A stretch of DNA of 60,578 nucleotides. Source: Lachnospiraceae bacterium. Lineage in GTDB: Bacteria > Bacillota > Clostridia > Lachnospirales > Lachnospiraceae. The notes under the pieces are model-generated. The model was given only the letters and a program-made list of their open reading frames with translations. It was not told where the DNA came from and did no database searches. The stretch's first letter is position 1, and the number at the start of each line of letters is the position of its first letter. The position numbers and the translations under genes were made by a program. The DNA lies in NCBI GenBank assembly GCA_017938285.1, contig JAGBBW010000048.1, forward strand, positions 1-60,578. The letters run 5' to 3'. This document shows, in pieces, positions 1 through 60,578 of this stretch.

Positions 1-1
1 G

Positions 2-109
2 GCAGAAATGTCTAAGGAAGAGTTTGTAAAGTGCCTTGGTCAAAACGGTGTGACTATCTTTGGATTTGATTCCGATGAAGAATTTATGGAGGAGCTTGCG
101 AATGCGTAA
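2..109 (+). CDS. UPF0175-type antitoxin, C-terminal end (partial)
   Basis: The reading frame enters from the left edge and gives 35 residues ending in EEFMEELANA before TAA. The residues around FVKCLGQNGVTIFGFD match the C-terminal end of UPF0175 family proteins, which are antitoxins or small DNA-binding partners of DUF3368 PIN-like toxins. The stop overlaps the start of the next gene, so the two are translationally coupled, as in toxin-antitoxin operons. The N-terminal part lies outside the window, so DNA binding cannot be judged. Confidence 0.6.
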   Translation, partial: AEMSKEEFVKCLGQNGVTIFGFDSDEEFMEELANA

Positions 110-590
110 AGTAATTGTGAACTCCACTCCATTGATTGCGCTGTGCCATGTAAAACAGTTGAGTGTATTAAAACAGTTATATGGTGAAATTACGATTCCG
201 AAGGCTGTATATGATGAGATATCTGTAAAAGAGGATTCCGTGTGCAAGAAAAATGTGGACGAATCTTTAGATTGGATTCATGTGCAGGAGATTCAGAACC
301 AGATGGCAAAGACGATGTTCAAGTCTCAGCTTCATGACGGAGAAGTTGAAGTGATGATTCTGGCAATGGAGCAGCAGGCAGACGTTGTAGTGATTGATGA
401 TCAGAATGCAAAGAAGTATGCAAAATATTTGGAGCTTCCAGTAACAGGAACGTTGGGAGTTTTGATGAAAGCTAAGCAGAAGGGATATCTTTCCGAATTA
501 AAACCAGTATTGGATGTGATGGTTCAGAACGGAATTTATATCAAACCAAGTCTGGTAGAGTTTTGTTTAAAACAGGCAGGGGAAGCATAG
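102..590 (+). CDS. DUF3368 PIN-like toxin of a UPF0175/DUF3368 pair
   Basis: 162 residues starting at MRKVIVNSTPL. This start overlaps the upstream stop by a few bases; a start further upstream at 60 is open, but it would lie inside the antitoxin gene. The N-terminal VNSTPLIAL and the central ELHDGEVEVM-like segment (here QLHDGEVEVMILA, near residue 90), followed by VVVIDDQNAKKYA, are the acidic signatures of the DUF3368 family. That family is related to PIN ribonucleases, which cleave RNA with Mg2+ held by conserved acidic residues. The neighbour is a UPF0175 antitoxin. The family assignment is confident; toxicity is inferred from the family. Confidence 0.75.
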   Translation: MRKVIVNSTPLIALCHVKQLSVLKQLYGEITIPKAVYDEISVKEDSVCKKNVDESLDWIHVQEIQNQMAKTMFKSQLHDGEVEVMILAMEQQADVVVIDDQNAKKYAKYLELPVTGTLGVLMKAKQKGYLSELKPVLDVMVQNGIYIKPSLVEFCLKQAGEA

Positions 591-842
591 CGCTTAAAAA
601 AATGATAAGAAGTCCATTAGAATATAGCTTAATGGTGAGAAGCTCAAAATGATGAGACCTACTGTAAATGCTGTAAAAGTAAAAGAAAATTATATCACGT
701 TGCAGATGAGACATCAGCACCTTCTACGCATTGAGTAGAAAAGTGGAACGTACTGCGCTCTGTTTTTACTTTTTTTTAATTGGCTCCGCAGTGCGTAGCC
801 AGTTAGGGTGGATTGGATTTAGTGCGTAAATGGGGGATGTAA
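591..842 (+). other. Intergenic stretch with no clear gene
   Basis: About 250 bases between the toxin gene and the next small gene. A 29-codon frame at 649-738 (MMRPTVNAVKVKENYITL...) faintly recalls the start of DUF2442 proteins but stops early, so at most it is a relic. A T-rich run at about 764-779 precedes a palindrome at 781-801, listed separately. Confidence 0.4.
781..801. promoter_or_regulatory. 21-base imperfect palindrome, candidate operator
   Basis: TGGCT-C-CGCAGTGCG-T-AGCCA reads the same on both strands except for one base pair. It lies about 40 bases upstream of the small gene at 843. Its core CGCANTGCG also occurs in the two palindromes around the promoter of the HTH gene at 28976. 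A transcription factor site is inferred. Confidence 0.35.
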
Positions 843-1191
843 ATGAGTAAGGATGAGTTTGAAATGATTATGAATGCTCTTGATAAATTAGATAGGAGTA
901 TTGATTCCGTGAATGAAAGAATAGAAGAACTTGGAAAATCCTTTGAGGAAAAGAAAGAAGAGATAATTGAATTTCTTAAAGGACAGGAGGATGCTTTATT
1001 AGCGGAACGTGTGTTTAACTTTGCGATGAACGATGAAGTAGGAAAGCACACAAAAGAAAAGTTCTGGCAGCAGGGAGAATGTTTTGGAAAGCTGGATGGA
1101 GTTGTTCTTTGAAAAAATCAAAGAAACTGATAAAGAAAAGTTCATAGAGCTGTACAATGAAAATCCAGTAGTAAAATTGTACCAGAAGTAA
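843..1191 (+). pseudogene. Small charged coiled-coil protein, apparently frameshifted
   Basis: An 89-residue frame starts at 843 after a GGGGGATG-like ribosome binding site. It reads as a highly charged helix (DKLDRSIDSVNERIEELGKSF, then EEKKEEIIEFLK) and stops at 1112. A different frame continues without a gap from about 1092: WMELFFEKIKETDKEKF, then IELYNENPVVKLYQK, ending at the TAA at 1189-1191. The continuation has the same Lys/Glu-rich character, which suggests one ancestral gene of about 115 residues with a single-base frameshift near 1085-1095. Alternatively a tiny second gene starts at the ATG at 1096. I do not recognise the family. Confidence 0.45.
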
Positions 1192-1248
1192 AGGAAGGAT
1201 ACCAGATACGGATGATTACCTGCTTACATAGATTGTCTGAAAAGATAG

Positions 1249-1303
1249 AAGGGGCTTTGAAAAATGTTTTTTTAAGCGGAAAATCATTTTCCAAAGCCCC
1301 TTT
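1249..1303. terminator. Hairpin terminator between convergent genes
   Basis: AAGGGGCTTTG at 1249-1259 pairs with CAAAGCCCCTT at 1292-1302. The stem continues inward through AAAATG/CATTTT. It sits between the plus-strand small gene and the minus-strand lipoprotein gene, so it could stop transcription from either side. Confidence 0.55.
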
Positions 1304-1367
1304 AATGATTTAGGTATTGCTTTTAAAGTGACTTTAAAGGTCAGAATATAGATGTGCTGCAAAGTAG

Positions 1368-2168
1368 TTATTCTTCACTACGTACGGTAGTTACCATACG
1401 GTCTACGATGTCTTTAAGCATGGTTTCGTAGGTGGCAACGTAATCTTTTTTATCTTCGATAACATAGCCGATGGTCAAATCAAAGGCATCGTAAACAAGA
1501 CAGTAGCCATAAATGTAGTATTTATAATCAGCCCAGGAGTTTCTTGTGCCTTCAAACTTAACAGCTTCAATACCAGAGTCCAGTGTAACGACTGTGGTTG
1601 TGTATTCAAAAGTATCGAAAAGTTTGTCATCTCTGAAATATTCGCCAAGGGAATCACCCAAAACGTACATGAATTCCGGCATACACTCTTCGAATAATCC
1701 TTCGATTGGACCATCATAGGACGGAGTATCGAAATCCTGCTTACATGTAATGAGCTGGAAAGCGTTATTATCGCAGGTACCATAATATCCGGTTCCTCCC
1801 GAACTCATACCGTAAGGTGGCTGGTCAAAGTATACAAGGGTTCCTGTTATGGAATCATAGTAGTCCCACGTCATCGAAAAATCTTCATACTTAGGAACGA
1901 CATAAGAAGAACTGCTGTTTTCCTCGATTTCTTCATTTTCCAGTGTTTCGGAAGTATTGTCATTTTTGGAATCGGTATCCTTTTTGTCTTCTTTGGTTTC
2001 ATTCTTTTTGTCTTCTTTGGTTTCATCCTTTTTGGAACTGTCTGTTTTGCCGGAATCGTTGTCCTCTGTCTTTTGAGAAGAATTATCGGATGTTGATCCT
2101 CCACAGCCGTAACATAACATGGACAGTGTCAGACAAAGGCATAAGAGTAATGTGACTAGTTTTTTCAT
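1368..2168 (-). CDS. Lipoprotein with Lys/Asp-rich linker, function unknown
   Basis: 266 residues. The start has a lipoprotein signal peptide: basic MKK, a hydrophobic stretch, and a lipobox ending at the Cys in LCYGC (residue 22). It should therefore be diacylglyceryl-anchored on the outside of the membrane. Residues 25-90 are a low-complexity linker rich in Lys, Asp, Glu, Ser and Thr, with the seven-residue unit ETKEDKK repeated twice in tandem. The folded part (about 90-266) is rich in aromatic residues and ends in a helix. No family is recognised. The gene has a clear ribosome binding site (AAGGAGGG) and its own promoter with an inverted repeat just downstream (2217-2281), so it is probably monocistronic. 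Confidence 0.8.
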   Translation of the reverse strand: MKKLVTLLLCLCLTLSMLCYGCGGSTSDNSSQKTEDNDSGKTDSSKKDETKEDKKNETKEDKKDTDSKNDNTSETLENEEIEENSSSSYVVPKYEDFSMTWDYYDSITGTLVYFDQPPYGMSSGGTGYYGTCDNNAFQLITCKQDFDTPSYDGPIEGLFEECMPEFMYVLGDSLGEYFRDDKLFDTFEYTTTVVTLDSGIEAVKFEGTRNSWADYKYYIYGYCLVYDAFDLTIGYVIEDKKDYVATYETMLKDIVDRMVTTVRSEE

Positions 2169-2216
2169 AAAATCCCTCCTTGTGTTTGAATCTAAAAGCT
2201 TCTGTATGTATAAAAA

Positions 2217-2244
2217 ATTCTTGATAATCCCTGATTATCAGAAT
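2217..2244 (-). promoter_or_regulatory. Inverted repeat at the lipoprotein promoter start site
   Basis: ATTCTTGATAATC and GATTATCAGAAT form 12-base arms with one bulged base and a 3-base spacer. The repeat begins within a few bases of the predicted transcription start on the minus strand. It could be an operator or a 5-prime mRNA hairpin. Confidence 0.4.
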
Positions 2245-2252
2245 ATATTAAG

Positions 2253-2281
2253 ATTATACTAAAAGATAACAGAAAATTCAA
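2253..2281 (-). promoter_or_regulatory. Sigma-A type promoter for the lipoprotein gene
   Basis: Read on the minus strand: TTGAAT (2281-2276), a 17-base spacer, then TATAAT (2258-2253). It lies about 85 bases upstream of the lipoprotein start codon. Confidence 0.6.
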
Positions 2282-2403
2282 GAGCAATACTCTTAAATTT
2301 TCGTACTTTATTATACGTCACATTAGCAATAAGTCAACCGGAATTTAATCGATACAGCAGAAAAAATGTTGTATTTTCTGTTAAGGTATGTTTTAATTTA
2401 GAT

Positions 2404-2502
2404 AGACCATAGGGGCAGGGGTAACGCCTGAATTCAAATATCCCATGAGCGGGTAGGCAATCGCAGCGGTGGTTGCCTATTATTTTTTGGAGGAATCTAC
2501 TC
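2404..2502 (+). promoter_or_regulatory. Structured leader with intrinsic terminator, class not recognised
   Basis: The gap 2169-2502 holds the minus promoter and this leader. Three consecutive hairpins can be drawn: CAGG/CCTG (2416-2430), CCC/GGG (2442-2453) and TAGGCAA/TTGCCTA (2454-2460 with 2473-2479). The last is followed by TTATTTTTT, the form of an intrinsic terminator, and then directly by the GGAGG (2489-2493) of the next gene. The GCCT of the first hairpin could instead pair with AGGC of the terminator stem, which would be a switch. I compared it mentally with c-di-GMP, THF, ZTP, preQ1, fluoride and yybP consensus forms and found no match. Confidence 0.4.
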
Positions 2503-4269
2503 ATGAATTTGACGAAATTTTTAGCAGTAGTTGATGAAGAAACAAACAGGCTTTCTAAGGAGCAGTTATGCGCTTTTTTACATGAATATGCAAGAATTTT
2601 GCCGGAAACCCAGAGGGAAAAATTTTTATTTGTATTAAGTCAGGGTAGTATGACGAATCCAGCAAAAAAATCAGAAGTACAGTACCGTGGTGAGAAAGCA
2701 GGGATGGAAAAGCGGCTGGCGGTTCTAAAGGAAAAACTGGATTTAATTGCAGAAGGAGAATGGTGTCTGGATAGTGACTACAGTCCGGAATATGATGAAT
2801 GGTATAACAGCGACGAAGAAGAATTTCTATTTTCTGATCCGAAAGGAATTATGAAAATATTACAGGAAGCCTGTGAACTGGTACATGAGTGTGTGGATAA
2901 AGAGTTTTACCGGGAAGGTCTGGAACTGGCAGAATGTTTGCTGGCATTGGAAATAGAGGTAGAAGGTGTTTATGCGGAATATGATTGCGGACCATTGTAT
3001 TTGTCAGATTTGAATAGAGCAGAATTGTTTACGTATCCGCTGAAAATTCTGGTAAAAGATGCAGTGTTTTCTGCTTATCAGGCTGTAAGATTACAGGACC
3101 GGGCAAAAGAAGTATACCGGATTCTGATAAATTCCGAATGCAGGGATGTGACCCTGCAGGACTTGTTCCAGATGGGAAAGCAGGAATTAAAGGATTGGAA
3201 GATGTTTTTGGAAAAATGGATAGAACATCTGAGTACCAAAATGAGCTGCTTTGACCAGGTTTTAATTGTGGAAGCAGTGGATATGCTGAACGATTTCCAG
3301 AAAGAATGGGACTATGCCAGAAAATATAAGGAAAATCATCCGGAACTGTATGAGCATCTGTTTTATAAAAAAGAATATGGAAACAGGCAGGAAGATTTGC
3401 TGGAGTTAGGAAAAGAAGCACTGAATGAAATTCGTGGGGAGTCCCAGGTGCGAAGCAGGATTGCACTTGGTCTGGCAGAACTTTGCAGCAGGAATGGAAA
3501 GGAAAAATCAGTGGAACGATGTTTTCTGGAGGCGTTCCGTTCCGATACGACAGTGGTGAATTTTTTGCGTTTATATGGTGAGAGCAGGGAATTTTCGAAG
3601 TATGCTGCGGAAGTGGAAAAAATATATGCTGCACTACTGCAAGGGAATAGAGGGAAACAAAAGAGCAGCAATCCAGTGTTTGATTTTGACAGCAGGAAAG
3701 AAAATACATACTATATGCTTGCTTTTTTTCATAAGCAGTTTTCAGTGGTTTTGGACAAAGGTATGGATACCCGGGAGAGCCTTGGCTGGTCATTGACCTT
3801 TATGAAACAGGGGTTGTCATTGTTCCTGTTATATTTGTATCAGGGTGATACTCTGCAGGCAGGAGGCAGGGAAATGTGCCGTAGGATTGTTACGGAATCC
3901 GGCTTTGATACAAAGAAGTACAATGAGGGACTTGTTGATAAGAGGACAGAGGAAAGTGAAGTTTTGTTCTGGGAATTGTTTAAAAAGTGGAAAAAGGAAA
4001 ATACAATATCTGGAGATGAACAAATAAAGCTTATTGACAGTATGAAAAATCTGGTAAATAAACGGGTCAAAGGTATTATGGAGGGTAATCACAGAAAGTA
4101 TTATGATGAGTGTGCGGCTTTTGTGGCAGCGCTGGGAGAAGCGGAGGAATCGCTTGGAAAAAGAAATGGAAAAGCAGACCTGCTGCTGTCGTATAAGCAG
4201 ATGTATTCCAGACGGAGTGCATTTCATGGTGAATTACGGAGGTTTGGAATGAAGGATGGAAAACGTTAA
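2503..4269 (+). CDS. Large helical-repeat protein of unknown function
   Basis: 588 residues from the ATG at 2503, chosen because GGAGG sits 9 bases upstream; an in-frame TTG at 2473 lies inside the leader hairpin. There is no signal peptide or membrane segment, so it is probably cytoplasmic. The protein is nearly all helical with many Leu/Ala/Glu/Lys positions, and acidic patches near residues 85-105 (DEWYNSDEEEF). Segments such as QAVRLQDRAKEVYRILINSE and RIALGLAELCSRNGKEKS look like tetratricopeptide-type helix pairs, suggesting a scaffold. The gene sits 5 bases ahead of a large sensor kinase and shares its leader, so a role with that kinase is possible but only inferred from position. Confidence 0.65.
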   Translation: MNLTKFLAVVDEETNRLSKEQLCAFLHEYARILPETQREKFLFVLSQGSMTNPAKKSEVQYRGEKAGMEKRLAVLKEKLDLIAEGEWCLDSDYSPEYDEWYNSDEEEFLFSDPKGIMKILQEACELVHECVDKEFYREGLELAECLLALEIEVEGVYAEYDCGPLYLSDLNRAELFTYPLKILVKDAVFSAYQAVRLQDRAKEVYRILINSECRDVTLQDLFQMGKQELKDWKMFLEKWIEHLSTKMSCFDQVLIVEAVDMLNDFQKEWDYARKYKENHPELYEHLFYKKEYGNRQEDLLELGKEALNEIRGESQVRSRIALGLAELCSRNGKEKSVERCFLEAFRSDTTVVNFLRLYGESREFSKYAAEVEKIYAALLQGNRGKQKSSNPVFDFDSRKENTYYMLAFFHKQFSVVLDKGMDTRESLGWSLTFMKQGLSLFLLYLYQGDTLQAGGREMCRRIVTESGFDTKKYNEGLVDKRTEESEVLFWELFKKWKKENTISGDEQIKLIDSMKNLVNKRVKGIMEGNHRKYYDECAAFVAALGEAEESLGKRNGKADLLLSYKQMYSRRSAFHGELRRFGMKDGKR

Positions 4270-4274
4270 TAAGT

Positions 4275-7115
4275 ATGTCCTGTAAGACTGCGGGTGTGAT
4301 AGAAGAAACAATGGAAAAACTAATGAAGGGAGAACAATCCGTGAAAACGAAAAAAAATCAAATAGGAAAAGTTCTGAATAGAATGTTTATCGTGCTGTTT
4401 TTTGGTGTGATTCTTTTTCTTGTCATTGGAGAAATGGTTCTGCCAGAGGAAAATCCAACCGGCAGAGGACAAAGTACACTGTTTGAGGCACAATGGGAAC
4501 GGGTTCTTCCGGATGGCAGCAGAGAACAGATAGAGCTTCCTGTAACCTGTGATGCTAAGCGGGGGGAAACGGTACGGATAGAAACAACCCTGGCAGAAGA
4601 TCAACAGGATACCTGGATGTGTATGAGGGCGTCCCAGCAGGATATGTATGTCTATGTCGGCGGGGAACTCAGAACGGAATATTGCACGAAGGATAGCCGA
4701 CTGTTTGGAAGAGACAGTGTCAGTGCGTTTGTGTTTTTTGAAATAAAAGATGAAGATGCCGGAAAAGTACTGGTGATAGAAACGGTCAGCAGGTGTGAAT
4801 ACTCCGGGTTTTTGAATGAAATTTATGTTGGAGAAAAATTAGACATTGTCTATACGCTGCTCAGGCAATGTTCGGTTGTTCTTATGGTTTCGTTATGTAT
4901 GCTCATTTTAAGTATAATTACACTACTGGCAGCAGTTATATTGCGGATTGTATATAAAGTAAAAATGGAGATTACTTATCTGGGACTGGGATTATTGCAG
5001 CTTTCTCTGGCAATGCTTTCAGAGTCCAGAATCCGCCAGCTCTTTCTGCCAAATTCTTCGGTGGCATCACATGTGGGTTTTTTATTAACCATACTGATTC
5101 CATATCCGTTTATGGTGTATATCTGCCGTTTGCAGAAAAAACGTTACGAAAAATTATACAAAGTGCTTTCCTGGTTTGTAGCTGCTGATTTTTTTGCATC
5201 TGTTTTGCTGCAGGTGTCTGGCATCGCTGACCTGGCGGATACCTCCATTGTTGCTTATGGAAGTATTATTGTAATGATACTTATTATGGCAATTACGATT
5301 GCTCTGGATACAGTGAAGGGAAAGCTGCAGGAATATGGGGAAGTTGCCATCGGTATTGTTGCGATGATTGTTGTAACTGCCTGTGAAGTCTATATTAATT
5401 TTGTACCCGAAGTGTTGATTCATGGCGGAGTATTGTTGAGCTTTGGGTTGCTTGTATTGCTGGTTACTGCTGTTTTCAAGACTGCAAGGGAGATGCTGGA
5501 AGTAGAAAAAGATAAGCAGATGGCAATTGCGGCTGGAAATGCAAAGGCACAGTTTCTTGCGAATATGTCCCATGAAATCAGGACACCAATCAATACAATT
5601 ATCGGTATGAATGAGATGATTTTACGGGAAGGGCAGAATGACGCTGTACGGGAATATGCGCAGAATGTGGAAAATGCAAGCAATCTTTTGCTGGGACTAA
5701 TCAATGACATTCTGGATTTTTCCAAAATTGAAGCAGGAAAGCTGGATATTGTAGAAACGGAGTACTATTTGTCCAAAGTGCTGGCGGATATTGTAAAAGG
5801 AGTTCAGATTAAAGCAGACAGTAAGAAACTTGGATGGAATGTAACTGTGGAGGAATCTCTGCCGACAGTCTTAAAAGGAGATGAAATCCGCATCCGTCAG
5901 ATTTTAAACAATCTGCTGTCGAATGCAGTCAAATATACAAAAGAAGGTTATATTACTTTTACGGTAAAGGGTGTTTATGAGCAGGATGATTTCATGCTGT
6001 ATTTGTCGGTAGAAGATACGGGAATAGGGATAAAACCTGAGGATATGGAGCGGTTGTTCAGCAGTTTTCAACGGTTGGAAGAGAAGAAGAACCGGTATAT
6101 TGAAGGGACAGGACTTGGTTTAAATATCACGAAGTGTTTAACGGAAATGATGGGTGGAAGCATTGAAGTGACGAGCGAATATGGAAAAGGTTCCTGCTTT
6201 ATTGTAAAAATTCCACAGAAGGTTATAGATGCCGGTCCACTGGGAAAACTGGATGAGGCGTATCAGAGGGATTCTCTTGTAAGAGAGAACATGGAATCCG
6301 GATTGTATGCGCCTGCTGCCGAGATTCTGATTGTGGATGACAATGAGATGAATCTGTTGGTAGCGAAATCTCTGTTAAAAAGAACGGGAATCCGGCTGAC
6401 GATGGCACAGAGTGGAACGGAATGTCTCAAGCTGTGCAGAAACCAGAAGTTTGATTTGATTCTGATGGATCACATGATGCCGGAGCCGGATGGCATTGAG
6501 ACACTGCATCTTTTAAGAAAAGACGAGGGTAATCCAAACCGGAACGTGAAAGTTATTGTACTGACGGCAAATGCGATTTCCGGTATGGATGAAATGTATC
6601 GGCAGGAAGGATTTACGGATTATCTTTCCAAACCAATTGTGGCACAAAAACTGGAAGAAATGATTTGCAGGTATCTTCCAGAGGAAAAGCTGGAGAAAAG
6701 ACCGGATGAAAGGCCGGACGAAAGAACAAAGAAACAACCGGAAGAAAAGCCGGCGGAAGAGGAAAAGACGGAAAAGAATCCAGCAGCAATGATTGATAAA
6801 AATGCAGCCATGGGTTATTGCTGCGGGAATGAAGAAATGTACCGGGAAATGGTGCGCTCGTTCCAGGCGCAGGGGGAAAAATATGTTTCGGGGCTTACAA
6901 AATATTTTTCAGAACGGGACTGGAAAAATTACAGGATTATTGTTCATGCCCTGAAAAGTACAGCCCTGGTCATTGGTGCGAACGATTTTTCAGAGCATGC
7001 CAAAAAACTGGAACTGGCGGCAAAGGAAGAACAGGAAACAGTGCTTTTGGCGGAGGGAGAACTCTTTTTAACGGAGTATATGGAACTTTTAAATCTGCTG
7101 AAGGATATTTTGTAA
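4275..7115 (+). CDS. Hybrid sensor histidine kinase with REC and HPt domains
   Basis: Up to 946 residues. A GTG at 4341 with AGGGAG 8 bases upstream is a good alternative start (924 residues); numbers here count from 4275. Order: membrane segment (about 37-55), extracytoplasmic domain (60-190), several membrane segments (about 195-400, 7TMR-like), DHp helix with FLANMSHEIRTP (phospho-acceptor His432), HATPase with NNLLSNAVKYT, DTGIGI and GTGLGL boxes, receiver domain with ILMDHMMP (Asp731) and KP at 785-786, a Glu/Lys/Pro-rich linker (about 803-838), and an HPt domain with VHALKS (His890). The complete set of phosphorelay modules implies His to Asp to His transfer, with output through an unlinked regulator. 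No response regulator gene is adjacent. Confidence 0.9.
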   Translation: MSCKTAGVIEETMEKLMKGEQSVKTKKNQIGKVLNRMFIVLFFGVILFLVIGEMVLPEENPTGRGQSTLFEAQWERVLPDGSREQIELPVTCDAKRGETVRIETTLAEDQQDTWMCMRASQQDMYVYVGGELRTEYCTKDSRLFGRDSVSAFVFFEIKDEDAGKVLVIETVSRCEYSGFLNEIYVGEKLDIVYTLLRQCSVVLMVSLCMLILSIITLLAAVILRIVYKVKMEITYLGLGLLQLSLAMLSESRIRQLFLPNSSVASHVGFLLTILIPYPFMVYICRLQKKRYEKLYKVLSWFVAADFFASVLLQVSGIADLADTSIVAYGSIIVMILIMAITIALDTVKGKLQEYGEVAIGIVAMIVVTACEVYINFVPEVLIHGGVLLSFGLLVLLVTAVFKTAREMLEVEKDKQMAIAAGNAKAQFLANMSHEIRTPINTIIGMNEMILREGQNDAVREYAQNVENASNLLLGLINDILDFSKIEAGKLDIVETEYYLSKVLADIVKGVQIKADSKKLGWNVTVEESLPTVLKGDEIRIRQILNNLLSNAVKYTKEGYITFTVKGVYEQDDFMLYLSVEDTGIGIKPEDMERLFSSFQRLEEKKNRYIEGTGLGLNITKCLTEMMGGSIEVTSEYGKGSCFIVKIPQKVIDAGPLGKLDEAYQRDSLVRENMESGLYAPAAEILIVDDNEMNLLVAKSLLKRTGIRLTMAQSGTECLKLCRNQKFDLILMDHMMPEPDGIETLHLLRKDEGNPNRNVKVIVLTANAISGMDEMYRQEGFTDYLSKPIVAQKLEEMICRYLPEEKLEKRPDERPDERTKKQPEEKPAEEEKTEKNPAAMIDKNAAMGYCCGNEEMYREMVRSFQAQGEKYVSGLTKYFSERDWKNYRIIVHALKSTALVIGANDFSEHAKKLELAAKEEQETVLLAEGELFLTEYMELLNLLKDIL

Positions 7116-7163
7116 AGCCATGATAAGAAAGTTTGTCCTCCAGGCAGAATAGGATTTATAATG

Positions 7164-7214
7164 CAGGAAGGCTTATCAGAGTCTGAATCCACAGTACTCT
7201 GATAAGCCTTCCTG
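7164..7214. terminator. Long perfect hairpin between convergent genes
   Basis: A 19-base perfect inverted repeat (CAGGAAGGCTTATCAGAGT at 7164-7182 with its complement at 7196-7214) and a 13-base loop lie between the kinase gene and the convergent DUF3021 gene. There is no strong T run on either side, but position and stem length fit a bidirectional terminator. Confidence 0.6.
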
Positions 7215-7236
7215 ACTGTTAATGAAGTGGACAGCA

Positions 7237-7644
7237 TTAGTGCTGCTGCTTTTTGATTAAGTTATTCAGTTCTTTGGTACGGAGCTTGTGACGGTAATTG
7301 GAGTAAGTAATACCGGTGACTGCAACGATAAGGAAAAGAAGGGTTGAGGTAAGCAGCTTGCCTGGTGTAAATCCATTCCAGTGAAAAAAGAAACTGAATA
7401 CCAGAAATAAAATATATGCTGCACCGGTTTCTGCCAACAGGCAGGTCAGGTTACTTTTAAAGTTAATAAAACCAAAGGCATGGTCCAGAAGGACAAAAAC
7501 TACCAGACAGGCGAGCAGTTCCAGAAACCATCCGATGCGGATGAGGGTATTTCCAATCAGCAGGTTATAACTACAGGTTACAACGACAATGATAGTGTAA
7601 TACGAGAAGATAAAAGGGAGTTTTGCCATAATTTTTTCTTTCAT
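7237..7644 (-). CDS. DUF3021 family membrane protein
   Basis: 135 residues with four hydrophobic helices (about 9-30, 36-57, 67-87, 95-113) and a short basic cytoplasmic tail (YRHKLRTKELNNLIKKQQH). Size, helix pattern and position directly after a LytTR regulator match the DUF3021 family, which commonly pairs with LytTR proteins and is thought to modulate them from the membrane. The gene starts 15 bases after the LytTR gene stops, so they form one transcript. The exact role of DUF3021 is not established. Confidence 0.8.
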   Translation of the reverse strand: MKEKIMAKLPFIFSYYTIIVVVTCSYNLLIGNTLIRIGWFLELLACLVVFVLLDHAFGFINFKSNLTCLLAETGAAYILFLVFSFFFHWNGFTPGKLLTSTLLFLIVAVTGITYSNYRHKLRTKELNNLIKKQQH

Positions 7645-7659
7645 AATGAAACATCCTTT

Positions 7660-8097
7660 CTATGAGTTGATTTTTTTGCGTAAGTTTTCAATATAATTTC
7701 TTGAGATGATGAGTTGTTCATCGTTGCTTAGTTCCGCTTTTAAACGGTGGTTTGGATAGGTTTCCACACAGCGCAGATAGGAAGTGTTAAGCAGGCAGGT
7801 TTTGCTGATTCTGGCAAAAGGGGTATGCTCTAATTCTTCTTCCAGGGTCTGTAAGGATTGTCTGCACAGATAAGTGCTGTTCTGGTCATATAAATATGTT
7901 TTGCCGTCAACGGATTCGATATAGAAGATTTTGTCTATTGGCAGCTGGTAGACCTTATTATTGCTTTCTCCTTCCAGGGTAAATGTAAACTGCGTGATGT
8001 AATCAATGATTTTCTGCAGTGTTTTGTTCACATAGGAACAGTTGATGATAATTTCTGGTTCTGTCTGGTCCTTGCTCTGGTTAATGGTTAATTTCAA
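7660..8097 (-). CDS. LytTR DNA-binding regulator
   Basis: 145 residues. The C-terminal two thirds has the LytTR pattern: IDKIFYIESVDGKTYLYD, then YLCRQSLQTLEEEL, FARISKTCLLNTSYLRCVE and ELIISRNYIENLRKKI-like residues (here EQLIISRNYIENLRKKINS). LytTR domains bind direct repeats upstream of target promoters. There is no receiver domain, as in stand-alone LytTR proteins co-transcribed with DUF3021; these often regulate their own operon or a transporter. It is divergent from the alpha/beta hydrolase gene, with about 218 bases between them. GGGAGGTG upstream of the start is a good ribosome binding site. Confidence 0.85.
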   Translation of the reverse strand: MKLTINQSKDQTEPEIIINCSYVNKTLQKIIDYITQFTFTLEGESNNKVYQLPIDKIFYIESVDGKTYLYDQNSTYLCRQSLQTLEEELEHTPFARISKTCLLNTSYLRCVETYPNHRLKAELSNDEQLIISRNYIENLRKKINS

Positions 8098-8220
8098 AAG
8101 TTCACCTCCCGGTCATTCTGTTTTGATAATGCGCATGTATCATGACTGAATGGTAGCAAATGAAGGGAGAAAAAGCAAGAGACGAAGGGCTGAGATACCC
8201 GGAGCAGGGGATGAAATGCC

Positions 8221-8244
8221 AAAAATGAATCTCGTTTCATTTTT
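8221..8244 (+). promoter_or_regulatory. Operator O1 of the hydrolase-TetR operon
   Basis: AAAAATGAA and TTCATTTTT are perfect 9-base inverted arms around a 6-base spacer, ending 4 bases before the -35 box. A second site with the same arms and spacer lies at 8272-8293. The TetR protein encoded at 9294 is the most likely ligand, inferred from the operon structure. Confidence 0.6.
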
Positions 8245-8247
8245 ATA

Positions 8248-8276
8248 TTGACAGGAAAACTGCCGGGTGATAAAAT
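8248..8276 (+). promoter_or_regulatory. Near-consensus promoter of the hydrolase-TetR operon
   Basis: TTGACA (8248-8253), a 17-base spacer, TAAAAT (8271-8276). The -10 box overlaps the downstream operator. The start codon follows at 8316 after the ribosome binding site AGGAG (8299-8303). Confidence 0.75.
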
Positions 8277-8293
8277 GAAACAAAATTCATTTT
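8272..8293 (+). promoter_or_regulatory. Operator O2 of the hydrolase-TetR operon
   Basis: AAAATGAA, a 6-base spacer, TTCATTTT: the same architecture as O1, with centres 50 bases apart. It covers the -10 box and transcription start, the usual place for repression. Confidence 0.6.
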
Positions 8294-8315
8294 TTATCAG
8301 GAGCGATGGAATACG

Positions 8316-9281
8316 ATGAAGAAAACCAGAAAACAAATCATAAAAGAAAACGAAATTTCTGAAATGTATACGTTTACTTTGGGAAACATGCCACAGAAAG
8401 TATTATTGGAAGGGAAAAAGAAGGACCTTCCGATTGTGATTACGCTGCATGGTGGTCCGGGGACACCGATTCCTTTTTCGGCAGGGTGCAGAGGATTATT
8501 TCCAGAGTTCACAGAACGCTTTATTATGGTGTATTGGGATCAGCTGGGCTGCGGTATAAATAATTATAATTTAAAGTCTCAGTTTCATGTGGAGTCCTTT
8601 GTGGAGATGACGATAGATTTGATTGAGGAAGTTAAAAAGCGTTTTCCGGCTAATAAACTAATTCTTTTTGGCATGTCATGGGGAAGCGTTCTTGCATTGA
8701 AGGCAGTGCAGAAGATGGGAAAGAAAGTAGATGGTGTTGTAATATGGGGACAGGTTTTAAATAAGCTGTTTTTAAATGAGGAAGTATATGAGGCTTTGGA
8801 AAGAGCCGGTCTTTCAGAGAAGAAGCTGCGTAGAGTCCGCCGGATTACCGTGGACAATTTTACGGATAAAGAGATGCAGTTTTTGTCTGGAAGTATTCGG
8901 AACTACACCAATGGTTATATCAATAAAAAAGGGAAACAGGCACCGATGGGTACGATAATTCAGGGGCTGCTGACAAGTCCTGATTATAAATTTCGGGATT
9001 TTAAAGCAATGATGATAAATGGGACTTCCACAAGTACATGTTTATGGACAGAATTGTTGAAATTAAATTTGACGAAGGAGTTGTTGGAGGTGAACGTGCC
9101 ATATTATATTTTACAGGGGGATACCGATATTGTGACATCTACTTTGGCTGTTGTCAGGGAGGTAGAAGCTTCGGGAAATTCCTGTCTGAACTGCTGCGTA
9201 ATTCCAGATTCCGGGCATATGCCGGGAGAAGAAGGGATGAAAGCTATATTTGAAACTTTAGTAAATGCAGCATATTTATAG
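8316..9281 (+). CDS. Alpha/beta hydrolase, proline iminopeptidase-like
   Basis: 321 residues. The alpha/beta hydrolase fold is shown by HGGPG (oxyanion region, about residues 47-51), YWDQLGCG, the nucleophile elbow GMSWGS (Ser near 116), an acid in LQGDTDIV and the His in DSGHMPG. HGGPG with the WDQLGxG segment is typical of the S33 prolyl aminopeptidase-like group, but many members act on other esters or amides, so the substrate is open. There is no signal peptide, so the protein is cytoplasmic. It is the first gene of an operon with a TetR regulator (12-base gap) under a promoter with two operators, a layout typical of inducible detoxification enzymes. Confidence 0.85.
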   Translation: MKKTRKQIIKENEISEMYTFTLGNMPQKVLLEGKKKDLPIVITLHGGPGTPIPFSAGCRGLFPEFTERFIMVYWDQLGCGINNYNLKSQFHVESFVEMTIDLIEEVKKRFPANKLILFGMSWGSVLALKAVQKMGKKVDGVVIWGQVLNKLFLNEEVYEALERAGLSEKKLRRVRRITVDNFTDKEMQFLSGSIRNYTNGYINKKGKQAPMGTIIQGLLTSPDYKFRDFKAMMINGTSTSTCLWTELLKLNLTKELLEVNVPYYILQGDTDIVTSTLAVVREVEASGNSCLNCCVIPDSGHMPGEEGMKAIFETLVNAAYL

Positions 9282-9293
9282 GAGAGGAAAATT

Positions 9294-9962
9294 ATGCCAA
9301 AAGTGACAGAAGAGTATATTGCCAACAAAAAGAAAATGATTGTACAGGCTGCTTACGAACTGTGCCTGGAAAAGACGGTAAGTACGGTTGCGATGCAGGA
9401 CATCATTAATCGTACCGGTCTGAGTCAGGGTGGAATCTATCGTTTTTATCATGATATTGACGAGATATTTGCGGATATGCTGGTGGAAATCCGAAAAAAG
9501 GTTTATATCAGGGAGAAAGTGGATGAAATATTTGAAAAAGCCGAAGAACTGCCGGCAGGTGAAGTGACGTTCCGGATTTTTGATATGTTGGCGGAGTTTA
9601 TGTCAGAGGAGCTGATGGGAGTTGAGAAAATTGATTTTGAATTGTCTGTCCTTGCCATGAATGCACCAGACAGAGTGGAAAAAATTCTTGCCGGTGCTGG
9701 TGGTGTTGGGCATAAGGAATATATCATGCTTCGTACTTCTGAGTTTTTTAAGAAGAGGCTGGAAAGTGGTGAAATGCAGATGAAGGTAAATGAAGCAGAA
9801 CTTTTGACGTATATTTCATCTGCATTTTCCGGGATTCAGATGTGCTGTATTGTAAATAATTGTTATCATAAGGGACCAATGGCTGAGTTTTATCAGCCGG
9901 AAAGGTTGCTGCGAACCATGGGAAAAACGGTGAATTATCTTTTGGGGATAGAAGGAGGGTGA
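9294..9962 (+). CDS. TetR/AcrR family transcriptional regulator
   Basis: 222 residues. The N-terminal 60 residues form the TetR helix-turn-helix: AAYELCLEKTVSTVAMQDII, then RTGLSQGGIYRFYHDIDEIF. The rest is a helical ligand-binding and dimer domain. TetR proteins usually repress their own operon and are released by small molecules. The gene follows the hydrolase by 12 bases, and the promoter upstream carries two matching palindromes, so autoregulation is likely. It overlaps the next gene region closely. Confidence 0.9.
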   Translation: MPKVTEEYIANKKKMIVQAAYELCLEKTVSTVAMQDIINRTGLSQGGIYRFYHDIDEIFADMLVEIRKKVYIREKVDEIFEKAEELPAGEVTFRIFDMLAEFMSEELMGVEKIDFELSVLAMNAPDRVEKILAGAGGVGHKEYIMLRTSEFFKKRLESGEMQMKVNEAELLTYISSAFSGIQMCCIVNNCYHKGPMAEFYQPERLLRTMGKTVNYLLGIEGG

Positions 9963-9967
9963 AATTT

Positions 9968-10324
9968 ATGCAGATTTCAATTAGTTCTGGGAATCATACT
10001 ATAGTAGACAGCGGACAGGTATTTTTATTTGATGAAACCGCTGATTTCATAATAGAAGTCAGAGAAGGGAATTTTGCATTTTCAGTAAAACTGATTTTTT
10101 TGAAGGATAGTTCTTTGGCAGAAAAAATAACGGTTGATGTAGCAGGCACGGACATAACACTTATGTGCTATAATTTTTCTGACGCAGGAACTGGATTAAA
10201 TGAACCTGCAAACATTGGAACATTTAACGGAAAAGAGATATTTTTACTGTTCTGGTCATATTTGGAAGGTGCAAAAGAGAAAAAGAGGGTGCGAAGCGTA
10301 AAATATACTATTTTTATGTCTTGA
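9968..10324 (+). CDS. Small beta-rich protein, possibly DUF6864-like
   Basis: 118 residues from the ATG at 9968, with GGAGGG about 8 bases upstream; a GTG at 9959 is also open. The sequence alternates hydrophobic and polar residues (MQISISSGNHTIVDSGQVFLF, then FIIEVREGNFAFSVKLIFL) and contains no signal or membrane segment, suggesting a small cytoplasmic beta-sandwich. It is similar in feel to DUF6864 proteins, whose function is unknown; this assignment is from memory and uncertain. It is the third gene of the hydrolase-TetR operon. Confidence 0.5.
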   Translation: MQISISSGNHTIVDSGQVFLFDETADFIIEVREGNFAFSVKLIFLKDSSLAEKITVDVAGTDITLMCYNFSDAGTGLNEPANIGTFNGKEIFLLFWSYLEGAKEKKRVRSVKYTIFMS

Positions 10325-10350
10325 TTTATAGGAAGGGATTGCGCTATAAT
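10321..10350 (+). promoter_or_regulatory. Promoter for the envelope gene run
   Basis: TTGATT (10321-10326), an 18-base spacer, TATAAT (10345-10350), about 100 bases ahead of the gene at 10456. Confidence 0.5.
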
Positions 10351-10455
10351 GAATAACAATGGCTTGTTGTACCCTATGTCATAAGAATTGGACAGAAACG
10401 AAAGGGATAGCAGGCTTCAGGAAGGATACAGAACAATTAGGAATTGGAGTTAATC

Positions 10456-11997
10456 ATGAAGAAAAACATATTTTGGATTGTGTATGCAGTTCTGGTTGTG
10501 GTACTTGTGGTGCTGGGTTCGCAGGCAGTAGGTTATGTGAATGATGTTTTGGCAGACTATGAGGAGTCACAGCCGGAAAAGGCAGTAGAGGAACAGCTGG
10601 AGCTTATCCGGACGGCAACGGCTGATGATACTCTGGAAGAGGTAATTACCTTTTATGAGCTGGAGCAGGCAGCCTATGATATTGATATTTCCGATTTCCG
10701 GGAATATAAGGACAAGCTGAAGAATGCAAAGGAACTGACGTATAAGATAAAGACGGGCGGTTACAGCGAATCGTCGCAGATGTTTAATATTCTTGCGGAT
10801 GGGGAAGTAGTTGCGGTGCTGGAGCTGGAAAGCCGGAAGGAAGAGGTGAAGCTTGCCATTCTGACAGTAAGTGACTGGCAGGTAAAATCGGTAACTCCTG
10901 TGATAACGCTGGTGAACTACGATTATACGGTAGAGGTTCCGGAGGACTTTTGCGTTACCATTAATGGAACAGAACTGGAACATCCGGTGACTGCTGTGGA
11001 AGAAGGCTGGGAAATTTATGATGTGGAAACGCTGTATAGTGAGCCGGAGATTAAGATTTATGATGCGTATGGCAGGGAAGCCTTTTTTGATATTGTAGAC
11101 AATCATGTTAAGCCAATCGTACATACTTACAGTTTAAGACTTCCGGAAGGATTTTCTGTTTTTGATGATGGAAGAGTACAGGAAGGTACTGTGGAAGGCA
11201 ATGAAGTAAATTATACAATTACGACGCTTTCCGAAGTGCTGGAAATTCAGGATGCCCATGGCAACCGTATGGAGTACCATGGCGGAGACAGCATTTATAC
11301 CTATGACTATGTCGTACGGATTCCAGATAATTTCCAGATTACAGTGAATGGGATGGAAGCTGCCGGGTATCAGACAGGGACAGAAGAAAACAGCAGATAT
11401 AAGTATGTGTCGGAGTACGTGGATATGCCGGAGCTTGTGACGTATGAAGTAAAGGATGCCATTTGTGAGCCTGAGATTGAAATTTATGACAATACGGGAC
11501 GTAAAGTGGACTGTGTATTTGATGCATATACATTTGAAGTGACAGAGCAGACCGGACTGGAGACGGTGCCGGAAGAAACTGCGGCCAGGGTAAATGTATT
11601 GGAAATTGCCCAGATGTGGAGTAAATTAATGACAGATGACCTGGAGGGAGCAGGAAAGGGATTTGAAACAATCAGAAAGTATCTGATTAAAGATTCCTAT
11701 CTGTATAATGTGGCGTATAAATGGACAACAAATATTGACATTACGTTTACGGCAACCCATGTGCTGGAAAATCCGCCGTTTACAGAAGAAAGGGTGACAA
11801 ACTATATCAGTTATGGTGACAATGTGTTTTCCTGTGATGTGTCTTTTGTGAAGCACATGTATCTGACAGAAAAGAGGATGCAGGTAACCGATGAAATGAA
11901 CAGCACCTTTTATTTTATGTATTATGATGAAACGGATGACGGCATAGACAATGCGCACTGGGTAATCCTGGATATACAGGAAATCGTGGCAGAGTAA
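10456..11997 (+). CDS. Membrane-anchored extracellular protein with three internal repeats
   Basis: 513 residues from the ATG at 10456 (GGAG 6 bases upstream). One N-terminal membrane segment (about 5-26) without a cleavage site anchors it with the bulk outside. Three related repeats of about 60-75 residues are visible at about 155-222, 224-280 and 283-358. Each starts as YDYTVEVPEDFCVTING or a variant and ends in an EIYD-x-x-GR-type strand. The C-terminal part (about 375-513) looks like an NTF2-type alpha+beta domain. The layout resembles TcaA/YvbJ-type cell-envelope proteins but lacks the N-terminal zinc ribbon. The gene leads a run of envelope genes (GT2-GtrA, PAP2, phosphodiester glycosidase), so a role in wall-polymer biology is inferred. 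Confidence 0.7.
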   Translation: MKKNIFWIVYAVLVVVLVVLGSQAVGYVNDVLADYEESQPEKAVEEQLELIRTATADDTLEEVITFYELEQAAYDIDISDFREYKDKLKNAKELTYKIKTGGYSESSQMFNILADGEVVAVLELESRKEEVKLAILTVSDWQVKSVTPVITLVNYDYTVEVPEDFCVTINGTELEHPVTAVEEGWEIYDVETLYSEPEIKIYDAYGREAFFDIVDNHVKPIVHTYSLRLPEGFSVFDDGRVQEGTVEGNEVNYTITTLSEVLEIQDAHGNRMEYHGGDSIYTYDYVVRIPDNFQITVNGMEAAGYQTGTEENSRYKYVSEYVDMPELVTYEVKDAICEPEIEIYDNTGRKVDCVFDAYTFEVTEQTGLETVPEETAARVNVLEIAQMWSKLMTDDLEGAGKGFETIRKYLIKDSYLYNVAYKWTTNIDITFTATHVLENPPFTEERVTNYISYGDNVFSCDVSFVKHMYLTEKRMQVTDEMNSTFYFMYYDETDDGIDNAHWVILDIQEIVAE

Positions 11998-12059
11998 GTG
12001 CCGGAAAGAGCAGGAAGAAACAGAGATAGAAGAAATAGATAGGAAGTAACTGTGAAGAT

Positions 12060-13163
12060 ATGGAGCAGTTACGCTGGGAAAGAGAAATGAGTAAGAGAAA
12101 CGTAACAGATATCACGATTGTGCTTCCATCACTGAATCCGGATGAAAAACTGATTGGAACGCTGGACGGAATTCTGGGCAAGGGGTTCCGGAACATAGTA
12201 GTTGTGGATGACGGCAGTGACGAACAGCATAAAAAGCCTTTTGACTATGCAAGGGAAAAAGGCTGTACGGTATTGGTCCATGAAGTAAATAAAGGGAAAG
12301 GTAGGGCGCTGAAAACAGCGTTTGAGTATTGTCTGACCTGTACAGACTGTATCGGAGTGATTACCGTGGACGGAGACGGACAGCATGCAGCAAAAGATAT
12401 TTACCGCTGTGGGGAAGAAATGCTTGCTTATCATAACGAGAGAGTGATACTGGGCTGCCGGGATTTTGGTGGAAAGGATGTTCCTCCCAAGAGTAAATAT
12501 GGAAATAACATTACACGTTTTGCTTTCCGGGCATTGTGTGGAATTAAGATTTCGGACACACAGACGGGACTTAGGGCGATTCCGGTGGAATTCTTAAAAG
12601 CAATGACGGAGTACAAAGGGGAACGGTTTGAGTACGAAACCAATATGCTGCTGGAAATGAAGTCCCAGGGGATTCCGTTTTCGGAAGTGAAAATTGATAC
12701 GATTTATCTGGAAGAGAATGCTTCCACACATTTTAATCCGTTTAAGGATTCTCTTAAGATATATAAGATTATTTTTAAATATGCCATAAGTTCCGGTGCT
12801 TCCGCAGTGATTGACCTGCTCTTGTTTTATATAGCGCTTTTTGTACTGGAACTGATGGGAGTGGAGAATCCGGAACAGACGGTGATTATTTCCACGGTGG
12901 CAGCCAGAATAGTTTCGTCGCTGTTTAATTATTTTGTAAACCAGAAGGTGGTGTTCCAGTCGGCTTCACGGAATTCCTTCTTTAAATATTATGCACTGTG
13001 TATTGTCCAGATGGCGGCTTCTGCGGCACTGGTTGCCAGCCTTTCGACACTGTTTGCCGCAGGAAAGACCGGAAAGCTGGTTATTAAACTGATTGTGGAT
13101 ACGTGCCTGTTCTTTGTTTCCTTTGGAATTCAGCGAGAATGGGTGTTTAAGAAAAGGGGGTAA
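12060..13163 (+). CDS. GT2 glycosyltransferase fused to a GtrA-type membrane domain
   Basis: 367 residues; an ATG at 12090 (MSKRNVTDI) is an equally good start. Residues about 15-235 form a DPM1/GtrB-like GT2 domain with IVLPSLNPDEKL, VVDDGS, KGKGRALKTAF and the VDGDGQH metal site, which transfers a sugar to a polyprenyl phosphate. Residues about 240-365 contain four membrane helices with FNYFVNQKVVFQ, typical of GtrA, thought to move the lipid-linked sugar across the membrane. One polypeptide thus joins loading and flipping. A PAP2 phosphatase and a phosphodiester glycosidase follow directly. The acceptor is unknown. Confidence 0.88.
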   Translation: MEQLRWEREMSKRNVTDITIVLPSLNPDEKLIGTLDGILGKGFRNIVVVDDGSDEQHKKPFDYAREKGCTVLVHEVNKGKGRALKTAFEYCLTCTDCIGVITVDGDGQHAAKDIYRCGEEMLAYHNERVILGCRDFGGKDVPPKSKYGNNITRFAFRALCGIKISDTQTGLRAIPVEFLKAMTEYKGERFEYETNMLLEMKSQGIPFSEVKIDTIYLEENASTHFNPFKDSLKIYKIIFKYAISSGASAVIDLLLFYIALFVLELMGVENPEQTVIISTVAARIVSSLFNYFVNQKVVFQSASRNSFFKYYALCIVQMAASAALVASLSTLFAAGKTGKLVIKLIVDTCLFFVSFGIQREWVFKKRG

Positions 13164-13168
13164 GTTTT

Positions 13169-13723
13169 GTGAACTGGGAATTTGATTTTTTGTACTTTCT
13201 GCAGAGCTTACATAATCCGGTTCTGGATAAAATTATGGTGACGGTAACGACACTGGGAGATGCAGGTCTGATCTGGATTCTGATAGCGGTTGCTTTGATT
13301 TTTACAAAGAAATACAGAAAGTGTGGAGTCAATATGGCACTGGCACTGATAATTATGCTGGTGGTTGGAAATGGTATTCTCAAAAATATTTTTATGAGAG
13401 AGCGGCCCTGCTGGATTGATGAAAGTGTTGAACTGCTGGTGAAGACCCCGCATGATTACTCATTTCCGTCAGGACACACGTATTCGAGTATTGCAGCAGC
13501 AATAGTAATTCTTTTGAGAAACAGGAAGGCCGGTATGGCTGCCATGGTGCTGGCAGTATTGATTGCTTTTTCCAGAATGTATCTGTTTGTACATTTTCCA
13601 ACGGATGTCCTGGCTTCTTTGTTTTTGGGAGTCATAACTGCAGTTGTTGCTTATGCACTGACAAACAGATATTATGAGGGACTTGCAGGAAAGCTTTTGG
13701 AAAGGAAACGAGCAAAAACATGA
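13169..13723 (+). CDS. PAP2 family membrane phosphatase
   Basis: 184 residues from a GTG start; GGGGG lies upstream and the previous gene ends 5 bases before. The three PAP2 motifs are present: KNIFMRERP (Lys and Arg of motif 1), PSGHTYSS (motif 2 His) and SRMYLFVHFPTDV (motif 3 Arg and His). Four to five membrane helices surround them. Family members release phosphate from undecaprenyl pyrophosphate or phosphatidic acid on the outer face. Next to a GT2-GtrA protein, recycling of the lipid carrier is the likely job. Confidence 0.88.
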   Translation: MNWEFDFLYFLQSLHNPVLDKIMVTVTTLGDAGLIWILIAVALIFTKKYRKCGVNMALALIIMLVVGNGILKNIFMRERPCWIDESVELLVKTPHDYSFPSGHTYSSIAAAIVILLRNRKAGMAAMVLAVLIAFSRMYLFVHFPTDVLASLFLGVITAVVAYALTNRYYEGLAGKLLERKRAKT

Positions 13724-14838
13724 AATCTAAAGTATTAAAATACATAGGACGGACACTGCTGGTATTAGTAACACTGGTGGCAGCAGTAGTGGTGACTCTT
13801 GTTCTGGTGATTAATTCCTTCTGTAACGGCTCATCTCCGGCAGCAAAAAAGGTGTTTGTTACGACCATTCTGGAAACGGGACAGCTCAAATTTCTGGCTT
13901 CCTGGTTTTTGTCACCGGAAGAAATCCAGGAAGTTGTAGATTCCAACTCCATGGAGGAGTTCAATGAGGAAGTGAATACATCCCTGATTGTGGTAGAAGC
14001 TACCAGTAATAAATCCAGTGGGAAAACCGGTGCTACATCGACCAGCGGTGGAGTAATCGAAGGCTCCGGAGCGGCTCAGATGGATGCGGAGGAAGGCGAG
14101 GATATTGAGATTATAGAAATCGCCGGACGTACTTTTTTTGCAACGATGATGATTGTAAAAGATCCTTCCAGAGTCAGTCTGGCTACCATTTATCCATGGA
14201 GGGAATATGGTCTCACGCTGGATGAACTGGTAAACAATAATGATGCCATAGCAGGTATTAACGGTGGCATTTACAATTCCTATAATCATGCCGGCGGCAG
14301 TCCGATGGGGGTTGTCGTAAGCAACGGGGAAATCCAGATGAATGAACCACAGAGCCTTCCGGGACTGGTACTGATTGGTCTGACAGAAGAAGATATTCTG
14401 GTCGTGATTGATCTTTCGGATAAATCAGCAAAAGATGTGGAAACACTTGTGGCAGAGCAGAAAATCAGGGATGCGGTAACATTCCAGGAAGAAAGCTCTG
14501 ACAAGAATAATCATTTTGTACAGCTGATTATCAATGGAAAGGAACGTGAACTGAACGGTATGGGCAGTGGTCTGAATCCAAGAACCGCCATTGGGCAGAG
14601 GGCAGATGGGGCTTTGCTTCTGCTGGTAACGGACGGTCGTGGAACATCGGGACATCTGGGGGCATCCGCTTCTGACCTGATAGGTATTATGTCAGAGTAT
14701 GGTGCGGTGAATGCTGCTAATCTGGATGGTGGAAGTTCTTCCTGTATGTATTATGAAGGAGAATATCTGATGTCCAGTGTTACTTTTTATTATGTGAATT
14801 CTTCCTGGAAACTGCCATTTGCATTTATTGTAAAGTAG
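13720..14838 (+). CDS. Phosphodiester glycosidase (NAGPA domain) membrane protein
   Basis: 372 residues; the ATG overlaps the upstream stop. An N-terminal membrane helix (about 8-30) anchors it, followed by a linker with Ser/Gly/Thr-rich residues near 95-125. The C-terminal domain shows the NAGPA/DUF2233 signatures INGGIYNS, SPMGVVVSNGE, MGSGLNPRTAIG, LVTDGRG and AANLDGGSSSCMYY. These domains cleave sugar-1-phosphate diesters such as GlcNAc-1-phosphate caps, and bacterial members lie in exopolysaccharide or teichoic acid loci. It acts outside the cell. It is the last gene of the run that starts at 10456, ahead of a hairpin terminator. Confidence 0.88.
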   Translation: MKSKVLKYIGRTLLVLVTLVAAVVVTLVLVINSFCNGSSPAAKKVFVTTILETGQLKFLASWFLSPEEIQEVVDSNSMEEFNEEVNTSLIVVEATSNKSSGKTGATSTSGGVIEGSGAAQMDAEEGEDIEIIEIAGRTFFATMMIVKDPSRVSLATIYPWREYGLTLDELVNNNDAIAGINGGIYNSYNHAGGSPMGVVVSNGEIQMNEPQSLPGLVLIGLTEEDILVVIDLSDKSAKDVETLVAEQKIRDAVTFQEESSDKNNHFVQLIINGKERELNGMGSGLNPRTAIGQRADGALLLLVTDGRGTSGHLGASASDLIGIMSEYGAVNAANLDGGSSSCMYYEGEYLMSSVTFYYVNSSWKLPFAFIVK

Positions 14839-14874
14839 AAAATCTGACGGGAAAGGAAATAAACATGCGCTATC

Positions 14875-14920
14875 CAAAGTGGAACAGATTGCCTGGAAAT
14901 GGGAAGTTTGTTCCACTTTG
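14875..14920 (+). terminator. Terminator hairpin after the phosphodiester glycosidase gene
   Basis: CAAAGTGGAACA (14875-14886) pairs with TGTTCCACTTTG (14909-14920), a 12-base perfect stem. There is no long T run after it. About 160 bases without a gene follow before the next start. Confidence 0.5.
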
Positions 14921-15083
14921 CTATAGTATGTGCTGCTGGTAATAAGTTACTTCCGGTAATAAAAAAGGAATTACAGAATACGGTAAAAGCGGTGGAAAAG
15001 TAGAGAAAAGTATGATATGATGTACATAAAAGAAGAAATGGTCCTGAAAATGCAACAAAAAGGCTGCAGGAATGGAGAGTTTT

Positions 15084-16955
15084 ATGGAAAGAGAAAAGAG
15101 AAAAAAAGATGATATTTCTCTATATTTTGAGGATAAAGAGTTTATAGCCAATACCTATGTCATGAAATGCTTTACTGTGACAATGGGAATTTATGTTACA
15201 GCATTTGTTTTGAATGTGCTGAATATTTTTATTATTGATGCAGGGGTTATGCGGCAGGGATTTTTTCCGTCCCTGGTAATTTATCTTCTGACCTTTTTTA
15301 TGACAAAAACAGTATCATTATCGAATCCAAAGGTGAAATATGTGTTGTTTTTCTCTCTGATTCTGGTACTTACAACGATGGGGGTGTCGATTACCTATCA
15401 TGTTGTACTGGGAGCGCTTCTTCCTTTTTTGTGCGCCACGCTGTATTCCTCCAGAGGGGTTATGAGGTATGTCTATACTTTGACGGTTCTTAGTACGATT
15501 TTGATTGTGTATGGAGGATATTATTACGGTCTGTGTGATGCCAACATGGCACTGCTGACTACAGGGCGGATGAAAGATTACGTTGATAACGGGCAGTTTG
15601 TACTGACCCAGGTAAATACCAATCCGCATATCAGCCTGCTGTTGTTTTTTGTTATACCACGCTGTCTTATTTATATTGCTTATATGGAAGTATGCAGCAG
15701 TATCTTCAAAGTAGTCAGTGGCAGTCTGGAAAAGGCAAAACTGACGGAAGAACTGGAAAAGGCAAAAACGGAGGCAGAGAATGCGAATCGTGCCAAATCC
15801 CAGTTCCTTGCGAAAATGTCCCATGAAATCAGAACACCATTGAATGCGGTACTTGGTATGAATGAGATGATTCTGCAGGAAAGTGAAACGAAAAATATTC
15901 AGGAATATGCATCGGATGTGAAAAACTCTTCCATGATGTTATTGAATATTATTAATGATATTCTGGATTCGTCCAAGATTGAGTCCGGCAGGATGGAACT
16001 TGTTCCGGTGGATTATGAGCTGGGAGGAATCTTAAATGACCTTTATAACATGATTGCATTTAAAGCCCAGGAGAGAAAACTGGAACTGGTATTTGACATT
16101 GATACGGCTATGCCAAGGGGCTTTCATGGTGATGATAAGCGTATCCGGCAGGTACTGTTAAATCTTCTGACCAATGCGGTAAAGTACACAAACAAGGGGA
16201 CAGTAACACTGCATCTTTCCTACAAGGCACTGGGGGAATATGGTGCCCTGCGGTTTTCTGTTATTGATACCGGCATTGGTATCAGGGAAGAGGATATTGG
16301 AAAAATTTATGATGAATTCCAAAGATTTGATATGTCCAGAAACCGCCATGTGGAAGGTACCGGACTTGGTATGAACATTGCGAGACAGTTTTTAAAACTG
16401 ATGGGCAGTGAACTGAAAATAAAAAGTGAGTATGGAAAAGGAAGCGAGTTTTCGTTTGAACTGATTCAGAAGGTGGTAAACACAAAGCCGTTAGGCGATT
16501 TCCGGCGGAAGTCAGGATTGCCGGAGGAGAAGAAAAATTTTGATTTTACGGCGCCGGAAGTAAAGATTCTTGTAGTGGATGACAACCGGATGAATATTAA
16601 AGTGTTCCAGGGAATTTTAAAGCATACCAGAATGCAGATTTCAGAAGCTATCAGCGGAATGGAATGTCTGGAACTGCTGGAACAGCAGGAGTTTGATCTG
16701 GTTTTTCTGGATCATATGATGCCGGGTATGGATGGAATTGAAACGCTGCATAGAATGCAGGAGAAAAAATTGTGCGAACATACGCCGGTGATTATGTGTA
16801 CGGCAAATGCCATTCTCGGCGACAGGGAAAAATATCTGGCAGAAGGCTGCCAGGATTTTCTGACAAAACCGATTATGCCGGAACAGCTGGACAAGATGCT
16901 CCGGCAGTACCTGCCGGATAAACTTGTTCCAGTAAAAGAAGAAACCAGACTGTGA
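15084..16955 (+). CDS. Hybrid sensor histidine kinase with REC domain, no HPt
   Basis: 623 residues from the ATG at 15084 (GGAGAG just upstream; an ATG at 15072 is open). The N-terminal 215 residues hold about six membrane helices with short loops, so the sensor is embedded in the membrane. A short coiled coil leads to the DHp box FLAKMSHEIRTP (His247), then HATPase boxes LNLLTNAVKYT, DTGIGI and GTGLGM, and a receiver domain with VFLDHMMPGMDG (Asp543) and TKP. The kinase core and receiver closely resemble the kinase at 4275, but the C-terminal HPt domain is missing. Phosphate may pass through a separate HPt, possibly that of the first kinase. It is alone on its transcript. Confidence 0.9.
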   Translation: MEREKRKKDDISLYFEDKEFIANTYVMKCFTVTMGIYVTAFVLNVLNIFIIDAGVMRQGFFPSLVIYLLTFFMTKTVSLSNPKVKYVLFFSLILVLTTMGVSITYHVVLGALLPFLCATLYSSRGVMRYVYTLTVLSTILIVYGGYYYGLCDANMALLTTGRMKDYVDNGQFVLTQVNTNPHISLLLFFVIPRCLIYIAYMEVCSSIFKVVSGSLEKAKLTEELEKAKTEAENANRAKSQFLAKMSHEIRTPLNAVLGMNEMILQESETKNIQEYASDVKNSSMMLLNIINDILDSSKIESGRMELVPVDYELGGILNDLYNMIAFKAQERKLELVFDIDTAMPRGFHGDDKRIRQVLLNLLTNAVKYTNKGTVTLHLSYKALGEYGALRFSVIDTGIGIREEDIGKIYDEFQRFDMSRNRHVEGTGLGMNIARQFLKLMGSELKIKSEYGKGSEFSFELIQKVVNTKPLGDFRRKSGLPEEKKNFDFTAPEVKILVVDDNRMNIKVFQGILKHTRMQISEAISGMECLELLEQQEFDLVFLDHMMPGMDGIETLHRMQEKKLCEHTPVIMCTANAILGDREKYLAEGCQDFLTKPIMPEQLDKMLRQYLPDKLVPVKEETRL

Positions 16956-17042
16956 GGTTACAGGGAGACCAGGCAGTAAAATGGAAATAAAAAAAGAAAG
17001 GGAAGCAGCAGAATAAAAAGCTGTTTTTGGGAGTGGGAGAAT

Positions 17043-18527
17043 ATGAAATTAGAAGAACTGGAAAAATATAATGAGATCGTAGTACAGGTGCATGATAATC
17101 CGGATGCAGACGCAGTTGGCTCCGGTTATGCCATATACCGGTATTTCCAGAAAAAGAAAAAAAGTGTGCGGCTGGTATATGGAGGACGACTGGCAATCAG
17201 TAAAAGCAATATGCGGCTGCTGGTTTCAGAATTACAGATTCCGATTGAATTTGTGGAAGAACTGGACAATCCGGAACTTTTAATTACTGTAGACTGCCAG
17301 TATGGGCAGGGAAATGTACAAAGATTTGAAGCGCAGAATGTAGCGGTAATCGATCACCACAGCACAGGAAAGTCTTCGGATGATATGGCAGAAATCCGGA
17401 CATATCTGGTGAGTTGTGCCACGGTCTGCTATAATCTGCTGACAGAAGCCGGATATAATGTCAACGAAGACCGGAAAGTGGCGACAGCGTTGTATTATGG
17501 TTTATATATGGACAGTAACCAGCTTTCAGAAATCAGCCATCCCTATGACAGGGACATGATGGACTTTCTACAGTATGACAGAAATCTGATTAGCCGGTTA
17601 AAGCATGCCAATCTGAATATTCAGGATTTTGAAACAGCCGGAATCGCCATTCTGCGTCATAACTATGTAGACAAGCATCGGACAGCCATTATTAATTCCA
17701 GAGCCTGTGATCCGAATATTCTTGGTCTGATTGGAGATTTAACCCTGCAGGTAGATTGTATGGATATCTGCATTGTGTACAGTGATTATCCGAATGGTTA
17801 CAAACTGTCCGTAAGAAGCTGTCTGTTAGAGGTGGCAGCCAATGAACTGGCAGGTTTTTTAACTGCAGAAATCGGAGACGCCGGTGGCCGTTCCGAAAAA
17901 GCCGGTGGATTTATTAATGCGGAAGAATTTCAGAAGCAGTACCAGGGACAGAGTATTGAAGCATATTTTTTCCGGCGTCTGGATGAATATTTCGAAGGTT
18001 ATGAGGTAGTCCACTATGAAGAGGGAATCCGGAATAAGAAGGATTTCCGGCTGTATACAAAACAGGCAGGAATTTATGGCTATGTAGATTTGTCGGAACT
18101 GTTTGCCCCGGGAACTTCCTGTAAAATAAGAACCCTGGAAGGGGATGTGCTTATGACAAGCAGTGAGGATTTGTATATTATGATAGGTTACCGTGGGGAA
18201 GTGTATCCGATCGAGCGGAAGATATTTGAGAGAAAATATGAGCGGACAGAAGGAAGCTTTGAACGGAAATTCGAATACCCACCGTCTATTATTAATATAG
18301 ACGAAAAAAAGTCGTATGAGCTGATGACGCTGGCGAAGCAGTGTAAGGCTGTACCAGGGGCGAAAATTTATGCCCGTCCGCTGGAAAAGCCGACCAAAGT
18401 ATTTGCCCGTTGGAATTATGAGTCCTATATGAGCGGAAATAAAGGTGACATGCTGTGTTACAGTGAAGGAGACGAACAGGATATTTATATTATCAAGAAG
18501 GAAATTTTTGAAAATACGTATGCATAA
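17043..18527 (+). CDS. DHH family phosphoesterase with extra C-terminal region
   Basis: 494 residues. Residues 1-320 form a DHH/DHHA1 phosphoesterase: HDNPDADAVGSG (metal site), TVDCQYGQG, VIDHHSTG (DHH motif) and the DHHA1-like GDAGGRSEKAGGF. Relatives cleave c-di-AMP, pApA or short oligonucleotides with Mn2+. After residue 330 come about 160 extra residues that most DHH proteins lack. The end (FARWNYESYMSGNKGDMLCY, then a YIIKKEIFENTY tail) resembles the PGDYG domain, a small domain of unknown role seen in gut Firmicutes. There is no membrane segment. Substrate is not predictable; a nucleotide second messenger is one option. A strong hairpin terminator follows. Confidence 0.85.
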   Translation: MKLEELEKYNEIVVQVHDNPDADAVGSGYAIYRYFQKKKKSVRLVYGGRLAISKSNMRLLVSELQIPIEFVEELDNPELLITVDCQYGQGNVQRFEAQNVAVIDHHSTGKSSDDMAEIRTYLVSCATVCYNLLTEAGYNVNEDRKVATALYYGLYMDSNQLSEISHPYDRDMMDFLQYDRNLISRLKHANLNIQDFETAGIAILRHNYVDKHRTAIINSRACDPNILGLIGDLTLQVDCMDICIVYSDYPNGYKLSVRSCLLEVAANELAGFLTAEIGDAGGRSEKAGGFINAEEFQKQYQGQSIEAYFFRRLDEYFEGYEVVHYEEGIRNKKDFRLYTKQAGIYGYVDLSELFAPGTSCKIRTLEGDVLMTSSEDLYIMIGYRGEVYPIERKIFERKYERTEGSFERKFEYPPSIINIDEKKSYELMTLAKQCKAVPGAKIYARPLEKPTKVFARWNYESYMSGNKGDMLCYSEGDEQDIYIIKKEIFENTYA

Positions 18528-18570
18528 CCTGGAAAGAAACACTCTGGCTCACGACAGAAGAGGAGTGAAA

Positions 18571-18607
18571 AAGGGAGTCATCAACAGTTTTGTTTGATGA
18601 CTCCCTT
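18571..18607 (+). terminator. Rho-independent type terminator after the DHH gene
   Basis: AAGGGAGTCATCAA pairs with TTGATGACTCCCTT, a 14-base perfect stem with a 9-base loop, 43 bases past the stop codon. Confidence 0.75.
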
Positions 18608-18621
18608 TAAACTATGCTTTC

Positions 18622-18978
18622 CATTGGACGATACCTCTTTTTTTCAGATTTTAGTTTTCGACCGGTTTGCGTATTCTATTATGTACTGAATTTTTCTTTG
18701 CCGTTGAACTTTAGGTTAGAAAGTATCCATATGTTAATGTTCTGGCTGGATATCTGTCTTTTTTATTTTTTTTTACTTTTTGTTTCAAGGCTTCAAGAAC
18801 ATGATAGAACTTTTTTGAGTGAAATTATCGTTTCTGGTGGTCCGTACCTCTCTTTCTTTAGATTTGGATTTTTTATCAGCAGCTATAAAAATTAATCCAT
18901 TGGAGTTTACCTCCTGTTTTTTGTTGTATTGCTTTCATGGAAAGTGGATTGTTTTAAGTGTGCATTGGACTGTACCTG
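18622..18978. repeat. Four degenerate 16-base repeats in a 700-base gene-free tract
   Basis: The tract 18528-19247 has no convincing gene. Four related 16-mers occur at 18622, 18835, 18898 and 18963 with consensus CATTGGACNNTACCTC, each followed by a T-rich run such as CTTTCTTTA. Read on the minus strand they look like A-rich, AGGTA, three bases, TCCAATG, i.e. a ribosome-binding-site-like stretch before an ATG. The frames opened by these ATGs stop after 2 to 5 codons. The last 150 bases are plain AT-rich DNA, plausibly the promoter zone of the next operon. Confidence 0.4.
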
Positions 18979-19247
18979 CCTTTCTTTAAGGATTTTGATT
19001 TGATGTAGGTTTCTTTGTTTTTGTTGTCTTTATTATATCTGACAAAATAGAAAATGTCAATAGGTATTTTGAAAATATTTTAAAATTATTTTCAGATATC
19101 TGATACGAATAAAAAACAGAATATAAAAGTCAGAAAATTCTGACAGGAACAGTTCGTGAAATTGTCATATCCAGAAAGGAAAATGTATGCTATACTGTTC
19201 ATAATGAAAATAAAAGTACTGTTGTGAAGAAGATGTGGGAGAAGGGT

Positions 19248-20435
19248 ATGGAAGAAAAGGAAAAGCAATATAAAAGAAAACTGCAGTATGTCCGGCGGAA
19301 ACTCCAGCTGGAGGCTTTGATTCGGGCAGGTTCCACTGGTCTGGCGGTAGGTCTGACTGCGGCAGTGATGGTGTTATGTTATGGAAGATTCTTCCAGGGG
19401 GAACTGATGGCAAGAGATGCTCTGGCTCTGGCGGGGGGACTGTTTCTGGCGGCCACGGTGCTGATATATGTTATACTGCTGCGGCCTGGGAAAAAGGAAG
19501 TGCTGGCAGAAGTGGACGCTCTGGGATTACAGGAACGGATGATTACCATGGAGGAACTTTCCGGAAGGGAAGATCTGATGGCCAGAAAGCAGAGGCAGGA
19601 TGCCAGGGCGTCTCTGGCAGCGGCAGAGCTTAAGGGCAGAGGCATCCGGCTGTACCTGATTCCATTTTTATGGTGTTTTGTAATGGCTGTGGGAATCGGG
19701 CTGCTGGTGCTGGTTCCTTTCCCGGAGGAAGAAACAGGAGCTGTGTCTGACCGGACGGCAGAGAATGAAATGGTGGATGAACTGGTGGCAATGCTGAGGA
19801 CATTGATTGATATATCGGAGGTAAATAAGGAACAGAAAGAAAATCTTCATGAAGTAATCGATGCCCTGGCGCTCAGCTTTGTTCCGGAGGATACGACCCT
19901 TTCCCGGACTGCAAAGATTGCTGCTGCTTCCAAACGGCTGGATGTTTTGGAAGCAGAGTCGGAAAGTAGTCTGGAGATTCTTAGAAAAGAAGAAGGGACG
20001 GAAGAAAAGAAGGAGCAGCTGGCATTGGCAGAAACCGAACAGAAACTGCTGGCGGAAACAATTGATGCCATGCAGGATATCATGGGGACTTCCCTGGAAG
20101 AAATTAATAAACTGGGCGGAACCTTCTGGGCGCCGGAAGGTCCAAAGTCCAGCAGTTCCAACGGAGAACCGGCGGAAGGAGAGGAACTGCCGGAGGGAAT
20201 GGAACTGCCGGAGGACGGAGAGCCGGTGGGCGAAGAAGCCCAGGGGGATATGGGCGACATGGAGAACAGAATGGGCAGCGGTACGGAGCAGATTTATGAC
20301 CCGGAACAGGGTGAGGTCAGTTACGGTACGGTGTATGATGTCTATTATGCGGAAATGATGAAAGCGTTGACGGAGACGGAGTTTCCGGAGGAATTACGGA
20401 AAATAATTGAAAATTATGCAAATACATTAGAATAG
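19248..20435 (+). CDS. Membrane protein of the MoxR-VWA operon, unknown family
   Basis: 395 residues from the ATG at 19248 (GGGAGAAGG upstream; starts at 19224 and 19233 are also open). Three membrane helices are visible (about 30-50, 58-80 and 138-160 from this start). Next comes a long helical region rich in Glu, Ala and Leu, then an acidic Gly/Pro/Glu-rich stretch near 305-345 with repeated LPEGMELPEDGE-like units. The arrangement recalls DUF4175-like proteins in MoxR-DUF58 clusters, but I do not recognise a domain with certainty. It is the first gene of the operon and is 9 bases from the MoxR gene. It may be a membrane partner of the AAA+ machine. Confidence 0.65.
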   Translation: MEEKEKQYKRKLQYVRRKLQLEALIRAGSTGLAVGLTAAVMVLCYGRFFQGELMARDALALAGGLFLAATVLIYVILLRPGKKEVLAEVDALGLQERMITMEELSGREDLMARKQRQDARASLAAAELKGRGIRLYLIPFLWCFVMAVGIGLLVLVPFPEEETGAVSDRTAENEMVDELVAMLRTLIDISEVNKEQKENLHEVIDALALSFVPEDTTLSRTAKIAAASKRLDVLEAESESSLEILRKEEGTEEKKEQLALAETEQKLLAETIDAMQDIMGTSLEEINKLGGTFWAPEGPKSSSSNGEPAEGEELPEGMELPEDGEPVGEEAQGDMGDMENRMGSGTEQIYDPEQGEVSYGTVYDVYYAEMMKALTETEFPEELRKIIENYANTLE

Positions 20436-20444
20436 GAGAAGCGT

Positions 20445-21464
20445 ATGGTTACGGAAGAAATGTTAAAAACGTTTAAAGAAAAGTGTGAGGGAATTTACCG
20501 GGAACTTTCCAGGGATATGATTGGCCAGCAGGATGTGGTGGAAGGCTGTGTCATTGCCATGATTGCCGGGGGTAATGTGTTATTGGAAGGTGTGCCGGGA
20601 GTTGGAAAGACCCGTCTGGTACGATCGCTGGGAAGAGTCTTTGACCTGCCGTTTTCCAGGATTCAGTTTACTCCGGACTTAATGCCGGCGGATGTGACGG
20701 GTACAAATATCATAGAAAAGGATAAAGAGGGCAGGTCAAAGTTCCGGTTCCAGCAGGGACCAGTGTTTACGAATATTCTTCTGGCAGATGAAATCAATCG
20801 TGCCACTCCAAAGACCCAGTCCGCACTTCTGGAGGCTATGCAGGAGCATACGGTAACGGTGATGGGAGAATCTTACAAATTGGAAGAGCCGTTTTTTGTA
20901 CTGGCAACCCAGAACCCGATTGAACAGGATGGTACCTATCCGCTGCCGGAGGCACAGATGGACCGTTTTATGTTCAAGCTTGTGATTACGTATCCGGATA
21001 TGGAGGAGCTTCTGAAAATTGTCAGCATGACACAGGAAACCATGGAAGAACAGGCAGAGGCTGTCTGCAGTGGCAGTGAACTTCTGCTGATGCGGCAGAC
21101 GGCAAAGGAAATTCCTGTGGCAGAAGATGTCATGAAGTATGCGATGAAGCTGGTGCTGGCGACCCAGCCGGCAGGGGAGTATACTTCAGAGAGTGCAAAA
21201 AAATATCTCCGTTATGGTGCTTCTCCAAGAGCAGCCCAGGCGCTGGTGACAACAGCAAAAGTAAAGGCACTGATGGCAGGACGTTATAATGTTTCCTATG
21301 AGGATATTAATACGCTGGCTTACCCGGTGCTTCGTCACCGGATAAAACTGAATTTTGAAGCGGTGACAGGAAAAGTGACGGCAGACCAGGTAATTGAGAG
21401 CATGATCCGGGAGCTGAATCCAAAGACGACAGGGATACTGCCGGTATTAAAGCGCAAAAAGTAG
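20445..21464 (+). CDS. MoxR family AAA+ ATPase
   Basis: 339 residues. Walker A GVPGVGKT (near residue 50), Walker B LLADEINRATPKTQSALLEAM, sensor 1 ATQNPIEQDGTYPLPEAQMDRF and the C-terminal lid (GASPRAAQAL) are all present and typical of the MoxR subgroup. MoxR proteins are chaperone-like ATPases that work with VWA-domain partners to assemble or activate complexes in stress or envelope pathways. The neighbours are the usual set: DUF58 and two VWA membrane proteins follow with gaps of 9 bases or overlaps. AGGAGAAG precedes the start. Confidence 0.93.
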   Translation: MVTEEMLKTFKEKCEGIYRELSRDMIGQQDVVEGCVIAMIAGGNVLLEGVPGVGKTRLVRSLGRVFDLPFSRIQFTPDLMPADVTGTNIIEKDKEGRSKFRFQQGPVFTNILLADEINRATPKTQSALLEAMQEHTVTVMGESYKLEEPFFVLATQNPIEQDGTYPLPEAQMDRFMFKLVITYPDMEELLKIVSMTQETMEEQAEAVCSGSELLLMRQTAKEIPVAEDVMKYAMKLVLATQPAGEYTSESAKKYLRYGASPRAAQALVTTAKVKALMAGRYNVSYEDINTLAYPVLRHRIKLNFEAVTGKVTADQVIESMIRELNPKTTGILPVLKRKK

Positions 21465-21473
21465 GGGAACTGC

Positions 21474-22370
21474 ATGGGAAGAAAAGTAATTGATGATGAA
21501 TTTATCAGCCGGATGGAGACACTGGCTCTGGAAATAAAGACACAGATGAGCGGTTATTTTGGCGGTAACCATAAGGCGCAGACCTATGGCAGTACAGTGG
21601 AGTTTGCGGATTTCCGGGAGTACACACCGGGGGATGATATCCGCCGGGTAGACTGGAATCTCTTTGGACGGTTTGACCGGTATTTCATCCGGCGGTTTGT
21701 GGATGAACGTCAGATGCATAACCAGATACTGCTGGACTGTTCCGCTTCCATGGAAGGGAATGGGGAAAAAGGACAGTATGCCCTTCAGACAGCAGCGGCA
21801 CTGGGATACCTTTCGGTGCAGGGAATGGACCGGACTTCCATGCGGCTGATACAGGGAGATTCGCTTGTTCCGGTTGGAACAACGATATCCGGCAAAGAAT
21901 CCTTTTACCATGTGGTGAAGGAACTGGAAAAAGTACGGTTTGAAGGAGAGGCGGACCTTTTGACGGCCGTTCAGAACAGTCAGGAAACAGGATACGATGA
22001 CGGTCTTACCATGTTGATTTCCGATTTTTTTACGGAATCAGACTGGAAGCAGACAGTAGATTATCTTCTGTATAAAAAACGGGAAGTAATGCTGGTACAG
22101 GTGCTGACACCGGAAGAACAGAATCCTGCTTATTCCGGCCGGATACATCTGCTGGATGCAGAAGCTGTGACAATGGAAGATGAAAGAAATATGAAGCTGC
22201 GGATTACAAAGCATGCCTATAAAGCATATAGGCAGGCACTGGCTGATTATCTGGCAGACATGAGGCAGTTCTGCCGTTCCAGAAATGTGGCATATGTTAC
22301 AGTAACTACCGCAAATCCAATCGAACAGGAACTTTTGAACAGGTTATACGAAACGGAGGCGGTACGATGA
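21474..22370 (+). CDS. DUF58 domain protein
   Basis: 298 residues. The DUF58 core is visible as YFGGNHKAQTYGSTVEFADF, then REYTPGDDIRRVDWNLFGR, the standard signature near residues 25-65. A VWA-like segment follows (NQILLDCSASMEG), with a DxSxS metal site. DUF58 proteins accompany MoxR ATPases and are thought to be their VWA-type partners. There is no membrane segment, unlike longer DUF58 proteins with two N-terminal helices. The stop overlaps the start of the next gene (ATGA). Confidence 0.93.
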   Translation: MGRKVIDDEFISRMETLALEIKTQMSGYFGGNHKAQTYGSTVEFADFREYTPGDDIRRVDWNLFGRFDRYFIRRFVDERQMHNQILLDCSASMEGNGEKGQYALQTAAALGYLSVQGMDRTSMRLIQGDSLVPVGTTISGKESFYHVVKELEKVRFEGEADLLTAVQNSQETGYDDGLTMLISDFFTESDWKQTVDYLLYKKREVMLVQVLTPEEQNPAYSGRIHLLDAEAVTMEDERNMKLRITKHAYKAYRQALADYLADMRQFCRSRNVAYVTVTTANPIEQELLNRLYETEAVR

Positions 22371-24241
22371 GCTTTTTAAATCCAGCAGGGTTGTGGGGGC
22401 TGCTTGGTATTCCCCTTCTGATTCTGATTTATATTATCAGACCCAGATTCCAGGAAAAGCTGGTAACCAGCACATTTATCTGGAAACTGAGTCTGAAGTA
22501 TAGAAAAAAAGCACTTCCGTTACAGTGGCTGGGCAGTTCCCTTTTGTTTCTGGTACAGCTTCTGGTGATTACGGCCATCAGTCTGGTTCTTGCCAGACCG
22601 GTACTGGTGACAGAGGACGGTGCGGCAGAGAAAATCGTGATTCTGGACGCTTCTGCCAGCATGAGAGTACAGGGAGAGAATGGAACCTGTTTTGAACAGG
22701 CGAAAGCAGCAGTGGAGCGGCTGGCAGACGAGATGAAAAGTTATGGAAGAATGACGGTAATTTATGCCGGAACGGAAACACGCCTGCTGATTCTGCGTTC
22801 CGGATCGGAGAAAGATATCAGGACAGCGCTGGCAGGGGCAGAGGTTTCCTATGGAGAAGCAGATATTCCTGCTGCCTTTGCACTGGCCGAAGAAGTGCTG
22901 GCTGAAAATCCGGGGGCACAGATTCTGTTGTATACGGATAAAGAGTATGAAAATCCAGGTGTCGTCCAGGTGGTATCCTTTTCCGGGGAAGCCTGGAATG
23001 CAGCCATACTGTCCATGGAGGATGGACGTTCCGGCAGCCGGGAAGTAACGTTCTCTGCAAAGCTTGCATCGTATGGCAGGGATATCCAGGCAACACTGGT
23101 ATTGTATGTGGATGGTGTTCTGACAGACGCACAGCTGGTAGATCTGCCTGCGGATACCCCGGTGACGGTGGAATTTGAATGTCCTGGTATCCGCCGGTAT
23201 GAGACGGCCAGACTGTATCTGGAGGCAGAGGATGCCATTGTGGAGGATAACGAATTTTATCTGACAGGCGGCACGGAACCGGTGTATGAAGTGCTGGTAG
23301 TCAGTAAGGAATCCGCCTTTCTGGAAGCGGTGCTTCAGACCTTTGACCAGCTTCATCTGACCGTAGTTTCTTCTTTGGATGAGCTGGATCTGGAACCGGA
23401 ATATCTGGAAAATGGTTCTGTAATCGAAACGATTCCGGGTTCCGGCTATGATTTGTATGTATACGATGAATTTATGCCGGAGGAACTGCCGGAAGATGGT
23501 GCAGTCTGGATGTTTTACCCGGAGGATGTGCCGGAAGGTGCCCGGTTCAAGCTGGGAGGTTATGTGGATGCCGGTGAGTATCTGGAAATGGCACCGGATT
23601 CCGGGACGGGAGTGTATCAGACACTGACAGAACAGGTGTCGGTGGAAGATGTGTTTATTAAGGAGTATGTAGAAATTAATTCTGCTCTTGGATATGAAGG
23701 GATATATCTGTGTGATGGTGTTCCGGTCATCTATGCGGGAGAAGCGGATAATGTGCGGACGGTACTGTTTGCTTTTGACCTGCAGGATTCCAATATGGCA
23801 CTGCGTATTGCTTTTCCGGAACTGATTTATAACATGGTGGAATATTCCCTGTTTCCGGTATTAAAGGAACATCGGTATGAGACAGGGGATACGGTGGAAC
23901 TGCAGAAAGGAAATGGCGTGGCAATGGTGTCCGTGAGTGGCAGGGAAGAAGGAGACGCCATGCAGAATTTCGTCCGCCTGCCTGCGGAATTTCCTGCAAA
24001 AGCACCGGGCCTGTATACGGTAACCGAGACCATGGTGGATGGTTCTGAAACAGAAAGCCGTTTTTTTGTACAGCTTTCCCCGGCAGAAAGTGATATGACT
24101 TCTCCGGGAGGAATGCTGCCGGAGCTTTCCGCAACAGCGGAGGAAGTTTCGTACGAAAAGGAGATAACCTGGTGGATTGCGGTTGTACTTCTTGTATTAG
24201 TTGTGTTGGAATGGGGGTTACAGTATCATGGGCAGTATTAG
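22367..24241 (+). CDS. BatA-type membrane protein with VWA domain
   Basis: 624 residues. The N-terminus (MSFLNPAGLWGLLGIPLLIL) is the aerotolerance-regulator N-terminal motif, with two membrane helices (about 7-22 and 57-78). A VWA domain follows with the metal site ILDASASM (DxSxS). A large extracytoplasmic part and a C-terminal membrane helix (about 605-620) close the protein. It resembles BatA/BatB-type proteins that work with MoxR. It overlaps the DUF58 gene by 4 bases and the next gene by 14 bases, so the operon is tightly coupled. Confidence 0.88.
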   Translation: MSFLNPAGLWGLLGIPLLILIYIIRPRFQEKLVTSTFIWKLSLKYRKKALPLQWLGSSLLFLVQLLVITAISLVLARPVLVTEDGAAEKIVILDASASMRVQGENGTCFEQAKAAVERLADEMKSYGRMTVIYAGTETRLLILRSGSEKDIRTALAGAEVSYGEADIPAAFALAEEVLAENPGAQILLYTDKEYENPGVVQVVSFSGEAWNAAILSMEDGRSGSREVTFSAKLASYGRDIQATLVLYVDGVLTDAQLVDLPADTPVTVEFECPGIRRYETARLYLEAEDAIVEDNEFYLTGGTEPVYEVLVVSKESAFLEAVLQTFDQLHLTVVSSLDELDLEPEYLENGSVIETIPGSGYDLYVYDEFMPEELPEDGAVWMFYPEDVPEGARFKLGGYVDAGEYLEMAPDSGTGVYQTLTEQVSVEDVFIKEYVEINSALGYEGIYLCDGVPVIYAGEADNVRTVLFAFDLQDSNMALRIAFPELIYNMVEYSLFPVLKEHRYETGDTVELQKGNGVAMVSVSGREEGDAMQNFVRLPAEFPAKAPGLYTVTETMVDGSETESRFFVQLSPAESDMTSPGGMLPELSATAEEVSYEKEITWWIAVVLLVLVVLEWGLQYHGQY

Positions 24242-26816
24242 AATTTATATAGAAAATCCCTGGCTGTGGCTGCTTCTGCTGCCTCTGCTTGTTCTGACAC
24301 TGTGGCCTGTTTTCCGGCTTCCAAAGGCGGGACGGTTTACAAAAAAGCGGAAACTATCCCTTGGTCTGCATATAACGATTCTGGTTCTGCTGGTGGCGCT
24401 GCTGTCCGGAGTGACCATCTATCAAAAAAAGGAGGAAGTCCATACCATTGTTCTTGTGGATATGTCAGCCAGCACAGAGAACTCCCGCATGGCAGCAGAA
24501 ACCTGTCTTGGTGAAATTGTGGCAGCGGCCGGGGAAAGAAACCGTGTTGGTGTGGTAACCTTTGCGGAAAATGCGCTGTATGTTTCAGATTTAAACGAAA
24601 CACCGGAAGAAATACTGTACGGTTACCGGAATGCCACAGAGGTTCCAGAGAGCAGGGCTACGAATCTGGAAGAGGCACTGTATTATGCAGAGTCCCTTCT
24701 GGCAAACAATGTGAACCGGAGGATTGTACTGCTGACGGATGGGATGGAAACCGATGGAGAAGCAATGGCTGCGGCAAAAATTCTGGCAGAGCAGGGAGTA
24801 CGGGTGGATGCGGTATGTCTGCCGTCTGTTGTTATCGGGTATGAAATGCAGGTGAACAGTTTAAAGCATCCGGCGGATTATGTAAAGGGGCAGACCACAA
24901 CTCTTTCCGCAGTGGTACAGAGCAATTATGAGGGAGCTGCGGAGATTCAGTTTATGGACAATGGGGAAATCATTTCCCGCAGGATTGTTACGGTAAAAGA
25001 AGGAATGAATGAATTTACGGCAGAGTACGCTGCGGATTCCATTGGTGTCCATGAGCTTTCCGCAAAAATCATACCGGTTCAGGATGAAATTCCAGAAAAT
25101 AATGCAGTGTATTCCTGGTTTGCGGTGGATGGAGCCGGAAAGATTCTTCTGATTGACGGAACCGGAGTGGAGTCTTCCAAGCTTTGCGGACTGCTTTCTG
25201 AGGAATACGAGATTACGGTGATTGAGCCTTTTGAAGCGGCAGGGTATGAAGGCCAGCTGGTTGCATTCCAGGAAGTGATTCTGATGAATGTGTCCAACCG
25301 GGATTTGCCGGAGGGCTTTGACAAAGCACTGGAAACGTATGTGGAAAGGTATGGTGGTGGTCTGCTGACAACAGGTGGTGGTAATACCTACGCTTACGGT
25401 GATATGACAGGGTCTGGGTTTGAAAAACTTCTTCCTGTGACAATGGAGCAGACGGAGAAGCAGACGACTGCCATGATGATTGTGGTAGATACTTCCAGCA
25501 GTATGCAGGGAACCAACCATCAGATGGCGATTTCCGGTACAATGCAGTGTATCGAAGCACTGGCAGAAACGGATTACGTCGGGGTACTGACCTTTGACCG
25601 TACGGTTCATGTGATTTATGACCTTTCTTCCATGGCATATGAGGAAGAAATTTTAAATGCCGTGGAGGGGATTACCCTGGGCAGGGGTACTTACATGACA
25701 GACGCCATGCAGGAAGCATTTGACCAGTTGAAAAATTTTGAAGCCGATAAAAAACATGTGATTATTCTGTCCGACGGTGAACCGCAGGACTCCGGTTATC
25801 TGAAAGTAGTCCGGCAGATGAAAGCCAATGGAATTACGGTTTCAGCCATTGCTGTCGGGCGTGGTGCAGACCGGCGGATTATGCAGATGATTGCATTTAA
25901 TGGCGATGGAAATTATTATAATGTATCTACAGTGGCGGATCTGCCTAATGTCATGGTAGAGGAAGCGGAAGCAGCCATTGCGGATTATAAAATCAGCGGA
26001 ACATTTCCGGTTGATATTGCCAGTTATTCCACGGTTTTGTCCGGGATAGAGACAGAAGAACTGCCATCGGTTTCCGGCTATATGAAAACTTTTGCGAAAA
26101 GTGGAGCAACTCTGCATCTGACGGTAAATGGCGGTGAACCGCTGTACGTACAGTGGAACTATGGAGATGGAAAAGCAGGTAGTTTTACCAGTGATTTACG
26201 GGGAACGGACTCGGAGGAATTGTTTCTGGAAGAAAGTGGTCAGCAGCTGATAAAAAATATGGTTGGTGATGTACTTCGTAAAGAGGGCAGTGCCACTGCT
26301 CTTAAGGTGCTGGTTGAAAAAGCAAACCAGACGGCGTGGGTGGAGGTGGCGGCTGAAACGGAAGGAAAGGATTCTTTGACGGTAACTGTACTGCTTCCGG
26401 ATGGCAGCAGTGAAACCGTAGATATGGTGCTGACAACAGAGGGTACTTACCGTGGAGCGTTTCAGACTGTCCAGCCGGGGGCATATACCATTACGGTAAC
26501 CCATTTGGATGGAGAGAAAAATCTGCTGGATTTTACGCAACAGCATATGGCGGTTTCCTATTCATCGGAATATGATGCATTTCCGGAAGAGAACGGGGAA
26601 GAACAGCTGTGCCAGATATGTGAAACCACGGGTGGAGTGATGGCTTATACCGTTTCTGAAGTACTGGAAGCAGAAGGAAGTTTTCTGGAACAGGAGTGGA
26701 ATCCGTCAGTAGTTCTGCTGGTGCTGGTATTTGTATTGTTTCTGGCAGAACTTATGGTCCGGAACAAAATATTTCCTGAAAAAAAATCTTGCATGGAAGG
26801 AAATGGAGTAGTATAA
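24228..26816 (+). CDS. Membrane protein with two VWA domains and a GATase1-like region
   Basis: 862 residues from the ATG at 24228, which overlaps the previous gene by 14 bases. Two N-terminal membrane helices (about 11-28 and 44-62) precede a first VWA domain with VLVDMSAS. Then comes a glutamine-amidotransferase-like Rossmann region (GKILLIDGTG, EVILMNVSN, ERYGGGLLTTGGGN) and a second VWA domain with IVVDTSSSM. A beta-rich region and one C-terminal membrane helix (about 828-845) complete it. This is the common architecture of the last gene in MoxR-DUF58-VWA operons. The amidotransferase-like part lacks an obvious catalytic Cys nucleophile, so it is probably structural. Confidence 0.88.
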   Translation: MGSIRIYIENPWLWLLLLPLLVLTLWPVFRLPKAGRFTKKRKLSLGLHITILVLLVALLSGVTIYQKKEEVHTIVLVDMSASTENSRMAAETCLGEIVAAAGERNRVGVVTFAENALYVSDLNETPEEILYGYRNATEVPESRATNLEEALYYAESLLANNVNRRIVLLTDGMETDGEAMAAAKILAEQGVRVDAVCLPSVVIGYEMQVNSLKHPADYVKGQTTTLSAVVQSNYEGAAEIQFMDNGEIISRRIVTVKEGMNEFTAEYAADSIGVHELSAKIIPVQDEIPENNAVYSWFAVDGAGKILLIDGTGVESSKLCGLLSEEYEITVIEPFEAAGYEGQLVAFQEVILMNVSNRDLPEGFDKALETYVERYGGGLLTTGGGNTYAYGDMTGSGFEKLLPVTMEQTEKQTTAMMIVVDTSSSMQGTNHQMAISGTMQCIEALAETDYVGVLTFDRTVHVIYDLSSMAYEEEILNAVEGITLGRGTYMTDAMQEAFDQLKNFEADKKHVIILSDGEPQDSGYLKVVRQMKANGITVSAIAVGRGADRRIMQMIAFNGDGNYYNVSTVADLPNVMVEEAEAAIADYKISGTFPVDIASYSTVLSGIETEELPSVSGYMKTFAKSGATLHLTVNGGEPLYVQWNYGDGKAGSFTSDLRGTDSEELFLEESGQQLIKNMVGDVLRKEGSATALKVLVEKANQTAWVEVAAETEGKDSLTVTVLLPDGSSETVDMVLTTEGTYRGAFQTVQPGAYTITVTHLDGEKNLLDFTQQHMAVSYSSEYDAFPEENGEEQLCQICETTGGVMAYTVSEVLEAEGSFLEQEWNPSVVLLVLVFVLFLAELMVRNKIFPEKKSCMEGNGVV

Positions 26817-26916
26817 TAAAACCGTGTTTTTTATTAACACTTTAAAAGATTAGCGTGAGAAACTTATGTTATACTGGTAACAGCAACACCAGCTTCTCAC
26901 AGAATGGAGAAAAAAT

Positions 26917-27903
26917 ATGAGCATCAGAGTTGGAATTATGGGTTATGGTAACTTAGGAAGAGGAATTGAATGTGCATTAAAGCAGAATAGTGATATGGAG
27001 CTGGTTGCGGTATTTTCCAGACGTAATCCGGACAGTGTGAAAATTTTGACTGAGGGTGTAAAAGTATATCCGGTGGAAGCTGCGGAAAAGATGAAAGAGG
27101 AAATGGATGTCCTGATTCTCTGCGGCGGCAGTGCTACCGACCTTCCGGTACAGACACCGGAGTTTGCAAAGAATTTTACCGTAGTGGACAGCTTTGATAC
27201 CCACGCAAGAATTCCGGAGCATTTCGCAAATGTGGATAATGCTGCAAAGGAAAACGGCAATGTTGCCGTGATTTCCGCAGGCTGGGATCCGGGTATGTTT
27301 TCCTTGAACCGTTTGTATGCCAATGCGATTTTACCGGACGGTAAGGATTATACGTTCTGGGGCAAAGGTGTCAGCCAGGGGCATTCTGACGCCATCCGCC
27401 GTGTAGAAGGTGTGGCAAACGGCAAGCAGTATACCGTGCCGGTGGAAGCGGCGCTTGAGGCAGTGAGAAGCGGTGCCAATCCGGAGCTTTCCACCAGGGA
27501 AAAGCATACCAGAGAGTGTTTTGTTGTGGCAGAAGAAGGAGCAGATAAGGAAAAGATTACCCAGGAAATCAAGTCCATGCCGAACTATTTTGCAGATTAT
27601 GATACAACAGTAACCTTTATTACAGAAGAAGAGTTACAGAAGAACCATGCAGGCATTCCACACGGTGGTTTTGTCATCCGCAGCGGAAAGACCGGATGGA
27701 ATCTGGAAAACAACCACATCATTGAGTACAGCTTAAAGTTAGATTCCAATCCGGAATTTACAGCATCTGTAATTGTGGCTTGCGCGAGGGCTGCAGTGCG
27801 TATGAAGAGCGAAGGCATGACCGGCTGTAAGACGATTTTTGATATTCCGCCGGCATATCTCTGCAATATCAGCGCAGAAGAATTGCGGGCACATCTGCTG
27901 TAG
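26917..27903 (+). CDS. ddh: Meso-diaminopimelate dehydrogenase
   Basis: 328 residues, the usual size for the family. It makes meso-2,6-diaminopimelate from tetrahydrodipicolinate, NADPH and ammonia in one step, giving the peptidoglycan cross-linking residue and the lysine precursor. The Rossmann nucleotide site is RVGIMGYGNLGRGIE at the N-terminus, and family signatures include LCGGSATDLP, SAGWDPGMFS, FWGKGVSQGHSDAIRR and IPHGGFVIRSG. The gene stands alone after a 100-base gap and precedes uppP, another cell-wall gene. An extended -10 (TGTTATACT) lies about 45 bases upstream of the start. Confidence 0.95.
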   Translation: MSIRVGIMGYGNLGRGIECALKQNSDMELVAVFSRRNPDSVKILTEGVKVYPVEAAEKMKEEMDVLILCGGSATDLPVQTPEFAKNFTVVDSFDTHARIPEHFANVDNAAKENGNVAVISAGWDPGMFSLNRLYANAILPDGKDYTFWGKGVSQGHSDAIRRVEGVANGKQYTVPVEAALEAVRSGANPELSTREKHTRECFVVAEEGADKEKITQEIKSMPNYFADYDTTVTFITEEELQKNHAGIPHGGFVIRSGKTGWNLENNHIIEYSLKLDSNPEFTASVIVACARAAVRMKSEGMTGCKTIFDIPPAYLCNISAEELRAHLL

Positions 27904-27991
27904 CAGACGATAAAGGAAATAACAGAAACAGTCTTATTTTCTGCCGGCTTTCGTTATGAAATAGAAGGAATAAGGAAAAAGGAGCAGAATA

Positions 27992-28819
27992 ATGGATTTT
28001 TTTGAAATGTTGAAGGTCATTTTCCTTGGCATTGTGGAGGGTATCACCGAATGGCTGCCGATCAGCAGCACCGGACACATGCTTCTGGTGGATGAGTTTG
28101 TGCAGTTGAATATGACGGAAGAGTTTAAAGAAATGTTCTTTATTCTCATCCAGCTGGGAGCCATTCTGGCGGTTATCCTTCTGTTCTGGGGAAAAATGTG
28201 GCCGTTCCAGTTTAAGGATAAGAGTAAACCGGTGATTTTAAAGGACACATTTTCTATCTGGTTTAAGGTAGTGGTGGCCTGCATTCCGGGTGCCGTTGTG
28301 ACAATTTTGTTTGATGATTATGTGGAAGCACATTTCCAGACACCGCCGGTTATTGCGGCAGCGTTGATTTTTTACGGCATTGCTTTTCTTGTGGTGGAAA
28401 AGTGGAATAAGACAAAAACGCCGAAGGTTGCAGAACTGGCAGATATTACATACCAGACCGCTTTACTGATTGGCCTGTTTCAGGTGCTTTCCATTGTTCC
28501 GGGAACTTCCCGGTCAGGAGCAACGATTATCGGAGCCCTGTTAATTGGAGTGTCCAGAGTGGCAGCAGCAGAATTTACATTTTTTCTTGCAGTTCCGGTT
28601 ATGCTTGGGATGAGTGCTTTAAAACTGGTAAAGTTTGGATTTGCTTTTTCCGGGACAGAAATTGCGGTGCTGGTGCTTGGCATGACAACCGCTTTTGTAG
28701 TGTCTGTGCTGGTGATTAAATTCCTGATGAGTTATATTAAGAAAAAAGATTTCACGGTGTTTGGCTGGTACCGGATTGTACTGGGAGCTGTGATTATTGT
28801 GTATACGCTGGCAGCGTAG
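27992..28819 (+). CDS. uppP: Undecaprenyl-diphosphatase UppP (BacA type)
   Basis: 275 residues with eight or so hydrophobic helices. The family boxes are present: IVEGITEWLPISSTGHM near the N-terminus (catalytic Glu and Ser/His region) and PGTSRSGATIIGALL with the essential Arg. The enzyme removes one phosphate from undecaprenyl pyrophosphate, recycling the lipid carrier for peptidoglycan and surface polymers, and confers some bacitracin tolerance. A hairpin terminator follows immediately. The ABC exporter and two-component genes a little downstream could also relate to envelope stress, though nothing in the sequence proves this. Confidence 0.95.
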   Translation: MDFFEMLKVIFLGIVEGITEWLPISSTGHMLLVDEFVQLNMTEEFKEMFFILIQLGAILAVILLFWGKMWPFQFKDKSKPVILKDTFSIWFKVVVACIPGAVVTILFDDYVEAHFQTPPVIAAALIFYGIAFLVVEKWNKTKTPKVAELADITYQTALLIGLFQVLSIVPGTSRSGATIIGALLIGVSRVAAAEFTFFLAVPVMLGMSALKLVKFGFAFSGTEIAVLVLGMTTAFVVSVLVIKFLMSYIKKKDFTVFGWYRIVLGAVIIVYTLAA

Positions 28820-28824
28820 AGAAG

Positions 28825-28876
28825 GAAAGAGGGGAGTTGCAGGATTACTTTCAGGGTGATTTGTAACTCCTCTTTC
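28825..28876 (+). terminator. Terminator after uppP
   Basis: GAAAGAGGGGAGTTGCA (28825-28841) pairs with TTGTAACTCCTCTTTC (28861-28876) with one bulged G, starting 6 bases after the stop codon and followed by a few Ts. Confidence 0.65.
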
Positions 28877-28891
28877 TTTGTGACTGTAAAA

Positions 28892-28902
28892 ACGCAGTGC
28901 GT
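28892..28902 (+). promoter_or_regulatory. Upstream palindrome ACGCAGTGCGT
   Basis: A perfect 11-base palindrome (one central base) 12 bases upstream of the -35 box. Its twin at 28949-28959 lies just after the -10 box. A pair bracketing a promoter suggests a looping or cooperative repressor, most simply the HTH protein encoded next. Confidence 0.55.
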
Positions 28903-28913
28903 GATTCTATGGG

Positions 28914-28942
28914 TTGACGGTTTTGACCTCCTGTGTTATTAT
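28914..28942 (+). promoter_or_regulatory. Promoter of the HTH gene
   Basis: TTGACG (28914-28919), a 17-base spacer, TATTAT (28937-28942); the gene starts at 28976 after GGAGGA. Confidence 0.65.
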
Positions 28943-28948
28943 GAAAAC

Positions 28949-28959
28949 ACGCAATGCGT
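28949..28959 (+). promoter_or_regulatory. Downstream palindrome ACGCAATGCGT
   Basis: The same palindrome as at 28892 with a different centre base, located over the predicted transcription start. Centres are 57 bases apart. Confidence 0.55.
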
Positions 28960-28975
28960 TTGTGGAGGAATTAAA

Positions 28976-29722
28976 ATGGAAGAAACAAAAACAGAACTGG
29001 AAAGGCAGCAGGAGACACTTTGTTCTTTAAGGAAAATGGCAGGTATGAACCGGAAAGAATTTTCGGAAGAATATGGCATTCCCTACCGGACGATAGAGGA
29101 CTGGGAGCACGGAAAAAGAAAAATGCCGGAGTATGTATTACGATTGCTGGCTTATAAAGTGAGGATAGACGCTTTACAAAAAGAGAATAAGAAAAAAGAA
29201 GCACGAAATGTTCAAATAATTACGGATACGGAAGGCAGGAAAATAGTTTTAATCAATGATATACGTTTTAAAGGGAAGAAGCGGGAAGAGTGGAAAGAAG
29301 TAGAAAAATATCTTACGGAATATGTAGGAAATTACTATGAGATAGAGGAAAGTGCGGAAAAAATTTATATTGATACGGATTTTCCGGATGAATATGCAAA
29401 TTCGGAAAGCAGGATTGCATTGAAAAAATTAGTGTCTAAGGCTAAAGCAAATGCGTCGCAAGGGATTCCTGAGTTAATTGAGATTGCAACAAATGAAGTA
29501 TATTCTCCAAATGAAAAGAAAAAGCACTCAAAAGATGCAAAGTTTGGTTGGTATCGTTATTATATTCGGTTTGCGTTGCCGGTGTATGATGATAAATGTG
29601 AACAAGTGATAAGATACAATATATTTTCAGCGCGAATGCTTGTAAGACATGCGGAAGATGGAAAAAAGTATTTGTATGATATATTGGCATTAAAAAAAGA
29701 AACGAGCAGCCCGCTTGAGTAA
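28976..29722 (+). CDS. HTH protein with C-terminal LPD-like domain
   Basis: 248 residues from the ATG at 28976 (GGAGG upstream; the frame is open further up, but those codons lie in the promoter). The first 75 residues hold a Cro/XRE-type helix-turn-helix (LRKMAGMNRKEFSEEYGIPY, then RTIEDWEHGKRKMPEYVLRLL), a form common in Lachnospiraceae. The remainder (about 85-248) is an alpha+beta domain ending in FSARMLVRHAEDGKKYLYDI, LALKKETSSPLE. That end resembles large polyvalent-protein-associated domains (LPD3/DUF3849-like) of phage and integrative element proteins. Fusion of the two in one small protein with its own two-operator promoter is unusual. Nuclease or toxin activity cannot be shown. Probably autoregulated. 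Confidence 0.65.
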   Translation: MEETKTELERQQETLCSLRKMAGMNRKEFSEEYGIPYRTIEDWEHGKRKMPEYVLRLLAYKVRIDALQKENKKKEARNVQIITDTEGRKIVLINDIRFKGKKREEWKEVEKYLTEYVGNYYEIEESAEKIYIDTDFPDEYANSESRIALKKLVSKAKANASQGIPELIEIATNEVYSPNEKKKHSKDAKFGWYRYYIRFALPVYDDKCEQVIRYNIFSARMLVRHAEDGKKYLYDILALKKETSSPLE

Positions 29723-29814
29723 AATACTGTACGGTGAAAACCCATTTCTCTTTCATATAATCAATATAACAAAATTTGAAGCATTAGTCAACAAAAATTT
29801 AAAGGAGACCCAAC

Positions 29815-30489
29815 ATGGAACAAATTCTCATCGTAGAAGATGATACCGATATCAATCATTTGATTGCCAAAGCCCTTACAAAATCCGGTTATACCTGTAA
29901 ACAGGCTTTCTCCGGTACCGAAGGGCTTCTTTATGCCAAAGCAGAAACTTTTTCCCTGGCAATTTTAGATCTTATGCTGCCGGGGATGAGCGGCGAAGAA
30001 CTCTTAAAAAATCTCCGGGAGTTTACCACAATGCCGGTGATTATTCTGTCCGCCAGGGACAGTCTGGACAGCAAAATCGAGCTGCTGACCGCCGGAGCTG
30101 AGGACTATATGACAAAACCGTTTGAACTGGACGAGCTGATTGTCCGGGTGGGAGTCCAGCTGCGCCGCTTTTCCAGACAGGAAGCACCGGTACAGCAGCT
30201 GTCCCATAAATCACTGACACTTTCTCTGGAAGAAATGACTGCTAAAGTAAAGGGCAGTCCGGTTTCTTTTACGAAGCAGGAATATAAAATTCTGGAACTG
30301 TTAATGAAGAACCCGAACCGTGTATTTTCCAAGCAGGACATTTATGATTACGCATGGGAAGGTTTTTACATTGGTGAGGACAAGACCATCAACATGCACA
30401 TCAGTAATATCCGTAAAAAAATCAAGGCAGTCTGCGAGGAAGAGTACATAGAAACCGTGTGGGGCATAGGGTTTAAACTTGCAAAATAA
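29815..30489 (+). CDS. OmpR-family response regulator
   Basis: 224 residues. The receiver domain shows the acidic pocket VEDD (residues 7-10), the phospho-acceptor Asp52 in ILDLMLPGMSG, and Lys in MTKPFEL. The C-terminal winged helix (TKQEYKILELLMKNPNRVFS, then INMHISNIRKKI) is of the OmpR/PhoB type and binds direct repeats. AAAGGAGACC precedes the start. The cognate kinase is most likely the one at 32528, separated from it by an ABC exporter and a small insertion element. Such sets usually control their own exporter in response to antimicrobial peptides. Confidence 0.92.
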   Translation: MEQILIVEDDTDINHLIAKALTKSGYTCKQAFSGTEGLLYAKAETFSLAILDLMLPGMSGEELLKNLREFTTMPVIILSARDSLDSKIELLTAGAEDYMTKPFELDELIVRVGVQLRRFSRQEAPVQQLSHKSLTLSLEEMTAKVKGSPVSFTKQEYKILELLMKNPNRVFSKQDIYDYAWEGFYIGEDKTINMHISNIRKKIKAVCEEEYIETVWGIGFKLAK

Positions 30490-30641
30490 ATCTTGAAACG
30501 TAACTATTCGTTACCTTCATAGTTACGATTCGCAAATTCATGAAAATCAGCTACGCTGATGGAATTTGCTCACACCTGAATCACTTTTTTACGGACAAAA
30601 CAGCAGGTGTTTTGTCCTATGCTGAATAGTTATCTTGAAAC
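30490..30641. mobile_element. Candidate MITE with terminal inverted and flanking direct repeats
   Basis: Inverted ends GTAACTATTC (30500-30509) and GAATAGTTAT (30624-30633) match at 9 of 10 bases. They are flanked by the direct repeat ATCTTGAAAC (30490-30499 and 30632-30641), as expected of a target-site duplication. The 134-base interior encodes nothing and is full of nested hairpins: GCAAATTC/GAATTTGC, ATCAG-CTACG-CTGAT and GGACAAAACA/TGTTTTGTCC. It separates the response regulator from its ABC exporter. Confidence 0.6.
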
Positions 30642-30715
30642 TTTCTTTACCTTTTCTTTGCGTTTTGTTGAAAATTGTCGTGTAAGATGGTAACTGTAAA
30701 GAGGAGGAAACATAC

Positions 30716-31630
30716 ATGGAATATTTATTAAGTACAAATCATTTAACAAAACAGTATGGAAAACAGAAAGCGGCAGATTCGATTAATCTGCATATAAAGA
30801 AAGGTGCCATTTATGGTCTGATTGGCAGAAACGGTGCCGGAAAAACAACGATTTTAAAGATGATCAGCGGACTTGCCAGTCCGACGGAAGGCGACTTTTC
30901 CCTGTTTGGATATCAGGGAAAGGAAGCGTTAAAGGTTATGCACCGGGTCGGCACCCTGATTGAAGCACCTGGCATTTACCCGAATCTTTCCGCAGCGGAA
31001 AATTTGAAATTAAAATGTATTGCCATGGGAGTGCGGGACAAAAAGGTGATTCCAAAGCTGCTGGAAACCGTTGGACTTGCAGATGTGGGTAAAAAGCCGG
31101 CAGGCAAGTTTTCCCTTGGTATGCGTCAGAGACTTGGCATTGCCCTGGCACTGGTAGGAGAACCGGATTTAGTGGTGCTTGACGAGCCAATCAATGGTCT
31201 GGACCCGCAGGGTATTGTAGAAATCAGGGAAACGATTGAGAAATTAAACAAAGAGCAGAATATTACCTTTCTTATTTCCAGTCACATTTTAGAGGAACTT
31301 TCAAAAATTGCTACTGACTATGGAATTATCCACAATGGACATCTGTTGCAGGAGTTAAGCCGGGAAGAACTTCTGGAAAAGTGCAGTGAGCGTATCGAAC
31401 TGAAGACAAACGATACGTCAAAGGCATGCACCGTGCTGGAGGCTATGGGAATCAGAGAGTATAAAGTAGTAGATAAAGATACTATTCAGATTTTTGAGCG
31501 TTTACAGGACAGCGGGGATATTACGGTGGCACTGGCGCAGAATGGTGTAAAAACCTTAAGTATTTCCGTAAAGAACGAAGCGCTGGAGGACTTTTATCTG
31601 AATCTGACGGGAGGAAATGGCAATGTTTAA
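30716..31630 (+). CDS. ABC transporter ATP-binding protein, BcrA/lantibiotic-immunity type
   Basis: 304 residues. Walker A GRNGAGKTT, the signature FSLGMRQRLGIALALV, Walker B VVLDEPINGLDP and the switch His in SSHILEEL are all present. The C-terminal extension of about 90 residues is typical of exporters for bacitracin and lantibiotic-like peptides. It works with the permease that overlaps its end. GAGGAGGAAAC lies upstream. Neighbouring two-component genes suggest induction by an envelope-active peptide; the substrate is not known. Confidence 0.9.
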   Translation: MEYLLSTNHLTKQYGKQKAADSINLHIKKGAIYGLIGRNGAGKTTILKMISGLASPTEGDFSLFGYQGKEALKVMHRVGTLIEAPGIYPNLSAAENLKLKCIAMGVRDKKVIPKLLETVGLADVGKKPAGKFSLGMRQRLGIALALVGEPDLVVLDEPINGLDPQGIVEIRETIEKLNKEQNITFLISSHILEELSKIATDYGIIHNGHLLQELSREELLEKCSERIELKTNDTSKACTVLEAMGIREYKVVDKDTIQIFERLQDSGDITVALAQNGVKTLSISVKNEALEDFYLNLTGGNGNV

Positions 31631-32486
31631 TCTGATAAAAATGGATTTATACCGGATGGTACATTCGGTTTCGTTTAAGGTAATGATGGTAGTGGTAATT
31701 GCGGTGGCGTTTTTTACCATTGGGATGACGAGTTATGATGTGGCATATACAAGAGAGCAGCTGGAAAAAGGTGTCGTTCAGATGGAGGAAACGGCAGCAG
31801 AAGATGATAAGATTGTCATTGAAATGGGAATCAGTGTAACATCAAATGACAGCTGGGTGGATGAAGTCCCTTTTTCAGAATTAGTCAATGAAAATATGAA
31901 AAGTAATTTATTGCTGCTATTGTGTGCTATTTTTGTGCCGTTATTTGTTCATGCAGAATATAAAAATGGCTACATAAAGAATATTGCAGGCCAGTTATCA
32001 AACCGTGGTATGCTGGTGGTGTCAAAGCTGGTGGCAGTTGCGGTGCAGATTCTGATTTTATTTGTGGGATATATTGTATGGGCAGCAGTGGCTGGAATGG
32101 TATTCTTTAAAGATACCCTGGTAACAGGAAATTTTATGGATCTGCTTGGTGGTTCTGCACTGCATTATTTGTTGTGTCTGGCAGTTGGATATGTGGTTCT
32201 TATGCTGACACTGGTCACAAGAAGTTCTGCACTTCCACTGACGTTCGGTGTGTTATGCAGTACCGGTTTTACTGCACTGCTTTACAGCGGCATTAATATG
32301 GTGGTTTCCGTGATTAGCGGAAAAGATACGTTTGATATCGGTCTGTACACACCGGAAATGAATGTAGGGCATATTACGTTTGACATGACAAACGGGACCT
32401 TAATGAGAGTACTGATAGTAGGCTGTGTATATGCCGTACTGGCAGCAGTCATTGCAGTCCGTGTGATGAAAAAAAGGGATGTGTAA
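31623..32486 (+). CDS. ABC-2 type permease subunit
   Basis: 287 residues from the ATG at 31623, chosen because GGGAGG sits 8 bases upstream; an ATG at 31617 is only 2 bases from it. About six membrane helices: one near 17-37, an extracytoplasmic loop of about 55 residues, then five more helices to the end. This is the standard permease of BcrA-type exporters. The gene overlaps the ATPase gene by 8 bases. No peptidase or accessory domain is present. Confidence 0.88.
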   Translation: MFNLIKMDLYRMVHSVSFKVMMVVVIAVAFFTIGMTSYDVAYTREQLEKGVVQMEETAAEDDKIVIEMGISVTSNDSWVDEVPFSELVNENMKSNLLLLLCAIFVPLFVHAEYKNGYIKNIAGQLSNRGMLVVSKLVAVAVQILILFVGYIVWAAVAGMVFFKDTLVTGNFMDLLGGSALHYLLCLAVGYVVLMLTLVTRSSALPLTFGVLCSTGFTALLYSGINMVVSVISGKDTFDIGLYTPEMNVGHITFDMTNGTLMRVLIVGCVYAVLAAVIAVRVMKKRDV

Positions 32487-32527
32487 ACCGGGGACGGCTG
32501 TGAACAAACTTGTGGGGAGAAAAAATT

Positions 32528-33427
32528 ATGGTATGGATCTGGGCAGTCACTGCAACAATACTTAGTATTTTATTATTGGGAATATTCACCGCCTATCGGC
32601 GACAGGTAAAAACTACCTGCCGCCATTTGGCGTTTTTAAAAGAAAACGAAACCAATTTGAGACTCCGGGGCGAACTTCCATTTTCCGAGCTGGACGAACT
32701 GGCGGACCGGATGAATGAAGTGCTGGATATGACACAGAAACTCCGGGAAGAAGCCAGACAGGGGGAACAGAATTTAAAAGATGCCATAACAAACATCTCC
32801 CATGATATCCGGACTCCTCTGACTTCCCTGGATGGCTATTTCCAGCTGCTGTCCCAGACGGAGAGCGAGGAGGAACGGCAGCAGTACCTGACGGTGATCC
32901 GTGGAAGAATCAAAAGCTTGAAAGATATGCTGGAAGAATTGTTTACGTATACCAAGTTGCAGAATGAGTCCTTTGTTCTGGAACTGGAAGATGTGGATTT
33001 TAAGAAATGTGTCTGCGATACGCTGTTTTCTTTTTATAATGATTTCACTGACCGGGGACTGGTGCCGGAAGTGGAACTTTGCGAGGAACGGATTGTGATT
33101 TCCGGGAATAAAGAGGCACTGTACCGCCTCGTGCAGAATATTGTAAAGAATGTGCTGGAGCATGGCAGGGAAGAAGTGCAGATGGGACTGACAACAGAGG
33201 GCGGCCAGGTTTGCTTTTTCTGTGCAAATAAGGTGGAGAATCCGGAGGAAATTGACGTTTCCCAGGTGTTTTCACGGTTTTACCGGGCCGACCCGGCAAG
33301 GACACATTCTTCTACCGGGCTGGGACTTGCCATTGCCAAAGGACTGGCAGAGAAAATGGGTGGAAGTATGAGGGCGGAGCTGGCGGAAGGATGGTTCCGG
33401 CTGGAAGTGCGGTTTGTGCTTAAGTAA
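32528..33427 (+). CDS. Sensor histidine kinase, short intramembrane-sensing type
   Basis: 299 residues from the ATG at 32528. There is a single N-terminal membrane helix (about 5-22) and no extracellular domain, so sensing probably goes through the adjacent exporter. A linker leads to the DHp box NISHDIRTPLTSL (His92), the N box NIVKNVLEH, and the G box SSTGLGLAIAKGLAEKMGG. Such small kinases pair with OmpR regulators and BcrA-type transporters in peptide-antibiotic detoxification modules. Here the order is regulator, ATPase, permease, kinase. A weak AT-rich hairpin (33426-33449) with a T run follows the stop. Confidence 0.88.
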   Translation: MVWIWAVTATILSILLLGIFTAYRRQVKTTCRHLAFLKENETNLRLRGELPFSELDELADRMNEVLDMTQKLREEARQGEQNLKDAITNISHDIRTPLTSLDGYFQLLSQTESEEERQQYLTVIRGRIKSLKDMLEELFTYTKLQNESFVLELEDVDFKKCVCDTLFSFYNDFTDRGLVPEVELCEERIVISGNKEALYRLVQNIVKNVLEHGREEVQMGLTTEGGQVCFFCANKVENPEEIDVSQVFSRFYRADPARTHSSTGLGLAIAKGLAEKMGGSMRAELAEGWFRLEVRFVLK

Positions 33428-33463
33428 AAACTTTAACTTTTTAGTTTTTTGTGAAAAAAACAG

Positions 33464-33492
33464 TTGGAAAATTGAAAAGGATGTAGTATAAT
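33464..33492 (+). promoter_or_regulatory. Promoter of araA
   Basis: TTGGAA (33464-33469), a 17-base spacer, TATAAT (33487-33492). About 125 untranslated bases follow before the start codon. I see no clear catabolite-control (cre) site. Confidence 0.6.
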
Positions 33493-33625
33493 ATACGTAG
33501 AGGGCAGAAGGAATGGATTGTCTTTGTGTACATCTGTGTTTGCAGGGCATTCTACCTTTTGCAAAGTTTTATGTAACTGCTCCGTGTGGAATGGTTACCA
33601 ATTTTATGTTATAAGGAGGATTATC

Positions 33626-35122
33626 ATGTTAGCAGCAAAGAATTACAAGTTCTGGTTTTGTACAGGTTCCCAGGATCTGTACGGTGATGAATGTCTCGCA
33701 AACGTAGCAGAGCATTCCAAGATTATTGTAGCAAAGTTAAACGAGTCCGGTGTACTTCCATTTGAAGTAGTATGGAAGCCAACCCTCATTACCAACGAGC
33801 TGATTCGTAAGACTTTTAACGAAGCAAACAACGATGAAGAGTGTGCCGGTGTTATTACCTGGATGCATACATTCTCCCCGGCTAAGTCCTGGATTTTAGG
33901 TTTACAGGAGTACAGAAAGCCATTACTCCACTTACATACACAGTTCAACGAGGAAATTCCTTACGATACCATCGACATGGATTTCATGAATGAAAACCAG
34001 TCTGCCCATGGTGACAGAGAATACGGTCACATCGTAACAAGAATGGGCATTGAGCGCAAGGTTATCGTTGGTCACTGGTCTGACGCAGCCGTTCAGGAGA
34101 GAATCGCTTCCTGGATGAGAACAGCTATCGGTGTTATCGAAAGCAGCCATATCCGTGTTATGAGAGTTGCTGATAACATGAGAAACGTTGCTGTTACCGA
34201 AGGTGATAAGGTAGAAGCTCACTTAAAGTTTGGCTGGGAAATCGATGCATATCCGGTAAATGAAATCGCTGAGAGTGTTGCAGCAGTTTCCGAAGCTGAT
34301 ACAAACGCATTAGTAGAAGAGTACTACACAAAGTACGATATTTTATTAGAAGGCAGAGACGCAGCAGAATTCAAGAAGCACGTTGCTGTTCAGGCTAAGA
34401 TTGAGCTTGGTTTCGAGCGTTTCTTAGAAGAGAAGAACTATCATGCCATTGTTACCCACTTTGGTGACCTTGGTTCCTTACAGCAGCTTCCAGGTCTTGC
34501 TATCCAGAGACTGATGGAAAAGGGCTACGGCTTCGGCGGCGAAGGTGACTGGAAGACAGCAGCCATGGTTCGTCTGATGAAGATTATGACCCAGGGTGTA
34601 AAGGGTGCAAAGGGTACTTCCTTCATGGAAGACTACACTTACAACTTCGTAAAGGGTAAGGAAGGTATTCTTCAGGCTCACATGCTGGAAGTTTGTCCTA
34701 CAATTGCAGATGGTCCTATCAGCATTAAGTGCCAGCCACTCTCCATGGGTGACAGAGAAGACCCTGCAAGACTGGTATTCACTTCCAAGGAAGGCCATGG
34801 TGTAGCATGTTCCTTAATCGATCTTGGTAACCGTTTCCGTCTGATTATCAATGACGTAAACTGTGTAAAGAACGAGAAGGCAATGCCAAAGCTTCCGGTT
34901 GCTACAAACTTCTGGGTACCAGAACCAAACCTGTACACAGGCGCAGAAGCATGGATTTTAGCCGGTGGTGCACATCATACTGCATTCTCCTATGACCTCA
35001 CTGCAGAGCAGATGGGTGACTGGGCAGCAGCTATGGGCATCGAAGCTGTTTATATTGACAAGGATACTACTATCCGCCAGTTCAAGAATGAGCTGATGTG
35101 GAACAGCGTATACTATAGATAA
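33626..35122 (+). CDS. araA: L-arabinose isomerase
   Basis: 498 residues from the ATG at 33626 (AAGGAGGA upstream). The enzyme converts L-arabinose to L-ribulose using Mn2+. Family signatures include KFWFCTGSQDLYG, TWMHTFSPAKSWI, QFNEEIPYDTIDMDFMNENQ (catalytic Glu region), FGGEGDWKTAAMVR (second Glu) and GGAHHTAFS (metal His). Codon choice is strikingly uniform (GCTTCC, TTCAAG, GGTGAC, AACGTT) and differs from the neighbours, as in highly expressed genes. No other arabinose genes (araB, araD, transporter, araR) lie in the window, so this copy is solitary. Confidence 0.96.
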   Translation: MLAAKNYKFWFCTGSQDLYGDECLANVAEHSKIIVAKLNESGVLPFEVVWKPTLITNELIRKTFNEANNDEECAGVITWMHTFSPAKSWILGLQEYRKPLLHLHTQFNEEIPYDTIDMDFMNENQSAHGDREYGHIVTRMGIERKVIVGHWSDAAVQERIASWMRTAIGVIESSHIRVMRVADNMRNVAVTEGDKVEAHLKFGWEIDAYPVNEIAESVAAVSEADTNALVEEYYTKYDILLEGRDAAEFKKHVAVQAKIELGFERFLEEKNYHAIVTHFGDLGSLQQLPGLAIQRLMEKGYGFGGEGDWKTAAMVRLMKIMTQGVKGAKGTSFMEDYTYNFVKGKEGILQAHMLEVCPTIADGPISIKCQPLSMGDREDPARLVFTSKEGHGVACSLIDLGNRFRLIINDVNCVKNEKAMPKLPVATNFWVPEPNLYTGAEAWILAGGAHHTAFSYDLTAEQMGDWAAAMGIEAVYIDKDTTIRQFKNELMWNSVYYR

Positions 35123-35161
35123 AATCTGAGTCCGTGATTCTTGCCGGACAGAAAAATAAGA

Positions 35162-35197
35162 ACCGGCACAGGCGGTATGTTTACTGCCTGTGCCGGT
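35162..35197. terminator. Strong shared terminator of araA and folT
   Basis: ACCGGCACAGGC pairs with GCCTGTGCCGGT, a 12-base GC-rich stem followed by CTTTTATTTT on the plus strand. It lies between convergent genes and ends 3 bases before the folT stop. Confidence 0.8.
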
Positions 35198-35200
35198 CTT

Positions 35201-35905
35201 TTATTTTGCTGTTTTTTCTGACTGTTTCCGGATAATTGGTCTGGATTTGCCATTTGGCAGCAGATAACGTCTGAACTGCTGGAACATTTTCAGCAGGCAG
35301 AAATGCAGTACGGTATCCACCGGAATCTGAATCAGGTTTTTTACCAGTCTGGTTGGAATCAGTGCAATCCATGCCTTTCCACTCATCATGGAACTCCAGA
35401 GGGTGTTCAGACCGATGTTTAAGAACACTTTTACCAGAATTTCTGCGGTCAGAATAAGCAGGATAGAGCTGATATTAGCCTTAATCCAGTTTATCAAGGT
35501 TTCTTTCCTGGAAGAACCTTTTTGCAAAGGCTCTTTAATCTGGAGACGGTAAAAGAATGTACCGTAAATCAGACCACCCAGCATGGCTGTCAGTGTGTAG
35601 CCAAAGAAAAATGCGCCATCCGGTTTGATTAAGAATTTCAGCACATCCATAATTCCGCCAAAAAGGCAGCCGACAACCGGACCAAACATGTAATCCACCA
35701 GACGGTTTGGAAGACCGGAAAACCCAATTTTTATGGTTGGGGTGATATAAAAGGATGTGGTGTAGCTGAGTACGATGGATAATGCCGCCATCATGGCACA
35801 GAGACAGATTGTAATGAGATACTTCATCTCCAGCGCAGAATCAATGTACATCTGTACAAATCTGCGGATGGGAGACTGTTTTGTTTTTGTGGTTGCATTT
35901 TGCAT
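35201..35905 (-). CDS. folT: Folate ECF transporter S component
   Basis: 234 residues from the ATG at 35905 (AAAGGAGGAG just upstream); the frame is open for 73 more codons, but that stretch is the riboswitch and leader. About five to six membrane helices are present, and the stretch IKIGFSGLPNRLVDYMFGPVVG is typical of folate-type S components. S components capture a vitamin and are driven by a shared ECF module encoded elsewhere. A tetrahydrofolate riboswitch lies upstream, which independently supports folate as the substrate. A second set of helices near the end is somewhat longer than usual. Confidence 0.85.
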   Translation of the reverse strand: MQNATTKTKQSPIRRFVQMYIDSALEMKYLITICLCAMMAALSIVLSYTTSFYITPTIKIGFSGLPNRLVDYMFGPVVGCLFGGIMDVLKFLIKPDGAFFFGYTLTAMLGGLIYGTFFYRLQIKEPLQKGSSRKETLINWIKANISSILLILTAEILVKVFLNIGLNTLWSSMMSGKAWIALIPTRLVKNLIQIPVDTVLHFCLLKMFQQFRRYLLPNGKSRPIIRKQSEKTAK

Positions 35906-36031
35906 AAAAAAACTCCTCCTTTGTGCAGCCTCGTTCGTCTGCATCATGGAAGAGCGGTTACAGAAGCAGTCCGGATGGAAACAGTGTAGAATTACAATTG
36001 TCTGGCACCGTGGCTTCTGTCCATGTATGCA

Positions 36032-36139
36032 GCAGCGGGATGCGAACCTCGTACCGCAAGCAGGAAAAAATACACTACTTTTCGTCCGCATGACAACTCC
36101 CTGTTCACACGGCACTTGACGCACAAGATTCTACTCTGC
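36032..36139 (-). promoter_or_regulatory. Tetrahydrofolate riboswitch upstream of folT
   Basis: Read on the minus strand from 36139: GCAGAGTAGAATC, then GTGCGTCAAGTGCCGTGTGA, ACAGGGAGTTGTCA, GCGGACGAAAAG, and finally GCGGTACGAGGTTCGCATCC and CGCTGC. The GAGUAGA start, the GCGUNAAGUG segment, the internal GACGAAAAG and the closing GCAUCC-GC element match the THF riboswitch consensus in order and spacing. GCAG and CTGC close the first stem. The gap 35906-36336 holds this element, about 125 bases of expression platform, and a 9-base inverted repeat (36161-36169 with 36181-36189) upstream. Confidence 0.75.
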
Positions 36140-36336
36140 AAATTTTATTGGTATAGTTGCGCAGAAAGTTTCAGTAGCAGACTTTCTGCAGATGTGATAT
36201 GATACTAACAAAACACCGGAATCCGTGCGTTGCTATAGATCTTCACAAGCAGAAGTATACCAGATTTATCAGATTTGTAAAGTACTTTTTTGAACTAACG
36301 TGCTAAAATTTTACCGGGCAGTAAACAAGAATCAAA

Positions 36337-37440
36337 ATGGATAAGAATGGATGTGGTTTTATGATACATAGTTTTCCGGATTATTATAATAAATTTTCCT
36401 GTATCGCTGATAAATGCGAAGCAACCTGCTGTGCGGGCTGGCAGATTGTAGTGGATGAAGAGTCGTTAAAGCGTTACAAAAAAGTGTCCGGTGAGTTTAA
36501 GCAGCGGATAACGGAGGGGGTAAATTTCAAAGAGGGCGTATTTTACCAGAAACAGGGAAAATGCTGTGCTTTCTTAAATGAACAGAATCTCTGTGACATG
36601 TACACAGCCCTTGGGGAGGAGTCCTTTTGTGATACCTGCCGGAGATATCCCAGACATATCGAGGAATTTGAAAATGTGCGGGAATTTACGCTTTCGGTGT
36701 CCTGTCCGGAAGCGGCAAGGATTGTACTGTCACAAAAAGCACCGGTTACATTTTATGATGTGGAAGTGGAAGCAGAGGAAGAAGAATTTGATGACTTTGA
36801 CCCAATGCTGTATGAAAAACTGCTGGAAGCCCGGAGGGAAATGCTTCTGTTTCTTCAGAACCGCAGTATTCCGGTAGCAGAGCGGGCAGCGGGACTTTGG
36901 AATTTTATTGAAATTTTTCAGGAGGAGATGGACGAAGGAACGTTGTTTGCGGACAGCTCGCTTTATGGGAAACTTGTGCCGTGCAGCGTAAGAACATCGT
37001 ATGAAGAGGCGCAGGCATTGTCTGCCCTGCTTCATCACCTGGAGTTTCTGGCCGAAGAGTGGGAAGAAACCCTGCTTCAGACAGAACAGGTGTTATATGA
37101 AAATGGGGCAACAGTGTATGAAGAAATAAAGCAGGACTTTCTGGCATGGAAGGCAGAGCATATGCCGGACTGGGATATTATGATGGAACAACTGCTGGTG
37201 TATTTTTTATATACTTATTTTTGTGGGTCTGTCTACGATGAATATGTGGCGTCCAAGGTGAAAATGTCCGTGTGCAGTGCTTTTTATATCGAAGAGCTGG
37301 CAGCAGCCCGCTGGAAGAAAAACGGAGGGAACCTGACCAGGGAAGAGGTGACAGAACTGGTATACCGTTATTCCAGAGAGCTGGAGCATTCGGATGAAAA
37401 TTTGTGTACCATGGATCAGATGATGGAGGAGATAGGGTGA
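36337..37440 (+). CDS. FliB-like cysteine-rich protein (flagellin lysine-N-methylase family)
   Basis: 367 residues; the ATG at 36361 (MIHSFPDYYNKF) may be the true start. The N-terminal third is a cysteine-rich module (CIADKCEATCCAGWQIVVDE, then GKCCAFL, CDMY, CDTCRRYPR), the pattern of the FliB/YkgJ family proposed to bind a metal or Fe-S cluster. In Salmonella FliB is needed to methylate flagellin lysines. No flagellar gene is in the window, and the gene overlaps that of a secreted CotH-like lipoprotein, so the substrate here may be something else. The C-terminal part is helical. Confidence 0.8.
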   Translation: MDKNGCGFMIHSFPDYYNKFSCIADKCEATCCAGWQIVVDEESLKRYKKVSGEFKQRITEGVNFKEGVFYQKQGKCCAFLNEQNLCDMYTALGEESFCDTCRRYPRHIEEFENVREFTLSVSCPEAARIVLSQKAPVTFYDVEVEAEEEEFDDFDPMLYEKLLEARREMLLFLQNRSIPVAERAAGLWNFIEIFQEEMDEGTLFADSSLYGKLVPCSVRTSYEEAQALSALLHHLEFLAEEWEETLLQTEQVLYENGATVYEEIKQDFLAWKAEHMPDWDIMMEQLLVYFLYTYFCGSVYDEYVASKVKMSVCSAFYIEELAAARWKKNGGNLTREEVTELVYRYSRELEHSDENLCTMDQMMEEIG

Positions 37441-39479
37441 GAAAGAAAAATTTATTTATGGCAGCACTGATACTTGGAATTGGTCTGGCAGGCTGCCAGA
37501 CCAGAGAAAATCCAGAAAATGTAGAAATCGTACCTACGGTGGAAGGGATTCCTGACCCATCAGCAGAGGAACTTTCCAAGGAAATACCAACAGTTACGGA
37601 AGAACCTTCGAGAGAGAGCGATACTGCAAACACAACTGCTCCAGCACCAGAAAGTATCCCGGAACTGAATCCGACAAAGAATCAGCCGCTTGTATTTTCT
37701 GCCTACAGTGGTGTGTATGAGGAAGCGTTTTCCTTGTACCTGGCAGCCTATGACGAAACAGCGGAGATTTATTACACGTTGGACGGCAGTGACCCGGCGG
37801 ACAGCAAAACTGCCATAAAATACACGGATGCCATTTTTATCGACCGCAGAGACAAGGAGGAAACTGTGGTTTCTGCGGTGGAACCGGTCCAGATTGCCGG
37901 GAGTTTTAATTATGTAAGTAACAACGAATTCCAGTGCAGCATAGAAGCACCGGAAGCGTCTGCGGTAGACAAATGTACGGTACTGCGGGCTGTGGCAAAG
38001 CAGCCGGACGGAACCTGTTCCGGGGAGGTTTCCGCTACGTATTTTATTGGAACCATGGAGGAGCACATGAAAGGACTGGCAGAAAGCTGTGAAGCGGCCG
38101 GTACCAGTCTGGCGGTGGTCAGTATTTCAGCGGAGTATGGAGATTTTTTCAATTCCAATAATGGTATTTACGTGAAAGGAAATATATTTGAAGGAGCACG
38201 GAAACAGTACGTGGTGGAGCATGGAGGTATCTGGGATGGTGAAACTGCCCGGAGTCTGGATGCAAACTACAAAAGGAAAGGGAAAAGCTGGGAAAAGGAA
38301 GTGAGGGTTTCTTTTCTGGAATGTACACCGGACGGGATAACGGAAGTGCTCGCCCAGACCTGCGGCATTCGTATCCAGGGAAACTACTCCCGCTCAGATT
38401 TACAGAAGGGGCTGCGTCTGTATGCCAGGGAAGAGTATGGGGAAAAGAATTTCAAATATGCGTTCTTTGGTGGGGATTATGTGAATGAACAGGGTGAAGT
38501 CATGGACAAGTTTAAAACACTGGTGCTCCGTAATGGTGGAAACTGTGCGTTTACTGCAAAGTTTAATGACGCTTACTGGCAGTCGCTGGTGGAGTCACTG
38601 GACTGCGGTACACAAAAATCCCGGCCCTGTGTCGTCTACTTAAACGGAGAATACTGGGGACTATATGTTCTGCAGGAGGATTACACCGATAATCACATGG
38701 AAAACAAGTACGGTGTGGACAATAAAGAGGTTGTGATTTATAAAGGTGATGCAGAGGCTCTGGAACTTGGATATAAGCTGGATGCGGGAGAAATTCCGGA
38801 AGGAGAGGAAGAAAGTTACTATTTCAAAGAATTGTTTGAATTTTTTGATTATCATGAAAATCTGGAAAACCAGACCGATTATGAGGAATTCTGTACCCTG
38901 GTGGACCCGCAGTCGGTCTTGGATTACTTTACGGTACAGTGCTGGATAAATAACAAATGGGACTGGCCCGGCAAAAACTGGTCCATGTGGCGGACAATCA
39001 CCCCGGATGGCGTAGAAGACAGTTACGGAGACGGCAGATGGCGGTTTCTGTTTTATGACATGGAATTTGGCGGTGTCAGCGGTAAATCCGATGCCAGAAC
39101 CAATACCATCAAAGAGGACAATTATAAACCGGAAGGTCTGCTGGATTTTGATACAGATAACCCGGCAGTGCTGTGCTTTGCCTATCTGATGACAAATGAA
39201 GGCTTCCGGACGAAGTTTAATGAGACACTGCTTGGCCTTTCGGAAGGAGTCTTTGCCCAGGATGCCGCATTGGAGCGGCTGGAACAGTTCGAGGCTGTAT
39301 ATGGACCGCTGTATGAGCAGTTCTTCGCCAGATATCCGGGAACCGGAACAGCGGAGGGGGCATTGGAGGGCGGTTATGCCAGCAGCCGGTGTATCCGGGA
39401 GTTTGTGGAGAGGAGAAAGGATTATATCCAGCCGATGGTGGAATATGTGGAACGGATGAGAGGAAAAAAGAAGGATTAA
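37437..39479 (+). CDS. CotH kinase-like lipoprotein with CHB_HEX-type domain
   Basis: 680 residues from the GTG at 37437, which overlaps the upstream stop (GTGA) and has GGAGGA 6 bases before it. Lipoprotein signal: MRKKNLFMAALILG, lipobox LAGC. After a Pro/Glu/Thr-rich linker, residues about 80-125 form a chitobiase-C-like module (IYYTLDGSDPADS). Residues about 230-650 form the CotH domain: GIRIQGNYSR, LVLRNGGN, LNGEYWGLYVLQEDY, NNKWDWPGKNWSMWR and WRFLFYDMEFGG. CotH proteins are atypical kinases; the ones in spore coats phosphorylate coat proteins. The last two motifs correspond to the metal-binding Asn and Asp. It should act on the outer membrane face. Confidence 0.88.
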   Translation: MRKKNLFMAALILGIGLAGCQTRENPENVEIVPTVEGIPDPSAEELSKEIPTVTEEPSRESDTANTTAPAPESIPELNPTKNQPLVFSAYSGVYEEAFSLYLAAYDETAEIYYTLDGSDPADSKTAIKYTDAIFIDRRDKEETVVSAVEPVQIAGSFNYVSNNEFQCSIEAPEASAVDKCTVLRAVAKQPDGTCSGEVSATYFIGTMEEHMKGLAESCEAAGTSLAVVSISAEYGDFFNSNNGIYVKGNIFEGARKQYVVEHGGIWDGETARSLDANYKRKGKSWEKEVRVSFLECTPDGITEVLAQTCGIRIQGNYSRSDLQKGLRLYAREEYGEKNFKYAFFGGDYVNEQGEVMDKFKTLVLRNGGNCAFTAKFNDAYWQSLVESLDCGTQKSRPCVVYLNGEYWGLYVLQEDYTDNHMENKYGVDNKEVVIYKGDAEALELGYKLDAGEIPEGEEESYYFKELFEFFDYHENLENQTDYEEFCTLVDPQSVLDYFTVQCWINNKWDWPGKNWSMWRTITPDGVEDSYGDGRWRFLFYDMEFGGVSGKSDARTNTIKEDNYKPEGLLDFDTDNPAVLCFAYLMTNEGFRTKFNETLLGLSEGVFAQDAALERLEQFEAVYGPLYEQFFARYPGTGTAEGALEGGYASSRCIREFVERRKDYIQPMVEYVERMRGKKKD

Positions 39480-39488
39480 TAAATTTAG

Positions 39489-39525
39489 CGGCAATGGATT
39501 ATGCTGCCAGCATGGGACATTGCCG
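39489..39525 (+). terminator. Terminator after the CotH gene
   Basis: CGGCAATG (39489-39496) pairs with CATTGCCG (39518-39525), followed by TTATTT, 10 bases after the stop codon. Confidence 0.55.
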
Positions 39526-39567
39526 TTATTTAACAGCAAAATAGGCGTAAAAAATCATTTACTGGTA

Positions 39568-39597
39568 TTGACATCTGGAAAAGAACGTGTTTATAAT
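39568..39597 (+). promoter_or_regulatory. Promoter of the polysaccharide operon
   Basis: TTGACA (39568-39573), an 18-base spacer, TATAAT (39592-39597). About 140 leader bases precede the first gene at 39746. Confidence 0.7.
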
Positions 39598-39673
39598 AAT
39601 GAATGGTGTTTAGGACCTAATATGACATTATTTATCAAAATGTTACATTAGTACACCTGCGGAAAGTTGTTTT

Positions 39674-39694
39674 AGCCGGATAGCGGCTTTTTTT
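39674..39694 (+). terminator. Intrinsic terminator inside the polysaccharide operon leader
   Basis: AGCCG (39674-39678) and CGGCT (39684-39688) form a short GC-rich stem with a 5-base loop followed directly by six more Ts. It lies between promoter and first gene, so most transcripts would stop here unless antitermination occurs. Confidence 0.6.
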
Positions 39695-39745
39695 AAAACA
39701 TTCAAAATTAGACGAGTTGTAGTATATAGAAATGCGGGTGTTTGG

Positions 39746-40903
39746 ATGAAGAAAGCATTGATTGTGACTCATGTGAGTGGATTCGTACCACAATTTGAAA
39801 TGAATAACGTTCATCTTCTTCAGGAGATGGGATATGAAGTACATTATGCTTCCAACTTTAACAATGTCAGTTATGGGACGGACAACCGGCGTCTGGACGG
39901 CACAGGAATTATATGCCACCAGGTGGATTTTGCACGTTCGCCGTTTCAGGTCAGAGCACATGCCGTGGCGGTCCGACAGATGAAGGAACTGTTGCAGAAG
40001 GAATGTTTTTCGCTTCTGCATTGTCATACTCCGGTTGGTGCTGCTTTGGCGAGAGTGGCAGCAATGTCTTATCGGAAGAGGAAAAAGAATGTGCGGACAA
40101 GTGATAAAGAAATAGTTTCAGAAGAAATTCTGAAAGTTATTTACACTGCCCATGGTTTTCACTTTTATCAGGGGGCACCATGGAAATACTGGATGTTGTT
40201 TTATCCAGTGGAACGATTTCTGGCGGGTAAGACAGATGTGCTGATTACTATTAATGAGGAAGATTATCAGCGTGCAAAGCATTTTTGCCATTGTAAGAAA
40301 ACAAAAGTGGAATATATTCCGGGTGTGGGAATTGACCTGGATTATTGGGGTGGAACAGATTTACAATCTGGTGAACGGAAAAAAATCCGTAAAACCATTC
40401 GTCAGGAGCTTGGAGTGGCAGACAATGAACAGCTGTTACTCAGTGTTGGTGAACTGATTCCACGCAAGAATCATGAAACCGTTATACGCGCTTTGGCAGA
40501 AGAAAAACAAAAAGGGACGAAAGATTTTCAATATTTTATCTGCGGTCAGGGTGATTTAAAGGATTACCTGCAATCGTTGATTGGTGAACTGGGGCTTTCG
40601 AAAGAAGTGACCCTGTTAGGTTACCGGAAGGACATCCGCAACCTGTTATATGCAGCGGATTTGTTTGTGTTTCCATCGAAGCAGGAAGGTATGCCGGTGG
40701 CGCTGATGGAAGCAGCAGCGGCGGGTGTTCCAATATGTGCAAGTGATATCCGTGGAAACAGGGAAATACTGGCGGATAGTGCTGCCGGGACAGAAAATAC
40801 CAGAAAACCAGAGGAAAGTAAAAAGAAAATTTTTCTTCCGGAAAAATATGATATCCGTAATGTGAAAATGACCATGGAACGAATTTATAAGGAGCTGCAA
40901 TGA
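39746..40903 (+). CDS. GT4 family glycosyltransferase
   Basis: 385 residues, GT-B fold. The N-terminal half has VTHVSGFVPQFEMNNVHLL and the HCHTPVGAALARVAA segment that is common in capsule glycosyltransferases (EpsD/WcaJ-neighbour type). The C-terminal GT4 domain has SVGELIPRKNHETVIRAL, YFICGQGDLKDYLQSL and the nucleotide-sugar site VFPSKQEGMPVALMEAAAAG (EX7E). It acts in the cytoplasm, adding a sugar from a nucleotide donor. The ribosome binding site is weak. It is the first gene of the operon and overlaps the next by 4 bases (ATGA). Confidence 0.9.
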   Translation: MKKALIVTHVSGFVPQFEMNNVHLLQEMGYEVHYASNFNNVSYGTDNRRLDGTGIICHQVDFARSPFQVRAHAVAVRQMKELLQKECFSLLHCHTPVGAALARVAAMSYRKRKKNVRTSDKEIVSEEILKVIYTAHGFHFYQGAPWKYWMLFYPVERFLAGKTDVLITINEEDYQRAKHFCHCKKTKVEYIPGVGIDLDYWGGTDLQSGERKKIRKTIRQELGVADNEQLLLSVGELIPRKNHETVIRALAEEKQKGTKDFQYFICGQGDLKDYLQSLIGELGLSKEVTLLGYRKDIRNLLYAADLFVFPSKQEGMPVALMEAAAAGVPICASDIRGNREILADSAAGTENTRKPEESKKKIFLPEKYDIRNVKMTMERIYKELQ

Positions 40904-41838
40904 AAAAGGTACAGGTGCTGTTATCCAGCTACAACGGAGAAAAGTATATTAGGGAACAGATAGACAGCATTCTGGCACAGGAAAATGTAGAAGTGGAGCT
41001 TCTTATCAGGGATGACGGTTCCACAGATGGAACAGTAGAAATCTTACGAAAATATGAAGCAGAATATGACAATATCCGGGTGTTCTTCGGAGAAAATCAG
41101 GGTGTCATAAAAAGTTTCTTCCGTTTAATCGAAGAGGCAGGGGAAAAGGCAGACTATACTGCTTTTTCTGACCAGGATGATGTCTGGCTGCCGGGGAAAC
41201 TTGAAAGGGCAGTTACAATGCTGGAAAGAGAAAATCTTTCTGAAAAAATATTAGGACAGGACAACAGGAAAAGTCCGCTGGTTTACTGCTCTGCAAAACA
41301 GCTGGTGGATGAACAGTTGCGGCTGTTGCCGGCAGCCATCCGGTATAAAATAGTCAGACCGTTTTTTGGCAATGCACTGGTGGAAAATATGTGCACCGGT
41401 TGTACCTGTGTTATTAACCGGGATATGCTGTGTCTGCTGAAAGGCAGAAAGCCGGAATTCACAGTTATGCATGATTTCTGGGTTTACCTTGTAGGCAGTT
41501 GCTTTGGACAGGTAGTTTATGACGAAGAAAGTTATATTTTATACCGTCAGCATGGCGGGAATGAGTTGGGCGCGGCAAGCAGTCTGGCAGAGAATTACAA
41601 AAGAAGAGTGAAGAATTTTAAGAAGCACCGGGGACAGCTGACGAGGCAGGCAGAGGAACTGCTGAGACTGTATGGAACAGGAATACCAGAAGAAAAAAGA
41701 GTGCTGGCAGAAAAACTGGTGCAGGCAAAGAGAAAAAGAAAAATGAGATGGAATGTAATCAGGAGCGGCAGGGTGTTCCGGCAGAGAAAAAGTGATGATG
41801 TCATCATGAAAATGCTCCTGCTGGCAGGGTTGTTATAG
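40900..41838 (+). CDS. GT2 family glycosyltransferase, rhamnosyltransferase-like
   Basis: 312 residues. The GT-A fold is clear: QVLLSSYNGEKYIREQIDSI at the start, IRDDGSTDGT, AFSDQDDVWLPGKL with the DxD-like metal site, and the central MHDFWVYLVGSCFGQVVYDE acceptor region. The motif order matches rhamnosyltransferase and RgpB-like enzymes, which build rhamnose-containing wall polysaccharides in Firmicutes. The C-terminal 60 residues are basic and helical, possibly membrane-associated. The actual sugar is not predictable. Confidence 0.9.
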   Translation: MKKVQVLLSSYNGEKYIREQIDSILAQENVEVELLIRDDGSTDGTVEILRKYEAEYDNIRVFFGENQGVIKSFFRLIEEAGEKADYTAFSDQDDVWLPGKLERAVTMLERENLSEKILGQDNRKSPLVYCSAKQLVDEQLRLLPAAIRYKIVRPFFGNALVENMCTGCTCVINRDMLCLLKGRKPEFTVMHDFWVYLVGSCFGQVVYDEESYILYRQHGGNELGAASSLAENYKRRVKNFKKHRGQLTRQAEELLRLYGTGIPEEKRVLAEKLVQAKRKRKMRWNVIRSGRVFRQRKSDDVIMKMLLLAGLL

Positions 41839-41859
41839 AAGTTTGGAGAAAGACAGGAA

Positions 41860-43194
41860 ATGAATATGAAGAAAAAGATATCTTTGATATTTATTTTATT
41901 TTGCATCTTGTTTGCTATTGGAACAGGATGGTTTTTGTGTGAAAAACAGATTTTGAAACAGGAATCAGAATATGTTCAAAACGAGTATGAACTGGGAGAG
42001 ATGCAGTTAAATAACGTGGAACAGACGGATAATTTACTGAAAGTCGGGAACGATCCACAAATTGTTCTGAAAGATGTGAATTCTTATGTGGAAACTATAT
42101 GTCTTAGAGGCCTTCAGACAAAGGAAGAAATTCAGGTGTTTTATACGGAGACAGCAGAAGAGTTTTTTTCTGAGATAAAGAGTATGGTTCTTGTACCAGA
42201 AGAAACCAGTCAGGGAAGCATTCTTTCTATAGAAAAAAATGTGATTAATCTTCGTGTTGATTTTAATGGACCGGAAGGTAGCACCTATATGTTGGAAAAA
42301 GTTGTGCTGAATCCGTCCAAAAGTCTGGAATGGGGTCTTGGAATAGGTGTTTTTTCTGTCTTTATAGGTGCGATTTTAGGAGTGTGTTTACTGTTTCTTA
42401 TTAAAGAGGGAAAGAATTTTCGCATTTATCTCCAGGCATTGAAAAAGTATCGTTTCCTTTTGGAAGACATGGTTGTCCGTGACATCAAATTAAAATACCG
42501 CCGTTCGGTTATCGGTTTACTGTGGAGCATTTTAAACCCACTGTTAATGATGGTTGTTATTACAGCAGTGTTCCAGAACCTGTTCCGGTTTGAAATTGAA
42601 AACTTTGCTGTGTATTACCTGACCGGCTGGGTGGTATTCAATTTTGTGACAGAGGCTACCTCCGGTGCCATGACTTCTATTATCGGAGCCAGTGCCCTAA
42701 TACGAAAGGTGTATATTCCGAAATACATTTTTCCGATGCAGAAATGCTTCTTTTCTTTTGTAAATATGTTATTTTCGTTGGCTGCATTATTTGTAGTCAT
42801 GCTGGTATTAAGAGTGGAATTTACATGGAGACTGTTGCTTGTTCCAGTACCACTTGTTCTGGCACTGGTATTCGCTATCGGGCTTGGTATGATTTTGTCT
42901 ACTGTGGCAGTGTTTTTTCGGGACATGATTCACTTATATAGTGTTCTTACCATGGTGTGGATGTATCTGACACCAATCATTTATCCGGAAGAGATTCTGG
43001 TGGGAATCATGCAGACCATTATGAAACTGAATCCGCTGTACTATTATGTGGATTATTTTCGTCAGTTGACTTTGTACGGAGCAGTGCCGGATGTGGAACA
43101 ACTGCTGGTCATGACAATGTGTTCTGCCATGAGTCTGGTGTTGGGAGTTGCAGTATTCAAGAAGAAACAGGATCGTTTTATACTGTTCATTTAA
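41860..43194 (+). CDS. Polysaccharide ABC exporter permease with extra N-terminal outer domain
   Basis: 444 residues, against about 260-280 for an ordinary Wzm. Residues about 195-444 are the ABC-2 polysaccharide permease: RDIKLKYRRSVIGLLWSILNP and LTPIIYPEEI are typical, with six membrane helices. In front sits a module of about 185 residues: a membrane helix (5-26), an outward-facing beta-rich domain (about 30-155, with DPQIVLKDVNSYVETICLRG, IQVFYTE and INLRVDFNG), and a second helix (159-181). Such jelly-roll-like domains also occur in glycan-assembling membrane proteins of this bacterial group. It may contact the exported glycan. The partner ATPase is the next gene. Confidence 0.88.
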   Translation: MNMKKKISLIFILFCILFAIGTGWFLCEKQILKQESEYVQNEYELGEMQLNNVEQTDNLLKVGNDPQIVLKDVNSYVETICLRGLQTKEEIQVFYTETAEEFFSEIKSMVLVPEETSQGSILSIEKNVINLRVDFNGPEGSTYMLEKVVLNPSKSLEWGLGIGVFSVFIGAILGVCLLFLIKEGKNFRIYLQALKKYRFLLEDMVVRDIKLKYRRSVIGLLWSILNPLLMMVVITAVFQNLFRFEIENFAVYYLTGWVVFNFVTEATSGAMTSIIGASALIRKVYIPKYIFPMQKCFFSFVNMLFSLAALFVVMLVLRVEFTWRLLLVPVPLVLALVFAIGLGMILSTVAVFFRDMIHLYSVLTMVWMYLTPIIYPEEILVGIMQTIMKLNPLYYYVDYFRQLTLYGAVPDVEQLLVMTMCSAMSLVLGVAVFKKKQDRFILFI

Positions 43195-43213
43195 GAAAGG
43201 CTGTGAATTCAAA

Positions 43214-43951
43214 ATGGAAAATGCAATTGAAATAAATAATGTAACAATGAAGTTTAATATGTGCAAGGAACGTATTGATAACTTAAAGGAGTATCTGATT
43301 AAATTTCTGAAAAGGCAGCTGATGTTTGAAGAGTTTACTGCTTTGGAAAATGTTTCGGTTGAAATTAAATCAGGTGAAGTGTTTGGCATTGTGGGATTGA
43401 ATGGTTCGGGAAAAAGTACGTTGTTGAAGCTTGTTTCAGGAATTTTGAAACCTACTTCTGGGACGGTAAAAACAGCAGGGACAATTTCTCCATTGATTGA
43501 ACTTGGAGCAGGTTTTGATATGGAACTGACTGCCCGGGAAAATATTTTTATGAATGGTTCTGTGCTGGGGTACTCAAGAGAGTTCATGAAGGAAAAGTTT
43601 GATGAAATTATAGAGTTTGCGGAACTACAGGAGTTTGTGGAAGCACCTCTTAAGAATTTTTCTTCCGGCATGGTAGCCAGACTTGGATTCTCTATTGCGA
43701 CGCTTGTAAAACCTGAAATTCTGATTGTGGATGAAATTCTCGCCGTCGGGGATTTTCTGTTTCAGCAGAAATGTGAACAGAGAATACAGGAAATGATGAG
43801 TGGAGGAACAACAGTACTTATTGTATCACACTCTATTGAACAGATTGAGAGACTGTGTAACAGGGTATTATGGCTGGAAAAAGGTCAAGTGAAGATGATA
43901 GGTGAGACTGCACAAGTCTGTAGTGCGTACAAAGGAATGCCTGTGAGTTAA
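43214..43951 (+). CDS. Polysaccharide ABC exporter ATP-binding protein (Wzt-like)
   Basis: 245 residues from the ATG at 43214. Walker A GLNGSGKSTLL, signature NFSSGMVARLGFSIAT, and Walker B ILIVDEILAVGD are typical of the Wzt/TagH group. The spacing between ARENI FMNGSVLGY-like residues and the signature also fits. The carbohydrate-binding C-terminal domain found in long Wzt proteins is absent, so recognition of the polymer end must lie elsewhere, perhaps in the permease N-terminal domain. It sits between the permease and the giant glycosyltransferase gene. Confidence 0.92.
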   Translation: MENAIEINNVTMKFNMCKERIDNLKEYLIKFLKRQLMFEEFTALENVSVEIKSGEVFGIVGLNGSGKSTLLKLVSGILKPTSGTVKTAGTISPLIELGAGFDMELTARENIFMNGSVLGYSREFMKEKFDEIIEFAELQEFVEAPLKNFSSGMVARLGFSIATLVKPEILIVDEILAVGDFLFQQKCEQRIQEMMSGGTTVLIVSHSIEQIERLCNRVLWLEKGQVKMIGETAQVCSAYKGMPVS

Positions 43952-43981
43952 GGTAGTCTGGAAAGTATATGAGGAGATAGC

Positions 43982-46900
43982 ATGGGAAAATATGATTATG
44001 AGTTTGAATCCATTGATTTATTGCCATCAGGTAAGTTGGCAGCGCATATTGCAGATGGATCAACAGTACTGGAATTCGGATGTTCCACAGGAAATTTAGC
44101 AAGATATCTAACTGAAAAGAAAAAATGTCGGGTATATGCCATAGAGATGGATCAGAAAGCATTTGAAACTGCTAAGCAGTATCTTGTGGATGGAGTTTGC
44201 GGCGATATAGAGAATGATGAGTGGCTGGATTATTTTTCGGGAGTATCATTTGATGCAATAGTTTTTGCGGATGTGTTGGAACATCTACATAATCCAGATG
44301 AAACATTAAGAAAAGCCAGTATTTTGTTAAAAGAAGATGGACTGCTGTTATTTTCAGTTCCGAATATTGCGCATAATGATGTAATTATAAAGCTACTTGA
44401 AGACCGTTTTGATTATACTGAAACAGGACTTCTGGACTCTACACATATTCATTTCTGGGGAGGAAATAATCTGAGTGAATTTTTGTTGAAACAAGGATTT
44501 TTTCTGGTGGAATTAGATGCCCAGTTTCTTCCGACAATGGCAACGGAACAAACCAGCGGAAATGGTATGTGTAATGAGATAAGTAAAAATTTAAAAAATT
44601 TTTTGAAACAACATAGATATGGCGAAGTGTATCAGTTTGTAGGGAAAGCAAATAAACTGGAGTATGCCCAAAAAGTAAATCTGGTTTTTTGCAACAGAAT
44701 AAGCCTCAAAGAAAAAGAACGAGGAATATTTTGTAAGGTATATTATAACGATGGAAAAGGTTTTAACGAAGAGGACTGCCTTATTTTTTACAGGGATAAT
44801 GACAGTACAGAAATTGATTTGACAGCCTATGTGCCGAAAGGGACAACAGAAATTCGCTTTGATCCAGTGGAAGGCGCAGAGTGTGTTCTTTTTGATCTGT
44901 CTTTTCGTAGCGGAAATGAAATTTTGGATTATGAAGTTTGTAATGGAAGAAAAACAGGAAACAGTATTATATTTCTGAATACGGACCCGCAGGTGCGAGT
45001 GGATTTTGCAGGACGAGATATCAGTTCTATATCTATAGTTGCGCGGATTATGTATCTGGACAGGGATACTTCATGCTCTGTCAGGAGTCTGCTTTCAGAT
45101 TCTGATGCTGGGTGTCAGGAAGAAGTGAAAAAGAGAATGCAGACAGAGGAAAAGATGAATCGTCTTGTGACAGAACAGCAAGAAAAGGAAAGAAATTTGA
45201 AGGTACAATATGAGGAAAAATTAGAAGCAGAGCGGGAAAACATTCGGAAGATGGAGGACAATATTTCAGAAATGCAGAAGCAGGCTGAGGATAATATGAA
45301 AAATACAATTTTTGAAATGCAGGAAAAACTGCATCAGAGTCAGTTGCAGTATACTAAAGAAAATGTGATATTAGAGCAGAGCAATAGTTATTTGGAAAAA
45401 GAAAACGTAAGGCTTCAGGAAGAACTTTTTAAAGAAAGTGAAAAGAGAGAGGCGGTACAGGAGAAACTGCATCAGCTGGAGATGACAGTGGAATGTGAAA
45501 ATGTGCGTTTAAAGCAGGAAAATGCAGGAGTCGTACAGGAAAATAAAAAGCTTTCAGAAGAATTGAAAAAGGAACAGGATAAGAGAGAAATCCTGCAGGA
45601 AAAAGTATATCAGACCTGTAGACAATACGAGGCAAAAAATGCTCTGCTGGAAAAATCTTTAGAAGAGACAAAGAAAACTCTTTCCTTTGCTGTAACGGAG
45701 ACCGAGGAAGAAAAAAGGAAATATGAAGTTACTCGAAAAAGTTTGGAAAATGCTGAATTTCAGATAGAAACAATGCAGGAACTTCTGAAAAAAACAAAAG
45801 AAGAACGCGATTGTTTGAGGAATACAGAGGCAGAATGCCAGTCAGAACTAGAGAATGTCATAATAGAGCTTGCAGGTGTAAAAAACAATGCAGAGAGGAT
45901 GGAAAGCAGAAATCAACAGCTTCAGCTTCAGATGACAACTATGGAAGAACTTCATAAGATGACCCAGATGTCGCTGGAAAGTTCAGAAATTCAGAGACAG
46001 CAGCTGATTAATGATTATCGTGGACTGGAGGGACTGTATTATTCTGTGCTGGAAGAACGGAACCGGATGCTTAATTCAAAATCATGGAGATATACAAATG
46101 GTCCCCGTGTCATTTTTTCAAAGATAAAGAAGAACCGGGCACTGAGTCTGGTTGGAAAAACATTCAGTGCATTAAAAGTAGGCGGACCTCGTTTTGCAGT
46201 GCAGAAAATTAAGGGATATTTTGCACGGAAAAAACAGGTGGAGAATGTAACACTGCCGGAAGGTTTTGACTGTAGTGAAATTTGTTTTGAAACTCTTGTT
46301 GGTGAACTGACTTATTTGTCGGCGGTTCATTCTATAGCAATATATAACACAGAAAAACTGGCAGCATATAATTCGGATTTTATTGATAATAATGTACTAC
46401 TGGTGTCCCATACATTGGATTTGACAGGTGGTCCGGTTGCAGTGAGGTATTTTGCAAAAAAATTACTGGAGGATGGATACAGCCCGGTTGTGTTTTCTCC
46501 GAATGGTGGAGAACTGATAGATACTCTGGTAAAAGATGGAATACCTGTTGTGGTATTCGATCAGTTTATGACCAGTGAATTTATTTTAAAGTATGTACAG
46601 TTGTTTTCTTTCGCTGTATTAAATACGATTGTATGTGCACCGCTTGTTAGCAGGTTGTCAGGTCTGAGACTTCCGGTAATATGGTGGATTCATGAAGCAA
46701 AGGTATCCTATCATCCGGGACAGATAGCACTTATGCCAGAAAAAGTTGGTGAAAATGTGAAAATTTACTGTGGTGGTGAATATGCCAAAAAGGTTCTTTT
46801 AAGTAATTTTCCAAATTACCAGGCAGATACACTTCTGTATTATGTACCGGATTATCTGTATGAAGTGAATGCAGGCAGTGAATATTCTATTGGTAATACT

Positions 46901-48673
46901 GCAGGGAAAATAGTATTTGCCTCCATAGGTATGCAGGAAGAACGGAAGGGACAGGATATTCTGGCAAGTGCGATTCTGACACTTTCGAAGGAATGTGTGG
47001 AACGTTGCTATTTTCTGTTCATTGGCAAGAACTATTATGAGCCAATTGCTGCAAAAATTCGTTATTTATGTGAAAAGTATCCGCTTAATGTGAGGCACAT
47101 TCCAGAAGTGAATCCGGAGCAGTTGAAGTCTGTATACAGACAGATTGATTGTCTGGTATGTACTTCCCGGGATGATCCAATGCCAATTGTTGTGACGGAA
47201 GCATTCCTGATGAAGAAATTGGTAATCTGTTCTGAAAATGCAGGGTCTGCACAGTTTATTCAGGATGGTGTAAATGGTTTTGTTTACCATAATGACGACT
47301 ATATGGAACTGGTAGAGAAAATACAAATTGTGCTGGATGGAAAAGTGAATTTATCAGACATTGGTGAACAAGCGCGAATGGTTTATATGAACAATTTTGG
47401 TAAGGAGGCATTTGACAGGGCAATTGATACGGTTATCGAAGCTTTGGATACAAATACCCAGAGTACGTATGATGTGTCTGTGGTAATACCGACTTATAAC
47501 GGAGGAGAGCAGTTTAAGGAAATGCTGAATGTACTGGAACGTCAGAAAAACTGCGGGTCTGTGGAAATTGTTGTGGTGGATTCCGGCAGTAAAGATGGAA
47601 CGGTGGAAGCCTGTCGGGAACATAATGTAACTCTTGTTGAAATTCCGAATGAGAAGTTTTCTCATTCCTATGCAAGAAATCTTGGTGCAGAATCTGCGCA
47701 TGGAAAAATTATTGCATTTATGACACAGGATGCCATGCCATCTTCGGATGAATGGCTGTTCCAGATGACAGAACCGATTGTATCTGGGGAAGTATCTGCT
47801 GTTTCCTGTGGCGAACAGTGTCCGGAAGGAACAGATTTATATTATCGAATTGCATCCTTTGGACATGCCAGATACGTTGGCTTCCTTGAAAAGGATGTAG
47901 TTGGTTCTATTGAAAACTGCACAGATGACGATACGTTGCGTAGAAATGCATCCTTGAATGATGTTGCATGTATTGTAGAACGTAAAGTTTTCATGCGATT
48001 TAAGCACAGGTTTAATTATGCGGAAGATCTGGACTTGGGAATCCGTCTGTTAAAAAAAGGATATAAGATTAAATTGTTGTCCGGGGTACGGGTAGTTCAT
48101 GCGCATAACCGGGTGGCAGATTATTACATGAAACGTGCCATTGTTGAAAATGAAGCATTTTTCAGGATTTTTCCGGATAAAAAGGCACCGGCAGAAGATG
48201 AGAATGTCGTGGTAAGCCGGATTGTCCGTTCGAGTTGTATGATGTCAGAGATTCTTGCAAGAGTAGATGAGTTAGGAAAGAAGCATTATGATACCTTCCA
48301 GGATTTTCTGAAAGACTCAGTTAAAATTTTTGACGATGTAATGAAACATTCAGATAAGTACACTTCATTGAAGAAGAATGAGAAGTTCCAATGTCCGGAA
48401 CTGGAGAAACTGGTTGACTTCTGCATACAGAATTACCGGATTTATGAGCATCCGTCCAATATTAATCCGGTATGGGGAGTGAAACATTATCTGGAGAATT
48501 CCATTGTAAGTTATATTGATTATCAGGGAATTAAATATACAAAGCGTTTAAAAAATGATATCTGCAGTTGCCTGCTGAAACAGTTTGCATTTGCAGTTGG
48601 TGCTGAAATTTCCAATCTGGGAGAATCAGGAAAACTGAAAGAAAAGGTAAAAGAACTTACCAAAGGAGTTTAG
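43982..48673 (+). CDS. Giant fusion: methyltransferase, coiled coil, GT4 and GT2
   Basis: 1563 residues. Order: class I SAM methyltransferase (about 10-185: VLEFGCSTGNLARYL, YAIEMD, FDAIVFADVLEHLHNPDETL); a beta-rich region (225-365) with RFDPVEG at 292-298; a coiled coil of over 300 residues (about 375-695); the segment NSKSWRYTNGPR (about 700) often seen at such junctions; a GT4 enzyme (about 800-1155: LVSHTLDLTGGPVAVRYFAK, ASIGMQEERKGQDIL, CTSRDDPMPIVVTEAFLM); a GT2 enzyme (about 1160-1400: VSVVIPTYNGG, VVVDSGSKDGT, FMTQDAM); and a helical tail. No membrane segment. The coiled coil may set polymer length or assemble the synthase, as proposed for WbdD-type proteins that also carry a methyltransferase. 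Reactions are inferred from domains only. Confidence 0.9.
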   Translation: MGKYDYEFESIDLLPSGKLAAHIADGSTVLEFGCSTGNLARYLTEKKKCRVYAIEMDQKAFETAKQYLVDGVCGDIENDEWLDYFSGVSFDAIVFADVLEHLHNPDETLRKASILLKEDGLLLFSVPNIAHNDVIIKLLEDRFDYTETGLLDSTHIHFWGGNNLSEFLLKQGFFLVELDAQFLPTMATEQTSGNGMCNEISKNLKNFLKQHRYGEVYQFVGKANKLEYAQKVNLVFCNRISLKEKERGIFCKVYYNDGKGFNEEDCLIFYRDNDSTEIDLTAYVPKGTTEIRFDPVEGAECVLFDLSFRSGNEILDYEVCNGRKTGNSIIFLNTDPQVRVDFAGRDISSISIVARIMYLDRDTSCSVRSLLSDSDAGCQEEVKKRMQTEEKMNRLVTEQQEKERNLKVQYEEKLEAERENIRKMEDNISEMQKQAEDNMKNTIFEMQEKLHQSQLQYTKENVILEQSNSYLEKENVRLQEELFKESEKREAVQEKLHQLEMTVECENVRLKQENAGVVQENKKLSEELKKEQDKREILQEKVYQTCRQYEAKNALLEKSLEETKKTLSFAVTETEEEKRKYEVTRKSLENAEFQIETMQELLKKTKEERDCLRNTEAECQSELENVIIELAGVKNNAERMESRNQQLQLQMTTMEELHKMTQMSLESSEIQRQQLINDYRGLEGLYYSVLEERNRMLNSKSWRYTNGPRVIFSKIKKNRALSLVGKTFSALKVGGPRFAVQKIKGYFARKKQVENVTLPEGFDCSEICFETLVGELTYLSAVHSIAIYNTEKLAAYNSDFIDNNVLLVSHTLDLTGGPVAVRYFAKKLLEDGYSPVVFSPNGGELIDTLVKDGIPVVVFDQFMTSEFILKYVQLFSFAVLNTIVCAPLVSRLSGLRLPVIWWIHEAKVSYHPGQIALMPEKVGENVKIYCGGEYAKKVLLSNFPNYQADTLLYYVPDYLYEVNAGSEYSIGNTAGKIVFASIGMQEERKGQDILASAILTLSKECVERCYFLFIGKNYYEPIAAKIRYLCEKYPLNVRHIPEVNPEQLKSVYRQIDCLVCTSRDDPMPIVVTEAFLMKKLVICSENAGSAQFIQDGVNGFVYHNDDYMELVEKIQIVLDGKVNLSDIGEQARMVYMNNFGKEAFDRAIDTVIEALDTNTQSTYDVSVVIPTYNGGEQFKEMLNVLERQKNCGSVEIVVVDSGSKDGTVEACREHNVTLVEIPNEKFSHSYARNLGAESAHGKIIAFMTQDAMPSSDEWLFQMTEPIVSGEVSAVSCGEQCPEGTDLYYRIASFGHARYVGFLEKDVVGSIENCTDDDTLRRNASLNDVACIVERKVFMRFKHRFNYAEDLDLGIRLLKKGYKIKLLSGVRVVHAHNRVADYYMKRAIVENEAFFRIFPDKKAPAEDENVVVSRIVRSSCMMSEILARVDELGKKHYDTFQDFLKDSVKIFDDVMKHSDKYTSLKKNEKFQCPELEKLVDFCIQNYRIYEHPSNINPVWGVKHYLENSIVSYIDYQGIKYTKRLKNDICSCLLKQFAFAVGAEISNLGESGKLKEKVKELTKGV

Positions 48674-48676
48674 GAT

Positions 48677-49597
48677 ATGAAAAACATTTTAGTATTAGGA
48701 GGTTGCGGATTTATCGGCTCCTTTCTGGTGAAGCGTCTGCAGGAAGAACACAATGTACTGGTTTACGACAGATGTGAGCCTGTATATGAATTTAAAGGAA
48801 AAAGTATTATTGGAAATTTTGCAGAAGAGCAGAATTTTTATGAAATTTTAGTGGAAAACCAGGTTGACCTGGTTTTCCATCTGATTTCTACAGCACTTCC
48901 AACAGACAGCACACATGCAATTGAGCAGGAGATTTTGACAAATGTAATTCCTTCGGTTCGTTTATTTGAGGCTATGGTGAAAGCAAACGTGAAAAGATTG
49001 ATTTTTTCTTCATCGGGAGGGACGGTATATGGGGAATCTTTTGGACAGCCTCACAAAGTCACAGACCGGACGGCACCAATTTGCAGTTATGGCATTCAGA
49101 AAAATTCTATAGAAAATTATATAGCATTGTATAACCGTTACTATGGAATGGAATTTATTGTAGCAAGAATATCGAATCCTTATGGTGTCTGGACCCAGCA
49201 GAACCGTATGCAGGGGATTATACCGATTTTTATCCGGAAGTTGTTGGATGATGAGCCAATAACGGTATTTGGTGATACGAAAAGAGATTATATTTTTATA
49301 GATGATGTAATAGAGGCTTTTGTGTGTATGATTGAATATTGTGGGATGGAGCGGGTATTCAATGTAGGAACGGGAGTTGCGACTAGTATTAGTGAGATTA
49401 TAGGAATTATTGAAACGGAGATAGGAAAGAAGTTTTCACAGATTGAATATAAGGATATTCGGAAGTGCGATGTAAAGGAGAATGTGTTGGATGCTTCTAA
49501 AAGTAAGGAAAAATTGAAATGGAGTATAAAGAATGGTATTGAAAAAGGAGTTATTGAGGTTATAGAAAAAATAAAAAAGAATGAAAGGGAAGAGTAA
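48677..49597 (+). CDS. NAD-dependent epimerase/dehydratase (GalE-like SDR)
   Basis: 306 residues. Extended short-chain dehydrogenase: NAD site LGGCGFIGSFLVKRL (GxxGxxG), FSSSGGTVYGE, the catalytic YGIQK (YxxxK) and RISNPYG. It most resembles UDP-hexose 4-epimerase-like enzymes, which convert UDP-Glc/GlcNAc to the Gal forms, but other nucleotide-sugar steps are possible. It starts 3 bases after the giant fusion gene and supplies sugars in the cytoplasm. Confidence 0.9.
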   Translation: MKNILVLGGCGFIGSFLVKRLQEEHNVLVYDRCEPVYEFKGKSIIGNFAEEQNFYEILVENQVDLVFHLISTALPTDSTHAIEQEILTNVIPSVRLFEAMVKANVKRLIFSSSGGTVYGESFGQPHKVTDRTAPICSYGIQKNSIENYIALYNRYYGMEFIVARISNPYGVWTQQNRMQGIIPIFIRKLLDDEPITVFGDTKRDYIFIDDVIEAFVCMIEYCGMERVFNVGTGVATSISEIIGIIETEIGKKFSQIEYKDIRKCDVKENVLDASKSKEKLKWSIKNGIEKGVIEVIEKIKKNEREE

Positions 49598-49599
49598 CA

Positions 49600-51654
49600 A
49601 TGGCTTCAGATTCAAAAAAAAGCTTTTCTACGGTGAATAAAAAATATCTGCTAAGTGTTGTAATTTTACTAGCAGGAATTATTAAAGTGGTTTTAGTACA
49701 GAACCTGCCTATTTACGCGATAACATATGCTGTTCATGATGATAGAATGATGGTTAATATGGCTCAAAGTTTATTAGCTGGAGAATGGTTGGGCGAATAC
49801 AATCAGATGACACTGGTAAAAGGAATTGTATATCCTCTTTTTCTGGCATTTTGTAATAAGATAGGAATGCCGTACTTAACAGGAATAGCTTTAAATTATT
49901 TTTTTGCATGTATGCTTATGATATTTGTTATAAGTAAAGTATATAAAAATAAAATTGGCTTATTTTTTATATACATAATTTTATTGTTTGATCCTATTAC
50001 AATGTCCTTACATGCATTTCAAAGAGTATATAGATGTTCATTGACGCCGGCCCACATAATAATTTTACTTGCTTGCTTTTTTGCAATGTATATTGAAAGA
50101 AAGCAAAGTAAGAAAAAAATGATAGCTTGGGCAGTATTAGCAGGAGTTTCGTTAGGAATAATGTGGAATACCCGTGAAGATGGAATTTGGGTATTGCCGT
50201 TTGTTGCGGGCGTTATTTTTGTTACAGTTTTAAAGGTGTTTTTTGAATTTAAGAAAAAAGATAGATTTATAAGAATTGGCATAGGTGTATTACCATTAGT
50301 AGTATTTCTAATAATGAATAATGCAATAGCATTAACAAATTATATACATTATGGAATTTATACTACAAATGAATTGAGTGATAGTGCATATTCCGATTTT
50401 ATGAAATCTATTTATTCTGTAAGACCAAATGATGATATAGACTATGTTTCTGTACCAAGAGAGACAATGAATCGGATTTGTGAAGAAAGTCCTACATTAA
50501 AAAGTATTCAGGAAAACATAAATATTACACTCGATGCTTGGGAAATACATGGAAAAACAACAGGCGACATGGAAGTGGAACATGGCCGGCTTTTTTGGGC
50601 GTTAAGAGATGCGGTAGCTGCTTCTGGATATTATGCAGATGCACAAAAAGCTAATAATTTCTATATGACTGTTTCTAATGAAATAGAACAAGCAATAGAG
50701 GAAGGCAGATTAGAGCGAAGAAATATAATGCCATCCGTTATGATGGCTCCATGGAAAAGTGAGTTTTTTTCTGAACTTTTAACACAACTGCCAAAAACGT
50801 TGAAGTCTGTTATTGAATATGCGGGAGTTGCGGCTAGTATTGAACAAAGTGTTGATAACGACATTGAAAACAAAGGAATCAGGTTATATGAATCTTTAAC
50901 AGGTAATTTGGCAATATATCCCACAAGATATGTGACGAGTATTAACGGTTGGATGTTTGCAAAAAATGAGGACTGGAAAGCAGTAAATATAGTTGATAGA
51001 AATTACAATAAAATAAGTGAAATAAATTTTATGGAAAGTCCGGATATATATGACTATTTTATTTATGAATTTAATCTATCATACGAGAATGCGAATCAAT
51101 GCAGATTCGCCATCAGTCTTTCTGAGTTGGAGCAAAGTAGATTTCCATTGCAAGTGGAAATTATTTCATCTACTGGAGAGAAACAGTATTATGAACTGGT
51201 TACTACTGAAAATGAGGATTTGATAATGCTGTATGATAATGTGAGTACGGCTGAGAGTGAGGATATTTATGCTTCATATTCAGAAAAAAGAGTAGATTTG
51301 ATAAATAGGTTCAGTTCAATATATAAAAAGGTTAATCCTGTTCTTTTTGTTATTGGAGTTATAGGATACGTATATATTACAGTAATGTATGTTATCAGCG
51401 TAAGGAAAAAAGAAAATATTTGTGAAGAAATGTGGCTTTTTTTGAGTGGAGTATTGGGGAGTTTAGTAGTATTAGTTGGAGGAATTTCATATACGCATAT
51501 TTCAGCTTATAATGCGGTCACTCACTTATATTTATCTGCTGCATATCCATTAAATACTTTATTTGGGATAGTTTCAGTAGTTACAGTATATAGTATGTTA
51601 AAGAAAAGGATTCGGATTCAGTTGATGACGGAGGATAAGAAAAATGAAGTATAA
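49600..51654 (+). CDS. Multi-membrane-helix protein, GT-C-like glycosyltransferase
   Basis: 684 residues. About eight N-terminal membrane helices, a long outward-facing domain (about 250-560) and three more helices at the end. The first loop after helix 1 carries an acidic pair (YAVHDDRMMVNMAQSLLAGE), and a second acidic site follows (WNTREDGIWVLP). In GT-C enzymes such loop acidic residues form the active site and use lipid-phosphate sugars. The DNA is visibly more AT-rich than in the flanking genes, with many AAA/ATA codons, suggesting separate acquisition. No named family is recognised, so GT-C is an inference. Confidence 0.7.
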   Translation: MASDSKKSFSTVNKKYLLSVVILLAGIIKVVLVQNLPIYAITYAVHDDRMMVNMAQSLLAGEWLGEYNQMTLVKGIVYPLFLAFCNKIGMPYLTGIALNYFFACMLMIFVISKVYKNKIGLFFIYIILLFDPITMSLHAFQRVYRCSLTPAHIIILLACFFAMYIERKQSKKKMIAWAVLAGVSLGIMWNTREDGIWVLPFVAGVIFVTVLKVFFEFKKKDRFIRIGIGVLPLVVFLIMNNAIALTNYIHYGIYTTNELSDSAYSDFMKSIYSVRPNDDIDYVSVPRETMNRICEESPTLKSIQENINITLDAWEIHGKTTGDMEVEHGRLFWALRDAVAASGYYADAQKANNFYMTVSNEIEQAIEEGRLERRNIMPSVMMAPWKSEFFSELLTQLPKTLKSVIEYAGVAASIEQSVDNDIENKGIRLYESLTGNLAIYPTRYVTSINGWMFAKNEDWKAVNIVDRNYNKISEINFMESPDIYDYFIYEFNLSYENANQCRFAISLSELEQSRFPLQVEIISSTGEKQYYELVTTENEDLIMLYDNVSTAESEDIYASYSEKRVDLINRFSSIYKKVNPVLFVIGVIGYVYITVMYVISVRKKENICEEMWLFLSGVLGSLVVLVGGISYTHISAYNAVTHLYLSAAYPLNTLFGIVSVVTVYSMLKKRIRIQLMTEDKKNEV

Positions 51655-52783
51655 TAAAATCATCATCGGTGCCGGTTTATACGGTCTGTACTCTGCCCTG
51701 TTCTGTGCCAAGCGTGGCGAACAGGTCATTGTCCTGGAACATGATGCCGCACCGTTTAAAAGAGCAACCTATATTAATCAGGCAAGGGTACACATGGGCT
51801 ATCATTATCCAAGATCGTTTTCCACGGCAATTAAATCAGCTGGATATTTTGAGCGCTTTAATCAGGACTATGGTTTCTGTGTACATAGTAAATTCGACCA
51901 GGTATATGCCACCTCGGATGCTTTTTCATGGACAAATGCAGGGCAGTTTAAAAAGTTTTGCGAAGCAGCAAAAATACGTTGTGATGAGGTGCCTGTAGAA
52001 AAGTATTTCAATGAGGAAATGTGTGATGGAGCGTTCCTGACAGAGGAGTATACGTATGACGCACAGATATTGAAGAAATATTTTCTGGAAGAGTTAAAGA
52101 ACTATACGAATGTTGAAATACGTTATAGTGTGAGAATTTCGAAAATAGCCAAAGAGAAGGAATGTTATGAAGTGGAGCTGGAAAATGGTGACAAGTTGTA
52201 TAGTGGATTTGTTCTGAATGCAACGTATGCTTCCACAAACCAGATTATCGGGAAATGTCAGGGAATCGAAGAGGACAAGTTTGGAATTAAGTATGAACTT
52301 TGTGAAATTATTCTTTGTGATGTAAATGACAGATTGAGGGATACCGGAATTACAGTAATGGATGGACCATTTTTTTCCATCATGCCGTTTGGCAAAACGG
52401 GGCTGCATTCTCTGACTTCGGTAACCTTTACCCCACACATGGCAAGTTTTGAAAAGGTTCCAACGTTTCCATGTCAGAAGGAGTCACAGGGATTCTGTTC
52501 CGTAGACCAGCTGGGAAATTGCAATGACTGTCCTGCAAAACCAGAAACAGCGTGGAGTTATATGTCGAACCTTGCAAGAAAGTATTTAAAGGAAGAATAT
52601 GGTTTTGACTACAAGGAATCCTTGTTTTCCATGAAACCGATTCTAAAGGCTTCGGAAATTGATGATTCCAGACCGACAGTAATCAAGGTACATACTGCAT
52701 CTCCGACCTTTGTAAGTGTACTGTCTGGAAAAATCAATACGGTTTATGATTTGGATGAAATTTTATTAGGAGGGACAGAGTGA
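51644..52783 (+). CDS. FAD-dependent oxidoreductase (DAO family)
   Basis: 379 residues. The FAD-binding Rossmann motif is IIGAGLYGLYSALFCAKRG, then VIVLEHD. NQARVHMGYHYPRS and GFVLNATYAS are typical of this group, found in polysaccharide loci. A cysteine cluster CSVDQLGNCNDCP lies near residue 290 and may bind a metal. It overlaps the preceding gene by 11 bases. The substrate is unknown; with the reductase and TIM-barrel isomerase nearby, oxidation or rearrangement of a nucleotide or lipid-linked sugar is plausible. Confidence 0.82.
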   Translation: MKYNKIIIGAGLYGLYSALFCAKRGEQVIVLEHDAAPFKRATYINQARVHMGYHYPRSFSTAIKSAGYFERFNQDYGFCVHSKFDQVYATSDAFSWTNAGQFKKFCEAAKIRCDEVPVEKYFNEEMCDGAFLTEEYTYDAQILKKYFLEELKNYTNVEIRYSVRISKIAKEKECYEVELENGDKLYSGFVLNATYASTNQIIGKCQGIEEDKFGIKYELCEIILCDVNDRLRDTGITVMDGPFFSIMPFGKTGLHSLTSVTFTPHMASFEKVPTFPCQKESQGFCSVDQLGNCNDCPAKPETAWSYMSNLARKYLKEEYGFDYKESLFSMKPILKASEIDDSRPTVIKVHTASPTFVSVLSGKINTVYDLDEILLGGTE

Positions 52784-53715
52784 TGAAGCAGGAACTGTCA
52801 AAAGAAAAGAATTTTATTTCGGCGGTAGTGTATGTTCATAATGACGCAGATGTAATAGGGGAGTTTGTAGGAAAGCTGTATGATGCTTTGCAGAAGAATT
52901 TTTTGAAGTTTGAACTGATTTTTGTAAATGATGCAAGCACGGATGCTTCTGTAGAAATTATCAGGGAAGTGACCAGCGGATTTGAAGGATGCGCTACCAG
53001 CATTTTAAGCATGAGTTACCATCAGGGAACAGAAATGGCAATGAATGCAGGAATTGACCTGTCCATAGGTGATTTTGTGTATGAATTTGATTCAGTATTG
53101 ATGGATTATGATGTGGATATGGTTTTTGACCTTTACAAAGAATCCCTGAAAGGTTTTGACATTGTCAGTGCTTCCCCTAAGAATGGACAGAAATGGACAT
53201 CAAAACTTTTTTATAAAGTATTTAATAAGTTTGCCAACATGGAATATATGCTTTCAACAGAACGTTTCCGTGTAATTTCACGAAGGGCAATTAACCGGGT
53301 GAATTCCCTGAGCAGGACCATTCCATACAGACAGGCAGTATATGCGAACTGTGGACTTAAATTGAAGACAATCAGTTACGACGGAACAAAAAACAGAAAG
53401 AGCAATAAAAAGGATAAGAGTGAACTGGCAGTCAATTCGTTACTGTTGTTCACTGATGTGGCATATAAGGCAACGAGACTGATGGCTGTTGTTATGATGC
53501 TGCTGACTCTGGGAATGGCGGTATATGCAGCAGTAGTGTTTGTTGCAGGACAGCCGATAGAAGGCTGGACAACCCTGATGTTAATCATATCCGGCAGCTT
53601 TTTTGGAATGTTTGCAATTCTGACAATGATAATAAAGTATGAGGCAGTTATTCTGGATTTGAATTTCAAGAAAAAGGAATATGTATTTGAATCAATTGAG
53701 AAAATATCCAGGTAA
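52783..53715 (+). CDS. DPM1/ArnC-like polyprenyl-phosphate glycosyltransferase
   Basis: 310 residues from the ATG at 52783, which overlaps the upstream stop (TGATG) and has GGAGGGA before it. GT2 domain with AVVYVHNDADVIGEFVGKLY, VNDASTDAS, and EFDSVLMDYDVDM as the metal site region. Two C-terminal membrane helices (about 225-250 and 260-285) follow, as in GtrB/ArnC enzymes. These load a sugar onto undecaprenyl phosphate on the inner face. The sites deviate somewhat from the DXD pattern, so activity should be treated as probable rather than certain. Confidence 0.82.
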   Translation: MKQELSKEKNFISAVVYVHNDADVIGEFVGKLYDALQKNFLKFELIFVNDASTDASVEIIREVTSGFEGCATSILSMSYHQGTEMAMNAGIDLSIGDFVYEFDSVLMDYDVDMVFDLYKESLKGFDIVSASPKNGQKWTSKLFYKVFNKFANMEYMLSTERFRVISRRAINRVNSLSRTIPYRQAVYANCGLKLKTISYDGTKNRKSNKKDKSELAVNSLLLFTDVAYKATRLMAVVMMLLTLGMAVYAAVVFVAGQPIEGWTTLMLIISGSFFGMFAILTMIIKYEAVILDLNFKKKEYVFESIEKISR

Positions 53716-53731
53716 CGGTTGTGAGGTATAT

Positions 53732-54664
53732 ATGAAAGAATATTTGGTAGGTTACACAGGTTTTGTAGGCAGTAATATTGCTGCAAAGCATGAATTTTCA
53801 GGATTATTTAATTCAAAGAATGTACAGGAGGCATATGGAGAAAATCCGGACCTGCTGGTATATTCCGGAGTAAAGGCAGAAATGTTTCTGGCAAACAGGA
53901 ATCCGGAAGCGGATTTTGCGATGATGGAAGAGGCTTTGGGAAACATCAGAAACATTGCTCCTAAAAAACTGGTACTGATTTCCACAATAGCTGTTTACCA
54001 TAATCCGGATAATGTGGATGAGGAAGCAGCGATTGAGGAAAGTAATCTTGCAGCGTATGGGAAAAACCGGATGTATCTGGAGAAAAAGGTACGTGAAAGT
54101 TTTCCTGATGCACTGATTGTCAGACTGCCTGGATTGTATGGGGCAAATCTAAAAAAGAATTTCATTTACGATTTTATAAAAATAATTCCTGCAATGCTGA
54201 CGGAAGAAAAATACAGAAATTTATCTGGGAACAGCCAGCTGATCCAGGACAGTTATTATAATCTGGAAAATGGTTTTTATAAGTATAAAGGACTGGAAAA
54301 GGAAGAGGAACAGAAACTGAAGGAAGAGTTTGAAAAAGCAGGGTTCTCAGCGCTTAATTTCACCGACAGCCGTGGAACTTACCAGTATTATAATCTGGAG
54401 AATCTCTGGAACGATATCAAAATTGCGTTAAAGCATGATATAAAACTGCTGAATCTGGCAGTGGAGCCTGTGACGGCAGGGGAATTGTTTTTCTTTCTTA
54501 CTGGACAGGAATTTGTAAATTGTATGGATAAACCAGTGCCTTATTTTAATTACAGAACAAAACATGCAGAATATTTTGGAGGGGCAGACGGATATATAAA
54601 AACCAAAGAGGCTGTTCTGGAGGACATAAAAAAATATGTATCAAAAATGAGAGGTATTTTATGA
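53732..54664 (+). CDS. NAD(P)-dependent sugar reductase/epimerase (SDR)
   Basis: 310 residues from the ATG at 53732 (GTGAGGT upstream). NAD site LVGYTGFVGSNIA, LVLISTIAVYHNP, and YGKNRMYLEKK (YxxxK-like catalytic pair) are visible. It resembles reductases that act on 4-keto sugars, although it is shorter than typical RmlD/GalE family members. It overlaps the next gene by 4 bases (ATGA). It probably works in sequence with the FAD enzyme and the isomerase that flank it. Confidence 0.8.
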   Translation: MKEYLVGYTGFVGSNIAAKHEFSGLFNSKNVQEAYGENPDLLVYSGVKAEMFLANRNPEADFAMMEEALGNIRNIAPKKLVLISTIAVYHNPDNVDEEAAIEESNLAAYGKNRMYLEKKVRESFPDALIVRLPGLYGANLKKNFIYDFIKIIPAMLTEEKYRNLSGNSQLIQDSYYNLENGFYKYKGLEKEEEQKLKEEFEKAGFSALNFTDSRGTYQYYNLENLWNDIKIALKHDIKLLNLAVEPVTAGELFFFLTGQEFVNCMDKPVPYFNYRTKHAEYFGGADGYIKTKEAVLEDIKKYVSKMRGIL

Positions 54665-55449
54665 AGTTAGCCATTTCAAATATTGCCTGGCCTGTTGCTG
54701 AAAATGAAAAAATGTACCAGACCATGTCAGACATGGGATTTACCGGAATTGAAATTGCACCGACAAAACTGTTTCCAACTGCACCATACGCACATTTGAG
54801 CGAGACTGCCAAATGGTGTGAGAAGATGAAGAAGGAGTATGGTTTGCAGGTAGCTTCCATGCAGTCAATATGGTATGGAAGGACAGAAAACATGTTTAGT
54901 TCCGCAGAAGAAAGGAAATGTCTGCTGGAATATACCAAAGAGGCTGTACGGTTTGCAGAGGTTGCTGGTTGTGGAAATCTGGTGTTCGGCTGTCCGAGAA
55001 ACCGGAATATTGGAGAAAATGCAGAACTGGAGGAAGCAGTTTCGTTTTTCAAGGACTTGGGGGAATATGCTTATGCCCATGGCACAGTCATTGGGATGGA
55101 GGCAAATCCGCCAATTTATAACACAAATTTTATTAATGACACTGCTTCTGCAATTGCACTGATTAAAGAGGTGGACAGTAAAGGTTTCCGTCTAAATCTG
55201 GATTTTGGGACGGTTTTGCAGAATGAGGAATCACTGGAAACATTTTGTGATAATGTGGGACTGATTAATCATGTCCATATAAGTGAACCTGGACTGGAAA
55301 AAATCAGGGAAAGACAGGAACACAAAGTACTGGCTGAAATGCTGTGGAATGCCGGTTACCAGGGATTTGTTTCCATTGAGATGAAGCAGCAGGAAAACAC
55401 TTCAGATATTATTTCAGTGATGAATTATTTGAGGGAGGTATTTGCATGA
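54661..55449 (+). CDS. TIM-barrel sugar isomerase/epimerase
   Basis: 262 residues. AP-endonuclease-2/xylose-isomerase-like TIM barrel: AISNIAWPV, MGFTGIEIAPTKLF, SMQSIWYG, VFGCPRNRNIG, GMEANPPIY (metal Glu), NLDFGTVL, HVHISEPG and FVSIEMK (metal Glu). The metal-binding residues of the family are kept. Such enzymes interconvert keto and hydroxy sugars or polyols. The gene is overlapped on both sides by the neighbours (ATGA), so it is part of the same pathway. Confidence 0.88.
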   Translation: MKLAISNIAWPVAENEKMYQTMSDMGFTGIEIAPTKLFPTAPYAHLSETAKWCEKMKKEYGLQVASMQSIWYGRTENMFSSAEERKCLLEYTKEAVRFAEVAGCGNLVFGCPRNRNIGENAELEEAVSFFKDLGEYAYAHGTVIGMEANPPIYNTNFINDTASAIALIKEVDSKGFRLNLDFGTVLQNEESLETFCDNVGLINHVHISEPGLEKIRERQEHKVLAEMLWNAGYQGFVSIEMKQQENTSDIISVMNYLREVFA

Positions 55450-56252
55450 TTTATGAAAAGCAGAAGGGTGTACCTAAGTTTGAATGTATGGAGTATGAAG
55501 GAAAAACTTCGGAATACTGTGTGCTGATTCCAATTATTAACGAAGGCGACAGAATTCGCAAAGAACTGGAGCGCGCATATAAATATAATGTACATACATA
55601 CGCGGATATCGTGATTTGTGATGGTGGTTCCACGGATGGCTGTACGGAGGAAGAACAACTGAAAAAATTAAAGGTGAATGCGTTATTGGTGAAACGTGAC
55701 GCAGGAAAGCAGGGCGCCCAGCTGCGAATGGGAATCTGGTGGGCATTACAGAGAGGATATAAAGGAATTATTACAATAGACGGAAACAATAAGGACAGTA
55801 TAGAGGATGTTCCTAAATTTATTGACAAACTGAAGGAAGGGTATGGTCTGATTCAGGGTTCCAGATTTGTCCGTGGAGGCAGGGCAATAAATACACCATT
55901 TGTCAGGCTGCTTTCCGTCCGTTTGATTCATGCACCGGTGATTTCCCTTACGGCAGGGCAGTGGTTTACTGACACTACCAATGCCTACAGGGGGTATTCT
56001 GCGGAATATCTCAGGGATGAAAGGGTAAAGCCGCTGCGGGATATTTTTATGACGTATGAACTGCTGGCATATCTTTCTGTAAGAGCCACCCAGCTTGGTT
56101 ATAAAGCATGCGAGATTCCTGTTACAAGGGCTTATCCTAAAACGGGAAAAGTGCCGACAAAGATTAGTTTTTTCAAGGGAAACAGTGAACTGATGAAGAT
56201 ACTTTTCAAAAATTTATTCGGTGCATATAAACCGGAAAAGGAAAGGTCATAG
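55446..56252 (+). CDS. GT2 family glycosyltransferase (DPM-like, no membrane domain)
   Basis: 268 residues. GT2 domain with VLIPIINEGDRI, VICDGGSTDG, GKQGAQLRMGIWWAL, ITIDGNNKDS (metal site) and FVRGGRAINTP. The sequence pattern is that of DPM1-like enzymes, but the C-terminal membrane helices are missing. The segment DTTNAYRGYS is a conserved acceptor-side motif. It sits 1 base ahead of the SMR pair, so it probably makes the lipid-linked sugar that the pair moves. It overlaps the TIM-barrel gene by 4 bases. Confidence 0.85.
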   Translation: MIYEKQKGVPKFECMEYEGKTSEYCVLIPIINEGDRIRKELERAYKYNVHTYADIVICDGGSTDGCTEEEQLKKLKVNALLVKRDAGKQGAQLRMGIWWALQRGYKGIITIDGNNKDSIEDVPKFIDKLKEGYGLIQGSRFVRGGRAINTPFVRLLSVRLIHAPVISLTAGQWFTDTTNAYRGYSAEYLRDERVKPLRDIFMTYELLAYLSVRATQLGYKACEIPVTRAYPKTGKVPTKISFFKGNSELMKILFKNLFGAYKPEKERS

Positions 56253-56253
56253 T

Positions 56254-56595
56254 ATGTTGGAATCGTTGCAGAAGAATAAAAAAGGAATCCTGCTGATGAT
56301 AATTTCTTCCCTGTGTGTCTGTGTGGGACAGTTATTATGGAAATTGTCATCAGCGTATGGAATTGTAGTGCTGCTTGCAGGATTTGCTTTTTATGGCATT
56401 GGAGCCTTGGTGATGCTGGTGGCGTACAGATATGGAAAGCTGTCAGTGTTACAGCCTATGCTTAGTCTGAATTATGTGTTAAGTATAGTACTGGCAGGTG
56501 TTGTCCTGAAAGAAGAAATATCACTGGTAAAATGTGTGGGAGTTCTGATTATTATTGCCGGAGTTATTCTGATAGCCGGAGGTGATGAGGAGTGA
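56254..56595 (+). CDS. SMR-like membrane protein, ArnE/ArnF type (first of pair)
   Basis: 113 residues with four hydrophobic helices (about 11-28, 33-52, 65-85 and 90-108). The pattern CVGQLLWKLSSAYG, then VAYRYGKLSVLQPMLSLNYV and LKEEISLVKCVG is typical of EamA/SMR proteins. Two adjacent half-size copies resemble ArnE and ArnF, which flip undecaprenyl-phosphate-aminoarabinose. Here the cargo would be the lipid-linked sugar made by the neighbouring GT2 proteins. The stop overlaps the next start. Confidence 0.82.
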   Translation: MLESLQKNKKGILLMIISSLCVCVGQLLWKLSSAYGIVVLLAGFAFYGIGALVMLVAYRYGKLSVLQPMLSLNYVLSIVLAGVVLKEEISLVKCVGVLIIIAGVILIAGGDEE

Positions 56596-56918
56596 TTTAT
56601 TACTGTATTTTACTGTTGATGACGCTGATAGGAGCAGTGGCTTCACTGTTCTTAAAGAAAGCCTCCGGAGCAGGAGGAATTGTTGAACTAATTAAAAATA
56701 AGAATTTGTATCTTGGAGGAATACTGTATGTGCTGTCGGCAGTGCTGAACATATATATTTTGAGGTATCTGGATTATTCTGTAGTGTTGCCATTGACATC
56801 GTTTACATATATTTGGACGTTGTTTTTATCTGGAACAATATTGAATGAAAAAATAACAAAGAAGAAGATTTTTGGTGTAGTGTTGGTGATTTTTGGTGCA
56901 GTGTGTATTGCGAGATAA
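56592..56918 (+). CDS. SMR-like membrane protein, ArnE/ArnF type (second of pair)
   Basis: 108 residues from a GTG start that overlaps the previous stop; GGAGGTGATGAGGAG precedes it. Four helices with LIGAVASLFLKKASGAGG, YLDYSVVLPLTSFTYIWTLF, LNEKITKKKIFGVVLVIFG and ICIAR-type ending (here VCIAR). It is the partner of the preceding protein, most likely a heterodimer with opposite orientation in the membrane. Confidence 0.82.
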   Translation: MIYYCILLLMTLIGAVASLFLKKASGAGGIVELIKNKNLYLGGILYVLSAVLNIYILRYLDYSVVLPLTSFTYIWTLFLSGTILNEKITKKKIFGVVLVIFGAVCIAR

Positions 56919-56976
56919 GAAAGGTACGCTTTTTATATTCTCTATAATTTCAAATACCATGAGGAGGAATTAAACG

Positions 56977-58827
56977 TTGAAAACCAAGATTGAGTTACAG
57001 AAGAACTATATTCTAATAGCTGCTGTTTTTTTGATTATATTTACAATATCTGCATTTATAAGGAAACCTCATGAAGCAGAAGGATTTTATATGTCAGATG
57101 CTACATATCATGTTTTATTGACAATGCAAGCTTATGATGAAACACCAAGTTCAATACATCATTGGTTGCCTATTCAAACCTATGGAAGTACTTATGATAA
57201 AGATATAATGAATGGACCTTCTTTGCTTCAAGATGAATTTGGAAATAGTTACTATGTATCATTTTCTCCGCTAGGATTTTCTGTACCTTATTTTTTTTGC
57301 AAGATTTTTCATTTAGATTTAACAGTAGACAGCCTTTATATTTTTAATTGTTTATGTATGCTTCTGAGTGCTGTACTTGTCGGCTTTATTATGTATATGC
57401 TGTTTAAAAAGCAGATTATATTTTGGTTATCTGTAGTAGTGTATATGTTTTTACCAGAGGTTCTTTATACACAAGGAATTGTATACTGGCATCATAGTTT
57501 GACACAAGTTTTTTTGCTACTACAAACAATTTTATTCATTTTGCTTTTCATTGAAAAAAGAAAAAATAAGGGATTATTATTGTTATTTTTTATAGTTTCA
57601 TTTGTGTATCCGTATTCTGAATGGACTGGATATATTTGTAATATAGGAATGGCACTTGGAATTCTTGTTTTAGATTTCAAGATAGAGAAAGATGAAAATC
57701 AAAAAAGAAGATTTTCACTTGCAACAACAACAGTTGCAAAAGTTTTTGTATTAGCAGTGATTACAATAAGCGCATTCGGTTATTACATTTACAGATTTTC
57801 GATTATTTTAAGTGTTTCAGATATCATTTCTACAATGACTTCGAGAGCTGGCGCCAGAAGTGAAGCGTCATTGACTACATTATTGACAGGATATAAGAAT
57901 TCTTATTTGCCATTACTGATGGTTGTAATAATGTGCTTGGGGATTGCACTGTTAGTTAAATCATCCAGAAAGAAGCTGGCAGATATATTTATTCAAAAGA
58001 AATACTTGGTTGTCATAACTGTATTCATTTTCCCGATTTTTGAAAATCTACTCATGATGGAGCATGCGATTTCATATACATTCGATCGACTTAAAGGCGC
58101 AACGATTCTAATCTTTATTTTTATAGTAAGTGTATATGCATTAGGAGAAATATCAAAAAAAGTTGTTTGGATTGTTACATTATTTTCTTCTGGTTTTATC
58201 ATCATTGCAGGATTAGGTACTTACAGTAGTGGAAAGACAATGTTACTGAGTGAATATCAAGATACTATTATAATGAGGGATTATTTGCAAGAGAATTATA
58301 TTGATGGTGGAAAATGTATGTTGGTAAAGGATGGTTGGAGAGCTTGGGGGTATTTGCAGACTTTATATCATCGAAATATATACTGTACGGCATTGTATTC
58401 TGAAAATCAACTGGAAGAAATTGCTTTTAATACAGGAAGAGATTATATTGTGGTTTTGAAAGCAACATCCGAATATGGAGATACATCTTGCTATACCAAA
58501 GCGGTAGTTATAGAATTGTCAACATCAAATGTATTTCAACTTAGTGTATTGGATGGAAAAGTGATATCGGAAGAAATTGTTGAGTTATATGCAGCGGAGA
58601 TTACAGATGTCAATTGGACAAACGGTATTTTTAATTTTAATAATGCAGAAATACTGTTTAACAATACATCATACAACTATGCAAAACTTGAAACTGCAAC
58701 TAAAATTTATTGTAATGGTGAAGTTTATAATATTGTTAGTATGAATAGTGATTCGAACTGGATTCATGTTTATGTGGATAAAGACGCAACAGATTGTGGG
58801 TATCCAAGCGTTTTGAAAGTTGAGTAG
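56977..58827 (+). CDS. Multi-membrane-helix protein, GT-C-like glycosyltransferase
   Basis: 616 residues from a TTG start with GAGGAGGA about 9 bases upstream. About 11 membrane helices in the first 410 residues and a C-terminal soluble part of about 200 residues. The loop after the first helix carries acidic and His residues (HEAEGFYMSDATYH), as in GT-C enzymes that use lipid-phosphate sugars outside the cell. The DNA is markedly AT-rich compared with the preceding genes. It is the last gene of the operon, next to transposase remnants. It is the best candidate to transfer the flipped sugar onto the exported polymer. Confidence 0.75.
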   Translation: MKTKIELQKNYILIAAVFLIIFTISAFIRKPHEAEGFYMSDATYHVLLTMQAYDETPSSIHHWLPIQTYGSTYDKDIMNGPSLLQDEFGNSYYVSFSPLGFSVPYFFCKIFHLDLTVDSLYIFNCLCMLLSAVLVGFIMYMLFKKQIIFWLSVVVYMFLPEVLYTQGIVYWHHSLTQVFLLLQTILFILLFIEKRKNKGLLLLFFIVSFVYPYSEWTGYICNIGMALGILVLDFKIEKDENQKRRFSLATTTVAKVFVLAVITISAFGYYIYRFSIILSVSDIISTMTSRAGARSEASLTTLLTGYKNSYLPLLMVVIMCLGIALLVKSSRKKLADIFIQKKYLVVITVFIFPIFENLLMMEHAISYTFDRLKGATILIFIFIVSVYALGEISKKVVWIVTLFSSGFIIIAGLGTYSSGKTMLLSEYQDTIIMRDYLQENYIDGGKCMLVKDGWRAWGYLQTLYHRNIYCTALYSENQLEEIAFNTGRDYIVVLKATSEYGDTSCYTKAVVIELSTSNVFQLSVLDGKVISEEIVELYAAEITDVNWTNGIFNFNNAEILFNNTSYNYAKLETATKIYCNGEVYNIVSMNSDSNWIHVYVDKDATDCGYPSVLKVE

Positions 58828-58849
58828 AGTGAGCGATCCAAAACAAGGA

Positions 58850-58953
58850 GTGTCGAGCTGTCAGAGGAAGAATTTATGTCAGGTTTTTCAAAAGAGGATA
58901 AATTAATATCGGTAGTTACCATTGTTGTGTATTGGAATGAGGGTGCACTTTAG
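58850..58953 (+). pseudogene. Short Rpn/PD-(D/E)XK transposase fragment
   Basis: The frame reads LSEEEFMSGFSKEDKLISVV, then TIVVYWNEGAL and a stop. It is nearly identical to the internal segment of the gene at 59923 (EEFLSGFSKEDKLIPVVTIV). It is therefore a decayed partial copy of the same family, cut off by the junction with the IS66 remnant at 58954. Confidence 0.65.
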
Positions 58954-59630
58954 TGGGCGTATCTGACCTGTGACGGATACCAGGCGTACTATGGCATGGC
59001 GGATGCCATTATGATCACCGGATGTTTTGCCCATGCAAGGCGCCGTTTTGACGCAGCCCTTACCGCATTAAAAAGGACTTCACGAAAGAACAGCTGAAAG
59101 AAACGGTTGCATGGCAGGCGATGGAACGGATCGGAATCCTTTATAAAATCGAGGAATTGGTTCGTGACAAAACAGCAGAAGAAAGATACGAAGAACGCCA
59201 GAAACAGTCCCGCCCGGTACTGGACGCACTGTTTGAATGGCTGCATACAATGGAAGGCTCCGTGGACAGGTCTTCTCTTATTGGTGGTGCCATTCTTTAC
59301 ACCCTGAACCAGGAAAAGTATCTGCGCCGGTATCTGGAAGACGGCCATCTGAGCATAGACAACAACAGTACGGAGCGTGCCCTGAAAAATTTTTCCGTCG
59401 GACGCCGGAACTGGCTGTTTGCCAAAAGCATCCGCGGGGCAGATGCCAGTGCTGTTGTCTACAGCATTACGGAAACAGCACTGCTGAATGGTCTGAAATC
59501 ATATATGTATCTTGCCTATGTGCTGGAAGAACTCCGCCAGATGGGGCCGTTTCCAAAACCGGAGGAGCTGGACAGGCTGTTGCCATGGTCGGATAGTTTA
59601 CCCGAAGAGATAAAAACAAAAGCGAAATAA
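58954..59630 (+). pseudogene. IS66 transposase (TnpC), C-terminal half, frameshifted
   Basis: The first part (YLTCDGYQAYYG, then CFAHARRRFDAAL) and the second part from about 59075 (KKDFTKEQLKETVAWQAMER, then GHLSIDNNSTERALKNFSVG, RRNWLFAKS) are classic IS66 TnpC. The CDGY Asp and the Glu of NSTERA are transposase active-site region residues. They lie in different frames, with one base lost near the A-run at about 59070. The N-terminal half, including the first catalytic Asp, is absent. The longest intact piece is 59121-59630. No TnpA/TnpB of IS66 is present. It is non-functional. Confidence 0.85.
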
Positions 59631-59922
59631 TAAAAAGAAAAACAGCTACCGCATATCTGATTGCAATGTTCAGAAATGCGGTAATTGCTTTTTGTCAAGA
59701 TACGGATAATTACCTACTTACGTTATGCTGGCTGTATCAAAGTATAGGAAGCGCTTGTTTCCTATACGCCTTGTTTTGGAGCACTTAATGTTAATTGCCC
59801 TATAAATGACACAAAAAGCACATATAATATAACCAAGTCTAGTACATCGTCTGATAAATAATCTTTTTTGTTTGTCTATTTATTTTACGTTGTGCCAGCC
59901 ACGTAAAGAAAGAAGGCAGAGT
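59631..59922. other. Intergenic with two inverted repeats
   Basis: No gene seen. TACCGCAT/ATGCGGTA (59647-59654 with 59676-59683) followed by Ts could be a terminator. GTATAGGAA/TTCCTATAC (59742-59750 with 59759-59767) is a perfect 9-base inverted repeat with an 8-base loop. Confidence 0.4.
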
Positions 59923-60578
59923 ATGGGAAAAAGGAATGTTGTAACCAAAAAGTACATGGCAATGAATGATAAATTTGCGGATCTCTGTAATTATGTTTTA
60001 TTTGATGGAGAGCAGGTGATTCATCCGGAGGATTTGGTGGAAAAGGATGTTACAGAGCTGGGCATTCCTTTTACAGAAAAGGGAAGCCAGACAATAGAAA
60101 AAATCCGGGATTTGCTGAAATCCTGTACAATTAAAAGTGCAGATGGTGTGACCTATCTGATTATAGGAGTAGAAAACCAGACAGATATCCATTATGCAAT
60201 GGTTGTCCGTGGCATGGTACAGGATTCTTTGAATTATGCGGCACAGGTGGAAGCATTCGCAAGGAAACACCGGAAGGAAAAAGATCTGCTTGGGGAAGAA
60301 TTTTTGTCAGGTTTTTCGAAAGAGGATAAACTAATACCGGTAGTCACCATTGTCGTGTACTGGAATGCGGGTGCATGGGATGGACCAAGAAGCCTGCATG
60401 AGATGTTTGATGTGAAAAAGAAAGAAGTTTTAAAATTCATTCCGGACTATTGGATCAATCTGGTCGTTCCGGAAGAAATTGATGATTTTGAAAAATTTGC
60501 GACCCAGCTTGGGCCGGTTCTGGAGTACTGCCAGTGTTCAGCGGATAAAGCAAAGTTAAGAGAATTAAAGAATTCAAA
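59923..60578 (+). CDS. Rpn family recombination-promoting nuclease/transposase (partial, runs off end)
   Basis: 218 residues are visible from the ATG at 59923 with no stop before the window edge. The start MGKRNVVTKKYMAMNDKFAD and LCNYVLFDG, IIGVENQTDIHYAM (the E-x-Q of the PD-(D/E)XK nuclease core) and VVTIVVYWNAGAWDGPRSLH identify the Rpn/PDDEXK-type transposase-like family. These proteins promote RecA-independent recombination and are often multicopy. The first residues conserve the active-site Asp region. A truncated relative lies 1.4 kb upstream. Confidence 0.85.
   Translation, partial: MGKRNVVTKKYMAMNDKFADLCNYVLFDGEQVIHPEDLVEKDVTELGIPFTEKGSQTIEKIRDLLKSCTIKSADGVTYLIIGVENQTDIHYAMVVRGMVQDSLNYAAQVEAFARKHRKEKDLLGEEFLSGFSKEDKLIPVVTIVVYWNAGAWDGPRSLHEMFDVKKKEVLKFIPDYWINLVVPEEIDDFEKFATQLGPVLEYCQCSADKAKLRELKNS

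Follow-up and report, generated by a model that had tools for sequence, protein, structure and literature searches.

The window analysed here, a stretch of 60,578 nucleotides from a Lachnospiraceae genome, encodes a 1563-residue fusion protein that we interpret, from its sequence and surroundings, as probably a combined polymerase and coiled-coil-ruled chain terminator serving a surface polysaccharide that is exported by an ABC transporter. The chain runs from a methyltransferase through a second domain and a coiled coil into two glycosyltransferase (GT) modules, GT4 and GT2 (Table 1). The first-pass annotation had suggested that one protein could cap, measure and polymerise. There are precedents for such a protein: K. 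pneumoniae O12 WbbB and O7 ORF6 are described as single-chain terminator/coiled-coil/GT proteins (PMC11231755), and the Gram-positive WsaE is described as a methyltransferase joined to two rhamnosyltransferases (PMC2943079). What appears to be new here is the longest coiled coil among those compared, a putative GT4–GT2 polymerase, the apparent lack of a cap reader and signs of change by whole repeat units.

Architecture of the fusion protein

The gene is one frame of 1563 codons with zero internal stops in the list of open reading frames, and its G+C content stays between 0.37 and 0.40 along the whole length. A Pfam search, the HMM check that had been suggested for the modules, found the methyltransferase (Methyltransf_23, residues 19–177, E 1.1e-18), the GT4 (Glyco_trans_4_5, residues 804–911, E 6e-16; Glycos_transf_1, residues 974–1132, E 5e-23) and the GT2 (Glycos_transf_2, residues 1166–1289, E 5e-19); with the coiled-coil score given below, this bears out the earlier view that four modules share one chain. 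No useful Pfam match was obtained for residues 1395–1563, and residues 187–393 gave a single match, to an unrelated family (E 0.064).

Separate proteins produced by a frameshift were the outcome that the first-pass annotation had itself set against its reading, and the window does come from a draft assembly of 154 contigs, in which two or more genes could have been joined by misassembly or a missed frameshift. However, two full-length homologues from other genomes (L050 and L060), each 35% identical to the fusion, have the same module order throughout, with homologous GT4 and GT2 modules. Because of these two proteins we consider a joining artefact extremely improbable, and the uninterrupted frame and the even G+C content also speak against it. 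In a third relative (L046, from a record titled Alphaproteobacteria) the start of the GT4 is visible before the contig ends. Among plasmid records, none held a protein covering 80% of the fusion.

The conserved methyltransferase residues are intact in the fusion. Fifteen N-terminal positions, including E31, G33, G37, E55, D97, E100, H101, D152 and H155, are invariant in a 69-row alignment headed by the window protein and comprising 68 relatives besides it (12 of the 80 loci were omitted because they were truncated, had an unusual N-terminus or nearly duplicated another). The domain that follows at about residues 225–365, which was left out of the first-pass module list, has no useful Pfam match, and the PDB yielded none up to E 5; as a candidate copy of the Wzt CBM it was rejected, the profile comparison being unsupportive (hhalign probability 0.3%). 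No Pfam kinase family was found in the fusion that would correspond to the kinase lying between methyltransferase and coiled coil in WbdD of O9a. Towards the C-terminus, the GT2 module contains a TQDA motif, which we take to be typical of rhamnosyltransferases, and the GT part of the fusion has rfbN-annotated matches. RmlA above its cut-off is present in the window's genome, which makes a dTDP-rhamnose donor only possible.

Table 1. Features of the fusion protein, of the surrounding gene row and of a second locus in the same genome (positions are those of the window, except in the last line; res, residues).
Feature	Position	Strand	Basis or remark
Methyltransferase / 225–365 domain / coiled coil / GT4 / GT2 fusion, 1563 aa	43982..48673	+	ORF, Pfam, L050 and L060
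Methyltransferase domain, res 19–177	44036..44512	+	Pfam; best PDB match by sequence 3cc8
Domain with IRFDP motif, res about 225–365, beta-rich by eye	44654..45076	+	sequence
Coiled coil, res 396–666	45167..45979	+	COILS-like score
Degenerate 46-residue tandem repeat, res 446–608, inside coiled coil	45317..45805	+	self-match score
Basic junction with NSKSWRYTNGPR motif, res 698–752, net charge +15	46073..46237	+	sequence
GT4 module, res 804–1132	46391..47377	+	Pfam
GT2 module, res 1165–1384, TQDA motif	47474..48133	+	Pfam; rfbN-annotated matches
GT4, same gene row	39746..40903	+	Pfam
GT2, same gene row	40900..41838	+	Pfam
Wzm-like ABC-2 permease, 444 aa	41860..43194	+	Pfam; topology by eye
Wzt/TagH-like ATPase, 245 aa, without C-terminal CBM	43214..43951	+	sequence
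NAD-dependent epimerase/dehydratase (sugar nucleotide)	48677..49597	+	Pfam
684-aa multi-TM protein, no useful family match	49600-51654		inside row
GT2 resembling polyprenyl-phosphate glycosyltransferases	55446..56252	+	start of candidate outside-decoration set
Pair of small EamA-type membrane proteins, candidate flippase for a lipid-linked sugar	56221..56918	+	
616-aa multi-TM protein, candidate GT-C	56977..58827	+	by eye; no useful Pfam match
Second ABC glycan locus L037 (G000:C34:8001-27000)	12471-18727		also 896-aa GT2–GT4 protein

The coiled coil, its repeat and the basic junction

By a COILS-like score, which uses a table and cut-offs of our own and not those supplied with a tool, the coiled coil consists of three close stretches (residues 396–441, 455–618 and 620–666) with a total span of 271 residues. 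To reach the earlier figure of more than 300 residues, one has to include the linker that extends to the SxSWR motif at residue 698, as the distance from the end of the preceding domain to this motif is 340 residues; by score, the coiled coil is shorter. Its span is the longest of the 69 relatives compared, followed by those of L041 (192) and L050 (176). The degenerate tandem repeat inside it has a unit of 46 residues, equal to five heptads plus one hendecad, and a self-match score of 165; register-keeping shuffles reached at most 71 in a set of 300 and 84 in a further set of 100. Between copies 1 and 2, 23 of 46 residues are identical, between copies 1 and 3 the number is 15, and copy 4 is barely recognisable. 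Stutter-type register shifts at residues 455, 509 and 552 fit approximately one per 46-residue unit; further shifts are found at 394, 442 and 574–575.

The basic junction downstream is a candidate membrane-proximal segment. Two of its residues, W702 and R709, are at least 90% conserved in a set of 22 rows. In 44 stand-alone relatives, the last 40 residues have a median charge of +4, with 19 of the 44 at +5 or more, versus −1.6 per 40 residues in the linker before them, where none of the same 44 reaches +5.

A widespread family with recurrent fusion or fission

The methyltransferase–coiled-coil unit defines a family that is widespread. A profile built on residues 1–383 and headed by the window protein matches 36 of 397 genomes of the same taxonomic family at E 1e-20 (17 at E 1e-75 or better) and 7 of 392 genomes drawn from the same order at E 1e-60. 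At least 458 relatives were confirmed in named genomes, and the best 80 of these provided the loci studied here; among the taxa given in record titles are Lachnospiraceae, Oscillospiraceae, Paenibacillus, Aneurinibacillus and Campylobacterales. The fusion itself shows both features by which the family is defined, the profile match and a coiled coil following it.

Among 22 long members including the window protein, Pfam finds the methyltransferase in 22, a GT2 in 19 and Glycos_transf_1 in 4. Long fusions of at least 900 aa account for 18 of the 66 scored members, the other 48 standing alone. On a quick tree, the fused/stand-alone label needs 13 changes (after shuffling, 16.0 on average, with equally few in 16 of 500 trials), with at least three changes forced by the starred branches; fusion or fission is therefore recurrent in the family. 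The window protein's own position on this tree is without strong support. In L226 the coiled coil is followed, by eye, by GT2 and GT4 modules with no match to the window's GTs. Another arrangement is seen at L249:5501-9568, where a 1355-aa fusion joins methyltransferase and coiled coil to modules that by eye look GT4-like and WbsX-like.

Coiled-coil length and repeat units across relatives

Across 69 members, the end of the N-terminal part falls at residue 358 (standard deviation 8), a constancy partly fixed by alignment anchoring, and the coiled-coil span varies from none to 271 residues. Fourteen family ORFs longer than 300 aa have no coiled coil by score, two of them ending at a contig edge. 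Only coiled-coil spans are compared, because the linker was set to 250 by default in fused proteins without the SxSW motif.

Repeats were sought by self-match in the 59 members with a testable linker, and in 22 of these the best self-match exceeds the top value from 100 shuffles by 15% or more. Their periods are multiples of 7 in 15 cases, leave a remainder of 4 in four and do neither in three. At the DNA level, the 31.0 kb of linker, a figure that includes the default linkers, contain 28 arrays according to Tandem Repeats Finder, and the remaining 1,377 kb of the loci contain 229. Eight linker arrays from eight loci have at least 90% matches and are therefore recent. The idea that repeats are special to the coiled coils of this family was not established by comparison with control segments, either by DNA arrays (7/52 vs 2/51 segments, p 0.16, Tandem Repeats Finder) or by protein self-match (12/52 vs 4/51, p 0.055); a smaller control set gave 7/62 vs 1/25 (p 0.43). 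Three of the five control repeat hits are GT2–coiled-coil proteins from the family's own loci. As the family thus shows no significant excess, a tendency to form repeats may be common to coiled coils in general.

Indels of 4 or more residues were counted in 32 disjoint pairs. In the coiled coil, 36 of 69 have a length of 7n or 7n+4 (p 3e-5 versus 2/7); in the catalytic part this is true of 14 of 34, and the comparison between the two (p 0.31) does not establish a preference in the coiled coil. The ten closest pairs (at least 65% identity; one pair takes the same contig twice and one contains a protein cut by a contig end) have nine of ten coiled-coil indels of these lengths and zero catalytic-part indels of 4 or more residues. 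The clearest example is one pair of near-identical proteins, L238 and L247 (genomes G406 and G792 of one genus; 477 and 505 aa), which is 99% identical, and its sole indel is exactly 28 residues, or four heptads, located in the coiled coil and corresponding to one copy of an 84-base unit. The common part of the two clusters is 97–99% identical in DNA. The length difference may be due to repeat collapse during assembly. For two further genomes of one genus, G123 and G419, the open frames are nearly equal (463 and 462).

Judged from these comparisons, rulers in the family appear to lengthen and shorten by whole coiled-coil repeat units. With whole units gained or lost, polymer length would change in fixed steps, leaving the catalytic parts untouched. 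We propose tentatively, and at less than even likelihood, that the ruler is an evolvable tandem-repeat rod whose units of 7n, or of 7n+4 with a stutter, are gained and lost, the window protein being an extreme case with a cap that the exporter would leave unread. Among the papers listed by searches of an open-access library for coiled-coil rulers with tandem repeats, for rulers in Gram-positives and for terminators with a Wzt CBM, none has a title or opening of the abstract that mentions a change in length by repeat units. At two other loci (L073:9998-16152 and L081:10004-16084) the methyltransferase has no coiled coil, and a GT2-like protein encoded there (521 and 491 aa) ends in a long coiled coil rich in repeats, which looks like a transfer of the ruler to the glycosyltransferase.

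Export and cap reading

The exporter ATPase, 245 aa from its ATG at 43214, ends at the nucleotide-binding domain and is closest to the N-terminal part of the teichoic acid TagH and the galactan Wzt; the earlier observation that it is without a terminal-sugar-binding domain is thus confirmed. The window is not unique in this. In the 81 loci formed by the window and the best 80 of at least 458 relatives, 68 have a Wzt within the stretch examined, 54 of these with a C-terminal extension and 14 without one, the window included (in L113 the hit, of 217 aa, is weak). When 28 of the extensions were combined into a profile, it matched four distinct PDB sequences (8dky, 6o14, 7k2t and 8dku), all listed as ABC transporter, which we take to be the CBM-bearing Wzt of Aquifex. 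A cap-reading Wzt CBM is described as the typical partner of a chain terminator (PMC11127046), and the window is therefore a minority form. No link between the absence of the CBM and either the fusion or a long permease was seen by eye in the same loci.

The same genome contains a second locus of this kind, on contig C34, whose ATPase and permease are 91% and 76% identical to those of the window and which has a stand-alone GT2 that shares 50% identity with the last 428 residues of the fusion. A search of the whole genome, whose assembly is about 87% complete, found no second full family member; a weak match with stops lies on another contig. The 91%-identical ATPase in a locus without the methyltransferase suggests export without cap reading, and the simplest reading of the two loci is that the exporter does not need the cap. 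Half of the classical coupling between termination and export would then be absent, because no CBM reads the cap, and as the exporter would not read it, capping would set length, not export.

Known systems, proposed mechanism and rival explanations

By sequence, the fusion has the layout of WbbB and ORF6 of O7, with a terminator-type enzyme at the N-terminus, a coiled coil in the middle and GTs at the C-terminus, and it is encoded together with a Wzm/Wzt exporter. WbbB (K. pneumoniae O12/Raoultella terrigena) is described as a terminator, a coiled coil and two C-terminal GTs serving ABC export; unlike the fusion, it has a Kdo transferase as terminator, belongs to Gram-negative LPS and involves GT99, GT102 and GT103 (PMC11231755). 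The description of ORF6 of O7 is of one chain with a methyltransferase, extra domains that include a predicted immunoglobulin-like CBM, a coiled coil and two GTs, and it differs from the fusion in its kinase domain and its GT2–GT2 pair (PMC11231755).

WsaE of the Geobacillus stearothermophilus S-layer glycan, likened here by its description, shares with the fusion the Gram-positive background, the order wzm–wzt–wsaE, the N-terminal capping methyltransferase and the pairing of this enzyme with two GTs, in WsaE two rhamnosyltransferase activities; unlike for the fusion, a coiled coil is not mentioned in that description (PMC2943079, PMC3898925). A 1069-aa Aneurinibacillus protein (L080) with a coiled-coil span of 62 residues and a weak match to the window's GT2 serves as a WsaE proxy only. 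The WsaE that appears in the text of PMC10433991 and PMC13410964 is a capsule gene of the same name.

WbdD (E. coli O9a and O8) likewise joins a methyltransferase to a coiled coil and is partnered by Wzm/Wzt, and its coiled coil has been demonstrated as a length ruler in O9a (PMC3482155, PMC5082667), insertions lengthening the chain and truncations shortening it (PMC5082667). As described, it has no GT in the chain, a ruler of roughly 20 nm and a Wzt with CBM, unlike the fusion (PMC3482155, PMC5082667); O9a WbdD also has a kinase domain, and the kinase-less O8 WbdD is closer to the fusion (PMC3482155). The WbdD-like logic proposed in the first-pass annotation is supported by the module order, the wzm–wzt adjacency, the intact methyltransferase residues and the variable coiled coil; the kinase domain of O9a WbdD and the cap-reading CBM on its Wzt have no counterpart in the window's locus. 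The MT of E. coli O101/O162 resembles the fusion, by description, in its N-terminal methyltransferase, C-terminal coiled coil and ABC locus, and differs in that no GT is mentioned in the chain; an intact MT is reported to be a prerequisite for O-methylation in O101 (PMC13168486).

In the mechanism that we favour, GT4 and GT2, held at the membrane via the basic SxSWR junction, would lengthen a lipid-linked chain, and the coiled coil of a putative oligomer would keep the methyltransferase in the cytoplasm at a distance of about 40 nm (271 residues × 1.485 Å) to 50 nm (340 residues). A chain would have to reach the methyltransferase to be O-methylated at the non-reducing end, whereupon growth would stop; the finished chain would leave via Wzm/Wzt with an ATPase that does not read the cap, and would probably be decorated outside by a lipid-linked sugar system. 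In favour of a ruler-bound terminator are the domain order with its conserved methyltransferase residues, the shared architecture of L050 and L060, the placement of wzm–wzt directly upstream of the fusion and the presence of a Wzt in 68 of the 81 loci, the varying coiled-coil span behind an N-terminal part of steady length, the basic end of the coiled coil, the repeated switches between fused and stand-alone states, the L238/L247 difference and the published precedents WbdD (PMC5082667), WbbB and ORF6 (PMC11231755) and WsaE (PMC2943079). Counted against it are the methylation by WsaE, reported as independent of chain length in vitro (PMC2943079), the missing CBM, the 14 ORFs without a coiled coil, the non-significant repeat excess and the poorly supported position of the window protein on the tree.

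The lack of a CBM and the coiled-coil-less ORFs would also suit a methyltransferase that decorates the chain, internally or at every repeat, or modifies a precursor, with a coiled coil that oligomerises or recruits and measures nothing. We find this doubtful, as the coiled coil lies between a terminator-type enzyme and the GTs, as described for WbbB and ORF6 of O7 (PMC11231755), its length varies beside a constant catalytic part, and the frequency of CBM-type Wzt extensions (54 of 68 loci) fits a terminal group that is read in most cases. Distinctly less probable, in our judgement, is a WsaE-like enzyme of an S-layer or secondary cell-wall glycan, in which the cap would mark the end for a ligase or for stability and the balance of enzymes would set length. 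A coiled coil of 271 residues would be costly if functionless, and the heptad-unit length difference between the close relatives L238 and L247 is likewise at odds with this explanation, even though the order wzm–wzt–fusion is that described for wzm–wzt–wsaE (PMC2943079) and both RmlA and the rfbN-annotated matches agree with it.

Coiled coils that set polymer length have been demonstrated for a few Gram-negative O antigens, and the family provides many naturally occurring length variants, most of them from Firmicutes and some from Gram-negatives. With its near-identical pair differing by one four-heptad unit, the ruler model would become open to tests on proteins found in nature, and the occurrence in one genome of near-identical CBM-less ATPases with and without a capping fusion bears on the role of cap reading in export.

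Gene neighbourhood

The fusion belongs to a same-strand row extending from 39746 to 58827, in the order GT4, GT2, permease, ATPase, fusion, epimerase and further sugar genes. The upstream GT4 would be an adaptor or backbone enzyme, and the 684-aa multi-TM protein is perhaps a glycan ligase or a GT-C. At the end of the row, the GT2 resembling polyprenyl-phosphate glycosyltransferases, the EamA-type pair and the 616-aa protein form a candidate set of the GT2, EamA and multi-membrane parts that a three-component outside decoration system is described as expecting (PMC11127046).

About 180 additional aa at the N-terminus of the permease read by eye as TM, outside domain and TM. This N-terminal extension matches two other ORFs only, weakly, and a Wzm of at least 410 aa is found in 21 of the 67 loci with a Wzm hit among the window and the best 80 of at least 458 relatives. 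Just upstream of the glycan row lie genes for a FliB-like flagellin lysine methylase (36337-37440) and a CotH-kinase-family protein (37404-39479), and beyond it lies a piece of an IS66-type transposase (59121-59630).
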